In this document: piece after piece, positions 1-64,000 of the stretch
Position numbering within the stretch: position 1 is the stretch's first letter
How the letters are laid out: each line of letters starts with the position of its first letter
DNA from: Wenzhouxiangella sp. XN79A
GTDB taxonomy: Bacteria > Pseudomonadota > Gammaproteobacteria > Xanthomonadales > Wenzhouxiangellaceae
Direction of reading: 5' to 3'
NCBI RefSeq assembly: GCF_012272825.1
Contig: NZ_JAAWWS010000166.1
Coordinates: 11,601-75,600, forward strand
DNA length: 64,000 nucleotides
Notes under the pieces: generated by a model
The model's input: the letters and a program-made list of their open reading frames with translations, nothing else
Told to the model about the DNA's origin: nothing
Databases searched by the model: none
Translations under genes and position numbers: made by a program

Positions 1-1150
1 CGGAGCCGGAACCCGGGACCTCGTGACGCGATTGCCCGTCGGAACCGGGGCGCGAGTTGTCTCAACCTCGTCATTCCGGGGCCGGCGGAGCCGGAGCCCG
101 GAATCTCGTGACGCGATTGCCCGTCGGAACCCTGGCGCCAGCCCAGGGAGATCCCGGGTTCGCCTTCGGCGCCCCGGGATGACGAGAAATAAAAAAGCGG
201 CGCGCCGAACTGACGAGGAAGCCAAAAGCGCCGCCCCGGGAGGACGAGGGATGGACAGGCGCCGCCCACCAGGAAGCCAAAAGCGCCGCCCCGGGAGGAC
301 GAGGGATGGACAGGCGCCGCCCACCGAAAAGCGCCGCCCCGGGAGGACGAGGGATGGACAGGCGCCGCCCACCCGGGGCCGGCGGAGCCGGAACCCGGGA
401 CCTCGCGACGCGATTGCCCGTCGGAACCCTGGCGCCAGCCCAGGGAGATCCCGGGTTCGCCTTCGGCGCCCCGGGATGACGAGAAATAAAAAAGCGGCGC
501 CCGGGGAGGACGAGAAATAAAAAAGCGGCGCGCCGAACTGACGAGGAAGCCAAAATCGCCGCCCCGGGATGACGAGAAATAAAAAAGCGGCGCGCGGGGA
601 GGACGAGAAATAAAAAAGCGGCGCGCCGAACTGACGAGCAAGCCAAAAGCGCCGCCCCGGGAGGACGAGGGATAGACAGGCGCCGCCCACCGACAGCTCG
701 TCGTCCCGGGGCCGGCGGAGCCGGAACCCGGGACCTCGTGACGCGATTGCCCGTCGGAACCGGGGCGCGAGTTGTCTCAACCTCGTCATTCCGGGGCCGG
801 CGGAGCCGGAACCCGGAATCTCGTGACGCGATTGCCCGTCGGAACCCTGGCGCCAGCCCAGGGAGATCCCGGGTTCGCCTTCGGCGCCCCGGGAGGACGA
901 GAAATAAAAAAGCGGCGCGCCGGGAGGACGAGAAATAAAAAAGCGGCGCGCCGAACTGACGAGGAAGCCAAAATCGCCGCCCCGGGATGACGAGAAAATA
1001 AAAAAGCGGCGCGCGGGGAGGACGAGAAATAGAAAAGCGGCGCCCCGAACTGACGAGGAATGGAAAAGCGGCGCGCCGGGAGGACGGGAAAAAAACGGCG
1101 CCCGGGGAGGACGAGGGATGGGAAAGCGGCGCCCGGGGATCACGAAGGGA
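1..1150. repeat. Composite REP/BIME-like repeat array
   Basis: No credible gene lies here. The stretch is built from a few repeated units. The longest begins near 69, 372 and 784 and runs about 110-117 bases: it opens with a CGTCATTCCGGG-type end and a GC-rich hairpin, crosses a spacer, and closes with a second hairpin and CCCGGGATGACG, so its two ends are inverted copies. Bases 1 to about 182 recur at 716 to about 893 (offset 715) with few changes. A smaller unit, GAGAAATAAAAAAGCGGCG, appears at least eight times (for example near 183, 481, 510, 575, 606, 899, 930 and 994). A third, around GAGGGATGGACAGG, appears four times between 230 and 690. Open frames across it encode only Arg/Pro-rich low-complexity peptide in both strands and are repeat artefacts. 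Confidence 0.85.
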
Positions 1151-1232
1151 CGTCACGCCAGGATCACTGCCTGTTCATTGCTGTGGATGGAACGTCCACG
1201 CACGACCCCGTCGGCGCCCTGCCCGGGACGGT

Positions 1233-2444
1233 CTACACGACCACTCGAACCGAATTCGCCACTTGCCTGGCCCGCTCCACTGCCTCTTCGACCGTCTCGC
1301 CGCGCGCCAGCGCCACGCCCATGCGGCGCTGGCCCCTGACTTCGGGCTTGCCGAACAGTTTCAGGTCGGTCTGCGGTTCGGCCAGGGCTTCGGCGAGGTT
1401 GCCGAACCGGACCCGGCTGGATTCGCCCTCGACCAGCAGCGCGCACGAGGCCGACGGGCCGTGGAAGGCGATGTCCGCGCCGGTCGTGCCGATCGGCAGG
1501 CCGAGCAGCGCACGGGCGTGCAGCGCGAACTGCGACAGCGGCTGCGAGATCAGGGTGACCATGCCGGTGTCGTGCGGGCGCGGCGAGACTTCACTGAACC
1601 AGACCTCATCGCCCTTGACGAACAGCTCGACGCCGAACAGGCCGCGCCCACCCAGCGCCCCGGTGATCGTCAGGGCGATCTCACGGGATTTCGCCAGTGC
1701 GGCATCGCTCATCGGCTGCGGCTGCCACGATTCGCGATAGTCGCCGTCTTCCTGGCGGTGGCCGACCGGTGCGCAGAACGAGGTGCCGCCGGCGTGGCGT
1801 ACGGTCAGCAGCGTGATCTCGTAGTCGAAGTCCACCAGCGATTCGACGATGACCCGGCCCTTGCCGGCCCGGCCACCCTCCTGGGCGTAGCTCCAGGCCC
1901 GTTCCAGCCCGGCCTCGTCGCGGACCAGCGACTGGCCCTTGCCCGACGAGCTCATGATCGGCTTGACGATGCACGGGAAGCCGATCTCGCGCGCGGCGGC
2001 CACGAAGGCCTCCCACTCGTCGGCAAAGCGATAGTCCGAGGTCGGCAGGCCCAGCTCTTCGGCGGCCAGCCGGCGGATGCCTTCACGATTCATGGTCAGC
2101 TGCGCGGCGCGCGCGGTCGGCACGACCTTGAAGCCTTCGGCTTCGAGCTCGACCAGCGCGTCGGTGGCGATCGCTTCGATTTCCGGCACGATCAAGGCGG
2201 GGTTCTCGTTCCGCGCGATGGCCTTCAGGGCCTCGCCGTCGAGCATCGAGATCACGTGGCTGCGGTCGGCCACCTGCATGGCCGGCGCGTGCTCGTAGCG
2301 GTCGAGCACGATGACTTCGCAGCCCAACCGCTTCAGTTCGATGACGACTTCCTTGCCGAGCTCGCCGCCGCCGCACAGCATGACGCGGGTGGCGGTGTCG
2401 GAAAACGGGGTGCCGAGGGTCGGGGACGACGGGATGGTGGGCAT
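1233..2444 (-). CDS. purT: Formate-dependent phosphoribosylglycinamide formyltransferase (PurT)
   Basis: PurT (GAR transformylase 2) formylates GAR using formate and ATP in the third step of purine synthesis, in the cytosol. The 403-residue protein has the N-terminal GGGELGKE nucleotide-fold motif, an ATP-grasp core with SSSGKGQS, and the [13 protein letters not shown] stretch typical of the PurT/PurK family, at the usual family length. The ATG at 2444 is chosen because the protein aligns from MPTIPSS onward; a TTG at 2477 would add 11 non-homologous residues. It lies 65 bases downstream of the EcsC-family gene and may be co-transcribed with it. Confidence 0.95.
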
Positions 2445-2509
2445 GGCGGGGTCCAGGGTTCGAGGCCGGGCGGACAAGCATACTCACTCGACCGGACTTC
2501 GTGCCTCGT

Positions 2510-3304
2510 TCAGGGCGTCGGGTGCTCGTCGATGGCCCGGTAGGCCTCCTGCACGACCGACGGGCCGTAGATCCGTTCGAGCCGGCGAACGACGAAATGG
2601 CCGTGCGCCATGTCCTGGAAATGGTCGAGGAACAGCACGTTGATGATCGCGCCGCCGGCCGCACCGACCGCCGGCAGGGCCTGGGCGGCGGCCTTCTGGG
2701 TGACCGGGATGCTGAACCGGGTGGCGATCCGGGCGATCAGGCGGACCAACGCCGGCGCGGCCTGGTTGACGGTGCCGGCCGTGGCCGCGTAGCGCACGGC
2801 GTCGGACACCGCCTTGGCCAGGGCCGCGCGGACGGCGAAGTAGCCCGACTCCGCGGCGTTGTCGGACTCGGTGCGGCCGCCGAGCGCGAACACTTCCATG
2901 CAGGCCAGCTGCGACTCCGGCCGAGCCAGGTCCTCGCCCTGGCTGCGCGCCACGTCGGCGATCGAGCGCAGCATGATCGAGGTGGAAATCGGCAGCTCGA
3001 CGGCCAGCGCCGGCAGCCCGAAGGCGCCGCCGAGCGCGCCGGAGAGCGCACCGCCGGCCTTGTGCAGCCGGTTCGACGGCGGTGCCGGCTTGGCGGCCAG
3101 GGTGGACAGCGCCACCCGCAGCGCGGCCCGCAGCGCGGCATCGGAAATCGACACGATCTGGTCGCGCGCCCCGGCCGGCAGGTACTTCATGCCGGACTCG
3201 ATCGGCGAGGCCAGCGCGTCGGTCAGCCGGGCGGTGATGCTCGGGTCCTCGAGCAGCAACCGGGCCTGCTTCAGTTCGTCCAGGTGGGTGGTGGTCAGGG
3301 TCAT
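2510..3304 (-). CDS. EcsC family protein
   Basis: A 264-residue protein recognised as EcsC-family by its Gly/Ala-rich middle (GGALSGALGGAFGLPALAVELP, given here in parts: GGALSGALGGAFG then LPALAVELP), the SIADVARSQGED segment and the C-terminal hydrophobic stretch around GAAGGAIINVLFLDHF. Members of this family are poorly understood; Bacillus EcsC is linked to an ABC transporter, but no transporter genes adjoin this one. The hydrophobic stretches suggest membrane association rather than clear transmembrane helices. It starts at the ATG at 3304 and lies between the AI-2E exporter gene and purT on the same strand. Confidence 0.8.
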   Translation of the reverse strand: MTLTTTHLDELKQARLLLEDPSITARLTDALASPIESGMKYLPAGARDQIVSISDAALRAALRVALSTLAAKPAPPSNRLHKAGGALSGALGGAFGLPALAVELPISTSIMLRSIADVARSQGEDLARPESQLACMEVFALGGRTESDNAAESGYFAVRAALAKAVSDAVRYAATAGTVNQAAPALVRLIARIATRFSIPVTQKAAAQALPAVGAAGGAIINVLFLDHFQDMAHGHFVVRRLERIYGPSVVQEAYRAIDEHPTP

Positions 3305-3410
3305 CGGCGATTCGGGCTCCCGGATCCAGACAGAACGGGCCGGTTGAAACCGGACGGACCGGCTCCCGCGCCCTCGCGGCCGTGATCAACAGCGGCCTTG
3401 CACGGCCCGC

Positions 3411-4526
3411 CTACCGGCGCGCTACCAGCCCCTTGAGTTTCCGGAGCCATCGGCCGGTGCGGCCGCTGGTTCCCTTCTGCGTCTCCGAGATATCGCTGCT
3501 GATCAGCATCCCCAATGGTCTGAGCTGTTCGAATTCGTTGCAGACCACTTTCAGCATGGCCGCGAAGGGCAGGAACAGGATCATACCTGCGATGCCCCAG
3601 ACCGAAGCACCGATGATCAGGCTCAGGATCGCGGCAAGCGCATTGACGTTCACGCTGCTGCCGACGATCCTGGGATTCAGGAAATTGCCTTCCAGGGTCT
3701 GGACCGCCCAGAACAGGCCGATCACGGCCAGCAGCACGAACAGCGAATCATGCGTCATGAAGGCGTACACGACGACGATGGTCGCCCCCAGCAGCGTGCC
3801 CACGAACGGAATGATCGACAGGGACGCGGCCAGAAACCCGAAGAAGAACGGATTTTCGATGCCGATGATCCACAGGCCGACGCTGTTGAGAATGCCGAGG
3901 ATCAGAATGAGCATCGTGATGCCGAAAAGATACTTCTGGCCGACCTGCTGAACGTTCTGGAGCATGCGCAGCACATTGCTTCGGTTTTCTTCTGCAGCGA
4001 AGCTCATCAATGCCCGGATCAGTCCGACCCGGTAGATGAGGAACAGGAACACGAAGATGACGGTGGTCACCAGGCCGCCGAAGAATGCCGCGGTGTTGCT
4101 GAAGGTGTTCGTGACCAACGCACCGGCCGAACCCTGGAGCCATTCCTGGAACTGCGCAAGCAGCGTGTCCCGGCTGATGTCATCGACGAAACTGACGTGC
4201 TGGTTGAGCAGGATGATGGCATCGGTGAACACGCCGGTCAGCTTGTCGCCGAAGCTCGACAGGCTCGTGGCCGATTGAATGATCTGCGCCGAGAACAGCG
4301 CGATTGCCGAGAGCACGAGGACAACAAGCCCCAGCAGCGAGAGAAATGCCGCAAGCCGGGTGTTCATGCCCCAGGATTCCAGCTTCCTGTTGACCGGCAA
4401 CAGGATGAACGAGATCAGCAGGGCCATCGCGATCGGGATCAGGATGGTTTTTGCCAGCACCAGCACCGCGAAGATCGCGAACACGGTGGCAAGAGCGAAG
4501 AACATGTTCTGGAACGAAAATTTCAT
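3411..4526 (-). CDS. AI-2E family transporter (PerM-like)
   Basis: A 371-residue inner-membrane protein of the AI-2E exporter family (PF01594), a group of uncharacterised permeases that includes TqsA, PerM and Na+/H+ antiporter-like members. Visible traits are the paired N-terminal helices (residues 8-45), a long soluble middle segment with amphipathic helices, and the conserved FLAASLSIIPFVGTLLG and LEGNFLNPRIVG motifs in the second half. The ATG at 4526 gives MKFSFQ followed directly by the first membrane helix; upstream in-frame sequence is Arg-rich and unlikely to be translated. The substrate cannot be told from sequence. Confidence 0.88.
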   Translation of the reverse strand: MKFSFQNMFFALATVFAIFAVLVLAKTILIPIAMALLISFILLPVNRKLESWGMNTRLAAFLSLLGLVVLVLSAIALFSAQIIQSATSLSSFGDKLTGVFTDAIILLNQHVSFVDDISRDTLLAQFQEWLQGSAGALVTNTFSNTAAFFGGLVTTVIFVFLFLIYRVGLIRALMSFAAEENRSNVLRMLQNVQQVGQKYLFGITMLILILGILNSVGLWIIGIENPFFFGFLAASLSIIPFVGTLLGATIVVVYAFMTHDSLFVLLAVIGLFWAVQTLEGNFLNPRIVGSSVNVNALAAILSLIIGASVWGIAGMILFLPFAAMLKVVCNEFEQLRPLGMLISSDISETQKGTSGRTGRWLRKLKGLVARR

Positions 4527-4784
4527 GGGCCTTGAATGATCGTCTGCAGTGATAAGGCGGATTGATCGGTCCGGCTCGATGTCCGAGGCTCTGCGGCGGC
4601 AAGACGAAGGGCCGGTCGTCCCGGGCCCATCGGCTCGTTGCCTGCTTGCCGCTTCCGCGCACCGGCGGTGACGTGCGGACAAGCGCGCCGGGGCTCTTCA
4701 TTACAGTGTCGCAGATGCGCACACCGAGCGAGCGACAGACGGCGTGGCGCGGTGTCCGGTCGGCGGAGCCGCAGATCGTCCGCC

Positions 4785-4883
4785 TCATCGTGTAGCGATG
4801 ACATGGACCGCGTGGATGACGCCGGGGATGAACCCGGGCAGCGTCAGGCTGACGTTGATCCAGAACGGCTTGCCGTCTCCGGC
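4785..4883 (-). pseudogene. Remnant of a Pmp3/YqaE-family small membrane protein
   Basis: The minus strand encodes DGKPFWINVSLTLPGFIPG followed by VIHAVHVI and a stop. This is the second half of the roughly 50-residue Pmp3/YqaE (UPF0057) stress-linked membrane proteolipid, whose family pattern is GK-FWIN-LLT-GYIPGIIHA. A TGA lies in frame just upstream and I found no matching N-terminal half (no LPP..VFLQ-like helix) in any frame, so the gene is truncated. The rest of the 640-base gap between the AI-2E exporter and chaA (4527-5166) holds no other feature I can support. Confidence 0.6.
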
Positions 4884-5166
4884 TCATCGCATGATCCGCG
4901 CAGCGGCTGGCCGGGTCTGTGCGCTGGACGACACAAGACGTCGCGCACCCGGCCGCCCTGCCCGCGAAAGAACGCTCGAGATGACCGCGCGGGGCGCCGT
5001 TCGGTCGACGAGGCGGCAGATCGGGCCGAGGCGCGGGTGCGACGGCGAGGGACCCTCGCCGCCGCTCCGCACGTATGCGACCCCGTACGAACGGGCAGGT
5101 CGCCGGCGGCGTGCGTTCGGAGAGCCCGAGACCCCCTCGCTGCTCACCGGGGGGCTGCCCGAAGGT

Positions 5167-6261
5167 TCAGGGCATCGCGGCAATCGTCAGGAACGCGCCG
5201 AAAACGACCAGGTGCAGTGCACCCTGCAGGATGGTGGTGCGGCCCATCGCCAGCGAAAGCGTTGCCACGAACAGCGACAGCAGCAGCAGCACGATATGCT
5301 CGGCTTCCAGCCCGAGCGTCAGTGGCTGGTCCAGTGCGATCGACAACAGGGCGACCGCGGGGATCGTCAGACAGATGCTGGCCAGGGCCGAGCCGAGCGC
5401 CAGATTGAGGCTGGTCTGGAGACGGTTTGCGCCAGCAGCGCGCACCGCCGAAAGGCCCTCGGGCAGCAGGACCGTCATTGCGATCACCACCCCGACGAGG
5501 GCGGCCGGCAGGCCCGCGCTGGCGACCCCGTGTTCGATGGTCGGCGCCAGGGACTCGGCCAGGACCACCACGGCCAGCAGTGCAATCGGAAGCAGGACCA
5601 GCGCGGCGACCAGCGCCGATCGTCCGGGACGGGCGTCCCCGGCCTCCTCGAGTCGGGGCTCGCTGAAGTCGCCGCGATGCCTGACCATCTGCACGAACAG
5701 GAACACCAGGTACAGCGCGAAGGAAACGATGGCCACGAACAGCAACTGCGGCGTGGCATAGACCGGCCCCGGAACGGCCACGGTGTAGTTGGGCAGAACC
5801 AGGGCGAGAACGGCGACCGTGGCCAGAACGGCCAGCGAACCGACCGCACCCCGGGCAACGAATTCCTGTTCGCGGAAGCGCAGCCCACCGACCAGGAGGC
5901 ACAGCCCGACGATGCCGTTGAGCGCGATCATGATGGCCGCGAAGACCGTGTCGCGGGCAATTTCACTGGTGCCTGGCGGCGCCTTGAGCAGCACCGATAC
6001 GATCAGTGCGACTTCGATGATGGTCACGGCAAACGCAAGCAGGATCGCGCCGTACGGATCGCCCAGCCGGTGCGCGATCGTCTCTGCCTGATGCACGGCG
6101 GCCAGGACAGTCCACACCAGCAGCACGACCGCAACCGGAACGAGCAGGCCAGGAAGCGGGCCGTGCAGCAGAACCGCCAGAAACAACGCGACAGCAAGCG
6201 AACCGACCGGCACCAGCGCAGACCAGAGCGGGACCGGAAACGATGAGCGAGCGGCCTTCAT
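5167..6261 (-). CDS. chaA: Calcium/cation:proton antiporter ChaA
   Basis: A 364-residue polytopic inner-membrane antiporter of the CaCA superfamily, expected to expel Ca2+/Na+/K+ in exchange for protons. The two characteristic alpha-repeats are visible: AVTIIEVALIVS in the first half, with its acidic residue, and AMTVLLPEGLSAVRAA in the second. A charged cytosolic loop (about residues 200-220) separates the halves. The ATG at 6261 is used, giving MKAARSSF ahead of the first helix; the upstream extension is not conserved-looking. It is the first of the leftward genes and is divergent from the DUF6152 gene at 6497. Confidence 0.92.
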   Translation of the reverse strand: MKAARSSFPVPLWSALVPVGSLAVALFLAVLLHGPLPGLLVPVAVVLLVWTVLAAVHQAETIAHRLGDPYGAILLAFAVTIIEVALIVSVLLKAPPGTSEIARDTVFAAIMIALNGIVGLCLLVGGLRFREQEFVARGAVGSLAVLATVAVLALVLPNYTVAVPGPVYATPQLLFVAIVSFALYLVFLFVQMVRHRGDFSEPRLEEAGDARPGRSALVAALVLLPIALLAVVVLAESLAPTIEHGVASAGLPAALVGVVIAMTVLLPEGLSAVRAAGANRLQTSLNLALGSALASICLTIPAVALLSIALDQPLTLGLEAEHIVLLLLSLFVATLSLAMGRTTILQGALHLVVFGAFLTIAAMP

Positions 6262-6496
6262 CGGGCGCAGTGTACCCGCATTCCTCGATCCGATCTCACG
6301 GCAGCCGGCTTGAACGAGAGATGCACGCGCACGCCGGACAAGCAGGCGCGGAGACCCGGGATGATCGAACAGCAACCGGGCCGGCGTTCGTTGCAGGCCT
6401 TCGCGGCCCGGGGGCTGCGCGAATCGACCGACAGGGACCGCTGACGGGATTTCTTGCTACGATCGGCGTTCCGTCCCGACATCTACTGGTGCGCCC

Positions 6497-6868
6497 ATGA
6501 AACTCTCGATTCCCGCTGTTCTGCTGGCCCTGGTCCTGGCCACCCTCGCCTCGCCGGGGTCTGCACATCACGGCTGGTCCGGCAACAGCGCCGGCGATGT
6601 CGAGGTCACCGGCACGGTGGTGACCGAGGTCCGGCTGGCCGGGGCCCACGGCACGATGCAGATCGAAGATGCCGACGGTAACGTGTGGGACGTGACCCTG
6701 GCGCCCGGGCCGCGCACCCATCGCTCCGGCCTGCGCGAGGACGTGATCCCGGTCGGTGCCGAAGTGACGGTGTTCGGCGAACGCAATGCCGATCCGGCGG
6801 TTTTCGAAGCCAAGGTGCGGCGGGTGATCTGGGGCGACCAGACCTTCGACGTCTACCCGCCCGAATAA
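6497..6868 (+). CDS. DUF6152 family exported protein
   Basis: A 123-residue protein with a clear Sec signal peptide (residues 1-23, cleavage near GSAHHGW). The mature part starts with the AHHGW motif and continues as a small beta-rich OB-like domain with GTVVTEVR and a DGNVWDVTLAP-like strand, as in DUF6152 proteins. The function is unknown. It is followed after 24 bases by the DUF6644 membrane protein, a pairing that suggests a common unit in the envelope. Confidence 0.8.
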   Translation: MKLSIPAVLLALVLATLASPGSAHHGWSGNSAGDVEVTGTVVTEVRLAGAHGTMQIEDADGNVWDVTLAPGPRTHRSGLREDVIPVGAEVTVFGERNADPAVFEAKVRRVIWGDQTFDVYPPE

Positions 6869-6892
6869 CCTCGGCCTCGACCGGCCCGCAGC

Positions 6893-7381
6893 GTGCTCGA
6901 ATTCCTCTCGTGGCTGGAAGGCTCGGCCCTGGCCGGATTCCTGCGCGGCCTGGGCATCTGGACCTACGGCCTGCTCAACCTCGGCCACATCCTGGGCATC
7001 GCCAGCCTGTTCGGCGCCGTATTGCTGCTGGACCTGCGCCTGATCGGGTCGTGGTCATCGATTCCGGCGACGCAACTGATTCGTCCCTGCGTGCCGGTGG
7101 CGGCGGCCGGCTTTCTGCTGGCCGCGCTCAGCGGCCTGATGATGGTGACCTTCAACGCCAGCGAGTACCACGGCAATCCGTTCTTCTACCTCAAGTTCCC
7201 GCTCATCGTGGCCGGGCTGATCAACGTCGCGGTCATCCAGCGGTTGACCGCCTGGCGCCGCGCCGCGCAGGGCCAGCCGCTGGTCTCGGCCGACCGCCGC
7301 GTGCTGGCCGTGTTCGGGGCGGTGTCGCTGCTGCTCTGGACGGGCGTGATCGCCTGCGGCCGCATGATCGGGTACTGGTAG
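6893..7381 (+). CDS. DUF6644 family membrane protein
   Basis: A 162-residue integral membrane protein with about four helices (residues 10-50, 62-90, 100-120 and 140-158). The pattern LNLGHILGIASLFG, LLDLRLIG, and YHGNPFFYLKFPLI fits DUF6644. Histidines in the helices could bind heme, but that is only an inference. The start is GTG at 6893, the only one near the upstream gene and giving a full N-terminal helix. It overlaps nothing and is convergent with the next gene. Confidence 0.78.
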   Translation: MLEFLSWLEGSALAGFLRGLGIWTYGLLNLGHILGIASLFGAVLLLDLRLIGSWSSIPATQLIRPCVPVAAAGFLLAALSGLMMVTFNASEYHGNPFFYLKFPLIVAGLINVAVIQRLTAWRRAAQGQPLVSADRRVLAVFGAVSLLLWTGVIACGRMIGYW

Positions 7382-7390
7382 ACGGCCGGT

Positions 7391-7879
7391 TCAGCCCGGC
7401 GCGCTCGTGGCCTCGCGCACGCACAGCGCGCGGCCGTCTTCGAAGATGTGCACGGCGTAGTACGGAAAGCCACCGTCGAACATGAAGCCCCAGTGATACA
7501 TGCCCGGCTCGCCGGCGATCCCGCTGCCGTCTTCGGCCGGACGATCGACCAGTGACTCGCCGCTCCACAGGCAGCAGTCGCCGATGACGAACGGGCTGCG
7601 GATGCCTTCGTCCGCCTCGGCGTCGTGCAGGGTCCGGAGCTCATCGAGGGTCGGCAGCCGCCAGTCGCTGTGGCCGGCCAGTTCGAGGGTCTCGCAATAG
7701 GCCACCGCGTCGGGCCACTTGAGGTTCCCGCCGCGGGTCGCCGTGGTCCAGGCCAGGCCGTCGATCTCCACGACCGCATCCGAGGCCGATTCGTCGGCCC
7801 GCACCGGGCCGGACCCGCCGATCGCCCCGACGGTCAGGACCAGCACGCTGATAACGAGAACGACGGGACGAACGGGCAT
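7391..7879 (-). CDS. Exported DUF1566 (Lcl C-terminal) domain protein
   Basis: A 162-residue exported protein with a signal peptide (MPVRPVV to about residue 28). The mature domain has the DUF1566 signature: TWPDA-like KWPDAVAYCETLELAG, then SDWRLPTLDELRTL, and a C-terminal aromatic strand. Such domains resemble the lectin-like/FGE fold and occur in surface proteins of unknown role. The ATG at 7879 is chosen for the signal peptide. Two adjacent Cys (DCCLW) and the YCET Cys may form a disulfide. Confidence 0.8.
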   Translation of the reverse strand: MPVRPVVLVISVLVLTVGAIGGSGPVRADESASDAVVEIDGLAWTTATRGGNLKWPDAVAYCETLELAGHSDWRLPTLDELRTLHDAEADEGIRSPFVIGDCCLWSGESLVDRPAEDGSGIAGEPGMYHWGFMFDGGFPYYAVHIFEDGRALCVREATSAPG

Positions 7880-8050
7880 GGTGCGCTCCGGTGAAGAATC
7901 CGACGGACTGGCCCGCAGTATAGGTTCTCGCATCGACCACGGCCAGCGGGGGTCCAGCACATGATCCTGCGGTATCCAGACCCGACACCCGCCCGGCCGC
8001 GCCCGGCCGATCGGCCGCAGCGTCTGCGCGACGGTCCCCGCCGCGGGCGA

Positions 8051-8290
8051 TCAGCGACCTTCGAAGCCGCCGGCGAAGACCAGGTCGCTGCTGCCGCGCA
8101 AGCGCACCTCGGCCGGGCCGGCGGGGGCGTCGGAATCCAGCACCAGCCGGGCATGGCGCAGCCCCGGGGCCTGCGGTTGGAAGCGAAGGTCGATGCCGCA
8201 GAATGCGCCGCCGATCAGCTCGGCACCGTCGCAGTCGTTGGTCATGACGGTGAACCTGTCCGGCGGTGAGCCGGACCCGTGCGAAAACCA
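8051..8290 (-). pseudogene. C-terminal fragment of a choice-of-anchor D-type secreted protein
   Basis: The minus strand reads through a segment with CGIDLRFQPQAPG, ARLVLDSDAPAG and VRLRG and ends DLVFAGGFEGR. This matches the last two strands of an ASPM-SPD-2-Hydin/choice-of-anchor D domain, the same arrangement that closes the 1916-residue protein at 18259, which also ends in F-x-GFE. The frame stays open upstream into the end of the Sel1-like lipoprotein gene, but no domain start or signal peptide is present, so this is a 5'-truncated remnant. An ATG at 8245 would give a 64-residue peptide, but expression is doubtful. 7880-8050 holds no other visible feature. Confidence 0.55.
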
Positions 8291-8309
8291 CCGGCCTGCC
8301 GCTCCCTGG

Positions 8310-10565
8310 TCACTCGGCGATGTAGGGCTCGCCGCGCGCGTAGCGTTCGATCCGGTCGGCCATTCGCGCGATCGTGTCCTCCTGCCACGGAATCTCCTGC
8401 CGGGCTCGCTTGACGGCCAGCCGCTGCAGCGGTTCGGCCTCGTCGAAGCGGCCCGCTGCGGCCAGGCAGGCCGCCCGGGTTCCGAGATTGAACGGGTGCG
8501 GGTGCTCGACCCGCGCCAGCAGTTCGGCGATCACCTCGAGGCCGCGTGCGGCGTCGCGCGTCACCCCGCCCTCGCCGGTGCAGAGCACCCAGGCCAGGTC
8601 GTTGAACGAGTCGGGGTCGCCGGCCTCGACCCCCTGTTCGAGCAGGCGCAGTCCGGCCTCGGTTTCGCCGAGATCGAACAGGCGCAGCCCGGCATAGGCC
8701 GACCAGGCCTCGACGTCGCCCTGCTCGATCGCCCGTTCGAACCAGCCGGCGGCCGCCGATGCGCTCTGCGGCATGACGATGCCGAAGCGGCTGCGGCGGC
8801 CGAGTTCGTGGCTGGCGATGCCGATCCCGGCCTCGCTCATGTTCTTGAGCAGGCGCGTGCTGGCCGACCGATCGCGGTTGTAGGGCGGGACGTCGGTGAG
8901 CACGTCGATCGGCAGCAGGGCCAGGTCGCGGTCGCCCAGCTGGCCGAGCAGCGCGGCGATCTCGACGGCGAGCGCGTCGGCCGCCGGATCGATGTCCGGA
9001 TACGCCGTGAACAGGGCGACCAGCCGCGCGGCCGACTCGGGGTCGCCCACCATCCAACCGCTGGCCAGCCACATCCTGGCCGCTTCGGGATCATCGTCGG
9101 TCTCCAGCGCGTCATGGGCCAGCAGCCGGGCGGCCGCGGCATGCCCTCCCATCGCGGCCCGGCGCAGCTCGGCGCGCGCCTGATTGCGCTGTTCGGCCGT
9201 CGACGCCTTCACCCGGCCGGCGAAGCCGGCAGCGAACTGCGCGGCCGGAAAGCCCTTGTCGGCCGAAGCGCGCAGCAGGGTCCGGGCCCGGGACGTGTCC
9301 GGGCCCAGTTGCAGGGCCCGGATCAGCAGCGCGTGCGGATGACCCTGTTCGGCGGCCCGGCGAATCCACTCGGCCCCCTCGGCGTCGTCGCCGCCGCGTC
9401 GCTGCTCGGGCAACGCCGCCCACAGCCGGAGCAGCGCCTCGGGCCGGTCGTGGCCGGCCGCCCGCTGCATCAGCGGGCGCGCCGCGGCAGGCAGCGTGGT
9501 GTCGCCGAGCGGCAGCATGGCCACCGTGTCGGTCAGGGCGCGCGCGTGGATCTCGACCAGTTCACCGACGCGGTAGTTCGCCCAGCCGGGACCGACCGCC
9601 GAAGCGGCCCGATCGATCAGCTCGACCACGCCGGGTGCGTCGGCGTCGAGTCCGGCTTCGATCACCTGCAGCGCAGCGGCCAGCAGCCAACCCTCGGCCA
9701 GCCGGGCATCCTCCAGAACCGCGACCAGCTCATCCAACCGACCGGGCGGACACTCGGCGTCGCTGAAGCCCAGGCACAACTCGGCCAGCGACACCGCCGC
9801 ACCGATCACCCCGGCGTCCAGCGCCAGCTCCAGCGCGCGACGGGCAGCGGCCGGCGAGGTTTCGCCGGATTCGATGTCCATGTACAGGTAGCCGGTCATC
9901 GCCAGCGCATCGCCGGACAGGGCGTCGGCTTCGAGCCGGGAGCGGGCCAGCGTCATCCGGCCCAGTGGATAGGCGACGGCCGGATCGTCGGCGTGGACGC
10001 GGGCCAGCGCATCGAGCTGATCGAAGTAGTACAGCGCGGTCCGTCCCCCGGTATCGGCCAGGGCCGCTTCGAGCAGCAGGCCGGCGCCGTTCTCGGGCAC
10101 CCGGTAGCGCAACCAGCGGATCTCCAGCCCGCGCTGGCGAGCCAGCACGGCGACGTCGCCGGCGTGCAGCACCGGGACCGGGTGCCAGACCCATCGTCCA
10201 CGCTGGTCGCGCCACGCGTACTCGACCAGCGCGTCGAGCTGGGCCCGGCGCCGCGCGGCCCAGTCCGGGTCGTCGATCAGCGTGGCGCATTCGATCGCGG
10301 TGGTCAGGTCGACGAGGTCGATGCCGACCCGCTCGATGGCGTGCTCGAGCGCGCCGCGATGGCGCCGGCAGCGCTCGGCGTCGAGCTCGCCGGAGTACAG
10401 TTCCATCAAGCGGGACTCGGCTTCGGGCACCTGGTCGCCGAAGTTCGAGGCATCGATCGCATCCCAGTAGCGCTGGCCCGGGTGAGCTTGCAGGCGGGGA
10501 TCCGGCGGCACGGCGCAGCCGGCAAGCGCGAGCGAAAGAACGACGACCGTGAAAGAAGTTCGCAT
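8310..10565 (-). CDS. Lipoprotein with Sel1/TPR-like helical repeats
   Basis: A 751-residue lipoprotein: the start MRTSFTVVVLSLALAGC gives a lipobox LAGC with Cys at 17. The rest is almost all helix-turn-helix, with Sel1-type units such as EGAEWIRRAAEQGHPHAL, GWFERAIEQGDVEAW, AGLRLLEQGVEAGDPDSFNDLA in the second half. Such solenoids usually mediate protein contacts in the periplasm or at the outer membrane. No enzyme domain is seen. The ATG at 10565 is preferred over upstream codons because it sets the lipobox correctly. It is divergent from the FGE-like gene, with 196 bases between. Confidence 0.75.
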   Translation of the reverse strand: MRTSFTVVVLSLALAGCAVPPDPRLQAHPGQRYWDAIDASNFGDQVPEAESRLMELYSGELDAERCRRHRGALEHAIERVGIDLVDLTTAIECATLIDDPDWAARRRAQLDALVEYAWRDQRGRWVWHPVPVLHAGDVAVLARQRGLEIRWLRYRVPENGAGLLLEAALADTGGRTALYYFDQLDALARVHADDPAVAYPLGRMTLARSRLEADALSGDALAMTGYLYMDIESGETSPAAARRALELALDAGVIGAAVSLAELCLGFSDAECPPGRLDELVAVLEDARLAEGWLLAAALQVIEAGLDADAPGVVELIDRAASAVGPGWANYRVGELVEIHARALTDTVAMLPLGDTTLPAAARPLMQRAAGHDRPEALLRLWAALPEQRRGGDDAEGAEWIRRAAEQGHPHALLIRALQLGPDTSRARTLLRASADKGFPAAQFAAGFAGRVKASTAEQRNQARAELRRAAMGGHAAAARLLAHDALETDDDPEAARMWLASGWMVGDPESAARLVALFTAYPDIDPAADALAVEIAALLGQLGDRDLALLPIDVLTDVPPYNRDRSASTRLLKNMSEAGIGIASHELGRRSRFGIVMPQSASAAAGWFERAIEQGDVEAWSAYAGLRLFDLGETEAGLRLLEQGVEAGDPDSFNDLAWVLCTGEGGVTRDAARGLEVIAELLARVEHPHPFNLGTRAACLAAAGRFDEAEPLQRLAVKRARQEIPWQEDTIARMADRIERYARGEPYIAE

Positions 10566-10761
10566 GAAGACCGGATCCCCTGCCTGCCAGGGGTCGAGTA
10601 TACGAAAGGCCTGGCTGCGACCGTCGGGCCCGGCGCGATCGGGATCCATCCGGCCCGCATCGAGCGTTCCCATGCGTGCTGGATCACAACGCGAACATTT
10701 TCATGGGTGCCGCATCACGACGTACGCGGTACCATTGAGGGCACTGTAGGGGCAGGCGCCG

Positions 10762-12603
10762 ATGACTCCACTCGAATACTACGTCGCCGATTGGCTGCAG
10801 CGCGAAGGCCGCGTACCCGATGATGCACTGACGCGGCTTCCGCCGGAAGTGGGCGCGGAGGTCGAACGCCGCGCCGAGCTCGAGTCCGTGGCCGAACGGC
10901 TTGCCGCCGAGCGGCCCGAACTGGCCGCGAAGCGGCGGATCGTGCTCGGCATCCAGGCCCGGATCCAGGCCCGCGGCGGCCAGCTCTCGACCAGCGAACG
11001 CGAGGACCTGATTCGACGCGCGCAGCCCACGGGCTGGGGCGCGCACGACGTCGACCGATTGATCGAGGCGGCGCTGCAGCGCATCCAGGCTCCCCCTCGA
11101 AACGCAGACGCGCCGAACGACGAGCCCGCTGCCGCGGCGACCGCCGGGGCCGCTTCACCGGCCCGGTCGATCGCCGCGGGCATTCGCGCGCCGGCTCTCG
11201 TCACCGTGTTCGGCGTAGTCAGCGCACTCGGCATGGTCGTGCTGGCCGGCGGCTACTGGTTGCTGCGCGACGACGCACCGGGCCCGGCCAGCGCGTCGGC
11301 CGGCCCTGGCGGCGGCGAACCGATGCCGGCCGCACAGGTCCGCACCGCGCAGCAGCTGCTGGGACGGCTGGGCCACCCGGTTCCGGAATCGGGCCGCTTC
11401 GATGCCGCGACCCGGGCCGCGCTGGATCGCGCGCTGCCGCAGTACGCCGGCCTGCAGGAGCTCCGGCCGTGGCTGGTCGACCAGCTGCAGACCGCGCTCG
11501 ATGAGCGCGATGATGCGGCCTGGACGGCCGCCCGTGAGACCGGCACCGTCGCTGCCGTGACCGATTACCTCGAGCGCTACCCCGAAGGACGCAACGTCGA
11601 CGCCGCGCGTGAACGAATGGTCTCGCTGGGCGCCGCCGAGCAGCGTGCCGACCTGGTGCGTGCGCTGCAGCAGGAGCTGAACCGTCTCGGACGGCGCGTG
11701 GCCGAAACCGGGGAACTCGACCCGGCCACCCGGGCGGCCATGGTCGGCTTTCCCGGCCCGATGCCCGGACAGACCCGCGCAAGCCTGGGCGCTGCGCTCG
11801 AGGCCCTGCGTGAACTGCGCCGCTGGCCGGTGCCGGACGGCGGCAGCTTCCGTGATTGCTCGACCTGCCCGGACATGGTCGCGATTCCGGCCGGTCGCTT
11901 CGTCATGGGCAGTCCGCCCGACGAGCGCATGCGCTCGCCCACCGAGGGCCCGCAACGCGAGGTCGACGTGGCGCGCTTCGCGCTTTCGCGCACCGAAGTC
12001 ACCCACGGCGAGTGGCTGGCCTGCGTCAACGACGGCGTCTGCCCGAGCCTGCCGATTCCGGAACAGGGCGACCTGCGCCGGCTGCCCGTCACGCACGTCG
12101 GCATGACCGATGCCCTGTTCTACTTCCGCTGGCTGCGCGACCGGACCGGCTTCGACTATCGACTGCCGACCGAAGCCGAATGGGAATACGCCGCCCGCGC
12201 CGGCACCACCACGCGCTATGCCACCGGCGAATGCATCACCTCCGACCAGGCCAACTTCGACGCCCGGCTGACGTCGGGCGACTGCCCGCGCGGCGACTAC
12301 CGCGGGGCGGTCCTGCCGGTCGCCAGCTTCGCGCCGAACGCGTTCGGCCTGTACGACATGCACGGCAACCTGCTCGAACCGGTCCGCGACTGCTGGAACA
12401 GCGACTACCAGGGCGCGCCCGACGACGGCAGCGCCTGGGAAGCCGGCGACTGCGGCCGCTCGCCGCTGCGTGGCGGATCGTGGAACAGCTCCGACCGGGA
12501 CCTGCGCTCGGCGGCCCGGATCCGGCCCAGCCCGATCGAGCGCAACCCGGAAAACGGCTTGCGGGTTGCCGTGTCGCTCGAGCCCGGGCCGGCCGCCCCC
12601 TGA
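10762..12603 (+). CDS. Membrane-anchored SUMF1/FGE-like protein with peptidoglycan-binding-like repeats
   Basis: 613 residues: a soluble N-terminal helical region (1-130), one membrane helix (about 142-172), two segments resembling peptidoglycan_binding_1 repeats (QQLLGRLGHPVPESGRFDAATRAAL near 195-220 and ELNRLGRRVAETGELDPATRAAM near 310), then a C-terminal SUMF1/formylglycine-generating-enzyme domain (about 365-605: MVAIPAGRFVMGS, RLPTEAEWEYAARAG, LYDMHGN, LRGGSWNSS). True FGEs carry a Cys pair in the RGGSW-x-C region; here it reads RGGSWNSSDRDLRSAAR with no Cys, so it is probably a non-catalytic SUMF1 fold. Peptides longer than 20 residues are not implied here as exact repeats. Confidence 0.8.
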   Translation: MTPLEYYVADWLQREGRVPDDALTRLPPEVGAEVERRAELESVAERLAAERPELAAKRRIVLGIQARIQARGGQLSTSEREDLIRRAQPTGWGAHDVDRLIEAALQRIQAPPRNADAPNDEPAAAATAGAASPARSIAAGIRAPALVTVFGVVSALGMVVLAGGYWLLRDDAPGPASASAGPGGGEPMPAAQVRTAQQLLGRLGHPVPESGRFDAATRAALDRALPQYAGLQELRPWLVDQLQTALDERDDAAWTAARETGTVAAVTDYLERYPEGRNVDAARERMVSLGAAEQRADLVRALQQELNRLGRRVAETGELDPATRAAMVGFPGPMPGQTRASLGAALEALRELRRWPVPDGGSFRDCSTCPDMVAIPAGRFVMGSPPDERMRSPTEGPQREVDVARFALSRTEVTHGEWLACVNDGVCPSLPIPEQGDLRRLPVTHVGMTDALFYFRWLRDRTGFDYRLPTEAEWEYAARAGTTTRYATGECITSDQANFDARLTSGDCPRGDYRGAVLPVASFAPNAFGLYDMHGNLLEPVRDCWNSDYQGAPDDGSAWEAGDCGRSPLRGGSWNSSDRDLRSAARIRPSPIERNPENGLRVAVSLEPGPAAP

Positions 12604-12689
12604 GCCCGATTTCGAGCCCGCGCCCGGGCATCGGGTCAAGCGTCCCGACCTGTCCGGCGGCGCCCGGCACCGCGCCGCTCGACCCGGCC

Positions 12690-13898
12690 TCAGGTCACCG
12701 GCGTCCGGGCCGGCGCGAATCCGGCATTGCCGTTGACGACCACCCGGTTGCGACCGGCCTGCTTGGCGCGGTACAGGGCCTGGTCGGCGCGCTGCAGCGC
12801 GGCATCGAACGGCTCGTCGGCCGGAGTCAAGGCCAGGCCGATGCTGACGGTGACCTGGATCGGGCCGTCCGGGCCGTCCAGCGACTGCCGCGCCAGCTCG
12901 GTGCGGAGCTGTTCGGCCAGCCGCTCGGCCTCGGCGAGCCCGGCATCCGGCCGCAGGAACAGGAATTCCTCGCCGCCCATGCGGGCCACCAGGTCGGCGG
13001 GCTCGGCGTTGTGCATCAGGCCCTCGCTCAGCGTGGCAAGCAGTCGATCGCCGATGGCATGGCCATAGCGGTCGTTGACGGCCTTGAACTCATCGGCGTC
13101 GATGACCAGCAGCGCCCGGCAGGATGCCGCCGCCGGGTCGGCCGCCCGCTCGGCCAGCGCTTCGCGCAGCCCGCGCCGGTTCAACAGGCCGGTCAGCCAG
13201 TCGCGACGCGCCTGCTCGGCGTGACGCGAGGTGATCTCGGCGTACTGCAGGGCGACGAAGCCGACGGCCAGCGACAGCATGAACAGCATCGAACCGACGC
13301 TGAACAGGATGCCGTGATAGCCGGCCGGCACCCGGGCGGTGGTCGGCAGCACCCCGCCGACACTGCCGTAGGCCCAGACCATCAAAACGGCATAGGCGAT
13401 CGTGATCCAGCGCAGCGCGCGGTAGATGCCCGCCATCTCGCGCCGCGGGGCGGCCGTGAGCAGGGCCTGCAGCGCCAGCAGGTAGACGACCTGCCCGCTG
13501 GCCGTGGTCAGGATCCGGAAGCGCGCATTGGGCATCCACCATTCCCAGAGCAGCAGGCTGGCCATCGAAACGCCGACGATCAGCGCCACCAGGCCGTGCC
13601 GGACCGGTCGGCCTGCGAAGCGCCAGAAACCGATCAGGATGAACGCCGAGCTCAGTCCGAAGCCAAGGTGGTTGATCACGACGGTGACCGATTCCAGCGG
13701 CAGGTAGCGGTAGGTGAACACCAGCAGTGCCAGGCCGTGTACGGCCAGGCCGGCCGCCCACCAGCGCGCGCCGGCCAGCCGCACCTGCCGGCTGCCGGTC
13801 CAGAGGATCAGGCCGGCCAGGGTCAACTGGATGATCGCCCGCGCCACCGCCAGGGTCGGAATGTCGATGTTCGGAAGGATCAGGCCGGAGAGATTCAT
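12690..13898 (-). CDS. Membrane diguanylate cyclase (GGDEF)
   Basis: 402 residues. The first 220 form about seven transmembrane helices (a MASE-like sensor of unknown ligand), followed by a GGDEF domain: RRDWLTGLLNRRGL, the metal-binding DADEFKAVND, and the active-site loop MGGEEF. The substrate GTP would be turned into c-di-GMP. The RxxD product-inhibition site expected five residues before the GGEEF motif is replaced by EPAD, so feedback control through the I-site is probably lost. It starts at the ATG at 13898. Confidence 0.9.
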   Translation of the reverse strand: MNLSGLILPNIDIPTLAVARAIIQLTLAGLILWTGSRQVRLAGARWWAAGLAVHGLALLVFTYRYLPLESVTVVINHLGFGLSSAFILIGFWRFAGRPVRHGLVALIVGVSMASLLLWEWWMPNARFRILTTASGQVVYLLALQALLTAAPRREMAGIYRALRWITIAYAVLMVWAYGSVGGVLPTTARVPAGYHGILFSVGSMLFMLSLAVGFVALQYAEITSRHAEQARRDWLTGLLNRRGLREALAERAADPAAASCRALLVIDADEFKAVNDRYGHAIGDRLLATLSEGLMHNAEPADLVARMGGEEFLFLRPDAGLAEAERLAEQLRTELARQSLDGPDGPIQVTVSIGLALTPADEPFDAALQRADQALYRAKQAGRNRVVVNGNAGFAPARTPVT

Positions 13899-14014
13899 TG
13901 CAAGCCGGCCGAATACGGCGGGACAGTCCAGCGGCGCATCCTACACCGACCCGGTGACCGAGAACCGGGTTTGCTCGCGAACCGGTCGAGCGACCGGCGC
14001 GCACGCCCGTTCGT

Positions 14015-14495
14015 TCAGGCCGCTCGAAGCGCCCTCGGCCTGCGCCGGAGACGGAACGCGATACCGTGGGCACCATGGCGATCAGCAGGCCGATGGCCAG
14101 CCCGATCGCGATGTACATGCGGGTCATCGGCGTGTCGATATCGTGGCAGTGGTTCCAGAGTTCGACGATCTTCCCGTTTTCGATGCGGAAGACGTTGACG
14201 ATGGGAATGGCCGTCGCGCCGAACAGCACTCGGCCGATCCACGTCTCCGGCTCGAACGCCATCGTGCCGTTGTCCCAGAAGCGGTCGGCAATGTGCTTCT
14301 GCTCGATCGCCGGCTCGACCCCGCCCTTGCGATCGCCGATGTCATGGACGACGTACCGTACCCCCCCAGGTCCCGGTAGAAGTTCAGTGCGATCTGCTTG
14401 TTGGCCGCGTCCTGCGTTCGACCTTCTTCATCGACCCGGGCGTGAGCGAGATGGGGCAGGAGGATCAGTACGATCAGCGCAGCACGAGGGATCAT
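14015..14495 (-). pseudogene. Frameshifted SnoaL/NTF2-like exported protein
   Basis: The ATG at 14495 opens a signal peptide (MIPRAALIVLILLPHLAHA) and the start of an NTF2-fold domain (NKQIALNFYRDLGG). The frame is then lost at a run of seven C on the plus strand (14361-14367). The continuation is intact in another frame: YVVHDIGDRKGGVEP, then RFWDNGTMAFEPETW, NVFRIENGKIVELWNHC, as in SnoaL-like ester-cyclase-type proteins. Adding one base to the run restores one reading frame. The 3' part lacks its own stop and a second shift near 14060 would be needed to reach the stop at 14015. A sequencing error in the homopolymer cannot be excluded. Confidence 0.65.
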
Positions 14496-14676
14496 CGACG
14501 TTCTCCAGCCAGGCCGGAATCGCGAGAAGGAATGCCGCGGGTCCGGCGAATCGCACTTCACGGGGCTCAGGCCGGCCGCCTGCGATTCCTCCGGAACGAG
14601 GCTCCGTTCGCAAGGCTCTGGCACCATATACCGATAGGCTGCGCGCTTCGCAGCTGCTTTGTCGGGAGAGCCACGA

Positions 14677-15993
14677 ATGAAAAGCGACGCCGCAACGAAG
14701 ATCGTCATCGTCGGCGGCGGCTCCGGCGGGCTGAAACTCGCCACCCGCCTGGGCAGGCGCTATCGCCGCGACGCCGACGTGGCGGTGACGCTGGTCGACG
14801 GCACGCTGACCCACGTCTGGAAGCCGCTGCTGCACGAGATCGCGGCCGGCACGCTGGATATTCACGAAGACGAATGCAACTACCTGGCACATGCCCGGCG
14901 GCATCATTTCCGGTTCGTCTGGGGCCGGATGCAGGGGCTGGACACGGCGCGGCGTCGGATCGTGCTGGAACCGCTGGACGGCAACGGCGACGGCAACACC
15001 GTCCCGACCCGCGAACTGGCCTACGACGTGCTGGTGCTGGCGGTCGGCGGGATCAGCGACGATTTCGGCGTTCCCGGGGTGGCCGAGCACTGCTACCGGC
15101 TGGACTCCGCGCCCGAGGCCGAACGGTTCCGCCGCAGCCTGCTCGAGGCCTACCTGCGCGCCGGGCAGTCCGGGGTGACGCCCGAGCCGGGTGATCTCGA
15201 CGTCGCCATCGTCGGCGGCGGCGCGACGGGGGTCGAACTGGCCGCCGAGCTCGACAAGATGCGCCACGAGCTCAACGAGTACGGTGCGGTCGGTATCGAT
15301 ACGGTCGAAGACACACGGATGACGCTGATCGAGCGCGTACCGCGGCTGCTGCCCGGCCTGCCGGAGGAGCTGGCCGCAAGCACCGAGCGCGAGCTGGTGG
15401 CTCGCGGCATCGATGTCCGGACCGGCGAGGCCGTGTCGAAGGTCACCGCCGAGGGCGTCTACACCGCGAGCGACGAGTTCATCCCGGCATGCTTCTCCGT
15501 GTGGGCGGCCGGGATCCGCGGCCAGGCCTTCCTGTCCGAGATCGAGGGGATCGAGGTCAATCGCCGAAACCAGGTGCAGGTCAAGCGCACGCTGCAGACC
15601 ACCACCGACGAGCGGATCTTCGCGCTGGGCGACTGCGCCGCCTGCCCGCTGGACGACGCGGGCTCGGGCTTCGTGCCGCCGCGCGCCCAGGCCGCCGATC
15701 AGCAGTCGAAGTTCCTCGCCGCGCAGATCCCGCGCTTCCTCGCCGACCGCGAGCTCGAGCACTACGTCTACAAGGACCGGGGCTCGCTGGTGTCGCTGGA
15801 CGACACCGCCGTCGGCACCCTGATGGGCGCGCTGATGGGCAACGTGAACTTCGAGGGCTGGGCCGCGCGCTTCAGCTATCGCATGCTGTACCGCTCGCAC
15901 CAGCGCGCGCTGCACGGTTCGTTCCGGACCCTGGTGCTGTGGATTTCGGACATCATCGGCCGGCGCACGAAGCCGAGATTGAAGCTGCACTGA
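14677..15993 (+). CDS. ndh: Type II NADH dehydrogenase (NAD(P)/FAD-dependent oxidoreductase)
   Basis: 438-residue NDH-2-type flavoprotein that passes electrons from NADH to quinone at the inner membrane without pumping protons. Two Rossmann motifs are visible: IVIVGGGSGGLKLA near the N-terminus (FAD) and VAIVGGGATGVELAAEL near residue 180 (NADH), plus the quinone/FAD-side IFALGDCAAC and a C-terminal amphipathic/membrane-associating tail. The ATG at 14677 is chosen because GGGAGAG-like Shine-Dalgarno sequence (GGGAGAG, 14664-14670) lies six bases before it; a GTG at 14659 is also in frame. Confidence 0.9.
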   Translation: MKSDAATKIVIVGGGSGGLKLATRLGRRYRRDADVAVTLVDGTLTHVWKPLLHEIAAGTLDIHEDECNYLAHARRHHFRFVWGRMQGLDTARRRIVLEPLDGNGDGNTVPTRELAYDVLVLAVGGISDDFGVPGVAEHCYRLDSAPEAERFRRSLLEAYLRAGQSGVTPEPGDLDVAIVGGGATGVELAAELDKMRHELNEYGAVGIDTVEDTRMTLIERVPRLLPGLPEELAASTERELVARGIDVRTGEAVSKVTAEGVYTASDEFIPACFSVWAAGIRGQAFLSEIEGIEVNRRNQVQVKRTLQTTTDERIFALGDCAACPLDDAGSGFVPPRAQAADQQSKFLAAQIPRFLADRELEHYVYKDRGSLVSLDDTAVGTLMGALMGNVNFEGWAARFSYRMLYRSHQRALHGSFRTLVLWISDIIGRRTKPRLKLH

Positions 15994-16014
15994 TCGCCGG
16001 GACGATTCGGCGTG

Positions 16015-17538
16015 TCACGCGTCGGCGGCGGCCCAGGCCACGCGGTCACGGCCGTCCGACTTGGCCCGGTAGAGCGCTCGATCGGCGCGCTTGATCAGCG
16101 TGTCGAGCGCCTCGCCGGGTCCGAGTTCGGCCACGCCGATGCTCGCGCGCAGTTCGACTCTGTCCGAGCCGACGCGAAGCGGCTGCCGGTGGAGCGCCTC
16201 GAGAAGCCGCTCGGCCACGCGTCGCGCGCCTTCGAGATCGGTGCTCGGCAGCAACACGGCAAACTCCTCGCCGCCGAAGCGTGCGGGCAGGTCGCCAGCC
16301 CGGGCGTTGTTCCGCAGGCAATCGGAAAATTCTTCCAGTGCGCGATCGCCGACGTGGTGCCCGTAGCGATCGTTCACGCGCTTGAAGTGGTCGAGGTCGA
16401 TCATCAGCAGGGACACGGGGATGCCGTTCCTGCCCGCCTCACGGATCGCACCTTCGGCCCGCTGGAAGAAGGCCCGTCTGTTCGGCAGGCGCGTCAGCGA
16501 ATCGCTGAGCGCCAGCCGCGACAATTCGCTTCCGTAGCGCCGCTGGCGCCACAGCGGCAGCATCAGCAGCAGGGCCTCGGCTTCGAAGTGATAGGCACGC
16601 TGCGCCAGCGTGGGCACGGAAAGACGCTCGAGCAGCGTCCGCGCCACGTGTCCATCCGCGAGCGCGGCCGGAAACCGACCCTGCTGCAGCGCGAGTCGTG
16701 CCTGCTCGAGCACGACCATCGCCAGCCCGAAGTCATCGCCGGCGTCGCGATAGCGATTCTCGAGGTCGTCGAGGTCATCGGACAGGCCGTCGAGCCGCTC
16801 GGCGTTCATCAGGACCTGGACGCGGGCGAAGCGCGCGTCGGCTTCCGCCATCGGATCACCGATCTCGACGGCGGTCCGCGCCGCCCGTCGGTAGGTGGAC
16901 GAGGCACGTTCCGTATCGCCGAATTCGCGGTGCAGCACGGCCAGCATCATCTCGGCGTCGTAGCGGGCCGTGGCCTCGACATCCCGCTCCGAGATAAGTT
17001 GCTGAAGATCGGAAGCGAAGGAGAGCGCATCGGAATAGATCCGCGCGCCGAGCGCCACCTGCACGGCGACGGCCAGCGCTTCGGCGCGCTCGGTGGCCGG
17101 GACAGCGGCATCGAGGAGACCCAGCGCCCGGCGGCTGGCCGCCAGCGATCGCTCCTGTTCGCCGAGCGAGAAGGCCACCGTGGCCCGCGTCCGATACCAG
17201 CGCGAACGCAAGGCATCGTCGACCTCATCGAGCCGTTCCCGGGCTTCGTCGAGGGCCTGCTCGGCCTGCCGCGAAGCGCCGAGCATCAAACGCCCTCGGG
17301 CCAGCACGATGGCGCGCCGGATCGCCTCGGCGGCATCGCCCGGCTCGACGGCGGCTGCCCGCTCGACCGCGGCGGCAGGCGATCCGGTCAGCAAGGCTTC
17401 GGCGCGTTCGATCTCGTCGGCGGAGGCCGCGGAAAGCGGCAACGTCGCCAGGGCCAGGAGACAGCGCAGGACCCACCTCGGCCGGAGCGGGGCGTTTCCG
17501 GACGCACCGAAGCGCGCGATGACGAAGGAACGAGGCAT
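16015..17538 (-). CDS. TPR-GGDEF diguanylate cyclase with signal peptide
   Basis: 507 residues. An N-terminal hydrophobic segment (about 22-40, ending SAASA) resembles a signal peptide or anchor, followed by a helical TPR-like region to about 340. A GGDEF domain follows (LTRLPNRRAFF, MIDLDHFKRVNDRYG, FGGEEF). The I-site RAGD sits five residues before GGEEF, so product inhibition is likely retained. I see no clear second membrane helix before the GGDEF (only LLLMLPLW near 325), which is odd because the cyclase should be cytosolic; the N-terminal segment may act as an uncleaved anchor. Similar architecture recurs at 44757. Confidence 0.85.
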   Translation of the reverse strand: MPRSFVIARFGASGNAPLRPRWVLRCLLALATLPLSAASADEIERAEALLTGSPAAAVERAAAVEPGDAAEAIRRAIVLARGRLMLGASRQAEQALDEARERLDEVDDALRSRWYRTRATVAFSLGEQERSLAASRRALGLLDAAVPATERAEALAVAVQVALGARIYSDALSFASDLQQLISERDVEATARYDAEMMLAVLHREFGDTERASSTYRRAARTAVEIGDPMAEADARFARVQVLMNAERLDGLSDDLDDLENRYRDAGDDFGLAMVVLEQARLALQQGRFPAALADGHVARTLLERLSVPTLAQRAYHFEAEALLLMLPLWRQRRYGSELSRLALSDSLTRLPNRRAFFQRAEGAIREAGRNGIPVSLLMIDLDHFKRVNDRYGHHVGDRALEEFSDCLRNNARAGDLPARFGGEEFAVLLPSTDLEGARRVAERLLEALHRQPLRVGSDRVELRASIGVAELGPGEALDTLIKRADRALYRAKSDGRDRVAWAAADA

Positions 17539-17746
17539 CGACAGGATGATTTCGGGTCGGAACGATCACTCGCTCGGCAGTTTCGAGCGTCGAGTACAGG
17601 CCGCGGGCCTGGCAGGACCAACCACCATCGGTCGCGTTCCGGTCGAGGCCGCATCATCGGCCTCGGAAGCCACGGGTTGGGATTCCTCGATCGGCGAAGC
17701 GATGCCGCTATCATGTCTGTAGACGTCCCTGCTACAGGAGAACCCC

Positions 17747-18139
17747 GTGCGGAAATTCCTTGCCCTGGTTTGCGCCGGCCTGCTGCTCGCCGGCTGCGGT
17801 GAACGGGAGGCGGCCGAAGCCGCATCGTCGGCGGAGGACGGCTCCGGGACCGTCAGCGGCACGCTGGACGGCGTGCCGTTTCGCCTCGAGGCCCGCTGCA
17901 TCGATCATCCGACCGACCGGTTCCGCTTCCGGTCCGAAGAAAGCAACGGCATGCGGCTGTCCGGCATGCAGCGCGGCGACAAGCTGATCGTCGACTACAC
18001 GGACGGAGCGTCGAATTTCAGCACCCCGAACCTCGAGACCTTCGAGAAGAGCGCCACGGGCGCCAGCGGTTCGGGTGCGCTGTTCGCCGAAGGCGGCGGA
18101 GCGAACGTCGACCTCGTGTTCCAGCTTCGCTGCGACTGA
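17747..18139 (+). CDS. Small lipoprotein of unknown function
   Basis: 130 residues beginning with GTG and MRKFLALVCAGLLLAGC, giving a lipobox with Cys at 17. The mature part is a small beta-rich domain (GTVSGTLDGVPFRLEARC to VDLVFQLRC) with two Cys that may pair. No known family was recognised. AGGAG lies just upstream of the start (CAGGAGAACCCC). It is convergent with the large secreted protein gene; the 119 bases between hold only GC-rich inverted repeats and no T-run. Confidence 0.7.
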   Translation: MRKFLALVCAGLLLAGCGEREAAEAASSAEDGSGTVSGTLDGVPFRLEARCIDHPTDRFRFRSEESNGMRLSGMQRGDKLIVDYTDGASNFSTPNLETFEKSATGASGSGALFAEGGGANVDLVFQLRCD

Positions 18140-18258
18140 CGCGGAAGGAACACAAGTCCGGTCGGCATCGTCGCATCTCGAGCCTCGATCGCCTCGTGCG
18201 TTCGACCGGGTCCCGACGCGCCGGCGCGCCCGCCCTCTCGCGGGTCCCGAACCACCGC

Positions 18259-21200
18259 TCACTCGAACCCGCTGAAGAACAGCACGTCGCGCGTGCCGCG
18301 CAGCTCGATGAAGCGCGGACCCTCGGGCTCGTTGCTGTCCAGCCGCAGTTCGGCGCGGCGGACGCCCGGACCGGTCGGCGAGAAGCGGACCGTGAACCCG
18401 CAGGCGTTGCCCGGCTCGACGGCGCTGCCGCTGCAGCCGTCCTGGCCGGCGACGAGTTCGAAGTCGGCGGCTGCCGGTCCGGTGATCGTCAGCGCATCGA
18501 CCTGCAGCTCGAAGTCGCCGCTGTTGCCGAGCGTGACGATCCGGTCGGCCGGCGGCTGGCCGATCGGCAGCTCGCCGAAGTCGATCGCGGCGGGGGCGAA
18601 GTCGGCCACCGGCCGGGTGACGTTGCCCCAGAGCTCGATGGCACCCAGGGTGGTCTCGAGCTGGGCGGCGACCCCGAGCTCGCCGACCTCCGGCGCCGGA
18701 TCGACCGGCACGAAACGCAAGCCGACGCTGCAAGCGTCCCCGGGTTCCAGCGCGAAGGGCGGCAGCGGGCAGTTGCCGCCTGTGACCATGAACGGTGCAT
18801 CGGGCTGCTCGATCGACAGCACGTTCAGCGGCAGGTTGCCGGTGCTGGAGATCGTCAGCAACTGCGGATCGCTGACCTGGCCGGGCGCGACCGGGCCGAA
18901 GTCGATCAATCCCGGCGAGATCGCGACATCGGAGGCGATACCGCGCTCGAAGGCGCCGATGTCGCACGCCGCGCCGCCCTGGGGCCGCTCGAGGTTGCGA
19001 AGGTCCGTGGCGATGCACGGACCGGCCAGCACATCGACCGCCGGGCTGTCGGCGCGCGGCTCCAGCACGATGCGGCCGTTGTCGAGCACGACCGCCGGCT
19101 CCAGGCGCGGATCGACGTCGACCAGGTCGCCGGCGGCGGGCGTGAACGGACAACCCTCGAGGTCGTCGTTGATCAGGTTGCCTCCAGCGGAGATCAGCTG
19201 ATTCAGGCAGCCGCCACCGCCGGGATTCACCGCCGTGTTTCCTGACAGGATCGTGTTCTCGAGCGTCGCCATGGGCTGACCGGAGAACTCGTCGAAGAGC
19301 GCCGCGCCGATGGAGCGCGCCCGGTTGCCGGTCATCGTGACGTGCAGCAGCGACAGCGTGGCTCCTGCACTCGGGCTGCTCGTGATCGCGCCACCGCTGC
19401 TCGCTTCGTTGGCCAGGAACAGGCTGTTTTCGATCACCGCCGGGCCGAAGTTGGCGATCGCTCCACCGCTGGCGCCGCCCACGCTGGCGACGTTGTCGGT
19501 GAAGGTGCTTCGCCGAACGGTCAAGGTCCCCGTGCTGTAGATCGCGCCACCGTTCGTCGCGTCGCCGTTCTGCAGCAGCGTGTCCTCGATCACGAGATCG
19601 CCGTCGTTGCGGACCAGGCCGGCGACGCCTCCGACGTACTCATCGCCGGACAGGGTCAGGCCGAGAAGGGTCAGCCGTCCGCCCGGTGCGACCTCGAACA
19701 GCCGCTGCGGGCCTTCGGCCACGATCTCGCTGAGGCCGACGCCCACACCGATCAGCGTGATGTCGCCGGTGACCGGAACGGCGCCGAGTTCGAGCCGGAA
19801 CAGGCCGTCCGGCACGGCAATGGTCCGTGACCCACCGAGCCCGTTGGCCTCCTCGATCGCAGCGCGCAGCGTGCAGCGGCCTTCTTCGTCCTCGCAGAAG
19901 CCGTCGCCGCCCTGGGCGTCGTTCGAATCGGCCTGAAGCGGATCGACGGTGATGTCGCCGGACGCGACCAGGATGCGTTCGAGGGTGGCCGACACGTTCG
20001 CGTTGCGGTTGATCGGGTCGGCAAACACGCGCGCCCGGGACGACAAGCGCGTACCGAGCGGCAGGCCGGCATCCGCGATCGCGTTGATCGTGACCTGGCG
20101 ATCGATCGGCGGCGTACCCTGACTGTCTCCGCGCGGAATCGGCAGCAGGTCCGGAACGGCGCAGACGCGCGTGGTGCCGTCCTCCACGCAGCTGGCACCG
20201 CTGATGCCCAGCACGGTCAGGCGCGGGTCGAGCTCGACTTCGAGCGTGACGCCGGTGGCCGGAATGCCGGCGCCGCCTTCCCCCTGGAAGTTCGACAGCC
20301 CGATCGGGTAGCTGATCGGCTGGCCGACCGGGATCGCGCGCGGCACGTCGCGCTCGAACACCGCCAGGTCGGTCATCGGAACGACGTCGATCTGGAACGT
20401 GGTGCAGGTCTGGGCCGGGGCGCTGTCGGTCACGCAGGTCTGGACCGAGCGGTGGCCGGCGGTGCCGTAGACGTGACGCGCGTGGACCAGCCCTTCGCCG
20501 CCGGCGTTGAAGTCCAGCAGCGGTCCGGTGATCGTGCCGTCGTCCAGGATTTCGCCTTCCGGCTCGGCGGTGCCGTCGCCCCAGGCGACCAACATGCTGT
20601 GGGCGTCGCCGGGATCGGGATCGAACACGCCGACGTTGAGTTCCCACGGGTAGCCGATGCCGGCCACGAGGTCGGCGGGATCGCTGGACGGCGTCAGCTC
20701 CGGCGGATCGTTGACCGGCAGCACCTCGAGCGTCACCGTTTCCGGCGCGGAGATCGCCTGGCCGTCGGTGACGGCGAACTCGAAGGCATCGGGGCCGTTG
20801 TAATCGTCGTTCGGAACGTAGGTCGCGGTCAAACCGTTGATCGTGACCTGGCCGCGGGCCGGCGGCGTGATCAGCACGGCGGACAGGCTCTGCAGCGGCT
20901 CCCAGGGATAGGTGTCGCCGATGTCCGGGTCGCTGCCGTCGAGGAGGATGCCGGTGGCCTGGTCTTCCGTGACCTGGGCGGTGATGCCCTGGGTGGCGAA
21001 GGGCACGCGCTGGTTCTGGTTGACGTCGACGGTGGCCGTGGCGATGTTGCTGCGAACCAGTTCGCCGCCGATGCGCAGGCCGTCGGAGGCGAACCAGTCG
21101 AAGGTGTCCGGGCCGATGAAGTTGTTGTTCGATCGGTAGGTCACGAAGCCCGTGTCCGGCCCGGTCATGGTCACCGGATCGGCGGCGAAGATGTGCAGGA

Positions 21201-24009
21201 TGTCGGTGTCCGGGTCGAGCACGTAGAAGCTGGTGGAATTCACGGTCACCGAGTCCGCGACGCCGAACTGGCCGATGATGAAGCAGTTGACCGATTCGCA
21301 GTCCGACCTCGCCTGGCCGGCGAAGAAGCCTTCCGGCGTGAAGCGCTGGATGCGGTTGTTGCCGCGATCGGCCACGTACAGGATGTCGTTCGGATCGATC
21401 GCGAAGCCCTGGGGACGATCGAACTGGGACGGGTCTTCCCCGGCGTCCTGGATGCGGCCGCAGACGTCGTTGGTGCAGGAATAGCCGAGGCTGCGCTTGC
21501 GGGCCACGTCGCAGACCGCCGCGCTGCCCGGGGCGAGGTCGCTGTCGCAGCGGCCGAGCCAGCCGACCAGCGCCCCGGACGTGAACTGCGGTGGCGAGAC
21601 GCCGCGGTCGACCGCCGAGGCGCTGTACTTGTGGATCTTGCTGTCGCTCCAGTCGACGACGTAGACGTTGCCGGCCGAGTCGGCATCGATGTCCCAGGCC
21701 TGGCCGATGTCGCTGGAGCTTGCACCGACGACTTCATCGATGCGGTCGAAGAACACCGCCTCGTTGCTGCCCTCGCGCTCGAGAAAGTCGAAGGCGAGCA
21801 GCTTGCGCGTGCTGGCCACGTACAGAATGCCCTGCGCGTCGATCACCGCATCCACCGGGTTGCTCAGGATGCTGGACGGCACACCGTCGAGGCGCACGAC
21901 TTCCCGGCTGCCCGAAAGGTCCTGGTTCAGCACCTGCAGGTGGTCGGTCTGACCGCTGATCCAGTACAGGAACGGATCCGGGTAGCCCGGCAGGCCGCCG
22001 GGGTGGAAGGATAGCCGATCGACCTGCGCGCTGCTGCCCAGGTCGTACTCGCCGAGCAGTTCGCCGTCCGGCCCGAAGCGGGCGATCCGCGTGTTGTTGG
22101 TCGAGATGCCGGTGCTGCTGTTCGAGTCGCAGCGCACGATCCGGTCGATGACGAAGGACACGCCGTCGTCGTCGGTCGTCACGTACTCGGGGCTCCAGAC
22201 GTAGTCCTGCGGCGGGAGCGTGCCACCGCCCTGGCAGATCGCGCCGGGGTCGAACTGGGCCTGGACGCGCAAGTCGTCGACGAAGGTCGGCAGCAGCGGG
22301 GCGACGAAGAAACCCTCGTCGGGCTGGCGGTCGATGTAGAAATAGAGTTCGTCGTTGTCGGCGTCGGTGGCCGTCAGCGGCACGGTGATCTCCTCGAACG
22401 ACGGACCGGCGGCGACCGCGTCGTCGGCCGCCGGTGCGTTGTTGCTGCCGGTCGGCTTGACGTTGATGGTCTGCTCGACCCACGGCGAGACGTTGCCCGA
22501 GGTGTCGGTGGCGCGCCAGCGGACGACCGTCGGGCCGAAGGCGAAATCGGCCGGGCCGTCGTACTCGATGACCGGCTCGAGGTCGACCACGTCGAAGACC
22601 TGTGGCGACCCGGTGTCGACGACGATCGGCGCGGTGTCGCTCTCGATGACGATCGACGGCGGCGGCGCGATCTGCGGCGGGCGGGTGTCTTCGACGACGA
22701 TCGTCTGCACCAGCGTCGTCGAATTGACGCCGCCGCCCGGTGCCGGGCCGGCGTCGCGCGCGGTCCAGGTGATCGGGTGGCTGCCCAGCGGCAGGAACGG
22801 GGCCAGCGGCACAGTGACCTGTGGCGTGCGATTGCAGGCATCGGTCGCCGCGATCGAGTCGCGCAGTACGGCGCGCAGGCCGCGCGTGGACTGGCCGCCG
22901 GGTTCCTGCGCCTCGATCCGGAACGTGGCCAGGGCCGGGTCGACGAAGTCCAGCGTCGGCGGCACCTCGTCGAGCACGTCGACGGTCTGCCGTTCGATCG
23001 TGACCACGCCGGTCGGATAGCTCTCGAGGAACGAGCCGGTCACCGTGTCGCGCACCGCTTCGTAGAGGTTCTTCAGAATTTCCTTCGCCACCGCCTTCTT
23101 CGACCCGGGCGGATTGCCCGGGGAATAGATCGGCGGCAGCGTGTCGAGCAAGCCGACCGAGGTCTCCGCCCGCCACGTGACGGTGTGGCGACCGACCGGC
23201 AGCTGCACTTTCCGATCGATGTCCACCGGGCAGGGTTGACCGGCGTTGCTGATCGGCACCGTGCCGTCCAGCACGCAGCCGACCGTATTGACGACCTCCA
23301 CCACGGGCTCGAGGATGCCCGACGGCGTGATCCGGGCGACGAACTGCTCGGCAGGAAACTCGTCGAGGTAGCCGGGCGGCGCTTCGCCGGGAAGGAACAT
23401 GCGCACATCGACCCCGGTGTTGTAGTGGAACACGCTGGGGGTTCCGAAGCCGCGCGAGTCGGCCGACTGCGTGAAGGTCCAGTTGCCGAGCGGCTTGTAG
23501 GGCACGCCCATGAAGTCCTCGCGGCCGCCGGCGATGATCGGCTGACTGAAGTCGTAGCCGCAGGCCACGCCGTCGGCGGTATCGACGTTGGGCGAGACTT
23601 CGATGTCGGCCGGCGCTTCGAGCACCGCCGGGCAGAACTTCAGGCCGAGATTGGCCGCGTACGCCGGAACCTGTCCGAGCAGGTAGTCCCACGGCGGGTT
23701 CGGGACCAGGCCGATGCCGAACGCGGCGGCGTAGGGAATCGAGAGCGCACCGATGCACAGGAGGCTGCGGTCGTTCCGGGTCAGCGCCTTGGCGTCGATC
23801 CGTGCCTCGAGGCCGTCCAGCCCGTCGAGCTCGGGGAGATCGAGCGCGTGCAGGTTCTCGAGCGCCGCACGCATCTCGATCTCGGTGGACGGCGTCTTGT
23901 GAGGAATCGGCGCAGAACGATCGATGTCGGCCGCAGCCAGGTGCGGGGCCATCGTGAACAGCAGGACGACCATCCCGACAGGCAGGATTCGTGGGAAGAC
24001 TCGGTTCAT
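18259..24009 (-). CDS. Giant secreted multidomain protein (HYR/Ig-like, NHL-like, CSLREA, beta-helix, choice-of-anchor D)
   Basis: 1916 residues with a signal peptide at the ATG at 24009 (MNRVFPRIL to about residue 27). Going along it: Ig/HYR-like strands (about 250-510, for example PVGRHTVTWRA, FGPTVVRWRATDTSGN), an NHL/SMP-like propeller (about 600-905, LYVADRGNNRIQRF), a cadherin-like unit (YVPNDDYNGPDAFEF, about 1070), a PKD-like unit (about 1125-1200), a DUF11-like segment, the CSLREA motif (EGRCTLRAAIEEAN, about 1375) with a right-handed beta-helix to about 1690, and two choice-of-anchor D domains. It ends RDVLFFSGFE. It is a surface or secreted adhesin-like protein. It is divergent from the ECF sigma operon, separated by 82 bases. 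Confidence 0.85.
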   Translation of the reverse strand: MNRVFPRILPVGMVVLLFTMAPHLAAADIDRSAPIPHKTPSTEIEMRAALENLHALDLPELDGLDGLEARIDAKALTRNDRSLLCIGALSIPYAAAFGIGLVPNPPWDYLLGQVPAYAANLGLKFCPAVLEAPADIEVSPNVDTADGVACGYDFSQPIIAGGREDFMGVPYKPLGNWTFTQSADSRGFGTPSVFHYNTGVDVRMFLPGEAPPGYLDEFPAEQFVARITPSGILEPVVEVVNTVGCVLDGTVPISNAGQPCPVDIDRKVQLPVGRHTVTWRAETSVGLLDTLPPIYSPGNPPGSKKAVAKEILKNLYEAVRDTVTGSFLESYPTGVVTIERQTVDVLDEVPPTLDFVDPALATFRIEAQEPGGQSTRGLRAVLRDSIAATDACNRTPQVTVPLAPFLPLGSHPITWTARDAGPAPGGGVNSTTLVQTIVVEDTRPPQIAPPPSIVIESDTAPIVVDTGSPQVFDVVDLEPVIEYDGPADFAFGPTVVRWRATDTSGNVSPWVEQTINVKPTGSNNAPAADDAVAAGPSFEEITVPLTATDADNDELYFYIDRQPDEGFFVAPLLPTFVDDLRVQAQFDPGAICQGGGTLPPQDYVWSPEYVTTDDDGVSFVIDRIVRCDSNSSTGISTNNTRIARFGPDGELLGEYDLGSSAQVDRLSFHPGGLPGYPDPFLYWISGQTDHLQVLNQDLSGSREVVRLDGVPSSILSNPVDAVIDAQGILYVASTRKLLAFDFLEREGSNEAVFFDRIDEVVGASSSDIGQAWDIDADSAGNVYVVDWSDSKIHKYSASAVDRGVSPPQFTSGALVGWLGRCDSDLAPGSAAVCDVARKRSLGYSCTNDVCGRIQDAGEDPSQFDRPQGFAIDPNDILYVADRGNNRIQRFTPEGFFAGQARSDCESVNCFIIGQFGVADSVTVNSTSFYVLDPDTDILHIFAADPVTMTGPDTGFVTYRSNNNFIGPDTFDWFASDGLRIGGELVRSNIATATVDVNQNQRVPFATQGITAQVTEDQATGILLDGSDPDIGDTYPWEPLQSLSAVLITPPARGQVTINGLTATYVPNDDYNGPDAFEFAVTDGQAISAPETVTLEVLPVNDPPELTPSSDPADLVAGIGYPWELNVGVFDPDPGDAHSMLVAWGDGTAEPEGEILDDGTITGPLLDFNAGGEGLVHARHVYGTAGHRSVQTCVTDSAPAQTCTTFQIDVVPMTDLAVFERDVPRAIPVGQPISYPIGLSNFQGEGGAGIPATGVTLEVELDPRLTVLGISGASCVEDGTTRVCAVPDLLPIPRGDSQGTPPIDRQVTINAIADAGLPLGTRLSSRARVFADPINRNANVSATLERILVASGDITVDPLQADSNDAQGGDGFCEDEEGRCTLRAAIEEANGLGGSRTIAVPDGLFRLELGAVPVTGDITLIGVGVGLSEIVAEGPQRLFEVAPGGRLTLLGLTLSGDEYVGGVAGLVRNDGDLVIEDTLLQNGDATNGGAIYSTGTLTVRRSTFTDNVASVGGASGGAIANFGPAVIENSLFLANEASSGGAITSSPSAGATLSLLHVTMTGNRARSIGAALFDEFSGQPMATLENTILSGNTAVNPGGGGCLNQLISAGGNLINDDLEGCPFTPAAGDLVDVDPRLEPAVVLDNGRIVLEPRADSPAVDVLAGPCIATDLRNLERPQGGAACDIGAFERGIASDVAISPGLIDFGPVAPGQVSDPQLLTISSTGNLPLNVLSIEQPDAPFMVTGGNCPLPPFALEPGDACSVGLRFVPVDPAPEVGELGVAAQLETTLGAIELWGNVTRPVADFAPAAIDFGELPIGQPPADRIVTLGNSGDFELQVDALTITGPAAADFELVAGQDGCSGSAVEPGNACGFTVRFSPTGPGVRRAELRLDSNEPEGPRFIELRGTRDVLFFSGFE

Positions 24010-24091
24010 CGTTCGGCACGCTCGTATCGGGTGTACGGTCCACTGCGCCGTTTTCTGCATAATCGGATCACCCGCTCGAACGGAAACGGCC

Positions 24092-24675
24092 ATGACCGAC
24101 CGCACGGCACCGCCCGAAGACCCGCCGCTGACCGAGCTGCTCAGACGCTCGGCCGACGGCGACCGCGCCGCCCGCGACCGGCTCTGGACCGAGGTGCACG
24201 GCCAGCTGCGTGCGCTGGCGCGAAGCCGGTTGGCGCGCGAGGCACCGGTGACCTGCCAGCCGACCGAACTGGTCCACGAAGCCTTCCTGAAACTGTCCGG
24301 ACCGGACGTCGAGCCGCGCGACCGCAATCACTTCCTGGCGCTGGCCGCGGTGGCCATGCGCCAGGTACTGGTCGACCAGGCGCGCAGCCGGAACCGGCAG
24401 AAGCGCGGCGAGGGCGTCCGGCCGCTGACGCTCGATACCCGTGCGGGCGTCGATTCCGACCCGGACTCCGACGGCATCGACGTACTCGACCTGCATACCG
24501 CGATCGACGAGCTGGCCGACATCGACCCGCGCAAGGCCGAGGCCGTGGTGCTCAGCTACTTCGGCGGTCTCACCGACGACGAGGTGGCCAGCGCCCTGGC
24601 CATCTCACCGGCCACCGCGAAGCGCGATCTGCGCACGGCACGCGCCTGGCTGGGCAGCGCACTCGAGTCGGGCGG

Positions 24676-24679
<4 letters not shown>
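24092..24679 (+). CDS. ECF sigma factor of the TIGR02999 type
   Basis: 195-residue alternative sigma factor with region 2 (VTCQPTELVHEAFLKL, LALAAVAMRQVLVDQAR) and region 4 (KAEAVVLSYFGGLTDDEVASAL then SPATAKRDLRTAR), typical of the sigma-70-like family found beside Ser/Thr kinases in Xanthomonadales and Acidobacteria. It would redirect RNA polymerase. The start ATG at 24092 lies after CGGAAACGG; its stop overlaps the next start (ATGA), so the kinase is translationally coupled. The 82-base divergent region upstream would hold the promoters for this unit and the secreted giant; a CATAAT at 24056-24061 is a weak candidate -10. Confidence 0.9.
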
Positions 24680-26967
<2,288 letters not shown>

Positions 26968-26993
26968 CCCGAGCGTTCCACCGCCGCCCGCTG

Positions 26994-27713
26994 CTACGAG
27001 GGCTGGGTCTCGAGACCCGGCACCTTCTCGGACACCTTCGACCGCGGTCGAAGGTAGCGGCGGTCCAGCCACCAGCCGGCGACGAAGGACAGCGCCAGCG
27101 GTCCGAACCAGGCCAGGTGCTGGATCATGCCGCTGCCGAGCTCGGGCACCAGCCGCATCAGGCCGACCTGAAGGAACGCGATGTGGGTGGCCACACCGTT
27201 GGCGATCATCGCGCCGTAGTGCTCCTTCAGCCACCAGCGGGGCGACTGCGGGCCGGTGCGGAGCAGCGAGCGTGCACTCCAGGCGCCCAGCGGGCCGATC
27301 AGCCCGAAGATGATCAGCAGTACGGCGCCGTGGACGAACCCGATGATGGTGACGGCCAGGCCGGCCGCGCCCAGCACGACCGCGCTGACGCGATACCCGG
27401 TGCCGGTGAAGCGGGCGAAGTCGTTCTTGCACTTGATCGCCGTCCAGGCAGTGCGGCAGGCGTGCCCGACCAGGATCACGAGATAGGCGAGGAAGGTCGC
27501 ACCCACCCACTGCCCCTTCAGCGCCTGGGACAGCGCGAGCGGGATCGCGGTGAGCAGCACGCCGATCATCGCCAGCAGATAGACGCGGCCGATGGTGCGG
27601 TGCAGGGCCGAACCCTTCTTCGCGAACGCGGCGGTCCAGAAGGTCAGCAGCGCGACGGTCCCGATCAGGGCGTGCGGAAGCGCGAAGCCGGACAGGAAGG
27701 GGATGATGGTCAT
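26994..27713 (-). CDS. DUF2306-like integral membrane protein
   Basis: 239-residue protein with about seven membrane helices. The motifs LHRTIGRVYLLAM and a His-rich arrangement (LPHALIG, GHACRTAW, EHYGAM, NGVATH, IQHLAWFG) resemble DUF2306 membrane proteins, which are of unknown function; conserved His in helices might bind a metal or heme. The family call is from pattern recall only. The ATG at 27713 is chosen. It ends 26 bases from the convergent kinase gene. Confidence 0.55.
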   Translation of the reverse strand: MTIIPFLSGFALPHALIGTVALLTFWTAAFAKKGSALHRTIGRVYLLAMIGVLLTAIPLALSQALKGQWVGATFLAYLVILVGHACRTAWTAIKCKNDFARFTGTGYRVSAVVLGAAGLAVTIIGFVHGAVLLIIFGLIGPLGAWSARSLLRTGPQSPRWWLKEHYGAMIANGVATHIAFLQVGLMRLVPELGSGMIQHLAWFGPLALSFVAGWWLDRRYLRPRSKVSEKVPGLETQPS

Positions 27714-27769
27714 GGCGGAGTCCTCGTCGGAGCGTGGCCACAGCATCGCCTGCCGGCCGGCCCGATCGA

Positions 27770-27806
27770 GGTGCCGGAAGTCAGGAAAACCGGGTGCCGG
27801 AAGTCA
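27770..27806 (+). promoter_or_regulatory. Tandem 14-bp direct repeats, candidate response-regulator site
   Basis: GGTGCCGGAAGTCA occurs exactly twice, at 27770-27783 and 27793-27806, 23 bases apart centre to centre, about 55-90 bases before the histidine kinase start. The second copy runs into the palindrome GTCATGAC (27803-27810). Spacing of about two helical turns suits side-by-side binding of a regulator dimer, most simply the NarL-type regulator encoded downstream. Confidence 0.4.
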
Positions 27807-27860
27807 TGACTTTGCCGCCGCCGGTTGTCGTCGGGCGTCCGCCCGGCTATACAGGACGCC

Positions 27861-29012
27861 ATGAAGCACGCACTGCGCGACGGCCTGCTCGACCTCGTCA
27901 TCAGCCCGCTGGCCTGGGCGTCCTATGCCGCCTGGCTGGCCGTCTGGCTGTCGGCCAGCGCGGTGTTCGGCGCGCAGGACGCCGTGTTCCCGTCGATCGT
28001 CGACGGCCTGCTGTTCGCGTGGCTGGCGGCCTGGCTGGTCTGCCTGCTCGACGACCTGGTCCCGACCGCCGTCGACAACGCCGCGCTGCTGGCGCTGATC
28101 GCCCTGACCGCGCTGGCGCTGTGGTTCATCCAGAACGGCACGACGCCGATCCTGCTGATCCTGGTCGCCATCCGCCTGACCGGCCGCCTGCCCAGCCGGG
28201 CGCTGGTGGCCGGCCTGATCGTGGCCAACCTGTACTTCTTCGGCGTGCTGCTCGGGCCCTGGGACCAGTCGGTGCAGAGCGCGGCGCTGACCGTGCTGGC
28301 CATGGGCGGCTTCCAGCTGTTCGCGGTCATGGTCATGGTCTACGCCAACCGGGCCGAGCGCCTGGCCGAGGACCTGCAGGCGGTCAACGCGCGGCTGCTG
28401 GCCACCCGCTCGCTGCTCGGCGAGACGGCGCGCGATCACGAACGGCTCCGGCTGTCGCGCGAGCTGCACGACGTGGCCGGACACAAGGTCACGGCACTCA
28501 AGCTCAACCTGCGCGGCCTGGCCCGCAAGCTCGACGGCGACGCGGCCGAGGCGGTCGAGCAGTCCACGGCGCTGGCCGACGAACTGCTGCAGGACCTGCG
28601 CTCGGTGGTCCGGCACCTGCGCGAGACCGAGGGCATCGACCTCGGCAAGAGCCTTCGCGAACTCGCCCGGCCGTTTCCCCGGCCCCGGCTGGAGCTCGTC
28701 ATCGCCGACGAGGCCCGCATCCCCCGCGCCGACCAGGCCGAGGCGCTGTTACGGGTCGTCCAGGAAGGCCTGACGAACGCGGCGCGTCACGGACCGGCCG
28801 AGGTCCTGCGGGTCGTCCTCGATCGAAACGGCGGCCGCTTCGTCCTGGTCGTCGAGGACGACGGACGGGTGCGCGGACCGCTGCAACCCGGCAACGGCCT
28901 GACCGGCATGCGCGAGCGACTCGACGAACTCGGCGGTACGCTGGACATCGGCACGTCCGACCTCGGCGGCGTCCGCCTGACCGCCTCGCTACCGCTGGAG
29001 CCGAACGCATGA
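27861..29012 (+). CDS. DesK-like sensor histidine kinase (HisKA_3)
   Basis: 383 residues. About six membrane helices fill residues 10-165 with no periplasmic sensor domain, so the signal is probably in or near the membrane, as in DesK. A coiled linker leads to the H-box (SRELHDVAGHKVTALKLNLRGL, His near 214), then an HATPase_c domain with the N-box QEGLTNAARHG and G-box GNGLTGMRERLDELGG. The ATG at 27861 is used. It overlaps the response regulator start by four bases (ATGA). Confidence 0.9.
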   Translation: MKHALRDGLLDLVISPLAWASYAAWLAVWLSASAVFGAQDAVFPSIVDGLLFAWLAAWLVCLLDDLVPTAVDNAALLALIALTALALWFIQNGTTPILLILVAIRLTGRLPSRALVAGLIVANLYFFGVLLGPWDQSVQSAALTVLAMGGFQLFAVMVMVYANRAERLAEDLQAVNARLLATRSLLGETARDHERLRLSRELHDVAGHKVTALKLNLRGLARKLDGDAAEAVEQSTALADELLQDLRSVVRHLRETEGIDLGKSLRELARPFPRPRLELVIADEARIPRADQAEALLRVVQEGLTNAARHGPAEVLRVVLDRNGGRFVLVVEDDGRVRGPLQPGNGLTGMRERLDELGGTLDIGTSDLGGVRLTASLPLEPNA

Positions 29013-29641
29013 CGATCCGCATCGCGCTGGCCGACGACCAGGCCCTGATCCGGGAAGGCCTGAAGTCGGTGCTCAACGACCTTCCCGGCATGGAGGTCGT
29101 GGTCGAGGCCGAATCGGGCGAGCCGCTGCTGGACGCGCTCGACGACCACGCCGTCGACCTGGTGGTTTCCGACATCCGCATGCCCGGCGTCGACGGCATC
29201 GAACTCTGCCGGCGGCTCGGCGAGCGCGACGACGCGCCGCCGGTGCTGCTGCTGACCACCTTCGACGACAGCGCGCTGATGCTGGCCGCGGTCGAGGCCG
29301 GCGCCCGGGGCTTCGCGCTGAAGGACATCTCGCCGGAGGACCTGGCCGAGCTGATCGAGGCGGTCGTCGACGGCCGAGGCGGATTCAAGCCGATCAGCAC
29401 CGCCGGCGTGGCCGAGCGCTACCCGTACCCGGACGACCAGCCACCCCTGGACGCCTTCTCCGACCGCGAGCTGGCCATCCTGCGCCTGATCGCCGGCGGC
29501 TACTCCAACCGCGAGATCGCGCGCACCGTCCACCTGGCCGAAGGAACGGTCAAGAACTACGTCTCCGACATTCTCGACAAGCTCGACACGCGCGACCGGA
29601 CCCGTGCCGTGCTGAAGGCGATCACGCTGCGGATCATCTGA
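29009..29641 (+). CDS. NarL/FixJ-family response regulator
   Basis: 210 residues. The receiver domain has the acidic pocket (ADDQ), phospho-acceptor Asp in VVSDIRMPG (about residue 53), a conserved Thr (LLLTTFDD) and Lys (ALKDIS). A LuxR-type helix-turn-helix follows (LRLIAGGYSNREIARTVHLAEGTVKNYVSDIL). Partner of the overlapping kinase. The direct repeats at 27770-27806 are its most likely own-promoter site. Confidence 0.93.
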   Translation: MTIRIALADDQALIREGLKSVLNDLPGMEVVVEAESGEPLLDALDDHAVDLVVSDIRMPGVDGIELCRRLGERDDAPPVLLLTTFDDSALMLAAVEAGARGFALKDISPEDLAELIEAVVDGRGGFKPISTAGVAERYPYPDDQPPLDAFSDRELAILRLIAGGYSNREIARTVHLAEGTVKNYVSDILDKLDTRDRTRAVLKAITLRII

Positions 29642-29734
29642 GGGGCGCCGATCGGCCCGGGCATCCCGGTGCGGTGGCGTCTTCACGCTTTTTCAGCGCC
29701 CGCGTTAGGGTCGTAGGCACTCCTGAACCCGAGC

Positions 29735-30706
29735 GTGCCGATCGTGGCGTACCGAATCCAGCCGGGAGAGACCGTGCAGGCGGCGGTTCACCGGATTGCA
29801 GGCGAACAGTCGGACAAGGCCCTGCGCGACCTGTCCGGCGAGCGCGAGGGCGATGTCGAGGCGGCCGTCCACGATGCCCGCAAGCGCTGCAAGAAGCTGC
29901 GCGGTCTGCTCCGCCTGGTCCGGCCGGTCATCGGCGAGCTGTACGCGCCCGGCAACCGTGCCTTCCGCGACGCCGCGCGTCGACTCGGTCCCTATCGCGA
30001 CGCGCACGCGCTGCTGGAGACCTTCGATCGCCTCGGCGCCGTCGCTCCCGGCCGCGGTCGCGACCGTGAACCCCTGGCGGCGGTGCGCGACGGCCTGGCC
30101 GCCGACGCCGAGCGCGCCTCGACCGCGTTGCGCGACGGCGACGACGACCTGGAGGACGCCGCCCACGGCATCGAGGCGGGCGTCGAACGGGCCCGGCGCG
30201 TCCGGATCGACGCCGCCGTCGGCCCGTTGGACGCATCCGCGGTCCGGCCCGGACTGAAGAAGACCTACAAGCGAGGACACAAGGCCCGACGCACGGCCGC
30301 CGACAGCGCCTCGCCGGAGGACTTCCACGAGTGGCGCAAGCGCTGCAAGTACACCTGGTACCACCTTCGGCTCGTCGGCCACGCTGCGCCGTGGGTCCTC
30401 GGTCCGCTCGCCGACGGGTTCCACGCCCTGTCCAACACCCTCGGGGACGCCCATGATCTTCACGTGCTGAGCGAACGGCTCGGCGCCGAACCGCAGCGCT
30501 ACGGCGGCTCCGATGCGGTCGATCGGGTGCACGTACTCGCCGGCGGCGTTCGTCTCCGACTCGAGCACGCCGCGCTGCGCGGCGGCGCCGTCCTGTATGC
30601 CGAGCCACCGGGTCGCTTCGCCGATCGCCTCGCTCGCTACTGGCAGACGTTCCGCAGCGACGGCGTCGAACCGCCGCTGCCCGAACTCGACGATTCGATC
30701 GATTGA
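29735..30706 (+). CDS. CHAD domain protein
   Basis: 323 residues forming a CHAD helical domain, which binds polyphosphate through conserved His and basic residues: VHDARKRCKKLRGLLRLVRP near residue 45 and FHEWRKRCKYTWYHLRL near 205 are the repeated HxxRKRxKxxR signatures. No CYTH phosphatase domain is fused, and none is nearby. The start is GTG at 29735; a second GTG at 29744 is possible. It is likely a polyphosphate-associated protein rather than an enzyme. Confidence 0.9.
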   Translation: MPIVAYRIQPGETVQAAVHRIAGEQSDKALRDLSGEREGDVEAAVHDARKRCKKLRGLLRLVRPVIGELYAPGNRAFRDAARRLGPYRDAHALLETFDRLGAVAPGRGRDREPLAAVRDGLAADAERASTALRDGDDDLEDAAHGIEAGVERARRVRIDAAVGPLDASAVRPGLKKTYKRGHKARRTAADSASPEDFHEWRKRCKYTWYHLRLVGHAAPWVLGPLADGFHALSNTLGDAHDLHVLSERLGAEPQRYGGSDAVDRVHVLAGGVRLRLEHAALRGGAVLYAEPPGRFADRLARYWQTFRSDGVEPPLPELDDSID

Positions 30707-30786
30707 ACGGGATCGACGAGCCGCATCGGTGCTCGTCGACCGCCCACGCCGCCCGAACTTCACCACGAAATTCCAAGGAGCCCGAC

Positions 30787-31623
30787 ATGCATCACTCGCC
30801 GATCCCGACCCTTCTGCTTGCGTCTCTTTTGATCATCGGCTGTTCCGATCGAGAGCCCTCCGGCGACGCGGACAGTCCGCGGGCGGATCGCTCCGCGCAG
30901 GCCACGGACTCGCCCGGCTCGGCCGAAGCCGAGGACCGCAACGACGGCATGGACGCCGCCACGCCGGCGCTGGCCGAGGACGACGTCGCGTTCATGAAGC
31001 GACTCGGCCTGATCCGGGGCCACCTGCACGCCGGGCACGCGCTGTACGTCGACGGCCGATCCGCCATGGCGGAAACGCACATGAAACATCCGCGCGACGA
31101 GTTGTACGCGGGACTGGTCCCGGCCATCGAGGCGCGCGGGCTGAAACCGTTCGATGCGGAACTGACGGCGTTGAAACGGGCCGTCGAAGCCGGGGCGCCG
31201 AGCGAGGACGTCACCGCGGCCTGGCGCGAGGTCGACGGCGCCATCGAGTCCATCGAGCGCGCCACCGCGGCCTCGCCGCGCGACGAACTGCTGGCGGTGG
31301 CCGCCATGCTCGATACGGCCGCCGAGGAGTACGCCATCGGCGTGGTCGACGGGGTGGTCGACAACGTCCACGAATACCAGGATGCCTGGGGATTCACCCA
31401 GGTGGCGCTGGAGCGCATCGGTCAGATCGTCGTGACCACCGATGTCGAGCGCGAGGTGACCGCCGAAGCCGGGGTCGCGATCTCCAGCCTCGAGGACCTG
31501 TGGCCGAACCTCGACCCGAAGGTTCGGCTCGACGCAGATGAAACGCGGATCATCGATGCCGCCGACAGGGTCCGCGCACTGGCCGATGACCTGGAGACGG
31601 AAACCGGCGCGGCCTCGACCTGA
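30787..31623 (+). CDS. Lipoprotein with helical periplasmic domain
   Basis: 278 residues starting at the ATG at 30787, with an AAGGAG six bases upstream. The lipobox is SLLIIGC with Cys at about 18. A disordered, acidic Ser/Asp-rich linker (20-65) leads to a helical bundle with HLHAGHALYVDGRSAMAETHMKHP and LYAGLVPAIEARG. His and Met residues spaced along helices recall imelysin-like or metal-binding periplasmic proteins, but no family was confirmed. It is convergent with the heme oxygenase gene, with a 20-base gap carrying the palindrome CCGTTCGAACGG (31632-31643). Confidence 0.65.
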   Translation: MHHSPIPTLLLASLLIIGCSDREPSGDADSPRADRSAQATDSPGSAEAEDRNDGMDAATPALAEDDVAFMKRLGLIRGHLHAGHALYVDGRSAMAETHMKHPRDELYAGLVPAIEARGLKPFDAELTALKRAVEAGAPSEDVTAAWREVDGAIESIERATAASPRDELLAVAAMLDTAAEEYAIGVVDGVVDNVHEYQDAWGFTQVALERIGQIVVTTDVEREVTAEAGVAISSLEDLWPNLDPKVRLDADETRIIDAADRVRALADDLETETGAAST

Positions 31624-31643
31624 CAGCGGCCCCGTTCGAACGG

Positions 31644-32258
31644 TCAGACCGGCAGAGGCTCTCCGACCGACGCGGTCGCGGTGATCCGGAGCACGCCGCA
31701 CGCCGAGACGTCCATGTAGTCGCGAAGTGCGCCGAACGTCGAACGCGCCCCGGCAACGACCGCGTCCGGATCGACGGTGTCATCGGATTCCGCGGCATCG
31801 AGGAAGGCGCGGAAGCCAGGCCAGTGGACGGTTCGCATCGCGTAATAGGCCGTGCACAGCCGGGCGTGGGAACCGAATCGCTCGGTCAGACGCTTGCAGA
31901 TCAACCGCGCACCCAGGGTCGATCCTTCGAGCACGTAGATGGCGCCCAGACGTTCGGAATCGGTTCGCGGCAGCCAGCCATCGTAGGAAGACCGGACCCG
32001 GGGTCGGCGGGTCACGCCGGACAGGTAGGCGAGATCACGATCGACCCGGGGCAAGCGGGGGATGTAGCTGTACTTCGCGCTGTGGAACAAGGCAAGTTCC
32101 GGATCGAAACGGCAGAAGAAACAGGCCCAATGCCCGAGCAGCAGGGCGTATTCATCGAGATCGAAATCCGGGCGAAAGATCGATTTCAGCAACTCGGCTT
32201 CTTCGACGGCGCGGTGGTCGTCGACGGTAGCGTGGCGAAGCGTATCGGCAAGTCCCAT
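31644..32258 (-). CDS. Biliverdin-producing heme oxygenase
   Basis: 204-residue heme oxygenase that opens heme to biliverdin, CO and Fe2+, drawing electrons from a reductase or ferredoxin. His15 in TVDDHRAVE is the likely proximal heme ligand, and the distal-helix signature GAIYVLEGSTLGARLI is well kept, as in bacteriophytochrome-associated enzymes. It is the last gene of the bilin operon, 17 bases after the FAD reductase, with an AGGAG Shine-Dalgarno seven bases before its ATG. The isomer made (IX-alpha or other) cannot be told from sequence. Confidence 0.9.
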   Translation of the reverse strand: MGLADTLRHATVDDHRAVEEAELLKSIFRPDFDLDEYALLLGHWACFFCRFDPELALFHSAKYSYIPRLPRVDRDLAYLSGVTRRPRVRSSYDGWLPRTDSERLGAIYVLEGSTLGARLICKRLTERFGSHARLCTAYYAMRTVHWPGFRAFLDAAESDDTVDPDAVVAGARSTFGALRDYMDVSACGVLRITATASVGEPLPV

Positions 32259-32275
32259 GTTCGTTTCTCCTGGTT

Positions 32276-33463
32276 TCAGGCCGCCGGCTTCAGGACGGTC
32301 CGGACGATCTGGAGTTGGTCGGCTTCGGCAGAGCGGCCGATCAGGCGACTCGAGAGCATTTCTGCCGTTTCGGAGTCCATCCGATAGTTCACCATGCTGA
32401 CCCGCCGCACCAGGTCATCCTCGGTCAGGATGCAGATTCCCTGCTCCTTGGAATCCGACCAGTCCTCGCCGATCGCCTTCATCTCGGCGGCATTGCCGAC
32501 GCCGATCGATTCCAGGCGCATGTCCAGGAATTCCGAATACAGGAAGGAACTCGGCTTGAACTGCACGTCGTCACCGGCCAGGTTGCGGCCGGCGGCGGCT
32601 CCGGACCGGAGCGCATTCTCTTCGTGGCGAAAACTCGAGGCCTGCACTCCGAAGCGCGCGACATCCCCGCAGGCAAACACGTCCTCGAGCCCCTTGATCC
32701 GGAGCCGAGCGTCCACCGCCAGGCCGTGCCTGGAGACTTCCGGATCGTGCGAAACGAAGTCGACGCTCGGCTGCTGGCCGATGACCGGAATGACCACATC
32801 GGCATCGAGCTGCTTGCCGTCGCTGAGCTGGACCCGCCCGCCCGGCTCGAGCCGGATCGCACGGCGACCGGTAATGCACTCGATTCCGGCAGCCTGCAGC
32901 CGCGCCCGGATCCGTACAGCCAGCGGTTCCGACAGATAGCCGGTCAGCGGCGCCTCGGAGGAGATCACGAGTTTGACGCGGATTCCGTTGGCACTCAGGG
33001 AGCTGGCCAGCTCCACGCCGAGCAGACCGCCACCGATGACCACGGCCGATCCTCCCGCCGCCAGTTTCTGTCGGACGCGACGGAAATCGGCGAGCGAATT
33101 GAAGTACACCGCTTCGGCGCAATCGCCCGGAAGCCGGCGGGGCTGTAGACCGGTGGCGATCAGCAACTGCTCGTAGCGCACTTTCTCTCCGGATGAAAGG
33201 GTCAGCAGATGCCGATCGAAGTCGGCTTCCGTGACCCGCGTCGCCGGGTGATACTCAACGCCGAACCGGGCCGGGTTGTAGAAACAATCGGAAACGGCCA
33301 TGCCTTTCCACAGCTGCTTGCTCAAAGGCGGCTTGCGGACCGGCATGTCCGACTGATCGGACAGCATCATGATCGTGGACACCGTGTCCCGGGAGCGGAA
33401 CGACTTGACGGCGGCCATTGCCGCCATCCCGCCACCGATTACAACGAGGTCATGAAATATCAT
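32276..33463 (-). CDS. FAD/NAD(P)H-dependent reductase (AIF/ferredoxin-reductase type)
   Basis: 395-residue pyridine nucleotide-disulfide oxidoreductase-type flavoprotein with FAD motif VVIGGGMAAMAA at the N-terminus, NAD(P)H motif VVIGGGLLGVELASSL (about 140-160), and VFACGDVARFG near 275. It has no redox CxxC. Its family includes putidaredoxin/rubredoxin reductases that feed [2Fe-2S] proteins, so it probably reduces the operon's ferredoxin for the heme oxygenase and bilin reductase. The ATG at 33463 is used; it overlaps the end of the phosphatase gene by 14 bases. Confidence 0.82.
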   Translation of the reverse strand: MIFHDLVVIGGGMAAMAAVKSFRSRDTVSTIMMLSDQSDMPVRKPPLSKQLWKGMAVSDCFYNPARFGVEYHPATRVTEADFDRHLLTLSSGEKVRYEQLLIATGLQPRRLPGDCAEAVYFNSLADFRRVRQKLAAGGSAVVIGGGLLGVELASSLSANGIRVKLVISSEAPLTGYLSEPLAVRIRARLQAAGIECITGRRAIRLEPGGRVQLSDGKQLDADVVIPVIGQQPSVDFVSHDPEVSRHGLAVDARLRIKGLEDVFACGDVARFGVQASSFRHEENALRSGAAAGRNLAGDDVQFKPSSFLYSEFLDMRLESIGVGNAAEMKAIGEDWSDSKEQGICILTEDDLVRRVSMVNYRMDSETAEMLSSRLIGRSAEADQLQIVRTVLKPAA

Positions 33464-33971
33464 TATCGAAGCCCCTGTCTTGATTCCACGTCGATTCGAT
33501 CCACAACAACGCCGCCAGTGCCAACCTGGTGAGCCGGAGCTCGTCGTTCGTCCGGGCCACGGCCGCCCAGGCACTCAGGGGATCGAGCCTCCGAGCGACC
33601 ATCAGCCCGGCGGCGGCGACAAGCGGGGATCGGCTGAGACCGAGATGACAGAACACCACGACGCGCTCGCCCTGCTCGAGTGAACGGACCAACGCCCGCA
33701 CCGCTCGCAGAAGATTGGCGCGAAGCACCGGCGTGGAGTGCTCGAGAAAATCCCGGGCGCCGAGCTGCTCTCGACCGTCCCACGGGTCCGATGCGGAGAA
33801 AGGATCGGCCAGCCGGAAGACCATGCCTTCGATTTCGATCGGAGTCTCGTCGCGATCGAGAAGATCGGACGCACCGACACCGCACAGACTGATCCAGCGA
33901 TTGAAGCCCTCGCGCTGCCAACCTCGAAACGCTTCGCTATCCGGCAGAGGTGACACGGTCACCGCGTTCAC
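33450..33971 (-). CDS. Cys-based dual-specificity-type phosphatase
   Basis: 173 residues with GTG start at 33971, favoured by GAGGG eight bases upstream and an 11-base gap from the previous gene. The signature CHLGLSRSP gives catalytic Cys108-x5-Arg114 on a P-loop, as in DSP/PTP enzymes; the residue before Cys is Phe rather than the usual His. Asp56 or Asp62 (LADPFSASDPW) could be the general acid. In an operon with a Ser/Thr kinase it is likely to reverse that phosphorylation. Weak similarity means the substrate class is uncertain. Confidence 0.75.
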   Translation of the reverse strand: MNAVTVSPLPDSEAFRGWQREGFNRWISLCGVGASDLLDRDETPIEIEGMVFRLADPFSASDPWDGREQLGARDFLEHSTPVLRANLLRAVRALVRSLEQGERVVVFCHLGLSRSPLVAAAGLMVARRLDPLSAWAAVARTNDELRLTRLALAALLWIESTWNQDRGFDNDIS

Positions 33972-33982
33972 CGCGCCGGCCC

Positions 33983-34594
33983 TCACGCGGCGTGGCTCCG
34001 CGGCGACCGGACGTAGCCCTCGAATTCGTCGAGCACGTCGAGACAGTCCGCGTCGAGCCGGCCGCCGTGATCGGCACCGGACGGATCGAAAAAGAAGAGC
34101 CCCGCCCAACTCGTTGCATCCAGCATCTGCATCTGCGCGAGCAACTGAGCCTTGGACGGCAGCGCGAACGGGACCGGGTCACTATCGGCAAGCAGGATGG
34201 AGAATCGGTCGACCATCTGGAGCGCGTAGGCGAACCGACTGATCTCGGCCAGGTGCAACAGCACGACGATGCGTTGATACGGCACATCGATAGACCGGAG
34301 AAGCGACAGTGCACCGGCGCTCGACTCCGGCGGAACCGCCGGACGGGAACCGAGCACGACCGGATTGCGCATGCCATCGAAGACTTCCCCGAGGCGATGG
34401 ATGCGCTGCGCACGCCCGAGCAGGCCGGCCACGCCGAAGCGCGCGATTCCCTGCTGATCGAAGACCGGGGCAAGCACCGAGCTTGCGCTGAGCTCGATGA
34501 CCAGCGAACTGCCGTCGTCGACCACACCGAGGGCATCGAGATGACGGACGGCAAGCGGATTCGTGTACAGAATGCATTCGATCGAATTTCTCAT
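33983..34594 (-). CDS. Unknown bilin-operon protein, 203 aa
   Basis: I recognise no family. The 203-residue protein is mixed alpha/beta, with no signal peptide or membrane helix. The N-terminal half has strand-helix alternation (SIECILYTNPLAVRHLDALG, SLVIELSASSVLAPVF), the middle a segment rich in Arg/Leu helix (RIVVLLHLAEISRFAYALQM), and the end an acidic helix. Its ATG overlaps the kinase stop (ATGA), so it is translated with the kinase and may be its partner or regulator. Confidence 0.55.
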   Translation of the reverse strand: MRNSIECILYTNPLAVRHLDALGVVDDGSSLVIELSASSVLAPVFDQQGIARFGVAGLLGRAQRIHRLGEVFDGMRNPVVLGSRPAVPPESSAGALSLLRSIDVPYQRIVVLLHLAEISRFAYALQMVDRFSILLADSDPVPFALPSKAQLLAQMQMLDATSWAGLFFFDPSGADHGGRLDADCLDVLDEFEGYVRSPRSHAA

Positions 34595-36231
34595 GGACGG
34601 ACCTCACCTTCTTGCGGTTGATCGGGCTCGCCGGTACTGGGCTCGATCGAACGCCTCTGACGTGGACGGAGCCGGAGCGGAGACAGCCATTGCCGTCGGA
34701 CCCGCCCGGTTTCGGAAAAGGAATAGAGTCGGACCTGGCCGGATTGAAGCCAGGCAATGCAGCCGTTTCGCGTCAGCGATACGTTTCGAGTGCCGGGATC
34801 CAGCGCGATCCGCTGGCGACAGATGCCGTTCTCGATCGTCTGCGCTTCGAACGACACCGGCCGCTGCACGCTGCGCAGCAGCAAGCGAAGCGAGCCGTCC
34901 TGCGAAACTCGCAATCCCTCGGCCATGCCGTCGAGGTCACGCGACCAGCGCACGACGAGATTCCGGTCTCGGCAGACCAGTCGATCCTGCAGGTTGCCCT
35001 CGATCACATAACAGCGGTCCGTCGTCAGCGCGATCAGGTCGCTGTTGACGAACCCTTCGAGTCGCGTCCGCGCGATATCGGCGCTGCCGCGCGAGGCGCA
35101 GAACAGCCAGTTGTTGCTCAGCCAGGCCTCGCCGTCCTCTGCAACGGCAATCGCGTCGGGCACGTGCCGCAGCCAGCGGACATGGCTCAGCCGGTCGAAC
35201 TCGACGCACCACTGCCACAGGTCGGAGCCCTGAACGAAGTACAGTTCGTCGCCATGCCAGATCGGCGATACGCTCGAGCACGATACGGAGCCGATGGTGC
35301 GGCCCGTGGCCTCACGGACCACGAGATTGCATCCGGCGTGGAACGCCACAAAGCGGCCGTCGTCGCTGGACAGGACGGTGTCGAAAGGGCCACGATGCGA
35401 GCGCGCATGCCGCTTCACCAGGCCTGCCGGAACGACCGTCGCTGATCGCGGCAATACGGACCGATCGTCGCTTGCGCCCTTCATCAGCAACGCCAGCGCT
35501 TCACTGGCGTGCTCGGGCCGATTCCGTTCGTCGTTCTGGAGCAGACGGGACAGCAGGTTGCGCAGCGCCAGGCAGGGCACGCCGGACAATTCGGGAATCG
35601 TGTAGCGCGCCTCGCGATAGATCGCAGAGGGCATGCCACGGTTCGGCACGCTGCCGCGCAGCGCTTCCAGCAGGACAATCCCCAGCGAAAACAGATCGGA
35701 ACGAAGCGACGGGTGGCCGTCGACCGATTCCGGAGCCTCGTACGCCGGAGATGCCGAACGCCATTTCTGCTGCTCGACTTCCTGGAAATACGCGCTGCTG
35801 CCGAAGTCGGCGAGAAAGAACCTCAGTGAGCTGCCGTCTCTACGAACGAGGATATTCTCGGGCTTCAAGTCGCTATGGAGCATCCGCTGCGCATGCAGGC
35901 AACGCAACGCAACCATCAGATCGTGCGCCAGCCGCTTGACCAGGTCCGGAGACCAGATCGATCGCCGTCGAAGCCACTTTCGCAGGCTGCCGGAGGAGAA
36001 CCACGGGTAGATGAGCGCACAACGCGTGTTATCGATGAACACGGTATCGAGCGGCGCGACGATCTGGTCGCGGACCGGAAGAGCGAACACGTTGAGTTCC
36101 CGACGGTAGCGGTTGCCATCGACCAGCTTGATGAAGACCTTGTTGCGATCGTTGTTGTCGAAGGCGACGTACACGTTGTCGTTCGGGCCGCCCCGGATCG
36201 GACGGATTCCGGAGTACGCGCCACCGAGCAT
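34591..36231 (-). CDS. Ser/Thr protein kinase with propeller-like C-terminal domain
   Basis: 546 residues (ATG at 36231; an in-frame GTG at 36255 would overlap the V4R gene by 20 bases). The kinase has the catalytic Lys35 (VFIKLVD), HSDLKPEN with Asp121 and Asn126, ADFGSS with Asp142, and SPAYEAPE. The glycine loop (RPIRGGPNDNV) is loose. The last 230 residues are strand-rich repeats (VREATGRTIGSVSC, LVCRDRNLVVRWSRDL) that look like a quinoprotein/WD40 propeller and may read out a partner. No membrane helix: a cytosolic kinase, unlike the one at 24676. I recall that the cyanobacterial V4R/ferredoxin cluster also carries a Ser/Thr kinase (SpkG). Confidence 0.85.
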   Translation of the reverse strand: MLGGAYSGIRPIRGGPNDNVYVAFDNNDRNKVFIKLVDGNRYRRELNVFALPVRDQIVAPLDTVFIDNTRCALIYPWFSSGSLRKWLRRRSIWSPDLVKRLAHDLMVALRCLHAQRMLHSDLKPENILVRRDGSSLRFFLADFGSSAYFQEVEQQKWRSASPAYEAPESVDGHPSLRSDLFSLGIVLLEALRGSVPNRGMPSAIYREARYTIPELSGVPCLALRNLLSRLLQNDERNRPEHASEALALLMKGASDDRSVLPRSATVVPAGLVKRHARSHRGPFDTVLSSDDGRFVAFHAGCNLVVREATGRTIGSVSCSSVSPIWHGDELYFVQGSDLWQWCVEFDRLSHVRWLRHVPDAIAVAEDGEAWLSNNWLFCASRGSADIARTRLEGFVNSDLIALTTDRCYVIEGNLQDRLVCRDRNLVVRWSRDLDGMAEGLRVSQDGSLRLLLRSVQRPVSFEAQTIENGICRQRIALDPGTRNVSLTRNGCIAWLQSGQVRLYSFSETGRVRRQWLSPLRLRPRQRRSIEPSTGEPDQPQEGEVRP

Positions 36232-36235
36232 GGTT

Positions 36236-36910
36236 TCAACGACAGAGGAATTCACAGATCTCGTCCGGTGGCGTCCGGTCGTCGACCATCGAGCGAATCT
36301 GGTCGATGCGTGCCGGTGCGGTGATGAGGAATTCGGTCTGCGGGGCACCCAGTAGCGGTGAGGCGATCTCGGCGTAGTCCAGGTCGCGACGGCTCATGGC
36401 CTCGAACATTCCGACCAGCATGCCGCCGACCATGTGATCCACGGGCTCGGCGAGGTCGCTGAGCGCGCGCGCAAAGATGCTGTTCTTGAAGGTCACGCGG
36501 ATCAGGCCTGCCGAGCGAGCCATCGATAAATCGAAATCGGCCCGTCCCCACCCATGAAGCTGATAGTACGACTCCAGCACGGAGAAGAACGACTGCACCG
36601 AAAGACGGTCGAGGCCTTGCGGCGCGATCTCGTTGACCTGCCGGTTCAGCGTCTTGGCGGTGCGCCGACCCCAGGTGAGCCCGGCGGTCTTCAGAATCAG
36701 CGACCAGGCCTCGCCGGTTTCATGCAGCAGCGCTTCATAGATGCCCCGTATGACATCCTCGGACAAATAGATGACGCGATATTCGGCATAGCCGCGAACC
36801 GTCCCTTCGTCGAGCGTGTAACAGAGCTGATCTTCACCGAAGATCCGCTGGAGGACCATTTCCGTAGCTTCGGTCTGAGTCGTTTCCTGAATGGGTGCAG
36901 GGCTGGACAT
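36236..36910 (-). CDS. V4R-like protein (divergent)
   Basis: 224-residue protein of the same general build as the V4R protein at 38319: N-terminal helices, then PVDHMVGGMLVGMFEAMSR as the V4R helix, a strand, and PQTEFLITAP for the terminal strand. The Cys residues that mark the usual V4R end pattern are missing (the segment reads IASPLLGAPQTEFL). V4R domains bind small molecules, including in BchJ-like and regulator proteins. It follows the globin after three bases. The call rests on arrangement and gene context more than strong identity. Confidence 0.6.
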   Translation of the reverse strand: MSSPAPIQETTQTEATEMVLQRIFGEDQLCYTLDEGTVRGYAEYRVIYLSEDVIRGIYEALLHETGEAWSLILKTAGLTWGRRTAKTLNRQVNEIAPQGLDRLSVQSFFSVLESYYQLHGWGRADFDLSMARSAGLIRVTFKNSIFARALSDLAEPVDHMVGGMLVGMFEAMSRRDLDYAEIASPLLGAPQTEFLITAPARIDQIRSMVDDRTPPDEICEFLCR

Positions 36911-36913
36911 GGA

Positions 36914-37504
36914 TCAATCCCCGGTAAGAATTTCGCGAACGATTTCGACATGCGGCTTGAGCAGAAGGTAGTGCGGCTCGTCGAGCGATTGCTGGTAGTT
37001 ACGATCCATGAGGAGATAGGTCTCGTAGAGCGACTGCAACCCGTCCGGCAGGCCGTTGATGCGTTCGGCATCTTCATTGCTGCCGAACAGAACGCTCTCC
37101 TTCGGTTTGACCCGCCCCGGAAAATTGAAGGCCTGGAGAATGGTCTTGAGCCAGAACAGCAGCTTGTCCTTGTACCATTGATTGTCGTTCATCAACATGG
37201 CCTGAATGGCGTAGGTGCTTACGTTGGTCGCATCACGAACGCACTTCTCCGGTGCCAGTTTGTGCTTCTCGGCGTACGGGTAGACCTCGAAGATCCGGTT
37301 GATCGCATCGCTGACTACGTCGGCTTCCACCGCATAGGCGGCTTTTGCGGCATCCGCCCGCTCCGCCCAGTCCGGAAGAAGGCGTCGATAGATCGATAGT
37401 TCGTCTTCCGTCAGATGGCGGGCTTCGGCATCCTTGAATATCCGACGGAGTTCGTCGGGAAGTTCGGGTCGGGCAGTGTCGACCACTGCTGCATTGGCAC
37501 TCAT
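36914..37504 (-). CDS. Phycobiliprotein-like globin (BBAG-type, bilin-biosynthesis-associated)
   Basis: 196-residue all-helical protein. The segment EKCVRDATNVSTYAIQAML, with Cys88, Arg90 and Asp91, matches the phycobiliprotein C-x-R-D helix that holds bilin Cys84, followed by Trp110-Tyr111 and LLFWLKTIL like the next phycobiliprotein helix. LTEDELSIYRRLLPDW and AINRIFEVYPYAEKH correspond to the earlier helices. I infer a bilin-binding globin that is a relative of, not a true, phycobiliprotein. Its start overlaps the preceding stop (ATGA). Covalent binding would need the Cys and a lyase or self-attachment. Confidence 0.75.
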   Translation of the reverse strand: MSANAAVVDTARPELPDELRRIFKDAEARHLTEDELSIYRRLLPDWAERADAAKAAYAVEADVVSDAINRIFEVYPYAEKHKLAPEKCVRDATNVSTYAIQAMLMNDNQWYKDKLLFWLKTILQAFNFPGRVKPKESVLFGSNEDAERINGLPDGLQSLYETYLLMDRNYQQSLDEPHYLLLKPHVEIVREILTGD

Positions 37505-38316
37505 TCCTTGCCTCCTTCACTACGGCGGTTTTCGTTCTCGGAGCTTCGGTCCACGGCATCGTCGGTTGCTGCAGGCACCCGCTCCCGTTCACGCAGCTCG
37601 ACCACTCGCCGGACGTGGTCCGGAACCTCGCCGCCATCCGGGTCGACCGAGAAGCGCTCGCCCGGAGCGCCGTCGGCCGGATCCGCCGGATCGGATTCCG
37701 CCGTCGGGTCGTCGGCATGGGCGTCCGTGTCACCATCCCAGTTCAGGTTCTCGAAGAAATCCTGCGCGTCATCCTGCGCGTCGGATTTCCGTTCGTTCAT
37801 CGATCGCTCGACCGCCGATCGTTCGCTCATGCTTGGCTCCTCCTGCTTCGTTCCCGCGCCGTCCCAGGGCATGTCGCTAAGGAACTCCGCCGCGCCCTTC
37901 TCCACTTCATGACGCGATGCCTCACCGCCGACGTTCGCGCTTTCGGCATCCGTCGGCGAGCGGGGTGCCTCGCCTGGTTCCCAGGGCATTTCGGCAAACA
38001 GCTCCTCTGCCGTCTGATCGAATAGCGCGTCGGCCTCAGGATCGTCGGCCCGGCGTGGCTCCGGCGCCGCAGCTGTCGCTTTCGATGCAGGCCCGGCGAT
38101 CGCCACATCCGCATTCGTCGCCTCGGCTTTGTCCTCGATGCCGATGGCGTCAACGCCACCGGCCCCTACTTCCGAGCCGTCGACCGACGACGAGTGGACC
38201 GTGATGGGCTCGTAGAGCTCCAGTTCGTCGACCTCCTTCAACCCACGCACCTTCAGCGCCTTTCGCACCGTGGCCAGCGTGCCTCTCAACAGTCGAGCGT
38301 TCATGTCTTGGTTCAT
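37501..38316 (-). CDS. Acidic disordered protein with three Trp short motifs
   Basis: 271 residues, low-complexity and acidic apart from a short N-terminal basic helix (RLLRGTLATVRKALKVRG). Three copies of one motif lie in the disordered part: EELFAEMPWE (Trp112), EFLSDMPWD (Trp151) and DFFENLNWD (Trp193), i.e. acidic-(L/F)-(F/L)-x-x-(M/L)-(P/N)-W-acidic. No enzyme domain is seen. Such spaced motifs usually dock one partner several times, so this may be a scaffold or linker for V4R or globin proteins. It sits between them, two bases after the V4R gene and overlapping the globin start. Confidence 0.7.
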   Translation of the reverse strand: MNQDMNARLLRGTLATVRKALKVRGLKEVDELELYEPITVHSSSVDGSEVGAGGVDAIGIEDKAEATNADVAIAGPASKATAAAPEPRRADDPEADALFDQTAEELFAEMPWEPGEAPRSPTDAESANVGGEASRHEVEKGAAEFLSDMPWDGAGTKQEEPSMSERSAVERSMNERKSDAQDDAQDFFENLNWDGDTDAHADDPTAESDPADPADGAPGERFSVDPDGGEVPDHVRRVVELRERERVPAATDDAVDRSSENENRRSEGGKE

Positions 38317-38318
38317 GC

Positions 38319-38981
38319 CTAGTCCTCGATCTTTTCGAGAATTTCCTTGGCCGAAGCCCCTTCACTGCGCCAGAACTCCGCGGCGTTGACCTTCTTTTCC
38401 TCGCCGACGAGGAACTTGCAGACGTCGCTGCCCATGGAATAGCACTGCACCTCGATGCTCTGCAGGTCGGTGCGATGAAAGAAGCTGAAGGCCCCGGCGA
38501 ACAATCCGGCGTACATGTGGCACACCGGCTTACCGACGATCTGCATCGACTGGGCCACCGCCGAATTCCTGATCTCGATGACGGTGAAGTCCCGCTTCTT
38601 GAACTCCAGATCGAGCCGCCAGGCCCCAAAGCCCATGATGGTGAGCGGCCACCACCAGCATTCCCAGACGAACTTGGGATTCATCTGCCAGATTTCGCGC
38701 TTTCCGCCGCCGAATTCCTGACGCATCCGAGCAGCGAAGCGCTTCATGTCTTCCAGACCCCAAGCGATTCCGCACCGATACATCAGCAAACCGCTGGAGG
38801 CGCCTACTTCTTCCTCGATCCCGAGGTGCAGTCCGACCATGAATGCTTCGGTCACTTTCGCCGCGCGCTGACCGTCCCGAAGGAAGATCTCGCCGGTCTT
38901 CGGATTGGATCGGAAGAACTCATCGGGCACGTAGTAGTTGTGGTAGCCCGCGTATCCGCCGATCGCCGTATCGATTGACAT
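38319..38981 (-). CDS. V4R domain protein
   Basis: 220 residues. The last 70 form a V4R (4-vinyl reductase) domain: PVCHMYAGLFAGAFSFF, then EVQCYSMGSDVCKFLVG, with Cys154, Cys180 and Cys188, close to the family's C-x-G-x-x-C-x-F end. The first 150 residues hold an alpha/beta region with Trp-rich YWW-like WECWWWPLTI. The ATG at 38981 follows GGAG in the ferredoxin's stop region; the two genes are 7 bases apart. Family members bind tetrapyrrole intermediates or hydrocarbons; a bilin or precursor is the sensible guess here. Confidence 0.78.
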   Translation of the reverse strand: MSIDTAIGGYAGYHNYYVPDEFFRSNPKTGEIFLRDGQRAAKVTEAFMVGLHLGIEEEVGASSGLLMYRCGIAWGLEDMKRFAARMRQEFGGGKREIWQMNPKFVWECWWWPLTIMGFGAWRLDLEFKKRDFTVIEIRNSAVAQSMQIVGKPVCHMYAGLFAGAFSFFHRTDLQSIEVQCYSMGSDVCKFLVGEEKKVNAAEFWRSEGASAKEILEKIED

Positions 38982-38988
38982 GGTCAGG

Positions 38989-39453
38989 TCACTCCTGTTC
39001 GACAAGGACACTGAAATCCATGTCCTTGAGTTTCATGATTTGCGTTCGAATGATGATCTTGTTGGCTTCCACCAGGACCTGCCCGGTCCGGGGGTGGAGA
39101 ATCGGCACGCTGGTCCGTTTGCCGACCTGGGTCTCGAGGTCCTGAAACGACTCGACGTACAACCCGTCGGGCAGTTCGAGGTCTACCCCACCACCCTGCA
39201 CCTTGCACTGACAGGCAAGTCGACTGTTTTCCTGTGCGCCCGTCAGGATCGACAGAGTCATTTCTTCGCGATTCGTCGGCGCCGACAGACCTTCGCTGCC
39301 CGAGCGGACATAGACATGACAAGTGGCACACAGCCCTCGGCCCCCGCAGAGTTTCTTGACCTGGACATTGGCCCCGATCAGGACATCGAGGAGGGACTGA
39401 TCTTCGTTGGCCGGGACCTTTCGGCCCTGGATCGTTACCTCAGGCATGCTCAT
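38989..39453 (-). CDS. [2Fe-2S] ferredoxin with C-terminal extension
   Basis: 154 residues. The plant/adrenodoxin-type cluster ligands are Cys36, Cys42, Cys45 and Cys81 (KLCGGRGLCATCHVYV and RLACQC). An extra ~50 residues after the ferredoxin fold (VPILHPRTGQVLVEANKII) are unusual and may dock a partner. It starts at the ATG at 39453 inside the end of the giant gene; another ATG at 39447 is equally possible. It would pass electrons from the FAD reductase to the bilin reductase and heme oxygenase. Confidence 0.85.
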   Translation of the reverse strand: MSMPEVTIQGRKVPANEDQSLLDVLIGANVQVKKLCGGRGLCATCHVYVRSGSEGLSAPTNREEMTLSILTGAQENSRLACQCKVQGGGVDLELPDGLYVESFQDLETQVGKRTSVPILHPRTGQVLVEANKIIIRTQIMKLKDMDFSVLVEQE

Positions 39454-42400
39454 GGCCTCCCGTCGGCGGGCTCAGCAGTGCGAGCGCGACCGGCTCACAG
39501 AACGCATGGACGTTTTTGGGAAGGTGGCTGCGCAGCATCTTCCGGAGTCGGCGGACTTCGGCCGGGTCCTCGATACGAGGAATCCGGCACGTTCCGCCTG
39601 CACCGTCGCGAGTGCCGGCAGTCGGAACGGTCGAGATCCTTCCCATCAGGGCCAGCATCGCGAGGACATGGACCAGCGTCAGCGAATCCAGCGGGGAGGT
39701 GGCCGTCGATGTCCGGTTCAGTCTGGTGCTCCAGCCGCCGGCTTCCTGCATCGCTTCGATCCATCGCGCGCCATGGCTCGACAGCCTGGCGGCCAGCCAT
39801 GCCTGGGCCACTGCACTGGACCGCTTTTCGGCAGCCTCTCGCTCCGTCGATGACTGCCTGTAGATCGAGGCATCGATTGTCTCGGCAAAGCGCTGAACGT
39901 CGTCGAAACTCCAGTCGGCCAGGGGTCGTGCACAGAGTTGTACGAGCGCAGATCGCTGACCGAAGTCATCCCCGCGCGCTACCGCGAACGCGTAATCCCG
40001 CGCCGATGCGCGCACCGCTTCGATGCTGTGCTCGGCAATCTTCGGCACCGAGCGCTTCAACAGACCGCCGCGAAGAGCGTTCGGATCTGCGCTGGACGCG
40101 GAATGCAATGCGGCCCGGAGCAGATTCATCTGTGATTTCACGGTCGTCTCGTCGGGCAGCGGCCAGTCGTTGAGCTGCGATACGTCGATGAAGGATTGGT
40201 GCGCCATGCCGAACGTGCGACGGGACGCAACGACGAAATGTTGCCAGAGACGCTGCTCGCCACGGACGGCTCGACCCCGACACCAACCGCGGACGTCGGA
40301 CTCGACGGAATCGAGCGCATTAAGCTGCTGCCGTGCGACCAGCGCCTTGCCGATCTCCGTCTGACAGGCGATCAACTCCGGCAGGAGGCGCTCGTCCAAT
40401 GCCTCGCGGAGCCGCTTGATCAAAGCAGCGGACGACGATTTCCAGGTCTCCGGTGGCAAGCCGGCCACCGTCGGGGTGGCGTCGACCAGCGTTTGGCAGA
40501 GTTCGGCACGCCCGCCCCGCCAATCGCCGAGGCTCGCCGCCACGACCATTCCACCCAGGAACGAACGCCACTCGGCCTCACTGGCCTTGTCTTCGGTGAA
40601 CAGGTGCTCCTCGGCTTGCAGGATTCGTTCGGCGAAAACCCGGCAGTTGGAGAGATGCGATGCCGCCTGGCCGAGGTGCGAAGTCCAACCGACAACCGCC
40701 GCCTGGCATTCGTCGGGAACCCTTGCCGAAGTTTCCTTCGCCAGGGCCGCGGCGAACCGGACCGGAAAGTCGGGATCGCCGCCTTCGATCGGCAGGACGC
40801 TGGCCAGCCAGTAGCGCGGCAATTCCAGCGCGATCAGCGGTTCCGTCTCGCTCGCCAGGAGATCTCCCATATGCCGCACCGAGTCGACCAGGGCGTTCGG
40901 CAGCGCGGCCGGAAGGCTGCCGGCAATTCCGGCCGCGTCCGCCGCTGCGCTCAGTGCTCTGCGGCCGAGCAAGCCGGCATCGTCGCTCCAGCATCGTCCG
41001 ATCGTGATGCGGCGAGCGATCGCGCGCAGTTCGCCGAGCAGCTGAATCCACAGCGCTGCCGCAGGCGCCTCCAACTCGGCCGCCAGTTTCCCTTCGAGTT
41101 GCTGCAGCTCTTCGGCCACGATGGAGAAGCCGCGCGCGCCGATCGCCGAGCCGACGATGGGCAGGATGTCCTGCACGGCGATCTTGAAATCACCGTGCCG
41201 ATCCAGGGCGGCCATCCAGGCCGATTGCCAATCGGGCGCCTCGGCGTCGTTGAATCGCGCGAGAAGATGCTGCACGGCATGCTGGAAGGGTTCCGAGGCA
41301 CCGCTGGAGTCGCCGATCGGCGGCGTCGCCAGGGCGCGGTCGGGCACGGCGCTCCTGCTGGCCGACGCGGCCCGCGTGCCGAGGCCCAGCAGGCTGTGGA
41401 AGAACTGGGCGATTCCTCTCTGCTGCTCGGCCGAGAGATTGGCCTGAAGCGCATCGGTCAGGGACTTCCAGCAATCGGCTTGTGCAGGAAAATCATGCCG
41501 GAGCAACCAGTGGACCTCGGGGACGATCCAGATCTGCCACTCCTCGTCCACGCGTGGCGTCTTGTTGCCCGGCAATCGGGCCAGCAAGGTGATGATCCGT
41601 CGAAACCGCTGACGCGCCCGCTCATCGGTCCCGGCAAGTTCTGCGGCCAGTTCGTTCTGCATCGTCCAGAGGCGCAGGACGGTCGACTCGTTCATGCCGC
41701 GGTCGATCATCGCCGCGACGTCTTCGCGGTCGAGATTCAAGGAAGACGCGACCCGTTCGACAATTCCCGATTCGAAGAACTCGACGACGGTTTCGGGCCG
41801 GGTCCGGCCCGCCACGACATCGTCGCTGGCGAATTCCACCAGGCCCGGGCCGCTGACCTCGCGTTCGGCGCCAAGCGCCCGGTCGATGTACTCGGCTGCC
41901 AGGGGAGCCCAGTCCATGGACACCGCCGCCCAGACCTCCCGAAAGTCCGCTGCACCGGCGCTGCGCGCGACCTCGAACTGGGACAGCGCGCGCAGCACAC
42001 CGTGCAGACGAGCTCCGGCCGTGGACGACAGCGGTTGATCGATCCGGCTCAATTGAGCCGCGATTCTCTGGGTGCTGCGCCAGATCGGCCGCTCGCTTTC
42101 GCTGCCGGCCAGGAGCGCCGCGTAACGCCGGAAGTTCTGCTCGGCGTCGGCCGATTGATCGGCCGCCGTAACCGAGCGGGCGATCACGTTCATCAGCTGT
42201 TGCAGCGTGCGGGTGGCATCTTCGGTCGGTAGGCGTTCACTGACTTCAGCCGCGATGGTGCTGGCAAAGCCGGCCGATTCGCGGTCTGCAGCGCCTCTCC
42301 ATGCGGCCAGCTCGCGCACGTCCTCGAGCAGCAGACAGAGGCGCTCTGCGACATCGTGCAGCCAGTCGAGCTCGTAGCGTTCGTGACCCGGTCGGATCTT

Positions 42401-43432
42401 GTTCAGCAAGGTGTCGAAGAATTCGCGCAGCTCGTCGATATCGAGATCGACGGTCTGCGTCAACCGCTCGGGGTCGACGGCATGAATGAACGCGGCTCGA
42501 TGGGTTCGCGAATCGCCGATCAGCGTCAGAACCAGAATCCAGTCGACGAGATCGTCGTCGAGCATACGGAGTGCACGAGCGTGCACCGTTCGAAGGTTGC
42601 GGACGAACGCCAAGCGATGACCGCTCCGCGCCAGGCCGCGGAACAGGGCGAAGGTACGCTCGTCGAGACTGCCTCCGACCCGTTCTTCGATCGCGAAGGT
42701 AAGCTGGCGGCTCAGCATGCGCCATTCTTCCGCAGTAAGCTGCGCGGCCTGGTCGACCGAATGGACCAGACGGCGGAAGAACTCGAAATCGAGCGCGTGG
42801 TGCCGAAGCGGGCGCAGCCGCGCCCAGCCGTTCAACCAGGCGTTCAGCTCCTCGCCGATCGCATCGGCATCCTCTCGTTCGCTCAGACCGGCTTCCGAGA
42901 GCGCTTGCGCAACGATCGCTTCGGGCTCACGCAGCTTTCTGCGGGCGGTCAGACGGTCGACCGCTCCGCGCACGTCCCGGAGAGCAGCGTGCAGAAGCAT
43001 CGATTGCTGACGTGTGAGCACCGCACCCAGGCGGCCCTGGACCATGTTCAGCGCAAGCACTGCCGGACCGGGCGGCAGTGCTTCGAGCAGGCGCTCCGCG
43101 GCGGGCATCAGGTCGAGTCCACCGGGTCGGCGCCCCGAGACGCGTGCCTCGATTTCGTCCAGGCACTCCCGGAGCATCTCCGTGGCCTTGCGGAGATCGA
43201 CGTCACCGATCTTCGCCTGCAGCGCTTCGTTGCGACTGAACTCGATGACGAGCTTGCCGCGTTCTTCGGCCAGCACAGCGCTGAGTCCTGCGCCTTCACG
43301 GTCGAGAAGATAGGTCTCGCAGCAGGACAGGGCGTGGGGTTCGAACAGACGGGCCGCTTTCTTGTCGTGCGCGGCGGCCGATGACTTCGTCGCCGCGGCG
43401 GCAGCATTCTGAAGGGTGGCGTCGAGGTTCAT
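39440..43432 (-). CDS. Giant helical bilin-operon protein of unknown fold
   Basis: 1330 residues and the largest gene of the operon. It is predicted by eye to be helical nearly throughout, with no signal peptide, membrane helix or catalytic motif I recognise. A disordered Ser/Ala/Pro linker near residues 690-715 and another near 1270 split it into parts. No CxRD globin motif or V4R pattern was found in it. It starts at 43432, overlapping the bilin reductase stop (ATGA), and ends overlapping the ferredoxin start, so its amount is linked to both. A scaffold for the assembly is the simplest idea, but this is inference. Confidence 0.65.
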   Translation of the reverse strand: MNLDATLQNAAAAATKSSAAAHDKKAARLFEPHALSCCETYLLDREGAGLSAVLAEERGKLVIEFSRNEALQAKIGDVDLRKATEMLRECLDEIEARVSGRRPGGLDLMPAAERLLEALPPGPAVLALNMVQGRLGAVLTRQQSMLLHAALRDVRGAVDRLTARRKLREPEAIVAQALSEAGLSEREDADAIGEELNAWLNGWARLRPLRHHALDFEFFRRLVHSVDQAAQLTAEEWRMLSRQLTFAIEERVGGSLDERTFALFRGLARSGHRLAFVRNLRTVHARALRMLDDDLVDWILVLTLIGDSRTHRAAFIHAVDPERLTQTVDLDIDELREFFDTLLNKIRPGHERYELDWLHDVAERLCLLLEDVRELAAWRGAADRESAGFASTIAAEVSERLPTEDATRTLQQLMNVIARSVTAADQSADAEQNFRRYAALLAGSESERPIWRSTQRIAAQLSRIDQPLSSTAGARLHGVLRALSQFEVARSAGAADFREVWAAVSMDWAPLAAEYIDRALGAEREVSGPGLVEFASDDVVAGRTRPETVVEFFESGIVERVASSLNLDREDVAAMIDRGMNESTVLRLWTMQNELAAELAGTDERARQRFRRIITLLARLPGNKTPRVDEEWQIWIVPEVHWLLRHDFPAQADCWKSLTDALQANLSAEQQRGIAQFFHSLLGLGTRAASASRSAVPDRALATPPIGDSSGASEPFQHAVQHLLARFNDAEAPDWQSAWMAALDRHGDFKIAVQDILPIVGSAIGARGFSIVAEELQQLEGKLAAELEAPAAALWIQLLGELRAIARRITIGRCWSDDAGLLGRRALSAAADAAGIAGSLPAALPNALVDSVRHMGDLLASETEPLIALELPRYWLASVLPIEGGDPDFPVRFAAALAKETSARVPDECQAAVVGWTSHLGQAASHLSNCRVFAERILQAEEHLFTEDKASEAEWRSFLGGMVVAASLGDWRGGRAELCQTLVDATPTVAGLPPETWKSSSAALIKRLREALDERLLPELIACQTEIGKALVARQQLNALDSVESDVRGWCRGRAVRGEQRLWQHFVVASRRTFGMAHQSFIDVSQLNDWPLPDETTVKSQMNLLRAALHSASSADPNALRGGLLKRSVPKIAEHSIEAVRASARDYAFAVARGDDFGQRSALVQLCARPLADWSFDDVQRFAETIDASIYRQSSTEREAAEKRSSAVAQAWLAARLSSHGARWIEAMQEAGGWSTRLNRTSTATSPLDSLTLVHVLAMLALMGRISTVPTAGTRDGAGGTCRIPRIEDPAEVRRLRKMLRSHLPKNVHAFCEPVALALLSPPTGGHEHA

Positions 43433-44202
43433 AGCGCCATGCTCCGTGCTGCGACCACGGACCCATCGGCCGGGACGCTGCGCCCGTCGACGCGAGCGGG
43501 CCCGAAGTGCCAATCCTTCAGGAGTTCATCGGCGGCCTTCTGACCCATCTTGACGCCGAGCAATCGGTGGCCGGGCGAATTCTCGTAGTGGTGGAATTTG
43601 TACCGTTCGACATCTTCGTGGTCGGACCCCGAACGTCCAGCGGACAGGCTCGGATTCCAGAACGATCGGATCGTTGTGGCGAGATAGTCGTTGAAGGCCT
43701 GGCGCAGCTCCGACAGACGGGATACCTCGCAGCTTCCGTACAGCACCCATGGCATGGCGATCTCTTCGAACCACGCGGGGCGTTCACGGTTTTCCGGGAA
43801 GCGTGCCCGCCAGTATTCGCCGAGTGCGCCGAATTCACGGTCGAGACGATCGACCAGCGCCGGTTGCCGGCCGCAGACTTCGACATCGAGAATCAGCGCA
43901 TGCACCCGGTCACCGAACACGACCCATTCGGCGGCGAATACCGGAAAGACCTCGGGGCTCGCCGTGGGGTAGACCATGACCGTGGCGATGTCCATGGCCG
44001 CGCCGCGGATTCGAGCATACCGACCGCACAGCCGGTCGCCGGCGATCCGCCACCCCTCGCTTTCGATCTCGAAATGCTTCGAGCCGATCGCCAGCTGCTG
44101 GTGACGGAATCGAGCCGGACGCGTTTCGTCTTCCAGATCGAACTCGGACATCTGTCCGAGGAAATCGGACCGCGTCCAGGCGACGTAATCGGAGTGCTGC
44201 AT
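43429..44202 (-). CDS. Ferredoxin-dependent bilin reductase (pre-PcyA-like)
   Basis: 257-residue FDBR. VMVYPTASPEVFPVFAAEW, then VHALILDVEV (Asp106), WFEEIAMPWVLY, and the late HRLLGVKMGQKAADELL with HFGP follow the order of PcyA: by my alignment Asp106 equals catalytic Asp105 of PcyA, whereas the PcyA His88 position (…LHCVMFP) reads ATVMVYP, with no His. It would reduce biliverdin by two-electron steps from ferredoxin; the product cannot be told. The ATG at 44202 is supported by AAGGGGG eight bases upstream. It is the first gene of the operon. Confidence 0.78.
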   Translation of the reverse strand: MQHSDYVAWTRSDFLGQMSEFDLEDETRPARFRHQQLAIGSKHFEIESEGWRIAGDRLCGRYARIRGAAMDIATVMVYPTASPEVFPVFAAEWVVFGDRVHALILDVEVCGRQPALVDRLDREFGALGEYWRARFPENRERPAWFEEIAMPWVLYGSCEVSRLSELRQAFNDYLATTIRSFWNPSLSAGRSGSDHEDVERYKFHHYENSPGHRLLGVKMGQKAADELLKDWHFGPARVDGRSVPADGSVVAARSMAL

Positions 44203-44756
44203 TCGACGAACCCCCTTGGTTGCTGTGAAGGCAGAAGAGTCTTTGGATGTGAATGATTTCTCCAGAAATCGTGATGTTGAAGTGAACGACACACCGGAGC
44301 CTGTTCTTCGAACTGCAACCTCGCTGCAATGTTCGTATCGATCGCGCTTGACGGCAGCGTGACGCTGATCACCTTTTCTGGATGTCAGCCGCCAACTCCC
44401 GCCCAAGCACCGTCCAGAACCGAGACATCTCGACCGACCCTGCGATATGCTCGAGACTATGGGTACGCTACAGTTGAAACGATGAATAGCGTGAACCCGA
44501 AACGACCGCTTCACTGCTCAACCGGGGTCCATCAACGGCTCAGCTCGTCTTCACGACGTCTCGATGGCTCCGCTGTCGCTTCGTGAATGAAGCAACCGGA
44601 TACATTCGGGTCGCTACGATCGCCGGTTTTCGATCGGACTGAACGCGGTGTGCCGGCGCCCGTATCGTTGAACTCGCGCACTCGGTCCAGGCCCGCGCAA
44701 CCACGATGGAAAAACATCATCGGGACCGACAACGGGCGCATGCAGGAGCACATCCA
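44203..44756. promoter_or_regulatory. Divergent intergenic region of the bilin operon
   Basis: The 554 bases separate the bilin operon (leftward) and the TPR-GGDEF gene (rightward). The leftward half has distinctly lower GC than the genome average here and holds the perfect palindrome at 44255-44270. I see no convincing paired -35/-10 for either direction, and short frames in this stretch have no recognisable domain. The operon promoter should lie between 44203 and about 44350. Confidence 0.5.
44255..44270. promoter_or_regulatory. 16-bp perfect palindrome, candidate operator
   Basis: GATTTCT-CC-AGAAATC is a perfect inverted repeat with a 2-base centre. It lies about 53 bases upstream of the bilin reductase start, where a repressor or activator of the whole operon would be expected to bind. 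No regulator gene is in the operon, so the partner protein is not known. Confidence 0.4.
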
Positions 44757-46409
44757 ATGACGCATCAGACCGTACCGACCTCGTCCCGGGTTCTTTCGAT
44801 CATCGGCGCAGCGCTGCTGGCTGCAATGGTGGCGGCCGAGGCCGCTCCCGGGTCGGATCCCCTTTCGACACTCCGGGACGCGATCGAACGGCACGAACGC
44901 GACGGCGACTACCGATCGATGATCCTGGCGGCGGTGGAACTCCGGGACACCGCAAGGGCACCGGAGGATCGCATCCATGCCCAGCGTTCGCTGGGCCGCG
45001 GTTATGCGCTGCTCGGCGACCAGGACCGAGCGGTCGAAGCGCTGAGCGAAGCGATGGGACAGGTCCGTCCCGGCATGTCGCCGACGCTGCTGGCCGAGCT
45101 CTATCGTGACACCGCCGGAATGCTCGGCGAACTCGGGCGTTACGAACAGGCCTTGTCGCTGGTCGAGCGGGGGCTCGGCGCGCTGCGTGAAGAAAACGAG
45201 CCCGACCTGGAAGCTGCGCTGCTGGTGATGCGCGGCTCGATCCTGGGGGCGCTGGGCCGTCTCGACGAAGCGATGGCCAGCATCGAGCAGGCCATGGACC
45301 GACCGCTGTCGACGCCCCGCCAGGAGATCATGCGGCGCAACAATCTGGGCATGATCCACAAGTGGCGCGGCGAGCTGGAGCCGGCGCTATCGGCGTTCGA
45401 AGCGGTGTACCGGCAAGCCTTGGAGGCCGGCAGCGAACAGCTGATCGTCTATGGCCTGCTGGAGCTCGGCGACGTCGAGCGGCTGCTGGGCAATCGCAGC
45501 GATGCGCGAATGCACCTCGAGGACGCGCTCGGGCGCGCCGAAGCCGCCGGCGAGGAGCGCTGGCAGTTGTTCGCCCACAACTACCTCGCAGAGCTCGAAG
45601 CCGAGCAGGGCAACGCCGAGGCCGAGGCCCGTCACCGCGACGCGGTGGCCGCCATCCGGTCTGCACTGCAGGGCCAGGCCGTCGAGAACCGGGCGCGGGT
45701 GCTGGAAGTCAGTCTCGAAGTGCTCGAGCGCGAACGCGAGATCGAGCAACTGCGGATGGAACGCGCGCTGCAGGAAGTCCAGCTGGAACGAGGTCGAACG
45801 CTGATCCTGCTGGCCGCGATCGCCGGAGTGCTGCTGCTGTTTGCCCTATGGCTGGCCGTGCAGCAGAGCCGGGTGCGCGCATCGGCCAACCGCGAGCTGG
45901 ATCAGCTGGCCAACACCGACACCCTGACCGGCCTGCGCAATCGACGGTACTTCATCGACCACCTGCGTCGACGCATGACCGACGAAACGGTTCGCGGTGC
46001 ACTGATCCTGATCGATGTCGATCGGTTCAAGCGGGTCAACGACGACCACGGCCACGAGGTCGGCGACGTCGTACTGAGAGACGTCGCGCAGCGGATCCAG
46101 GCCATGATGCGCAGCGAGGACACCGTCGCCCGCTGGGGCGGTGAGGAGTTCCTGGCCTTCCTGCCGAAGTGCACGGCAGACGCGGCGCTGCAGGTCGCGG
46201 AGCGGATTCGCGAAGCCATCGATTCCACGCCGGTGATCCACGACGACGCGACGCTGTCGGTCACCGCGACGCTGGGCGTGGCCGAGATCGGCGATGACGG
46301 GGACTTCGAGCGCGCACTTCGAGATGCCGACCATGCGCTCTACCGGGGCAAACAGAGCGGCCGGAACTGCGTGCGGATCGCAACGCCGGACCGGTCAGCG
46401 ATGTCCTGA
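44757..46409 (+). CDS. TPR-GGDEF diguanylate cyclase
   Basis: 550 residues starting at the ATG at 44757, nine bases after GGAG. An N-terminal signal-like segment precedes a TPR region (to about 300), a coiled-coil stretch (LEVLEREREIEQLRME), a membrane helix (LILLAAIAGVLLLFALWLA, about 360-380), and a GGDEF domain with LTGLRNRRYF, LIDVDRFKRVND and WGGEEF. The I-site RSED is five residues before the GGEEF, so feedback inhibition is likely kept. It makes c-di-GMP. It is divergent from the bilin operon, which raises the question of a shared signal. Confidence 0.88.
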   Translation: MTHQTVPTSSRVLSIIGAALLAAMVAAEAAPGSDPLSTLRDAIERHERDGDYRSMILAAVELRDTARAPEDRIHAQRSLGRGYALLGDQDRAVEALSEAMGQVRPGMSPTLLAELYRDTAGMLGELGRYEQALSLVERGLGALREENEPDLEAALLVMRGSILGALGRLDEAMASIEQAMDRPLSTPRQEIMRRNNLGMIHKWRGELEPALSAFEAVYRQALEAGSEQLIVYGLLELGDVERLLGNRSDARMHLEDALGRAEAAGEERWQLFAHNYLAELEAEQGNAEAEARHRDAVAAIRSALQGQAVENRARVLEVSLEVLEREREIEQLRMERALQEVQLERGRTLILLAAIAGVLLLFALWLAVQQSRVRASANRELDQLANTDTLTGLRNRRYFIDHLRRRMTDETVRGALILIDVDRFKRVNDDHGHEVGDVVLRDVAQRIQAMMRSEDTVARWGGEEFLAFLPKCTADAALQVAERIREAIDSTPVIHDDATLSVTATLGVAEIGDDGDFERALRDADHALYRGKQSGRNCVRIATPDRSAMS

Positions 46410-46495
46410 TCGCGCTCGCCGGAGCGCGCGGAGCCGCCGCTCGGTCCACGACATCCATCGATTGCGTGCAGCGACCGGACCAGCTGCGCCCGGTC

Positions 46496-46523
46496 AAAAA
46501 AAGAGCGGCCCGGTTCAGGCCGC
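46496..46523 (-). terminator. Rho-independent terminator (minus strand)
   Basis: On the minus strand GCGGCC-TGAACCG-GGCCGC forms a 6-bp GC stem with a 7-base loop, followed by TC and seven T. It sits about 100 bases after the stop of the 46624-47166 gene. On the plus strand the A-run precedes the stem, so it does not end the GGDEF transcript. Confidence 0.65.
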
Positions 46524-46623
46524 CCAAGCGCATCGGTCGGGGACGGGTTCACGGTTGTCGGCGTGCCCCGGGGCAGCGCTGAACCATCGTCTGCCCGCCG
46601 ACCGGGCAGACGACGCACCCGGT

Positions 46624-47166
46624 TCATTCCGGGGCGTAGGGCAGCGACGAATGATGCAGGTTGATCTTCAGGTCGCCGTTGTCGTCCAGCAGGTAGCCGA
46701 AGGTGTACTCGACCTTGGTTTCCGAACCGTCGGGACCGGTGAAGTAGTAGTTCCCCATGGCCATGGCCGAGTCATGGTCGGTGTAGATGCCGTTGTTCTC
46801 CCAGCGCACGTTGGTCCAGCCGGAGATCGCAAAGCCCTTGTCTTCGCTGCCTTCCTCGCCGATGAAGTAGGTCAGCGCCTCGTCGAAGGTCTCGCGAAAC
46901 TGGTCCCGGGCCGCCAGCGTCGGCTTGAACATGACGTCGCTCAGACCGTAGGCATACAGCGTGTCGATGTGTTCGGTGGCACGGGCCGCGTAGTCGCCAC
47001 CTTCGGCGTGGACCGCGGAAATCGCCACGATGCCCGCGCCCCATTCCTGCTGGGCGGCAAGCACGTCCTGTTCGGTGATTTCAGCCAACGCGCTCATCGA
47101 GTACAGCGATGCAGCCGTGGCGATCGCTGCGATCCGCAGCGGATTGTTCAGCCTCTGACTCGTCAT
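46624..47166 (-). CDS. Exported SnoaL/NTF2-like protein
   Basis: 180 residues from the ATG at 47166, with AAGGAG ten bases upstream and a signal peptide ending near SALAE. The mature domain has AAQQEWGAGIVAIS, the FKPTLAARDQFRETFDEAL segment, GYLLDDNGDLKINLHHSSLPY, matching a widespread exported NTF2-fold group that databases often mislabel as phosphoribosyl-AMP cyclohydrolase. The His pair near the end is conserved in the group. It is followed by the minus-strand terminator. 47167-47417 has no other feature. Confidence 0.72.
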   Translation of the reverse strand: MTSQRLNNPLRIAAIATAASLYSMSALAEITEQDVLAAQQEWGAGIVAISAVHAEGGDYAARATEHIDTLYAYGLSDVMFKPTLAARDQFRETFDEALTYFIGEEGSEDKGFAISGWTNVRWENNGIYTDHDSAMAMGNYYFTGPDGSETKVEYTFGYLLDDNGDLKINLHHSSLPYAPE

Positions 47167-47417
47167 GTCTGGACGTCTCCTTGATTCAACCAGGGTCCGT
47201 ATCGGACCAGTGAATAGAATGATATAACATTTCATTCAAGGCGGCGCCCGATGCGACGGAAAACGCGATCGTCGAGCCCTGTACGGTTCGATAGGAGTTG
47301 TCGAAGCCCCGGGGAAACGCCAACAGGCGGGCGCTGCGGTGAGGCCGTCATCGAAAAGCCTTCCGGGCCGCTCGCGAGCCGGTGAGCGGCCGCGCACCGG
47401 CTCGCCCGTCCAGCGGG

Positions 47418-48641
47418 TCAGGAAACGCTTCGCCCGGCCCCGGACCGGCGCTTCGCCGCACCTGCCGCCGGGCGGAACAGGCCAAGGCCAGGACCCGGCG
47501 TCCAGCCGCCGAGGATGGCGGTCGGATCGATGACGCCGAGCCGGTCGACCAGCAGCTCGGCCAGCACCTGGCGGTAGTCGGTGGTCACCCGGAGGTCCTG
47601 GCCGTCGGACAGGTCGCCCGGGCCGAGGCCCGGCCAGTCGCCGAAGACCTGGCCGCCATGGACGTTGCCGCCGGCGGCGAACATCACGCCGCCGTGGCCG
47701 TGGTCGGTGCCCAGCGAGGCGTTCTCGCGCACCCGGCGGCCGAACTCGGTCATGACCACGACCGTCGTCGTGTCCCAGGCCGGGCCGATGTCCTCGCGGA
47801 AGGCGGCCAGCGCGCCGCCGAGGTCGGCCAGCAGCGGGTCGATCTGCTCGGCCTGGTCGTCGTGGTGGTCCCAGCCGCCGCTGTCGATGGCCGCGACCTG
47901 CAGGCCGACCTCGGCCTTGATCAGCCGCGCGCAGTCGGCCAGGCCCGCGCCGAGCTGGCCCTGCGGATAGTCGGCGCCGGGCGGGAGCGCCGCAGCCGGG
48001 CCCAGCGCATCGGCGGCCTGGAACACGCCGGTGGCCGTCGGCATCAGCAGGGGATCGCCGGCATAGGCCGCCAGCAGCGCCGAGCGGTCGAGCGGGCCCA
48101 GTGCGAGCTGGAACTCGTCGATCCGACCGATCGCCAGCGCGTCGACCGGACCGGTCATCGACTTCGGCACCGCCGCATCGAGCGAGACGACGGATAGCGG
48201 ATCGGATGGCGCCAGCTCGGCCAGGTAGCGGCCGATCCAGCCGTCGGCCGGTTTCAGGTCGCCGGCATCGACGCCCAGCTCCATCGTGGCCTGGGCCTCG
48301 AAGTGGGAGCGTTCGGCGGTCTTGAGACCACTGGCGTGGATCACGGCCAGGTCGCCGGCATCGAACAGGTCCTTGAGGCCACCGGCGGCCGGGTGCAGGC
48401 CGAAGAAGCCGTCCAGCGGCAGGGCCTCGGCCTCGCCCACCGCCAGCGTCGGACGGACGTCGAAATAGGCCGGTTCGCCGAGCGGCGGACAGACGGTCAG
48501 TCCATCGGTGCCGCCGCGCAGGTAGATCGCGATCAGCCGATCGCCGCCGGTGGCGCCCTTGGCCGCCGACCAGGCCCAGCGCGGCGCCAGCGCGGCCCCG
48601 CCGGTCAGCGCGGCGGTGTGCAGGAAGGTGCGTCGTTTCAT
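47418..48641 (-). CDS. DUF1501 family protein (Tat-like signal)
   Basis: 407 residues with a twin-Arg-like start (MKRRTFLHTAALTGGAAL), suggesting Tat export. The DUF1501 core shows IYLRGGTDGLTVCPP, ASGLKTAERSHFEAQ, GGWDHHDDQ, and MTEFGRRVRENAS…GTDHGHGGVM, related to the alkaline-phosphatase fold. It lies 16 bases after the DUF1800 gene; the two are nearly always paired and presumably act together, but their biochemical role is not known. Confidence 0.92.
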   Translation of the reverse strand: MKRRTFLHTAALTGGAALAPRWAWSAAKGATGGDRLIAIYLRGGTDGLTVCPPLGEPAYFDVRPTLAVGEAEALPLDGFFGLHPAAGGLKDLFDAGDLAVIHASGLKTAERSHFEAQATMELGVDAGDLKPADGWIGRYLAELAPSDPLSVVSLDAAVPKSMTGPVDALAIGRIDEFQLALGPLDRSALLAAYAGDPLLMPTATGVFQAADALGPAAALPPGADYPQGQLGAGLADCARLIKAEVGLQVAAIDSGGWDHHDDQAEQIDPLLADLGGALAAFREDIGPAWDTTTVVVMTEFGRRVRENASLGTDHGHGGVMFAAGGNVHGGQVFGDWPGLGPGDLSDGQDLRVTTDYRQVLAELLVDRLGVIDPTAILGGWTPGPGLGLFRPAAGAAKRRSGAGRSVS

Positions 48642-48657
48642 GTCGATTCCTCCGGGC

Positions 48658-50028
48658 TCAGCGCCACTGGGCGTCGGGGCCGGCCAGCAGCCACGCGGCC
48701 ATGGACGGCACGCGATCGGCCGCGGGCAGGCCGTTGGCGTAGCGGATCAGGATGCGCCGGGTCCGGGCGGTGACGCCGGCCGGCGCCAGGCCGTCGATCA
48801 GCACCGTGGCCGCATCGCTGATGCGCGCCTCCTCGGCGGCGGCGCGCAGCAGCGGCGAGCCGTCGACGAGCCGGCGTGCCCAGTCGTAGGCGGAGTTGAA
48901 GCGGACCAGGAAGCCGGTGGTCGACTGCCAGTGCTCGCGCTCGTCGGGGTACCCGTCCGGGGCCGGCCAGCCGAACGGGACCTGGCCGGAGGCGTTCAGG
49001 GCATCGTAGATCGCACCGAGGATGTCGACGCCGGGATCGGGCTGCAGCCGGCGCAGCACGCCGGCGGTGAATTCGTTCGGGCGCTTGAGCTTCAGCGCCA
49101 TGGTGTCGGCGACCTGCGGGTTCAGCAGCAGCGCGCGCAGGACGGTCTTGACGTCGCCGCCCGAATCGAGAAAGGCGTCGGCGACGCTGTCGATCACGGC
49201 CTGCTCGGGCAGGTCGGCGACGAAGCGACGGGCCAGCTTGGTGGCGATGAAGCGCGCGGTGGACGGATGCTCGGCCAGCCGGTTCAGCAGGTTGCGCCCC
49301 TGCGCCACGCCCTCGCCCGGCACCGGTTCGCCGAGCACCGTCTTGCCGCCGTCGTCGTGGGTGGAGGGGTCGAAGGCGAAATACGCCGGCGGCCGGATCG
49401 TCCATCCGGTGAATACCCGGGCGACTTCCTTGACGTCGTCTTCGGTGTAGCCACCGTCCACGCCCAGCGTGTGCAGCTCCATCAGCTCGCGGGCATAGTT
49501 CTCGTTCGGCCCCTCGGCGGTGTTGGTGGCGTTATCGAGATAGTCGAGCATGGCCGGACTGGCCGCACTGTTGCGGAGCAGGTCGACGAAGCGGGTCATC
49601 GCCAGCGGCCGCACCATGTCGCGGTCTTCGAGGAACTTGTAGTAGCTGCCGACCACCCCGCTGGCCGGGACGTTGAAATGATCCGACCAGAACTCCACCA
49701 TCCGCTCGTAGAGCTGGCGCGGGCTGAACGCGCGCCGGATCATCGTCGCGATGGTCAGGTCGCGCTGGGCCGCGCCGAAATCCTGCTCGACGAAGATCTG
49801 CCGGGCCAGCTCTTCCGGCGTCATCGACAGCGTCGGCAGTGCGTCGCGCAGCAGGTCTTCGAGGGGTCCGTCGTCGATCGCTTCCGGCGCCAGCTGCCAT
49901 TCGACGAAGGCCTCGTAGCCCATCTGTTCGGCAATCGACACCGTCCCGGCATCGGCGCCGTAGGTGATGCGCTCGACCAGACGCAGCACGCGGGCGCGTT
50001 CGGATTGTGGGTCCAGGACCGGAATCAT
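48658..50028 (-). CDS. DUF1800 family protein
   Basis: 456 residues, DUF1800 (PF08811). Signatures are RLVERITYGADAG near the start, ERMVEFWSDHFNVP, and NENYARELMELHTLGVDGGYTEDDV, followed by VARVFTGWTI. The ATG at 50028, giving MIPVLDPQSER, is chosen because it has GAGGAA ten bases upstream and matches the family start; an upstream frame adds a hydrophobic run that could be a signal peptide. It is transcribed with the DUF1501 gene. Confidence 0.9.
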   Translation of the reverse strand: MIPVLDPQSERARVLRLVERITYGADAGTVSIAEQMGYEAFVEWQLAPEAIDDGPLEDLLRDALPTLSMTPEELARQIFVEQDFGAAQRDLTIATMIRRAFSPRQLYERMVEFWSDHFNVPASGVVGSYYKFLEDRDMVRPLAMTRFVDLLRNSAASPAMLDYLDNATNTAEGPNENYARELMELHTLGVDGGYTEDDVKEVARVFTGWTIRPPAYFAFDPSTHDDGGKTVLGEPVPGEGVAQGRNLLNRLAEHPSTARFIATKLARRFVADLPEQAVIDSVADAFLDSGGDVKTVLRALLLNPQVADTMALKLKRPNEFTAGVLRRLQPDPGVDILGAIYDALNASGQVPFGWPAPDGYPDEREHWQSTTGFLVRFNSAYDWARRLVDGSPLLRAAAEEARISDAATVLIDGLAPAGVTARTRRILIRYANGLPAADRVPSMAAWLLAGPDAQWR

Positions 50029-50237
50029 CGAAACCGTTTCCTCGGCAGGGCTCGAAAGGCACAACGTCGACCGGCGCGGATCGGTTGACAGCCGACCGGA
50101 ACATGCTCCGACCCTACCCTCCCGCACCGCCGCGGCGCAAGCGAGCACGACGCCGAGCACCGCCGGGATTGTTACACTTGAAACCATCTCGCGCGATCCA
50201 CGTGGATCGCCCAACCCGCATCACGAGGAGTGCACGC

Positions 50238-51218
50238 ATGGGCCTGCTGGTCGACGGCGAATGGAAGGATCAGTGGTACGACACCGACTCGACCGGGGGC
50301 CGCTTCGAGCGCCAGGAATCGGCGTTCCGCAGCTGGATCACCGCCGACGGCGCGGCCGGCCCGAGCGGCGACGGCGGCTTCGCCGCCGAGCCCGGCCGCT
50401 ACCACCTGTACGTGGCCTACGCCTGCCCATGGGCGCACCGGGCGCTGATCTTCCGCAAGCTCAAGGGCCTGGAAGGGATGATCTCGCTGTCGGTGGTCAA
50501 CCCGATCATGAAGGAGAACGGCTGGACCTTCGAGCCCGGCTACAAGGTCCACGCCGACCCGATCCATGGCGCCAGGTACATGCACCAGGTCTACACCGCG
50601 GCCGACCCGGACTACACCGGCCGGGTCACGGTGCCGGTGATCTGGGACCGGAACAAGAACACCATCGTCAACAATGAATCGGCCGAAATCATCCGGATGC
50701 TGAACTCGGCCTTCGACGGCGTCGGCGCGAAGGCCGGCGACTTCTACCCTGCCGAGCTGCGTGAAGCGATCGATTCGATCAACGAGACGGTCTACCACCG
50801 GGTCAACAACGGCGTCTACAAGGCCGGCTTCGCGACCACCCAGCAGGCCTACGAAGAAGCCGTGATCCCGCTGTTCGAAACGCTCGACGAACTCGAACAG
50901 CGCCTCGGCGAGCAGCGCTACCTGTGCGGCGATCGGATCACCGAGGCCGACTGGCGGCTGTTCACCACCCTGATCCGCTTCGACCCGGTCTACGTCGGTC
51001 ACTTCAAGTGCAACCTGCGACGGATCGAGGACTACCCGAATCTTTCGAACTACGTCCGCGAGCTCTACCAGGTGCCCGGCGTGTCGGAGACCTGCGAATT
51101 CCACGCCATCAAGCTGCACTACTACGGCAGCCACGACATGATCAACCCGTCGGGCGTGGTCCCGGTCGGCCCGGCGCTGGACGTCCACCGCCCGCACGAC
51201 CGCGGGCGCTTCGGCTGA
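50238..51218 (+). CDS. yqjG: Glutathionyl-hydroquinone reductase (Xi-class GST)
   Basis: 326-residue YqjG/ECM4-type enzyme that reduces glutathionyl-hydroquinones with GSH. The active-site motif YACPWAHRALIFRKLKG holds the catalytic Cys, and the C-terminal all-helical domain has YLCGDRITEADWRLFTTLIRFD. The ATG at 50238 has GAGGAG eight bases upstream. The next gene is a gamma-glutamylcyclotransferase homologue, so both may serve glutathione turnover. Confidence 0.93.
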   Translation: MGLLVDGEWKDQWYDTDSTGGRFERQESAFRSWITADGAAGPSGDGGFAAEPGRYHLYVAYACPWAHRALIFRKLKGLEGMISLSVVNPIMKENGWTFEPGYKVHADPIHGARYMHQVYTAADPDYTGRVTVPVIWDRNKNTIVNNESAEIIRMLNSAFDGVGAKAGDFYPAELREAIDSINETVYHRVNNGVYKAGFATTQQAYEEAVIPLFETLDELEQRLGEQRYLCGDRITEADWRLFTTLIRFDPVYVGHFKCNLRRIEDYPNLSNYVRELYQVPGVSETCEFHAIKLHYYGSHDMINPSGVVPVGPALDVHRPHDRGRFG

Positions 51219-51231
51219 CGCAGCAGCTCGC

Positions 51232-51741
51232 GTGCGGCCCCACGGCACCTTCCTGTACTTCGCCTACGGCTCGAACCTGATGACGGCGAGGCTGATTGCG
51301 CGCTGCCCGTCGGCGCGCAAGGCCGGCAACGCGATCCTGCCCGGCCACCGGCTGGCCTGGCACAAGATCGGCTGCGACGACACCGGCAAGTGCGACGTGG
51401 TACCCACCGGGCGCCCGACCGACCACGTCCATGGCGTGGCCTGGCGGATCCGCAGTGCCGAGCGGCCGGCGCTGGACTTCCACGAAGAGCTCGACACCGG
51501 CTACACCGCCGAGGCGGTCCGCATCCTGGTCAATCGGCGGGTCCGGCTCGCGCGGACCTACCGCGCCATCCCGACCGACGCATCCCTGCTGCCGCTGGAC
51601 TGGTACAAGCGCTTCGTGGTCGAGGGTGCGCGCGAGCACGCCCTGCCGGAGCACTGGATCGCATCCCTGCACCGGGCGTCGGTGATGCGGGACGACGATG
51701 CTCCTCGGCGAAATCGCAACCTGCGGATCGGCCGGCGCTGA
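51232..51741 (+). CDS. Gamma-glutamylcyclotransferase-like protein
   Basis: 169 residues with GTG start. The GGCT fold is shown by FLYFAYGSNLMTARLI and the acidic HEELDTGYTAEAV region, which holds the likely catalytic Glu. The family turns gamma-glutamyl peptides to 5-oxoproline. It follows the Xi-class GST gene after 13 bases. 51742-51966 has no other feature. Confidence 0.85.
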   Translation: MRPHGTFLYFAYGSNLMTARLIARCPSARKAGNAILPGHRLAWHKIGCDDTGKCDVVPTGRPTDHVHGVAWRIRSAERPALDFHEELDTGYTAEAVRILVNRRVRLARTYRAIPTDASLLPLDWYKRFVVEGAREHALPEHWIASLHRASVMRDDDAPRRNRNLRIGRR

Positions 51742-51966
51742 AGGGCCGCATCGAGGTCGCGGGAGGTCGTGCGCCCGAGCGGGCCACCTGATCGGCGGTC
51801 GGCCAACGGCTCGCTCGATCAGGTCCAGCGGCGGTGACGACAACGAGGTCCGGAAACACCCCGAACCCGATCGCCGCCCGTTCGGCGCGGCAACGACGGG
51901 GGGCGGGAGATCATCCAGCCGGAGTCCCCGTCAGGTCGGGGCCGGGTGCGCCGGTCGACGGTGCGG

Positions 51967-52464
51967 TCATGGGCAGGCGCTGCCGCCGCAGGTTTCGGTC
52001 ATGAACAGTTCCGCTTCCAGCATCCACGAACCGTCGATCCGACGCCACTTGGCCGAATAGCTCCCGGCGGCGAAGTCGCCGGCGGGGCTCTCGCCGCGCC
52101 AGGTCCCGCGCTCCAGCGCGATCGGCCGAACGGGCGAGGTCCGGATGCAGTTCGGTGTCCGGACGTAGATCAGGCGATCCGTCGAGCCCGAGAACTCGCG
52201 GCGCCACAGGTCCAGCTGAGCGTCCTTGCCGACGAACAGATCGCTGTGCGTGCCGGCCACCAGCACGACATCGTCGACCAGCACGCGTTCCACGATCGCA
52301 AGATCGCCATCCCGGATCGCGTCGTTGAAGGCGGCCCGCTCGGCGCTCACGGCATCCACGACGGCACCCTGGTCGCAGGCCGGATGCGCGTCCCGGGCCA
52401 GCACCACCGGGACGCCGGAGGCGATGCAGGCGATCATGGACAGCACGGTGATCCAGCGGATCAT
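51967..52464 (-). CDS. Exported DUF4440/SnoaL-like protein
   Basis: 165 residues, signal peptide to about residue 22, then an NTF2-fold domain: ERAAFNDAIRDGDLAIVERVLVDDVVLV and the SYSAKWRRIDGSWMLEAEL strand pattern of DUF4440. Its start overlaps the stop of the larger hydrolase (ATGA), so both are translated together, with the small protein perhaps a partner of the hydrolase. Two Cys pairs (PACD, ETCGGSAC) may form disulfides. Confidence 0.75.
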   Translation of the reverse strand: MIRWITVLSMIACIASGVPVVLARDAHPACDQGAVVDAVSAERAAFNDAIRDGDLAIVERVLVDDVVLVAGTHSDLFVGKDAQLDLWRREFSGSTDRLIYVRTPNCIRTSPVRPIALERGTWRGESPAGDFAAGSYSAKWRRIDGSWMLEAELFMTETCGGSACP

Positions 52465-54932
52465 CGGCCCTCGATCCCGCTGTCGATCATGCCGGCCAGC
52501 CGCGCGCGCGCGGCCAGGAAGCGGGCATCGAGACGCGGGGTCTCGACCTCACCGTAGGCGGCCCGGGCCGTGGCCGCCGCCGCGTCGACCGCGCGGATCA
52601 GGTCGGCCGCCGCTGCGCTTCGCGCCGCCGGATCGGTCGAACCGATCTCGCCGATCCAGATCGGCGAGGAATGCGCGAACGGACGGGCATGCATGGTCGG
52701 CCAGGGGTCGGCGGGCGGCTCGGAGGCATAGGCCCTGGCCGCGACCCAGCCGCCGGCCGGCAGGCGGACCTCGCCGGTGATCCTGCGGGTCTGGCCGGCG
52801 GCCACGCCTTCGACCCGCTCGACGACGGTTCCGTTGACCAGGATCTCGACAACGTCGATGTCGTTGGTGCTGGCCAGGGTGGCGGTCCATTGCTGCCGGC
52901 CCGATCGGGTCACGTCACCGGGCCGCGCACCTTCGGCGAGTTCGAAGAGCAGGGCCGGTCCGGTGGTCAGGAAACTGCGCCCGGCCGCTGCGGCCTCGAT
53001 GACCGATTCCACCGTGGCCTCGGCCGGATCGACGCGTACGTAGGTGCGGGCCGTGCCCGGCGCCGGCGTGCGGTGGAAGTCGATCCAGCCGTCGGTGCCC
53101 GACATCGCCGCGACCGGCCGGCCGATGTTGAGCAGTCGGTACCAGACCTGGGCATTGCCCAGCGGGCTGGTCCAGGCACAGACCAGTTCCAGCCCGATCC
53201 GCTCGGCCAGCACGCCGTCGGAGATCAGTTCGACCGGAATGGGTCCGTCCTCGAGATGTTCGAACGGATCGCGGTCGCTGCCGATCGGATGGACATAGGT
53301 CGGGAACGCGCCGTGCTTTTCGGCGAACGCGATGACGTCGCCGTTGGTCAGGTCGGGACTGCCGAGCGTGGGATTGTTCGGGCCGAAGAACCACGGCGCG
53401 AACGGTTCGACCACGCCGATCAGGCCGATGTGGCCGTGAAAGTGCGAACGCACTTCCTGGGCCTGGTGCACGATGCGACCATCGCGCTCCGTGTTCTGGC
53501 CCAGGATGCTGCGATCGATGCGCCGCTCCCAGCGGTTCCAGGACTGCGGCGCGAGCTGGTCGAGGTCTTCGCCGGCCATCGCGCGCAGTGCGTGGTCGTG
53601 GTCGGCCCGGTGATGGCCGTCGCCGTTGAGGTGGACATGGTGGTCGGCCGAGACATAGCCGGCGGCATGGGCATCCCAGATCGGCGCCGGCTCCAGCACG
53701 ACGCTGGCGTCGCGGCCGGCCCGGACGCGCACGTCCTGCACGACGATCGGCGTCATCGGTCCGCGGGTGGCGGTCACGGTGTAGCGACCGGCCGGCAGCG
53801 TCAGGCGGGTTCTGCCCTCGACATAGAAATAGTGCCGTCCGGTCTGCGGGTCGAAGTAGGTGGCGTCCTCGTGGAAGGCGACCGGTCGCCCGGACGCCTC
53901 GCGCACCGAAACGCGGGCGGTCAGCGGGTTCGCATCGGCATCGCGGATGTTGATCTCCAGCGCCGCGGTGGCCGTGCCGTAGTCCCAGCGATCGATCCTC
54001 ACCGGCTCGGGCTGCCCGCCGTAGGTCGGGATGCGCATCAGCCGGAACTGGCGTCGGTCGTCGAGATCGACGAAGAACACCGTATGGCCGTCGGCGCTGA
54101 ACGCCGGCGTGGTCGCGTAGGCATGACCGTCGGTGAGACGATGCCGGACCCGCGGGTCGTCGAGGTCCAGGGTCCAGAGGTGGTAGTCGTTGTCGATCGG
54201 CGCGCTGTAGACGATCAGTCGCTCGACCGGATGGACGTCGGCGGTGAGGTGGTAGGTGAGCGTCTCGGCGTGCACGATCCGATCGCTGCCGGCAATGAAA
54301 TCGCGTTCCCGAAGAACGCGGTGCGCGCCGGCACCGTGCAGGTACAGCAGACCCGAAGCATCCGGCAGCCTGCGCGCGTTGCGGACGACCTGATCGAGAT
54401 CGGTCAGGCTGCGCTCGACACCGCTGGCCAGGTGGCGCTGCCGAAGCTGCAGGCTGCCGCTTTCGCCGCTGGTGTAGAACAGGTCGTTGCCGTCGATCGA
54501 GAATTCGGGATCGAGTTCGATCGCCGGCGTGTCGATGACCTGCTCCCGGCCGGTGGCGAGGTCGCGCACCACCACGGCCGTGTCGCTGCCGTCGTCGCGG
54601 ACGAAGGCCAGCCGGGTCCCGTCCGGCGACCAGCGCGGCCGGCCGTCGACGTTCGGGCCGTCGGTGATCCGGGTCGCGACCCCGCTGTCCAGGTCCAGCA
54701 CCCACAACCACCCGCGCGCCGCGAAGGCCAGCGTCCGACCGTCCGGCGCCGGCGCCGGATCGACCGGACCGTGTGCCAGCAGCGGCAGTTCGTGTTGCTC
54801 GAGGTAGACATGATGGCCGAAGTCATCGAGCTTGGCGTAGCGGTTGTTCCACTGCGCATGTAGCGTGCCGGTGGCGAAGGTGCAGATCATCATCGGGATC
54901 CACGCAACGCGGATCATGGTCGAACGGGACAT
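52461..54932 (-). CDS. WD40-like (PD40)/CehA-McbA-like metallohydrolase
   Basis: 823 residues with a signal peptide at MSRSTMIRVAWIPMM. The first half has PD40/TolB-type beta-propeller repeats (DGRPRWSPDGTRLAFVRD, TPAFSADGHTVFFVD), followed by a linker and a CehA/McbA-type PHP-like metallohydrolase (YVSADHHVHLNGDGHHRAD) with clustered His for metal binding. The substrate is not known. The ATG at 54932 is used, with GAGGAA upstream; an inner ATG at 54917 is possible. It is transcribed with the DUF4440 gene. Confidence 0.8.
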   Translation of the reverse strand: MSRSTMIRVAWIPMMICTFATGTLHAQWNNRYAKLDDFGHHVYLEQHELPLLAHGPVDPAPAPDGRTLAFAARGWLWVLDLDSGVATRITDGPNVDGRPRWSPDGTRLAFVRDDGSDTAVVVRDLATGREQVIDTPAIELDPEFSIDGNDLFYTSGESGSLQLRQRHLASGVERSLTDLDQVVRNARRLPDASGLLYLHGAGAHRVLRERDFIAGSDRIVHAETLTYHLTADVHPVERLIVYSAPIDNDYHLWTLDLDDPRVRHRLTDGHAYATTPAFSADGHTVFFVDLDDRRQFRLMRIPTYGGQPEPVRIDRWDYGTATAALEINIRDADANPLTARVSVREASGRPVAFHEDATYFDPQTGRHYFYVEGRTRLTLPAGRYTVTATRGPMTPIVVQDVRVRAGRDASVVLEPAPIWDAHAAGYVSADHHVHLNGDGHHRADHDHALRAMAGEDLDQLAPQSWNRWERRIDRSILGQNTERDGRIVHQAQEVRSHFHGHIGLIGVVEPFAPWFFGPNNPTLGSPDLTNGDVIAFAEKHGAFPTYVHPIGSDRDPFEHLEDGPIPVELISDGVLAERIGLELVCAWTSPLGNAQVWYRLLNIGRPVAAMSGTDGWIDFHRTPAPGTARTYVRVDPAEATVESVIEAAAAGRSFLTTGPALLFELAEGARPGDVTRSGRQQWTATLASTNDIDVVEILVNGTVVERVEGVAAGQTRRITGEVRLPAGGWVAARAYASEPPADPWPTMHARPFAHSSPIWIGEIGSTDPAARSAAAADLIRAVDAAAATARAAYGEVETPRLDARFLAARARLAGMIDSGIEGR

Positions 54933-55341
54933 GGCGGTTCCTCGGTGGCCCGTGGGGGGGTGGGCCTTGGTGCAGCAGCGCCCGGATCCAGTGTACTCGC
55001 TCGCCAACGCGCAGTATCCGACCGGCCCCGGACCTGGAGCACCCCGCCGGCCGCTTGGAGCCGGTCGCGCCGTGGGCTATGCTGTGGGTCGATGCGGCCT
55101 GCGGCCTTCGAGGGAGGCGCCGTACGGTCCGCGACCGGGAGATCGATTTGGACCACGAACGAGCAGCAGGATCCACCGCCGGGACCGCGGCCGACGCGTC
55201 CCCGGTCCTCGCCGTTCTGCCGGTCGTTCCCCCGGGCCATCCATTCTGTCCGGCCGTGATGCCGGGCCCGAAGCCGACGATGGACTTTGCGCCGGCGCTT
55301 GTGCCGACCGCTCCCACACCCTGGCTAAGGAGAAGCACACG
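54933..55341. other. Intergenic region without a gene
   Basis: 409 bases between divergent genes. It holds the 5' leaders of both but no recognisable gene, repeat or palindrome that I could support. A Shine-Dalgarno AAGGAG (55327-55332) precedes the next gene. Confidence 0.6.
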
Positions 55342-56814
55342 ATGACCCTGACCCGACCGACCCTCGCCGCGGCCGTGGCTCTCGTCCTTGGCAGCGCCGG
55401 CATGAACGCCCCCGCGCAGACCGGATCGCTGGCCGACGACCCGCGCGTGTCCGATGCCGTGCAGCTATGGACGAAGTGGATGGAGTACCAGGCCTCGATC
55501 GCGCGGGCCCCGGCCGTCTCCTGGGGCTTCGTCCACGACCAGGAACTGATCGCCAGCGGGGCCTTCGGCCAGGCCAACCCGGCCACCGACCGGCCGGCAA
55601 CGCCGGAGACGCTCTACAGCATCTGCTCGATTTCCAAGCTGTTCACCTCGGTTGCGGCCATGCAGCTGCGCGAAGACGGCGCGCTTCGGCTCGATGATCC
55701 CGTGGCCGAGCACCTGGACTGGTTCGAGGCCATCGAGGACGTCCATCCCGACGACGAAGCGATCACCGTCGGACGGCTTCTGACGCACTCGGCCGGCCTG
55801 CCGCGCGAGTCGGACTTTCCCTACTGGACCGATCCGGACTACCCGTTCCCGACCTCCGAGCAGATTCGCCGACGGTTGGGTTCACAGCAGACCCTGTACC
55901 CGGCCTCGCGCTACTTCCAGTATTCCAATCTCGGCCTGACGCTGGTCGGCGAGGTCGTGGCCGAGGTGGCCGGAGCGCCCTACGACGACTACATGCGAAG
56001 CGCGCTGCTCGACCCGCTGGGCATGGCCGACACCACCACCGACATCCCGGTCGATCTGCACGGCGGCGCGCTGGCCGTCGGCCACACCGCACTGAACCGC
56101 GACGGCACGCGCGACGCGGTGATCCCGTTTCGAACCCGAGGCATCGCCCCGGCGGCAGGCTTCGCCTCCAACGTGCCGGATCTGGCGAAGTTCGCGATGT
56201 GGCAGTTCCGCGTGCTCGACGGTGCCGATTCCGAACTGCTCAAGGCCTCCTCGCTGCGCGAAATGCAGCGTGTCCACTGGGTCGATCCCGACTGGGCGAC
56301 CACCTGGGGCCTGGGCTTCAGCGTGCGCCAGGAAGGCAACCGCAGCTTTGCCCGGCACGGCGGCGGCTGCCCGGGGTATTTCACCGAGTTCCGGATCGAG
56401 CCGAAGACGAAGATCGGCGCGATCGTGCTGACCAGCGCGATCGGCTCGGAGCCCGGCCTGTACGCCGGGCAGGCCTTCGAACTGATCGCGCCGGCGATCG
56501 AGAAGGCGCAGGAGGCATCCGGCGATGCGCCGGAGCGGAACCCCGACTTCGCGCGGTACGAAGGGGTCTACAAGAGCATCTGGGGCCAGACCGCCGTGGT
56601 CCGATGGGACGAGGGACTTGCGGTCCTGGGGCTGAGCAGCCGCACCCCGGCCGAGTCGCTGGAGCGATTCGAACACGTCGAGGGCGCAAGCTTCCGACGA
56701 ATCCGGGCCGATGGGGATACGAGCGGCGAAACGCTGCGCTTCGAGCTCGGCCCGGACGGTGAGGTGATGCGCTTCCAGCGTCACAGCATCCACATGGAGC
56801 GGATCGAGCCTTGA
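55342..56814 (+). CDS. Serine hydrolase, class C beta-lactamase-like
   Basis: 490-residue exported serine hydrolase (signal peptide about 1-26). The three catalytic motifs are present: SISK (Ser-x-x-Lys), YSN and HGG (KTG-like). It has a C-terminal extension of about 110 residues beyond the hydrolase domain. It resembles penicillin-binding-protein-like esterases/D-aminopeptidases more than a true beta-lactamase. The ATG at 55342 has AAGGAG nine bases upstream. Confidence 0.9.
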   Translation: MTLTRPTLAAAVALVLGSAGMNAPAQTGSLADDPRVSDAVQLWTKWMEYQASIARAPAVSWGFVHDQELIASGAFGQANPATDRPATPETLYSICSISKLFTSVAAMQLREDGALRLDDPVAEHLDWFEAIEDVHPDDEAITVGRLLTHSAGLPRESDFPYWTDPDYPFPTSEQIRRRLGSQQTLYPASRYFQYSNLGLTLVGEVVAEVAGAPYDDYMRSALLDPLGMADTTTDIPVDLHGGALAVGHTALNRDGTRDAVIPFRTRGIAPAAGFASNVPDLAKFAMWQFRVLDGADSELLKASSLREMQRVHWVDPDWATTWGLGFSVRQEGNRSFARHGGGCPGYFTEFRIEPKTKIGAIVLTSAIGSEPGLYAGQAFELIAPAIEKAQEASGDAPERNPDFARYEGVYKSIWGQTAVVRWDEGLAVLGLSSRTPAESLERFEHVEGASFRRIRADGDTSGETLRFELGPDGEVMRFQRHSIHMERIEP

Positions 56815-56873
56815 TCCAGCGGCGGTCGGCCAGCGCCGGCGATCCTGCCGATGAGCGCTTGACCGACACCCGC

Positions 56874-58940
56874 ATGTCCGGCTCCACCGGCCGGTCGCTC
56901 GCGCCGCTGCGCGCGCACCTGTTCGGCCGCTTCCGGCTGACCACGCTCGACGGCCGCGAGATCCCGATCAGCGGAAAACGGGCGCAGGCGGTGCTGGCGA
57001 TTCTCTGCCTGGCGCCGGGCGAGCCGATCGAGCGCGAGCAGCTCAGCCAGCTGCTGTGGCGCGGCAAGTTCCGGGCCCAGGCCCGGGCCAGCCTGCGCCA
57101 GACCCTGCTGGAGTTGAAGCGGTCCCTGGCCGAAACGTGTCCCGATCCGTTCGAAGGCAGCCGGGAACACGTCACGCTCCGCACCGACGCGCTGGACACC
57201 GATCTGGCCGAACTGGAGTCCGCGCTGGCCGGATACCGGCATGAGCAGGCGCGCGCGCTGGTGCTTGCAATCGGAAACCAGCCGCTGCTCGACGGCCTGG
57301 ACTTCGGCGCGGCCTTCGAGGAGTGGTTGAGTGCCCGCCGAGGCCAGGTCGAACAGCGCCTGCAGGTCGCCATCGAACAGTCGCTGGTCGGCGACGGGAC
57401 GCGTCGAGCGGACCATGCCCGCAGCCGATTGCGCGAGGCCTGGCATCAACGCGGCCGGTCACGATCCTCGGACGAGCGCGACATCCGGGTGGCCGTGCTG
57501 CCGTTCCGGGCCCCGTCGGACGCCGAAGATCTGACGGTCTTCGCCCACGGCCTGTTCGACGAACTGGTCACGACGCTGGGCCAGGTGCCCCAGCTGCGGG
57601 TGGCCGGCCGCGGCTCGTCTCGAACGCTGCAGGGCGCTGCGCTGAGCCCGGCCGACGCGGCGAAGACCCTGAACGTGACCCACCTGGTCGAAGGCTCGAT
57701 TCGACGCCACGGCGACACCGTGCGGGTCCACGTCGACCTGGTCGACGGCAGCGACGGCTTCGAAACCTGGTCGGGCAGCTTCGACGGCGAACGCACGGAC
57801 CTGTTCGCGCTCCAGCAATCCATCGCCGAGGCCGTGACGCAGGAACTGAGCGCTGCCCTGCGGCTGCGGATCAGCCGCCCGGCACAGCGCCGGAGTACAC
57901 CCGACAAGGCCGCCTACGCGCTGTACCTCCAGGGACGCACCCTGACCGCGCGCGCGATCGGCGACGGCGTGCTGGCCAAGGCCGTGGAACTGCTCGAGGC
58001 TTCGCTGGCGATCGATCCCGACTTCGCCGCGTGCTGGACCGCGCTGGCCGAAGCCCATGTCTACACCGCCGTCTACACGCCCTGCCTGGACCGGCTCGGC
58101 CAATCGGAGCGGATGGCCGAATGCGCGATGAAGGCGATCGAGCTCGATCCGCTCCAGGGCCATGCCCGGGCCATGCTCGGCATTCACCGCTGGACGCTGA
58201 ACGACCCGGTCGGGGCGCTGGACCTGGCCCACGAAGCCTATCGACTCGAACCGCACAACCCCGACGTGGTGCTGCGTCTGGGCTCGTTCCTGCTCTACAT
58301 CGGCCGGACCCGCGAGGCCCTGCCCTACATCGAGGCGGCGGTCGACCAGGATCCGGTCAACGGCCGCAATTACGCGATGCTCTGCGTGGCGCGTCTCAAC
58401 CTCGGCCAGGTCGACGGCGCCATCGAGGCGGGCCGGCGGATGGTCGATCTCGGCCTGCCGTCGATGTGGCTGGCGGTGGCCACGGCCGCCTCGGGCGACC
58501 GCAAGCTGGCCGTCGACCAGTACCGCCAGACCATGGCGCTGATGAACAAGACCATGTTCCCGCCGGCCGGCTCGCGCCCGCTGAGCGGACCGGCACTGTA
58601 TGCGTTCTGGCAGATTGCCGCGCGCGGCGTCTGCAGCGGCCGATCGATACAGCGCAAGGTCTACTGCGCCTTGCTCGAGAATCTCCACGCCACCCTGCAC
58701 GACCCCTGCGACACCAGCATCGTCCTCCCGGCCATCTGGATGGGCCAGGCCGACCTGGTCTTCAAGACGCTCGGAACGCAGATCACGCCGGCCAACATGT
58801 TCTGCCTGATGTCGATGTGGGCCGACCTCGAGCCCATTCGGCAAATCCGGCTGCACGCCGGTTTTCCATCCTTCGCAGAACGGATCGGCCTGACCGCGGC
58901 CTGGGAGAAATATGGCCACCCGGATCTGCTGACCGGCTGA
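56874..58940 (+). CDS. Winged-helix/TolB-N-like/TPR transcriptional regulator
   Basis: 688 residues from the ATG at 56874; a TTG at 56811 overlapping the upstream stop would add 21 residues. The N-terminal OmpR/SARP-like winged helix (FGRFRLTTLDGREI to LWRGKFRAQARASLRQTLLELK) with a BTAD-like region is followed by a CadC-family FlgO/TolB-N-like segment (IRVAVLPFRAPSDAED, LVEGSIRRHGDTVRV), then TPR repeats. No transmembrane helix is seen, so it is a soluble regulator. It overlaps or abuts the hydrolase gene and may control its neighbours. Confidence 0.8.
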   Translation: MSGSTGRSLAPLRAHLFGRFRLTTLDGREIPISGKRAQAVLAILCLAPGEPIEREQLSQLLWRGKFRAQARASLRQTLLELKRSLAETCPDPFEGSREHVTLRTDALDTDLAELESALAGYRHEQARALVLAIGNQPLLDGLDFGAAFEEWLSARRGQVEQRLQVAIEQSLVGDGTRRADHARSRLREAWHQRGRSRSSDERDIRVAVLPFRAPSDAEDLTVFAHGLFDELVTTLGQVPQLRVAGRGSSRTLQGAALSPADAAKTLNVTHLVEGSIRRHGDTVRVHVDLVDGSDGFETWSGSFDGERTDLFALQQSIAEAVTQELSAALRLRISRPAQRRSTPDKAAYALYLQGRTLTARAIGDGVLAKAVELLEASLAIDPDFAACWTALAEAHVYTAVYTPCLDRLGQSERMAECAMKAIELDPLQGHARAMLGIHRWTLNDPVGALDLAHEAYRLEPHNPDVVLRLGSFLLYIGRTREALPYIEAAVDQDPVNGRNYAMLCVARLNLGQVDGAIEAGRRMVDLGLPSMWLAVATAASGDRKLAVDQYRQTMALMNKTMFPPAGSRPLSGPALYAFWQIAARGVCSGRSIQRKVYCALLENLHATLHDPCDTSIVLPAIWMGQADLVFKTLGTQITPANMFCLMSMWADLEPIRQIRLHAGFPSFAERIGLTAAWEKYGHPDLLTG

Positions 58941-59037
58941 CCGCGCCGGCCTCGGGCCAGCCTCACACAAGGCAGTATTGACGCAACTCTGACGCTGGCG
59001 GCATTGCTCCGGGTGCTCCTCCAGACCCAAACTGGTC

Positions 59038-59053
59038 TGTGATGAGCATCACA
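59038..59053. promoter_or_regulatory. Perfect CRP/Clp-type palindrome
   Basis: TGTGATGAGCATCACA has the CRP-family pattern TGTGA-N6-TCACA with no mismatch, and is itself a perfect palindrome. It lies 72 bases before the TTG start of the DUF418 gene, a normal distance for activation. Lysobacterales carry Clp, a CRP homologue with the same recognition sequence. Confidence 0.5.
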
Positions 59054-59124
59054 CCGCACAGGGTTCTGCAATCGACGCGATCTGCGCGATCGAATGGCCG
59101 TGCGCATCGTCCGGGTCGGGACCG

Positions 59125-60372
59125 TTGAACGCGCCCGGTCCGGCGGCAATCGGTGAGCGCATCGAGCTGCTCGATGCGCTGCGGGGCGTGGCCCTGCTCG
59201 GCATTCTTCTGGCCAATATGATGGTGTTCTCCGGCTGGGTCTTCATGTCATCGGAACAGCAGGCGGCGCTGGCTGGAGCGCTACCGGCCGAGATTTCCAG
59301 GTTCCTGTTCTACCTGCTGCTCGACGGCAAGTTCTACACCGTGTTCTCGCTGCTGTTCGGCATCGGATTCGCCGTGCAGCTGGAGCGGCTGAGCGCGCGC
59401 CGACCCGATGCCGTCCGGATCTACACCCGGCGACTGCTCGGCCTGCTGCTCATCGGCCTGTTCCACCTGATGTTCATCTGGGTCGGCGACATCCTGACGC
59501 TCTACGCACTGATCGGCTTCACGCTGCTGCTGGCCCGGAACTGGTCGAACCAGACCCTGACCCGGGCCGCCGTGGCGCTGATCCTCCTGCCGGTGCCGGC
59601 CTACGTGCTGTGGGGTCTGCTGATCGGGTCGCCCCCCGGCTCCGCCGCGACGGTGGCCGCAGAAGCCTATCGCACATGGGCCAGCCCGAATGCGACGTTG
59701 TCGTGGGTCGAAACCATGCGACTGCCGGGCTGGGCGGCCTACCGCGACTGGGTGCTGGCAATCTGGCCGTTCCGGATTCCCAACGTGCTCGACAGCTGGC
59801 GGATTCCGAAGGTCATGGGGCTGTTCTTTCTCGGCGCCTGCATCGGCCGTCGCTTGATGGCCGGCCGCTTGCTCGACGACACGCCGCTGCTCGAACGCGT
59901 GCTGGTCGTCGGACTGATCATCGGACTGCCGGCCAACCTCGTCTACGCAAGCCTCGGCGGCCTCGGACCCTACAGCCAGCAACTCTCGGGCACCGGCCTG
60001 GTCGCCACCATCGCCTATGCAGTGGGCGTCGTCCCGCTCGGGCTGGCCTACGCCGCGGCGCTGGCTCTGCTGTGGCGGCGCGGTGCCGGATGGCTGCGGG
60101 CTTTCGCCCCGGCCGGGCGGATGGCGCTCACGAATTACCTGATGCATTCCGTCGTCATGGGCCTTGTGTTTCTCGGTTACGGACTGGGCCTGGCCGGGCA
60201 ACTCGCGCCCTGGCAGTCCTGGCTGCTGGCCGGACTCACCGTCGTCCTGCAGATCCTGCTATCGCGTGCCTGGCTGGCCCGGTTCCGCTTCGGTCCGGCC
60301 GAATGGCTCTGGCGCTGGGCGACCTACGGCACCCGCACACCCCTGCGCATCATCGAACCGGCCGCGACATGA
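59125..60372 (+). CDS. DUF418 membrane protein
   Basis: 415-residue YeiB-like integral membrane protein. The opening LDALRGVALLGILLANMMVFSG is the family hallmark, and the C-terminal DUF418 domain shows FAPAGRMALTNYLMHSV. About ten helices are expected. It starts at TTG, since no ATG is in frame before the conserved region. The CRP-like site lies upstream. A second member is at 63188. Confidence 0.88.
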   Translation: MNAPGPAAIGERIELLDALRGVALLGILLANMMVFSGWVFMSSEQQAALAGALPAEISRFLFYLLLDGKFYTVFSLLFGIGFAVQLERLSARRPDAVRIYTRRLLGLLLIGLFHLMFIWVGDILTLYALIGFTLLLARNWSNQTLTRAAVALILLPVPAYVLWGLLIGSPPGSAATVAAEAYRTWASPNATLSWVETMRLPGWAAYRDWVLAIWPFRIPNVLDSWRIPKVMGLFFLGACIGRRLMAGRLLDDTPLLERVLVVGLIIGLPANLVYASLGGLGPYSQQLSGTGLVATIAYAVGVVPLGLAYAAALALLWRRGAGWLRAFAPAGRMALTNYLMHSVVMGLVFLGYGLGLAGQLAPWQSWLLAGLTVVLQILLSRAWLARFRFGPAEWLWRWATYGTRTPLRIIEPAAT

Positions 60373-60458
60373 CGCATCGATGCCCAGGACCCGATACGAA
60401 CCCTGAAGAGACCGAACCCGGTCACGCCGTTCCCACCACCAATCAACAAGGAACCACC

Positions 60459-60932
60459 ATGAAATCATCCAACACGATCCGCACAATGACCGCTTCGCTC
60501 GCCCTGCTGTTCGCGGTGTGCCTTGCCGCACCGGCCGCTGCACAACTGGACGTCTGGGAAGACTACGAAGTCTCCGATGCCACCTGGAGCGTGACGATGG
60601 TCAAGCTCGAGCCGGGCACCCAGGACATCTATCTGGAAGGCCTGAAGTCGACCTGGGTCGCGGCCAATGAGGTGGCCAAGTCGCTGGGCCACATCGAGGA
60701 CTACGCGATCTACGCCAACCAGGCCGTTGCCCGCGGCGCGTTCGACCTGCTCCTGGTCATGAAATTTCCGAGCACCGCAATGATGGCGCCGAGCCGCGCG
60801 CGATACAACGAGTTCATGGAAGCCTGGGGCAACGAAAACATGGACGCCAGCAACGAGAAGGTCCTGGAGCTGTACAACGAGATCCGTGAGATCCAGGGCG
60901 AGTACATGCTTCGAGAAATCACGCTGAAGTGA
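60459..60932 (+). CDS. Exported small protein of unknown function
   Basis: 157 residues with a signal peptide (MKSSNTIRT to about 28). The mature part (VTMVKLEPGTQDIYLEGLKS, YAIYANQAVARGAFDLLLVMKF) resembles a dimeric alpha/beta-barrel or SnoaL-like fold, but I cannot place it. The ATG at 60459 has AAGGAA upstream. The hairpin at 60940-60985 follows. Confidence 0.65.
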   Translation: MKSSNTIRTMTASLALLFAVCLAAPAAAQLDVWEDYEVSDATWSVTMVKLEPGTQDIYLEGLKSTWVAANEVAKSLGHIEDYAIYANQAVARGAFDLLLVMKFPSTAMMAPSRARYNEFMEAWGNENMDASNEKVLELYNEIREIQGEYMLREITLK

Positions 60933-60939
60933 TCCAGAC

Positions 60940-60985
60940 GTCCGCTGCGCTGCAAGGAAACCGTCTCCTTGCAGCGCAGCTGGAC
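60940..60985 (+). terminator. Strong hairpin, terminator-like
   Basis: GCTGCGCTGCAAGGA and its exact complement form a 15-bp stem around a 7-base loop, extended by GTCC/GGAC with one bulged base. It begins eight bases after the stop of the 60459 gene. The T-tract is poor (TTCCTTCG), so it may be a stabilising rather than fully terminating structure. Confidence 0.55.
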
Positions 60986-61103
60986 TTCCTTCGACACCGA
61001 TTGAAAGGAGAGCCGGCATGTATCGCTCAACTGTCGTGCGCGCAGTCGAACGTAGGACAGCAGGCAGTCTGTCAGCTTCTTGCCCGTTCAACGGAAAGGA
61101 GCC

Positions 61104-61922
61104 ATGAGCACGACGGTTTCAGGTCCGGATCACCAGACGTCTGACCGTGCGCCGGACAGCTCGTTGACCCGCTTCGTCGATCGCTGGATCTTCGTGCTGA
61201 TGGCGGTCTGGTTCATCGCGATCACGCTCGTCGGATTCATCCCGACCTCGCTGGAGAAAATCGCCGCCGTCGAGGCCGGCATGCGGGCACCCTTCCCACT
61301 CATGCTGCACGCGCACGCCGTACTGATGGGTGCGTTCCTTGTGCTGCTCCTGGTCCAGGCCCTGCTGGTGGCCACAGGCAGGCAGCACCATCACCAGAAG
61401 CTTGGCCTGGCTGGCATGGTGCTTGCCCCCGCTATCGTGGTGGTGGGTTGTCTTCTGGTGCCGATCATCCACTACGAGGTGTGGGCCATGGCGCAGGCGG
61501 CTCCGCAGGAAGCGCAGGTCGAGCTGCAGCGGGCCATGGTCTTCATCAGAAACATCATGCTGCTGCAGATTCAGGTCGGCATCCTGTTCACGATCTACAT
61601 CGGCATCGCCCTGTATCTGCGCAAGTCCGACCCGGACATGCACAAACGACTGATCTTTCTTGCCGTGGCGCTTCCCCTGCCGGCTGCCTTGGATCGTATT
61701 GACTGGCTGCCGCACACGATGCCGGAGACCCCGCTGGCCTCGTTCTTGTACATCCTGCTCGCGGTGGCCCCGATGTTCACCTGGGATGTGCTGCGCACGC
61801 GCAAGGTACACAGGGCCTACGGCCTCTGGCTGGCTGGCTTCCTGCCTTCCTCCGTGCTGATCTATCTGCTCTGGAACACCGACTGGTGGCAGGCCACCGC
61901 AGCACGACTGGTGGGTCTGTGA
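61104..61922 (+). CDS. Seven-helix membrane protein of unknown function
   Basis: 272 residues with about seven membrane helices. His-containing helices (LMLHAHAVLMGAFLVLLLVQALL, RQHHHQKLG, PIIHYEVWAM) recall heme-binding DUF membrane proteins, but no family was recognised. The ATG at 61104 follows AAAGGA. It is a separate unit, not obviously linked to the genes around it. Confidence 0.6.
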   Translation: MSTTVSGPDHQTSDRAPDSSLTRFVDRWIFVLMAVWFIAITLVGFIPTSLEKIAAVEAGMRAPFPLMLHAHAVLMGAFLVLLLVQALLVATGRQHHHQKLGLAGMVLAPAIVVVGCLLVPIIHYEVWAMAQAAPQEAQVELQRAMVFIRNIMLLQIQVGILFTIYIGIALYLRKSDPDMHKRLIFLAVALPLPAALDRIDWLPHTMPETPLASFLYILLAVAPMFTWDVLRTRKVHRAYGLWLAGFLPSSVLIYLLWNTDWWQATAARLVGL

Positions 61923-61998
61923 GCCCGGATCTGCCGACTGGCCACCTGCGCCCCGCGATGGGAACCAACCAAGTCGGTCTGGACGCACGACCCAAGCG

Positions 61999-62373
61999 AT
62001 GAGCGAACCCAAGCCCACCACGGCCGATGTTGCCGCCGACTTCACCGCCTTGTGGCTGACCGGTGAGTTCCGAGCCGCCGGCGAGAAGTACTGGGCTGAC
62101 GACGTCGTGAGCATGGAACCGCGCGCATTGGCCGACGGTACCGCCGCCGAATCCCGCGGCATCGAGGCGGTGCGTAGCAAGAACCTGCGCTGGTGTTCGA
62201 CCCACGGCATCGAGGATTTGAGTATCGACGGACCGTTCGTGACCGGAGACCATTTCGTGCTGTTTGCCGACATGCTGATTGCCCACGCCGGGCAGCGAAC
62301 TCCGCACAGCGAGATTGCTGTGTTTGTCGTCCGCGACGGCAGAATCGTCGAGGAGCGCTTTTTTTATGAGTGA
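61999..62373 (+). CDS. SnoaL-like domain protein
   Basis: 124-residue cytosolic NTF2-fold protein: FTALWLTGEFRAAGEKYWADDVVS, then SIDGPFVTGDHFVLFADM and EIAVFVVRDGRIVEERFFY. The family covers small catalytic or binding roles. The start ATG at 61999 is the first, though no strong Shine-Dalgarno is seen. It is followed by an untranslated stretch with a small inverted repeat. Confidence 0.7.
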   Translation: MSEPKPTTADVAADFTALWLTGEFRAAGEKYWADDVVSMEPRALADGTAAESRGIEAVRSKNLRWCSTHGIEDLSIDGPFVTGDHFVLFADMLIAHAGQRTPHSEIAVFVVRDGRIVEERFFYE

Positions 62374-62514
62374 CGAAAGAATTTCTTCGCGCAGAGACAC
62401 GCCTGATTCGGCACGACACCTTCGCTTCTTGCGCTGATGCGCAAACCGCCAAGGCCCCGTCGCCGCGGCTGAGGCGTAGAGGAAGAGCATAAAGGAAACG
62501 CTGTTCGTAGTAGC

Positions 62515-62534
62515 TATCCGAAAGTTATCGGATA
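62515..62534. promoter_or_regulatory. Inverted repeat before VOC gene
   Basis: TATCCG-AAAGTTAT-CGGATA is a 6-bp inverted repeat with an 8-base spacer, 22 bases before the ATG of the VOC gene, just ahead of AAGGAG (62544-62549). It may be an operator; the short arms make chance possible. Confidence 0.3.
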
Positions 62535-62555
62535 CCGGAATCCAAGGAGAACGCA

Positions 62556-63137
62556 ATGACTACTTCAAGCAAAAAACTGGCCCACGTGGTTTATCGAACG
62601 CGCCGCTTTGCCGAGATGCTGGACTGGTATGGCACGGTATTCGGCGCCCGGGTTCAACACCGGAATCCGGCGATGGCTTTTTTGACCTTCGATGACGAAC
62701 ATCATCGCTTCGCGTTTCTCGACTTGTCCGTGATCGACCCCGAAGGCTCCGAGCCCGAGGCACAAGGGTGGGTCGGGGTAGATCATCTGGCCTGGACCCA
62801 GGCCTCGCTCGACGACTTGTTCGCGCACTATGCGCACTGCAAGTCCAGTGGGATCGAACCCTACTGGTGTGTGCATCATGGACTGACGATTTCGATGTAC
62901 TACGCCGACCCCGACGGCAACCAGATGGAATTCCAGGTCGATGCGTTCGATACGGCCGAGGAATGCAACGCCTATATTTCCGGCCCGCCGTTCGAAGTCA
63001 ATCCGGTCGGCGTTGAATTCGACCCCGAGGAATGGCTGGCCGCGGTCGCGAACGGCGCGTCGCTGGACGACTTCCGTGAGCGCAAGGTTCATGAACCGGT
63101 CTCTCCGATCCGCGGAGCGGTCAGCGCGCTGCTCTGA
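62556..63137 (+). CDS. VOC family dioxygenase-like protein
   Basis: 193-residue VOC-fold protein like catechol/biphenyl extradiol dioxygenases. Likely metal ligands are His in LAHVVYRT (about residue 10), His in GVDHLAWT (about 72) and Glu in NQMEFQVD (about 122). About 55 extra residues follow the fold. The ATG has AAGGAG just upstream. The substrate is not known. Confidence 0.85.
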   Translation: MTTSSKKLAHVVYRTRRFAEMLDWYGTVFGARVQHRNPAMAFLTFDDEHHRFAFLDLSVIDPEGSEPEAQGWVGVDHLAWTQASLDDLFAHYAHCKSSGIEPYWCVHHGLTISMYYADPDGNQMEFQVDAFDTAEECNAYISGPPFEVNPVGVEFDPEEWLAAVANGASLDDFRERKVHEPVSPIRGAVSALL

Positions 63138-63187
63138 AGCGATGGCGAAGGCCTGGAACCCATCGACCGAACCCGGAACCCCGAATC

Positions 63188-64000
63188 ATGAGCCTGACCC
63201 TGGATACGCCTGCGCCTGCGCCGATGACGAACAGCGATCGCTATCTCGTCATGGATGTACTGCGCGGCTTCGCGCTACTCGGCGTGATGATGATGAACCT
63301 CCACGAGTTCGGCGGCGTGGATGTGCTGATCACCGCCGAGCAGCTGGCGGATCTGCCGTCGGCAGCGCTCGACGAGCGGCTTGCGTTCGGGCTGCAACTG
63401 TTCGTTTACAACAAGGCAAACACGCTTTTTGCCTTTCTGTTCGGGCTGGGTTTCTGGGTGCAGATGGAGCGCCTTCAGGCGCGCGGTGCGCCTTTCCGGT
63501 CGATCTATCTTCGACGTGCAGGCATCCTGCTGGTCCTCGGGTGGATCCACCTGCTGTGCTTTTTCGGCTGGGATATTCTGCACGTCTACGGCATCGCCGC
63601 CTTTATCCTGTTCTTTTGCCGAAAGCTGCCGGATCGGGCGCTGCTGTGGATCGGTCTCGTCCTGCTGCTGTTCGCCCGGCCGTTCGTGACCTGGGCCTTC
63701 GAGGTCAGCGGGATCACGGCACTGTTCGACGATCCTGCTGCCGTCGAGGCCGAGCTCCTGGCCCGCCAGGCGGCCGCGCAGTCCGGTGACTTTTTCACTT
63801 TTGTCGCCCTGGTCAATCAGGACTACCTGCGGTGGGCGCTGACCGGCGGACTGTTCGGCTGGATCTTCTACGCGCTGGGCCGGTTCTTCATGGGCGCCTG
63901 GGTTGCACGCCGGGGCTGGATTCAGAACGCCTCCGATCATCTCTCCATGTTTCGCCGCTGGCTCTGGCCGTTGCTGATTGTCGGCCTGCTGATGGAGAGT
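63188..64000 (+). CDS. DUF418 membrane protein (3' truncated by window)
   Basis: 271 residues visible, starting at the ATG at 63188 and running to the last base. MDVLRGFALLGVMMMNLHEFGG is the same family opening as at 59125. The C-terminal DUF418 domain lies beyond the window. Paralogue of the DUF418 gene at 59125, though the two share no operon. Confidence 0.85.
   Translation, partial: MSLTLDTPAPAPMTNSDRYLVMDVLRGFALLGVMMMNLHEFGGVDVLITAEQLADLPSAALDERLAFGLQLFVYNKANTLFAFLFGLGFWVQMERLQARGAPFRSIYLRRAGILLVLGWIHLLCFFGWDILHVYGIAAFILFFCRKLPDRALLWIGLVLLLFARPFVTWAFEVSGITALFDDPAAVEAELLARQAAAQSGDFFTFVALVNQDYLRWALTGGLFGWIFYALGRFFMGAWVARRGWIQNASDHLSMFRRWLWPLLIVGLLMES

Follow-up and report, generated by a model that had tools for sequence, protein, structure and literature searches.

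A twelve-gene operon of the pre-PcyA/BBAG kind in Wenzhouxiangella sp. XN79A and its likeness to the cyanobacterial slr0144-slr0152 cluster

Twelve genes in Wenzhouxiangella sp. XN79A, at 31644-44202 of the analysed 64,000-nucleotide stretch (the window), form an operon that we are inclined to read as a self-contained bilin module with its own regulation, of the kind of the pre-1 pre-PcyA/BBAG clusters described by Rockwell, Martin and Lagarias in 2023 (PMC10151467). This reading builds on gene content, protein families, kept gene order, the grouping of the kinase, motifs and residue sets. The kind of module is already known; new here are the gene order kept in three other proteobacteria, the kinase grouping, a common three-motif protein and a DmpR-like zinc-type residue set in V4Rb. 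The findings touch on two standing questions, namely what BBAG clusters do and why slr0144-slr0152 is tied to photosystem II.

Operon layout and bilin-related proteins

As the preliminary description had stated, all twelve frames are present on the minus strand, to which all operon coordinates below refer, with gaps of at most 17 bases. From heme oxygenase to the bilin reductase (FDBR) the intergenic distances are 17, -14, -4, -4, -20, 3, -4, 2, 7, -14 and -4 bases, and seven of the eleven junctions overlap. Probable start codons are ATG for FDBR (44202), the large protein (43432), V4Rb (38981) and the FAD reductase (33463), and GTG for the kinase (36255) and the phosphatase (33986). No sigma-70 promoter was found in 44150-44800, where one terminator-like site is within chance, and an Rfam search of the operon and its flanks gave no match. 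In the Pfam profile search, heme oxygenase, FAD reductase, kinase, globin, V4Rb, ferredoxin and FDBR scored above the cut-off, and V4Ra, the 203-aa, the Trp-motif and the 1330-aa proteins had no significant match. The assignment to a pre-PcyA/BBAG-type cluster made earlier was thereby upheld at the level of families: FDBR, heme oxygenase, V4R (V4Rb) and phycobilisome families were all matched, and the core families pass curated cut-offs.

The first operon gene encodes an FDBR of pre-PcyA type (257 aa; 43429-44202; Fe_bilin_red, 9.7e-13), which scores 48.7 bits against the 31-bit curated cut-off of PF05996. A four-member FDBR profile had PcyA as its best PDB match (about 3e-17). In a profile alignment across this remote relationship, the window FDBR has Arg, Thr and Glu where PcyA has E76, H88 and D105; pre-1 pre-PcyAs are without all three residues, and pre-3 is described as retaining D105 (PMC10151467). 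In a tree of sequences other than the published pre-1, pre-2 and pre-3, the window FDBR stood in its own clade on a very long branch (8.7), apart from cyanobacterial PcyA and other FDBRs. The protein is very divergent and its activity might be altered, which we count against a bilin module. Pre-PcyAs are active FDBRs that yield phytochromobilin, and pre-3 also phycoerythrobilin (PMC10151467). Since phytochromobilin is the reported pre-PcyA product, it would, with low confidence, be expected from the window FDBR as well.

Heme oxygenase (31644-32258; Heme_oxygenase, 3.5e-10) is the last operon gene and the single match to this enzyme in the host genome. Two proteins could supply electrons: a [2Fe-2S] ferredoxin (38989-39453; Fer2, 1.2e-11), the counterpart of Fd5/Slr0148 by position, and an FAD-dependent reductase of the ferredoxin-NAD+ reductase kind (32276-33463; Pyr_redox_2, 7.8e-44), whose closest models in NCBIfam, those of dioxygenase ferredoxin reductases, score below their cut-offs. 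The BBAG-type globin of the phycobiliprotein family (196 aa; 36914-37504; Phycobilisome, 4.4e-9) had phycocyanin beta chains among its PDB matches (best E 0.0011). Its CVRD motif (37232-37243) conforms to CXRD, the phycobiliprotein attachment motif (PMC10151467), and C88 within it is a likely covalent bilin site. CXRD is present in three of four proteobacterial cluster globins; that of the Lysobacterales cluster (L009, see below) has APRD, without the Cys, a second point against a bilin module. The operon itself contains one phycobiliprotein-family gene and no linker gene.

The 1330-aa protein (39440-43432), family unassigned, has no Pfam or cyanobacterial match, and a protein of about 1300 aa occupies this place in all four proteobacterial clusters. 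The 203-aa protein (33983-34594) is likewise present in all four, at 23-30% identity; its model (pLDDT 72.5) gave a best Foldseek match of 4.9e-5 (TM about 0.56) to the ParA/MinD/BchL fold, a weak hint of ParA-like similarity, and no Walker A motif was seen. A Cys-dependent phosphatase of the dual-specificity type (33450-33986) carries CHLGLSR and lies just below the Pfam cut-off (DSPc, 4.1e-7).

Conserved neighbourhood and comparison with pre-1 clusters

Relatives were sought through V4Rb in one genome per species, using two short peptide patterns, which passed over pre-1 and pre-3 clusters of greater divergence. The scan yielded three close proteobacterial clusters, in Lysobacterales (L009), Comamonadaceae (L010) and Rubrivivax (L011), and 47 cyanobacterial-type loci, one of them titled Gracilibacteria. 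All three proteobacterial clusters have the order large protein, ferredoxin, V4Rb, variable protein, globin, V4Ra, kinase, 203-aa protein, FDBR, and because they share it the window arrangement is not due to chance. The neighbourhood comparison proposed in the preliminary description thus came out in favour of its cluster assignment. The phosphatase recurs in L009 and L010, which have a Cys-x5-Arg protein at its position, and the FAD reductase in L009; in L011 the interval from the 203-aa gene to FDBR lacks the phosphatase, which we also count against a bilin module. In all four genomes the cluster contains a heme oxygenase gene or has one nearby, and in three of them no other was found; in L010 and L011 the gene adjoins the cluster divergently.

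Identity between the window proteins and these three relatives is 70-74% for V4Rb, 49-56% for the ferredoxin, 38-40% for the globin, 33-39% for V4Ra, 21-24% for FDBR and 19-21% for the large protein. This ranking among proteobacterial clusters places the strongest constraint on V4Rb and the ferredoxin, not on FDBR. V4Rb is the operon's most conserved protein, with 40-46% identity to its cyanobacterial counterparts, and the ferredoxin has about 37-56% identity to its relatives, the four cluster Cys being invariant in 44 sequences.

Like the pre-1/BBAG clusters, the window operon has the pre-1 gene set of heme oxygenase, Fe-S protein, two V4R proteins and a BBAG, here a CXRD globin, together with an FDBR without the three PcyA residues. 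Unlike those clusters as described, it adds the ferredoxin reductase, an SpkG-like kinase, the phosphatase and the three-motif, 203-aa and 1330-aa proteins, six genes that are absent from discussion in the main text of PMC10151467. The preliminary description had regarded kinase/phosphatase, scaffold and electron-supply genes as extensions of the known cluster. Such genes, a scaffold-like one among them, are indeed present, but the kinase and the Trp-motif protein do not stand as recent extensions, since both have cyanobacterial counterparts.

V4R pair, kinase and three-motif protein

V4Rb (38319-38981; V4R, 4.5e-16) is the counterpart of the cyanobacterial Slr0144-type V4R and belongs to the family by Pfam. 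V4Ra (36236-36910), the second V4R-related protein, is assigned solely through a four-member profile that matches cyanobacterial V4R proteins at up to 8.5e-36. C154, E177, C180 and C188 of V4Rb (38418-38522) are kept in four of four proteobacterial and 47 of 47 Slr0144-type proteins, and this zinc-type set is absent from V4Ra. The zinc ligands of DmpR are C151, E172, C177 and C185 (PMC7264223); judged by residue pattern, the V4Rb set resembles this site, its spacing being similar, not identical. The first 18 matches in a fold search with a V4Rb model were all sensory domains of DmpR, PoxR or MopR, although the modest confidence of the model (pLDDT 66.6, TM about 0.5) counts against a bilin module. 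V4Rb is thus like the aromatic-sensing domain of these regulators in fold and in its Cys-Glu-Cys-Cys set. Unlike them, it is a sensor-like domain of 220 aa standing alone, without an AAA+ or DNA-binding domain. We infer that V4Rb senses a ligand.

The Ser/Thr kinase (554 aa; 34591-36255; Pkinase, 6.1e-27) has a C-terminal half of its own, and its catalytic Lys, HxD and DFG are all in place. Against a profile built from the four proteobacterial kinases, the cyanobacterial cluster kinases reached 156-182 bits and other kinases of the sampled genomes no more than 115. In an unrooted tree, with the window kinase on a long branch, the four proteobacterial and sixteen cyanobacterial cluster kinases share one side of a branch (support 100/98) versus a sample of 32 others. 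In Synechocystis the kinase gene of the slr0144-type operon is spkG; Fd5 phosphorylation is lost in the spkG mutant, and SpkG is putative as a kinase (PMC11863333). Equivalence of the window kinase to spkG is by position, the tree consisting of sequences other than that of Synechocystis. Because it groups with the kinases of cyanobacterial slr0144-0149-like clusters, where Synechocystis has spkG, the kinase looks like an ancestral component of the operon.

The Trp-motif protein (37501-38316) is low-complexity and scaffold-like, and corresponds to Slr0145 by position. All three of its Trp residues lie within [FL][FL]xx[ML][PN]W, as LFAEMPW (37981-38001), FLSDMPW (37864-37884) and FFENLNW (37738-37758). 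None of 200,000 shuffles reached three motifs, and none of the 77 Trp residues that the rest of the operon encodes matched. The motif was defined with the window protein in view, and a count over many loci is therefore the more independent test: in 38 of 48 loci the frame that follows V4Rb has three or more Trp motifs of a looser form, with 0.36 expected per frame. The proteins after V4Rb in L010 and L011 have three motifs each; that of L009 is a coiled-coil-like protein of 721 aa with one motif near its end. Three FFxxx(N/P)W motifs are common to the window protein and the cyanobacterial slr0145-position protein, and the three-motif protein may be a multivalent scaffold. In Synechocystis, interactions among Slr0144-Slr0149 have been validated by affinity purification (PMC9880817).

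Taken as a whole, the operon shares with cyanobacterial slr0144-slr0152 a V4R pair, an Fd5-like ferredoxin, a globin, a three-motif protein in the place of slr0145 and a kinase in or close to that of spkG. It differs in having heme oxygenase and FDBR, both lacking from the cyanobacterial cluster type, and in having one globin versus two in most cyanobacterial loci. For the phosphatase and for the 203-aa and 1330-aa proteins, the cyanobacterial clusters yielded no counterpart. The comparison suggests that cyanobacteria may have inherited the kinase and the scaffold-like protein along with the known core genes of the cluster, and provides new evidence that both probably belong to the module's old core. 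If they are ancestral, cyanobacterial Fd5 phosphorylation would be part of an old bilin system. More speculatively, slr0144-slr0152 could be what is left of a module for bilin sensing under phosphorylation control, its kinase, scaffold, zinc-V4R, ferredoxin and globin having been passed on together by bacteria like the host; the original and perhaps present role would then be reporting bilin or tetrapyrrole status, not building photosystem II. We hold this proposal only tentatively and would expect it to fail rather than to stand.

Proposed function, host and distribution

In the mechanism that we infer, which covers enzyme activities, bilin product, complex formation here, ligand and phosphorylation target, heme oxygenase would convert heme to biliverdin, and electrons would pass from the FAD reductase through the ferredoxin to FDBR, reducing biliverdin. 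The reduced bilin would be held by the globin at Cys88. The three-motif protein would assemble the globin, the ferredoxin and both V4R proteins; a tetrapyrrole would be sensed or held by V4Rb, a stand-alone DmpR-like domain whose degenerate partner would be V4Ra. Phosphorylation, through the kinase and the Cys phosphatase, would act as the switch of the complex; the ferredoxin is perhaps the likeliest target, its conserved Thr66 and Thr71 being candidate sites. A proteobacterial cluster with its own heme oxygenase, FDBR, ferredoxin reductase, kinase and phosphatase could be moved whole into E. coli for testing.

The host, whose genome (3.75 Mb, 99.97% complete, 0.21% contamination) holds the window on contig 49, had been considered apparently non-photosynthetic. 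This proved incorrect: contig 28 carries pufL, pufM, pufC, puhA, bchG, bchP, crtD and crtY, each above its NCBIfam cut-off. The composition of contig 28 is similar to that of the window's contig, and reaction-centre genes are also present in two congeners, on which grounds the host is likely an anoxygenic phototroph; given this similarity, the congeners and the low estimated contamination, contamination is an unlikely origin of its photosynthesis genes. A phototrophic carrier of pre-1/BBAG clusters, Chloracidobacterium, has already been named (PMC10151467).

Photosynthesis genes in the host raise the alternative that the module serves assembly or repair of the bacteriochlorophyll reaction centre, the V4R pair handling (bacterio)chlorophyll precursors instead of bilin. 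The genome of L011 also has reaction-centre genes, and slr0144-slr0152 is tied to photosystem II assembly (PMC9145668, PMC13326532). However, no reaction-centre gene was found in the L009 and L010 genomes, so that with two of four cluster genomes in this state phototrophy is not required for the operon. Moreover, 11 of 398 genomes of the order have reaction-centre genes and only the host among these 11 has the operon, which leaves a strict link to phototrophy unsupported in this sample, and bilins are indicated by the heme oxygenase and FDBR genes within or next to the cluster. We consider service to the reaction centre unlikely.

The bilin-globin might instead be a light or redox photoreceptor, with the kinase and phosphatase relaying to signalling such as cyclic-di-GMP. 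A kinase, a phosphatase and a ligand domain do share a single operon, a GGDEF gene lies divergently at 44706-46409, L009 has a GGDEF-EAL-PAS gene upstream, and in L011 the gene right after FDBR encodes an HDOD-GAF-histidine kinase. These signalling neighbours nevertheless vary between genomes, and BBAGs, which bind bilins, were reported photoinactive where tested (PMC10151467), so that a photoreceptor seems quite improbable. A main role in supplying bacteriophytochrome chromophore, which would fit the heme oxygenase, response regulator and PAS-GAF-PHY histidine kinase group just downstream of the L009 cluster in convergent orientation, is very improbable overall, as no PHY domain was found in the host or L010 genomes, and for the host it is refuted unless an unrecognised bilin photoreceptor is present.

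Among 397 other genomes sampled from the order the operon occurs in one, from another family, and in none of five sampled congeners; in L011's family (371 genomes) no cluster was found besides L010 and L011. A further match from a single-protein FDBR search of the order (G295) was a TonB-like protein and a chance match. The G+C content of the operon is 0.637 versus about 0.70 on either side, and this deviation together with the near-absence from the sampled order fits horizontal acquisition, loss elsewhere being an alternative. No V4Rb relative was found on viral contigs, and those on plasmids came only from Acaryochloris.

Photosynthesis genes in the host genome and its order

The host genome of the operon carries a photosynthesis gene cluster comprising pufLMC, puhA, bchG, bchP and crt genes (contig 28, positions 8288-9952 and neighbouring genes; locus L064). 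In the order-wide sample, reaction-centre genes were found in 11 of 398 genomes, spread over several families. The profile of V4Rb, the most conserved operon protein, weakly matched short V4R frames in three genomes of a single genus of this order (G028, G133 and G187), where frames of about 160 aa consist of the V4R domain alone. These frames are possibly BchJ-like, although none of the three genomes belongs to the set in which a reaction-centre match was obtained.

Signalling genes and the globin of the related clusters

Three of the four clusters were flanked by cyclic-di-GMP or other signalling genes, of a different type at each: a GGDEF gene beside the window's operon (44706-46409, + strand), and a GGDEF-EAL-PAS gene (L133:3744-5579) and an HDOD-GAF-histidine kinase gene (L135:11233-13545) beside related clusters. 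The window encodes a second Ser/Thr kinase domain (PF00069, 4e-45; about 24916-25665, + strand), located in a long open frame that is not part of the operon.

The genome of L009, the Lysobacterales cluster, encodes a PAS-GAF-PHY histidine kinase, a LuxR-type response regulator and a heme oxygenase (L134:6210-10849, - strand) immediately downstream of its operon, in convergent orientation. In the L009 globin (L009:12835-13434), APRD replaces the bilin attachment motif CXRD, so covalent bilin binding at that site is probably not possible; the cluster is otherwise retained.

Cyanobacterial loci

The Acaryochloris marina plasmids pREC3 (L007) and pREC2 (L008) carry V4R-V4R-ferredoxin-allophycocyanin-like clusters. 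Both were typed as conjugative, suggesting a possible transfer route for such clusters. In four cyanobacterial loci (L019, L034, L038 and L044), a globin-like frame directly follows V4Rb without the Trp-motif, scaffold-like protein. In a Thermosynechococcus genome, about 9 kb separates a bilin reductase gene (L036:19472-20377, - strand) from the V4R cluster.

Follow-up and report, generated by a model that had tools for sequence, protein, structure and literature searches.

The large helical protein encoded in the bilin operon of Wenzhouxiangella sp. XN79A, here called BIG, appears from its distribution to be neither a core bilin enzyme nor an obligate scaffold. Our best explanation, held at a probability of about 0.4, sees BIG as an all-helical accessory protein, soluble and cytoplasmic, that acts as a non-catalytic docking scaffold in some of the proteobacterial pre-1-type BBAG clusters.

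BIG lies on the minus strand of the 64,000-nucleotide stretch of DNA that was analysed (the window); the preliminary description had given no strand, and the plus-strand frame over the same positions is interrupted by stops. GC content by codon position (0.71/0.50/0.77) is similar to that of the neighbouring genes, and 60 mononucleotide shuffles of the 1330-codon gene produced no stop-free run longer than 320 codons. The same number of shuffles of a 1357-codon homologue with 48% GC produced none longer than 203. Codon-position GC and the shuffle control together indicate that the frame is coding beyond chance, and the open reading frame first noted is real. A 678-codon open reading frame on the opposite strand (40196-42232) is read as a shadow of the high GC. 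The start that we prefer, as a matter of judgement, is the ATG that overlaps the stop of the upstream gene for ferredoxin-dependent bilin reductase (FDBR) as ATGA; a TTG at 43513 is also open and could give a longer protein. At its other end BIG overlaps the downstream ferredoxin gene by 14 bases, with GGGAGG directly ahead of the ferredoxin ATG. The operon coupling claimed for BIG is thus borne out, as is its share of the operon, put at a third: it takes 4.0 kb of the roughly 12.9 kb from 31644 to 44514.

Features of the bilin operon, in minus-strand gene order, with parts of BIG listed beneath it
Feature	Position in window	Strand	Basis
FDBR (ferredoxin-dependent bilin reductase)	43429..44514	-	PF05996 E 2.6e-12; start codon uncertain
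BIG (1330-residue helical protein)	39440..43432	-	ATG at 43432, stop ends at 39440
Putative BIG unit, first copy (residues 107-375)	42308..43114	-	profile self-alignment
Putative BIG unit, second copy (residues 755-1037)	40322..41170	-	profile self-alignment
BIG residues 635-637 (WWW site)	41522..41530	-	four-member alignment
2Fe-2S ferredoxin-type protein	38989..39453	-	PF00111 E 1.2e-11; 37-40% identity to Acaryochloris cluster proteins
V4R-A	38319..39011	-	PF02830 E 4.9e-16; 39-40% identity to Acaryochloris cluster V4R
Motif protein (LFAEMPW, FLSDMPW, FFENLNW; low complexity)	37501..38316	-	motif scan
BBAG globin, CVRD motif	36914..37504	-	PF00502 E 4.4e-9; alignment
V4R-B, V4R-like	36236..36910	-	27% identity to second V4R of Acaryochloris clusters
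Ser/Thr protein kinase, C-terminal extension	34591..36348	-	PF00069 E 6.9e-27
U205, conserved cluster protein	33983..34594	-	matches in proteobacterial loci
Dual-specificity-phosphatase-like	33450..34109	-	PF00782 E 6e-7, 29.8 bits, cut-off 33.5
FAD/NAD(P)-dependent oxidoreductase, ferredoxin-reductase-like	32276..33574	-	PF07992 E 1e-43
Heme oxygenase	31644..32258	-	PF01126 E 3.5e-10

Judged by its gene content, the operon is a pre-1-type BBAG cluster, a known kind (PMC10151467): FDBR, the Fe-S protein, two V4R proteins and a CxRD globin are all present. In the BBAG alignment C88, R90 and D91 are invariant. The labels V4R-A and V4R-B are ours, assigned from Pfam and alignment; V4R-B has no Pfam match of its own. 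U205 has no Pfam family above cut-off and was matched in seven of nine proteobacterial loci, with L080 and L083 cut off before it. The FDBR gene stands first here but closes the row at the opposite end, behind U205, in L013, L014, L015, L081, L082 and L084. The globin of the methanotroph locus L081 (12619-13191) reads AHRD where the others have CxRD, and its chromophore Cys is seemingly missing. Kinase and phosphatase-like genes occur together in one bilin cluster.

The relatives of BIG were not reached with BIG itself. Used as a query, it matched one of 101 genomes (its own), and it had no match in phages or plasmids; none of 18 stretches of genome contigs was confirmed. The route to relatives was the conserved V4R, through a profile seeded by two Acaryochloris plasmid copies, which found 50 loci (3 proteobacterial, 46 with cyanobacterial titles and 1 titled Gracilibacteria). 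Further searches with this profile at other taxon ranks returned the seed genome only (1/399, 1/81, 1/9 and 1/397). Within the class, an FDBR family search matched three genomes out of 369, one of them the window's. Of the other two, G342 has an FDBR locus (L008) with no BBAG-type cluster among its open reading frames, and G464 has three FDBR-family matches on three contigs (L003, L006, L007). In viral contigs none of 33 was confirmed.

In four of the ten proteobacterial clusters found, the ferredoxin gene has a gene of the size of BIG immediately on its 5′ side: the window, a Lysobacterales MAG (L013, 1282 codons), a Comamonadaceae MAG (L014, 1357 codons) and a Rubrivivax MAG (L015, 1314 codons). 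These four are all of the non-methanotroph proteobacterial clusters found. Their BIG proteins share 21-25% pairwise identity. In a four-sequence blastp comparison, L014 matched L015 at 2e-46 and L013 matched the window at 1.6e-7, while the best E between the window's BIG and L015 alone, 0.31, is non-significant. The four-member profile recovered the three relatives in their own genomes at E 0, which shows only that a second copy did not come up, since the members sit in the profile. Over the same four clusters identity is 67-80% for V4R-A, 38-55% for BBAG and 25-37% for FDBR, and we conclude from these comparisons that BIG evolves fast while its V4R neighbour stays conserved. FDBR precedes BIG only in the window; conservation thus extends to adjacency with the ferredoxin gene and not to the reductase coupling.

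Many clusters do without BIG. A marker search reached an order of methanotrophs in which 6 of 301 genomes have the V4R; we infer that the order is Methylococcales, from the marker and from the BBAG-type cluster that Methylovulum is reported to carry (PMC10151467). These clusters keep the Fe-S and V4R genes (6/6) and the globin (5/6, L080 being cut off), and FDBR was seen in L081, L082 and L084. Beside the Fe-S gene, in the slot of BIG, L080, L081, L082, L084 and L085 show a divergent gene for heme oxygenase; L083 spans only 1.5 kb on that side. The BIG profile matched none of 326 open reading frames of at least 60 codons in the six loci at E ≤ 1, and in the six whole genomes it gave a single match of 75 positions (E 0.0073, G1091), rejected below. 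Seven of seven cyanobacterial-type genomes were negative. Among 49 cyanobacterial-type loci (47 from the V4R search and two plasmids), ten open reading frames have at least 900 codons and none matches BIG (best E 0.31), with the proviso that a profile of four members could miss a very distant relative. This absence, from all six cluster-bearing methanotroph genomes as well as the cyanobacterial-type loci, points to a clade-limited accessory and an optional gene. The preliminary description had proposed a scaffold for the bilin enzymes; as a core role this fails by the refuting condition that the description itself had set, because the core genes persist where BIG is missing, and only an accessory scaffold is possible.

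A tree was built from the Fe-S protein and V4R-A, and 14 of the 49 cyanobacterial-type loci served as its outgroup (the other 35 were omitted by choice or had no second match). It did not place the four BIG-bearing clusters in one clade (2 changes), and a single clade was not rejected (p-AU 0.454). A single gain and a gain followed by loss in methanotrophs are therefore indistinguishable.

BIG had been described as belonging to no recognised family, and this stands: nothing exceeded cut-off in Pfam, NCBIfam, PHROGs, PADLOC or PDB sequences. Matches to Frankia_peptide (E 0.012; 16.3 bits, cut-off 48), PRK11525 (E 0.14) and keratin (E 0.064), COA8 and other sub-threshold matches on the internal units, and the G1091 match were seen; every one of these was rejected as weak and not common to BIG members. 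The literature searched on BBAG clusters yielded no report of a large protein or of the aromatic motif of the motif protein; within it, BBAG terms came together only in PMC10151467 and PMC11480375. To that extent BIG is, as first supposed, undescribed.

The profile of BIG aligned with itself suggests that the protein consists of two diverged copies of a helical unit of about 270 residues, some 650 residues apart. Residues 755-1037 match 107-375 with a score of 37.3, against a maximum of 20.2 from 40 window-shuffled profiles. The N segment matches the C segment at E 0.0008, and the remaining five segment pairs are unlike. Member by member, support for the duplication is thin: the C-unit profile found the N segment of the window at 6e-5 and those of the other three members at 0.07-0.12, and the N-unit profile found the C segment of L014 at 4e-4 and the other three at 0.06-0.17. 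The idea of a large repeat protein therefore survives as one internal duplication and not as a regular array, as profile self-comparison gave no short-period repeat.

The four-member alignment rests on such low identity (21-25%) that misalignment is possible. Its invariant Trp residues are 237, 635, 955 and 997, and E952, W955, R956 and W997, all in the second unit, are the same in all four members. Around W635 three of the four read WWW and the window's BIG reads WIV. A likeness between V4R-A and BIG around this site scored exactly the shuffle maximum (23.1 and 23.1) and is a curiosity. No alignment column has Cys in at least three of the four members, His reaches three of four only at 33 and 1309, outside both units, and neither residue has an invariant column. 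This fits a protein of structure and binding surface better than one of catalysis or covalent pigment. No membrane segment is evident, with one 19-residue window above 1.6 on the Kyte-Doolittle scale.

These features lead us to favour the docking scaffold. It is the best supported reading because of the conserved slot beside the ferredoxin gene, the fast evolution, the lack of conserved Cys or His of a catalytic type, the soluble helices and the duplication. The gene, its synteny and homology, the duplication, the helical make-up, the lack of an evident membrane segment and the lack of conserved Cys are what the analysis shows; from there we infer binding partners and a docking role. BIG would be made alongside the ferredoxin-type protein and would hold it beside the bilin reductase, the V4R-globin complex or both, and electrons and bilin could then be passed on locally. 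Since the Synechocystis proteins Slr0144-Slr0149 are reported to associate physically (PMC9880817), a corresponding complex may exist for BIG to dock to.

Structure prediction with Foldseek, one of the checks first proposed for BIG, did not name a fold. AlphaFold2, given four sequences as input, modelled BIG in two parts with mean pLDDT of 44.6 (residues 1-743) and 47.1 (647-1330), best at about 168-377 in the N portion and about 886-1040 in the C portion. Both part-models are almost only helix, which at this low confidence agrees with the earlier label of a helical protein, and by our reading the order of helices over the two units may be alike in both. Foldseek returned nothing at E ≤ 0.001, and a missing fold match says little because the models are poor and long. 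Phage tape-measure proteins topped the viral structure library (E 0.0077, prob 0.41), which we read as generic long helices.

It is rather unlikely that BIG is instead an irregular alpha-solenoid adaptor (HEAT/ARM/TPR-like), acting as a chaperone when the globin or the Fe-S protein is assembled. The all-helical part-models suit such an adaptor, and solenoids (CAND1, karyopherins, AP2) are frequent among the weak structural matches of the C portion, the best of which, at E 0.029, is to a designed repeat protein. However, the models are poor, none of the four BIG members has a TPR, HEAT or ARM match at E ≤ 1, and the self-comparison lacks the short period.

The kinase and phosphatase-like genes raise the thought that the cluster is a signalling module and that BIG is a partner or target of this pair. 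They lie in the same operon and recur in relatives, with the phosphatase-like gene also in L013, L081, L082, L084 and L085. A PHY-domain match was found in 3 of the 10 cluster-bearing genomes, and none in that of the window, which is 99.97% complete; a phytochrome is thus not the likely consumer of bilin here, and the bilin probably serves the cluster itself. Both genes, however, also occur in methanotroph clusters that have no BIG, and the phosphatase was not found in the BIG-bearing L014 and L015, so we consider a signalling role for BIG unlikely.

Structural comparison of the units brings in the globins. In a second look with VIA-align 2, the modelled segment of the C unit (about BIG 918-1040) aligned with two globins: the one of photocobilin 8j2w, which binds biliverdin (Z 6.4, rmsd 3.5, 97 residues), and the one of syNOS 9q0y/9q15 (Z 5.8, rmsd 4.4, 114 residues). 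For the N portion syNOS headed the list (Z 6.7, rmsd 6.9, 142 residues); globin limits were taken from PMC10979010 for photocobilin and PMC12922734 for syNOS. The duplicated units might thus be degenerate globin-like modules (pseudoglobins), either holding bilin or heme by non-covalent contacts or packing against BBAG, making BIG a handler of tetrapyrroles. Yet these Z values fall in the tool's common range for helical models and stand among rows of unrelated proteins, and BopN ranks above the globins on the same C segment (Z 7.2, rmsd 4.5, 132 residues). None of the four members reaches the PF00502 cut-off; the best, L013 (14.0 bits, E 0.051), matches in another region. The BBAG and BIG profiles compare no better than shuffles, leaving a globin origin unsupported by sequence at this profile depth, and there is no invariant Cys or His. 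We therefore regard a pseudoglobin role as distinctly unlikely.

That BIG is a passenger gene with no bilin role, as its absence from most clusters and its very fast evolution might suggest, is improbable, because four clusters, assigned to different proteobacterial groups by record title or placement, share its slot and orientation beside the ferredoxin gene and keep it intact over about 1300 codons at 48-77% GC.

The candidate for a core scaffold is another protein of the cluster. Between V4R-A and the globin, nine of nine proteobacterial clusters tested (L013-L015, L081-L085 and the window; L080, the tenth, is cut off) encode a low-complexity protein with 1-6 copies of [FY]FxxLPW. The window's three copies fit a looser pattern only, which in 1000 shuffles per sequence averaged at most 0.01 copies and never exceeded one. 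For L013 and L015, with one copy apiece, the number of copies says less by itself. In L013 the motif slot (10673-12838) holds 721 residues that look like coiled coil, with a single YFQMLPW near the C end. In the corresponding position, 30 of the 49 cyanobacterial-type loci (such as L011 and L012) have a small open reading frame with 1-3 FFxxxxWxG-type motifs, a count made without a shuffle control, and 19 had none by that pattern. From this sequence pattern, we propose the motif-repeat protein, and not BIG, as the putative core scaffold. A bolder idea, just as improbable as the passenger gene, makes the two proteins scaffolds of one multivalent assembly that would array bilin-loaded globins, V4R and the Fe-S protein in bacteria that have no phycobilisomes. 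Of the two, the repeat protein would serve as general glue, its counterpart in cyanobacterial clusters lying where Slr0145 is encoded, and BIG would be a proteobacterial rod of duplicated, perhaps pseudoglobin, modules that enlarges the assembly. If this were true, the assembly would be a relative of the kind that gave rise to phycobilisomes.

The slr0144-slr0152 operon of Synechocystis resembles the window's cluster in its V4R, Fe-S and globin genes and in a Ser/Thr kinase gene, slr0152 (SpkG). It differs in being tied to photosystem assembly or repair, and BIG is absent from the cyanobacterial-type loci and genomes examined. It also has no FDBR or HO according to PMC10151467, which sets the neighbours slr0150-slr0152 aside. 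With photocobilins and other bilin-binding globins (PMC10979010) BIG may share a weak structural likeness over one modelled segment, but it has no sequence support for globin kinship. In the pre-1/BBAG gene cluster described by Rockwell, Martin and Lagarias in 2023, the text covered (PMC10151467) presents neither a protein of about 1300 residues nor a motif-repeat protein. Separating core parts, among them the motif-repeat protein, from optional ones such as BIG shows which components are the first to reconstitute experimentally, and for a natural comparison without BIG there are the clusters of methanotrophs. In its HO, FDBR, Fe-S protein, two V4R proteins and CxRD globin, all together in a proteobacterium, the cluster of that paper is the same as ours, and the proposal made there is that cyanobacterial bilin synthesis came from such BBAG clusters, which are also put forward as cousins of phycobiliproteins (PMC10151467).

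Follow-up and report, generated by a model that had tools for sequence, protein, structure and literature searches.

The closest described relatives of the enzyme reported here are the pre-PcyA proteins, which are early relatives of PcyA, the enzyme of blue-pigment synthesis in cyanobacteria. They carry out A-ring reduction and are found in heterotrophic and anoxygenic photosynthetic bacteria, as described in PMC13193486 (FEBS J 2026). According to the main text of an earlier study (PMC10151467, PNAS 2023), pre-1 proteins lack the PcyA residues Glu76, His88 and Asp105, and pre-2 and pre-3 proteins retain Asp105, with Asn or Thr replacing His88; Thr at this place is the pre-3 residue. Glu76 is required for reduction of the 18-vinyl group. 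That text reports no phycocyanobilin (PCB) from any tested pre-PcyA: pre-1 gave weak and pre-2 good phytochromobilin production, and the pre-3 protein MBL9008304 produced phytochromobilin and phycoerythrobilin. The pre-1 protein POZ53557 of Methylovulum psychrotolerans formed small amounts of apparent phytochromobilin and was nearly inactive in a reporter assay. Pre-1 and pre-3 genes occur in clusters with genes for an Fe-S protein, two V4R proteins, one or two globins and, typically, a heme oxygenase (HO). The pre-1 type is further characterised by its place as first branch of the PcyA lineage when the tree is rooted with an outgroup. Among the bilin biosynthesis-associated globins (BBAGs) of these clusters, which are phycobiliprotein-like and in some cases have CXRD, BBAG-1 binds bilins, and the role of the BBAGs and their clusters was given as unknown (PMC10151467).

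The window, by which we mean the whole 64,000-nucleotide stretch of the Wenzhouxiangella sp. XN79A genome that was analysed, encodes an operon of twelve genes that runs from 44202 to 31644. All genes are in one direction, with short gaps or overlaps. In operon order, they are:

43429..44202, minus strand: ferredoxin-dependent bilin reductase, by its features a pre-1 type pre-PcyA (PF05996, AlphaFold2 model, fold matches)
39440..43432, minus strand: 1330-aa protein, overlapping the reductase stop by 4 bases
38989..39453, minus strand: 2Fe-2S ferredoxin-like protein (PF00111, E 1.2e-11)
38319..38981, minus strand: V4R-A (PF02830, E 4.9e-16)
37501..38316, minus strand: motif protein, 271 aa, low-complexity, with three motif copies
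36914..37504, minus strand: BBAG with the sequence CVRD (PF00502, E 4.4e-9)
36236..36910, minus strand: V4R-B (phmmer matches to V4R-B of L008, E 3.8e-40, and to V4R-A of the window, E 1.9e-9)
34591..36255, minus strand: Ser/Thr protein kinase with a long C-terminal part, start codon uncertain (PF00069, E 6.9e-27)
33983..34594, minus strand: MinD/ParA-like protein, 203 aa, without Walker A (predicted fold)
33450..34043, minus strand: dual-specificity phosphatase-like protein, CX5R present, start uncertain (PF00782, E 5e-7, just short of the cut-off for this family)
32276..33463, minus strand: FAD-dependent ferredoxin/rubredoxin-reductase-like flavoprotein (PF07992, E 7.8e-44)
31644..32258, minus strand: heme oxygenase (PF01126, E 3.5e-10), the sole PF01126 match of the genome

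The reductase frame (257 aa) starts with ATG at 44202, a few bases 3' of a ribosome-binding site rated good (AAGGGGG), and ends with TGA at 43429. The 4-base overlap of the reductase and 1330-aa genes recurs between the motif protein and globin genes. No Pfam or NCBIfam match at E 0.001 was found for the 1330-aa protein, and V4R-B has no Pfam V4R match. PDB matches of the flavoprotein include putidaredoxin, rubredoxin and biphenyl-dioxygenase ferredoxin reductases. A scan for promoters and terminators gave no signal above shuffles. The divergent neighbour of the operon (44706-46409, plus strand) appears by eye to encode a protein that combines TPRs with a diguanylate cyclase domain of the GGEEF kind.

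An earlier note on this DNA, made from the sequence alone, had read 43429-44202 as a bilin reductase gene. There is an exact open frame at this position on the minus strand, and its product belongs to the Pfam family PF05996 (E 9.7e-13; 48.7 bits, cut-off 31). It is the only PF05996 match in the host genome (3.75 Mb, 99.97% complete). Searched on its own against PDB sequences, the protein returned no match. Foldseek with an AlphaFold2 model built from six sequences (pLDDT 70.3, pTM 0.72) gave 19 matches at E <= 0.001, all of them bilin reductases except one chain of the FtsHi motor complex, a sequence relative of which (8xks_P) carries the name PcyA. The model was aligned structurally by VIA-align with PebB (6qx6; Z 17.2, 226 aligned, 4.0 A), PebA (2x9o; Z 17.2, 217 aligned, 3.5 A), HY2 (6kme; Z 16.8, 219 aligned, 3.4 A) and PcyA (2d1e; Z 16.5, 220 aligned, 3.8 A), and the model has the alpha/beta/alpha sandwich of these bilin reductases. 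Next in rank were red chlorophyll catabolite (RCC) reductase (14.0; range 13.5-14.0) and coproporphyrinogen oxidase (13.8). Given fold matches with Z of 16-17 and a conserved gene neighbourhood, the assignment is not a matter of chance.

Active-site residues were placed by aligning a profile of six relatives to PcyA structures in the PDB, among which the wild-type and H88Q pair 2d1e/3nb8 anchors His88:

43981..43983, minus strand: Thr74, at the place of PcyA His88
43927..43929, minus strand: Glu92, at the place of PcyA Asp105 and GtPEBB Asp-99
43885..43887, minus strand: Asp106, at the place of PcyA Asp119 (Asp in 6/6)
43588..43593, minus strand: His204-His205, invariant in the six aligned sequences

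None of the PcyA residues Glu76, His88 and Asp105 is present, their places being taken by Arg66, Thr74 and Glu92. Across the six sequences the His88 place reads T, S, S, T, N, N, and all six have Glu at the Asp105 place. The ATVMVYP stretch that the note had put at His88 is there, and its Thr74 aligns with that residue. The note's equation of Asp106 with PcyA Asp105 fell, however, because both the profile alignment and the relative L002/L018 alone put Glu92 at Asp105. Asp106 aligns with Asp119, so the earlier reading was one strand late. Eighteen columns are invariant among the six reductases, including Glu92, Asp106, Tyr201, His204, His205, Asn208, Ser209, Pro210 and Gly211. Of these six proteins, the window's reductase diverges most: its identity to each of the other five is 16-23%, and pairs of those five are 25-68% identical. 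It alone lacks the Arg of the FxR(P/K) motif (R166 in the FIRP stretch of PcyA, counted on the PDB alignment), which the other five and PcyA have.

In the profile alignment, PcyA Gln216 corresponds to His205 and PcyA Asp220 to Ser209. We take GtPEBB Asp-219 to be equivalent to PcyA Asp220, which would agree with the residue spacing and with a helix-loop-helix predicted at 194-207/210-219 of the model. From this alignment we infer that His205 occupies the place of GtPEBB Arg-215. As described in PMC6755814, Arg-215 is an essential, substrate-facing residue that PebB and HY2 strictly conserve, and it has a role with Asp-219 in A-ring reduction. The note had named a His within reach of the bilin D-ring as counter-evidence to its reading, and the invariant His205 may be such a residue. 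In GtPEBB, Asp-219 lies in the loop connecting two helices above the bilin, and Arg-215 and Asp-219 are four apart, the same spacing as His205 and Ser209. The same paper terms the central Asp on strand S4 critical in all ferredoxin-dependent bilin reductases (FDBRs), with vascular-plant HY2 (Asn) as the exception (PMC6755814). Here this Asp is replaced by Glu92, a conservative change common to all six pre-1-like sequences. Like PebB and HY2, the reductase has a basic residue at the Arg-215 place, but with His for Arg, Glu for the sheet Asp and Ser209 for the loop Asp. Since Glu92 is invariant and His205 falls at the Arg-215 place, pre-1-like enzymes may pair a sheet Glu with a helix His. The pair opens the origin of A-ring regiospecificity to study by point variants.

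The pre-PcyA kind named in the note holds, and by residues and cluster content the reductase fits the published pre-1 type, an enzyme type already known. It lacks all three PcyA catalytic residues, and the operon contains the Fe-S protein, two V4R proteins, globin and HO. In both respects it resembles POZ53557, from which it differs by the missing FxR(P/K) Arg. It shares with pre-3 MBL9008304 a similar cluster and Thr at the His88 place; pre-3, however, has Asp105 where this enzyme has Glu92. With Synechocystis PcyA it has the fold (Z 16.5 to 2d1e) and PF05996 in common but, without Glu76, His88 and Asp105, would not be expected to make PCB. A tree separated this reductase and five cluster-borne reductases from four remote PF05996 or RCC-reductase-like proteins (95/95), on long branches and with no named pre-1/2/3 or PcyA row. 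One PF05996 protein, from genome G342 (L005), served only as an outgroup row. For this protein (L005 / L013), which comes from the class sample, plant-type RCC reductase (PF06405, E 2e-15) is a better match than PF05996.

We consider it probable that this pre-1 type pre-PcyA is one step of a self-contained route from heme via a bilin to the CVRD sequence of the globin. The family, predicted fold, residues and operon come from the present analysis, and the pre-PcyA activity and bilin binding by BBAGs would be as in published relatives. Heme oxygenase would convert heme to biliverdin, and the flavoprotein and 2Fe-2S protein would supply electrons to the reductase. The reductase would then reduce the A-ring of biliverdin, most likely with two electrons, to phytochromobilin, with Glu92 on the sheet side in the role of the central Asp and His205 on the helix side in that of the PebB/HY2 Arg. 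Phytochromobilin would pass to the operon globin and be bound at the CVRD cysteine. Together, the motif protein, the kinase, the large protein and the MinD-like protein probably have the task of building and regulating a complex centred on the globin and the V4R proteins. The note had suggested a product other than PCB. This fits the published assays of other pre-PcyA proteins but is expected, not new, because loss of His88 is the pre-PcyA norm and tested members yield phytochromobilin (one also phycoerythrobilin). Overall, what the note observed is confirmed in part, and its interpretation is partly supported.

Two alternatives concern how much the reductase does, and we regard each as unlikely. 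The first is a four-electron enzyme that reduces the A-ring and then C15=C16, forming phycoerythrobilin like pre-3. Thr at the His88 place is the residue of pre-3, and the main text of PMC10151467 gives both phytochromobilin and phycoerythrobilin for MBL9008304. Against this, pre-3 retains the Asp105 that is Glu92 here, and the tested pre-1 enzyme was assigned a phytochromobilin-like product only. In the second, the reductase has little or no activity and is retained because it binds bilin or acts as a chaperone for the globin. Reductase activity may indeed be shifted or lost, judging from the sequence, because it diverges more than the other five although V4R-A is 65-74% identical, and because the FxR(P/K) Arg is missing in addition to the three PcyA catalytic residues; the published pre-1 enzyme was, in the same main text, nearly inactive in the reporter assay. 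However, 18 residues including Glu92 and His204-His205 are invariant across six distant members, and the operon retains a full electron supply.

That the substrate is a different open-chain tetrapyrrole, such as one from bacteriochlorophyll breakdown, is very improbable. It would suit a host with pufL, pufM, pufC and bchC and the structural kinship to RCC reductase (Z 13.5-14.0), but heme oxygenase is encoded in the same operon, RCC reductase ranks under the PebB, PebA, PcyA and HY2 rows, and the same cluster occurs in the genome G052 (L018), in which PF00124 has no match. A PcyA that makes PCB despite the residue changes is the most improbable reading of all: although the protein is a PF05996 member and PcyA is the best PDB score of the family profile, His88 is missing, as is the Glu76 that PMC10151467 describes in its main text as required for 18-vinyl reduction.

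The more interesting part of the locus, and the open one, is the set of conserved partners, not the missing His. One scan of genome contigs with V4R-A identified five loci besides the window, in Lysobacterales (L018, a contig of G052), Comamonadaceae (L019), Rubrivivax (L020), Opitutaceae (L021) and Verrucomicrobia (L022). V4R-A is present in these five by construction, as they were fetched with it; its identity between the window and the five is 65-74%. By phmmer, the reductase, 2Fe-2S protein, globin, V4R-B, kinase and MinD-like protein are each encoded in all six clusters, the phosphatase in three and the flavoprotein in two of the six; the heme oxygenase is encoded in four of the six within the flanks covered. 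A profile of the large protein from L019, L020 and L008 (genome G052) detected its counterparts in L022, at E 2e-35, and in the window, at E 4.8e-19, and the L021 protein, cut by the contig end, matches that of L022 at E 8e-152. Thus, a large protein occupies the same place in all six clusters. Four proteins beyond the published core are common to the six clusters: the kinase, the motif protein, the MinD-like protein and the one of approximately 1300 aa. These four, the phosphatase and the flavoprotein are not named as cluster members in the main text of PMC10151467, where the only use of "kinase" is in the title of a reference and the terms "phosphatase" and "ferredoxin reductase" are absent.

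In each cluster, the protein between V4R-A and the globin has short repeats of an FFxxLPW type, for example EFLSDMPWDG, GFFSQLPW and AFFRALPWSG. Copies of [FLYI][FLY]xx[LMFVIYA][PNGI]W stand at residues 106, 145 and 187 of the window's motif protein. There are likewise three copies in L019, L020, L021, L022 and a 120-aa protein of Acaryochloris (L035), and one in L008. Shuffles gave at most one match in any of 2000 per protein, against three observed in six of the seven middle proteins (one in L008), a descriptive comparison only because the pattern was written after the sequences were seen. The 11 remaining proteins of the window's cluster do not match the motif. Literature searches on slr0145 and on pre-PcyA with kinase, V4R and globin returned no account of the motif protein.

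The globin is the only match of the host genome to PF00502, the phycobilisome family. It lies beside HO and bilin reductase genes, and the Cys of its CVRD aligns with that of CLRD in phycocyanin beta. By analogy with published BBAG-1, the globin at 36914-37504 is a candidate bilin binder. The globin of L018 (G052) has APRD, with loss of the CXRD Cys, and thus covalent bilin binding is not universal in these clusters. The AlphaFold2 model of the MinD-like protein (pLDDT 81.6) matches FlhG (Z 12.4), VpsO (12.1) and FleN (11.7), higher than the best Z of 7-8 usual for unmatched models. Its P-loop place reads YTNPLAV, with no Walker A.

Two conjugative plasmids of Acaryochloris marina MBIC10699, pREC3 (L034) and pREC2 (L035), carry one V4R/Fe-S/globin cluster each. 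The loci encode a V4R protein, a small protein, a globin-like protein, a second V4R protein, a 2Fe-2S protein and an allophycocyanin-like globin, which we take to be the order of slr0144-slr0149. The small motif protein is absent from the pREC3 gene table; by eye, pREC3 has three loose motif copies, one of them strict, and it stands outside the shuffle count. No kinase of the operon type is annotated beside the Acaryochloris clusters in the 20-kb stretches. Like the operon, the slr0144-slr0149 cluster has a V4R pair, an Fe-S protein and a BBAG, and the Acaryochloris plasmids also have a small repeated-motif protein; unlike the operon, it has no bilin reductase and no heme oxygenase. In Synechocystis, Slr0144-Slr0149 are reported to interact by co-fractionation and AP-MS (PMC9880817).

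A tentative further proposal is that the gene products do not form a loose biosynthetic set but a bilin-globin complex with a scaffold and with regulation by the kinase. In it the motif protein, as a flexible element, would dock V4R, Fe-S or globin partners, together with the approximately 1300-aa protein, the MinD-like protein without a nucleotide-binding loop and the kinase/phosphatase pair, and the reductase would use a Glu/His site instead of Asp/Asp or Glu/His/Asp. The motif protein might have come to cyanobacteria as part of the slr0144-slr0149 cluster by inheritance, and in this anoxygenic phototroph the complex may serve the reaction centre in assembly, repair or sensing. The conserved partners, above all a motif protein of distant bacteria and cyanobacterial plasmids, provide handles on BBAG cluster function.

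PF05996 matches were found in 2 of 101 relatives, in 3 of 369 class-sample genomes (including RCC-reductase-like and remote proteins) and in 1 of 398 phylum-sample genomes. The V4R-A profile matched 6 of 398 genomes of the order, in full length with the cluster only in the window's genome (G000) and G052; the other four have short V4R matches. By these distributions the cluster is sporadic, which suits horizontal transfer. Low G+C was rejected as proof of transfer: the cluster (63.7%) lies below the remainder of the window (68.7%), but a different stretch of this contig is even lower, at 60.1%. A pattern search of viral contigs gave no match, and a further search of them gave 22 stretches, none confirmed. 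No relative of the reductase was found in plasmids and phages. One genome of 2.8 Mb (G464) encodes three divergent PF05996 proteins on three contigs (L004, L006, L007), with no PF01126 or PHY match.

A 279-kb contig of the host (C28, L049:6466-11157) encodes pufL, pufM, pufC and bchC, all scoring higher than their NCBIfam cut-offs. By its puf and bch genes the host is an anoxygenic phototroph, and it shares its order with a Lysobacterales MAG. PF00124 was matched in 11 of 101 relatives and in three of six sampled genomes of the host's genus; among those 11, only the window's own genome has PF05996. We rejected the idea that the cluster tracks phototrophy, because the cluster is also present in the G052 genome (L018), which gave no PF00124 match. 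As its genome combines the cluster with a type II reaction centre, the host offers a place to ask if BBAGs touch photosynthesis beyond phycobilisomes. No phytochrome PHY match was identified in the host genome. Genes that follow the bilin operon of G052 encode a hybrid kinase resembling phytochromes and a heme oxygenase, and a response regulator is also encoded beside the operon (for this set, L008:14210-17395 and 18121-18885, both on the minus strand). The hybrid kinase has PAS_2, GAF, PHY, PAS, HisKA and receiver domains and no N-terminal Cys.
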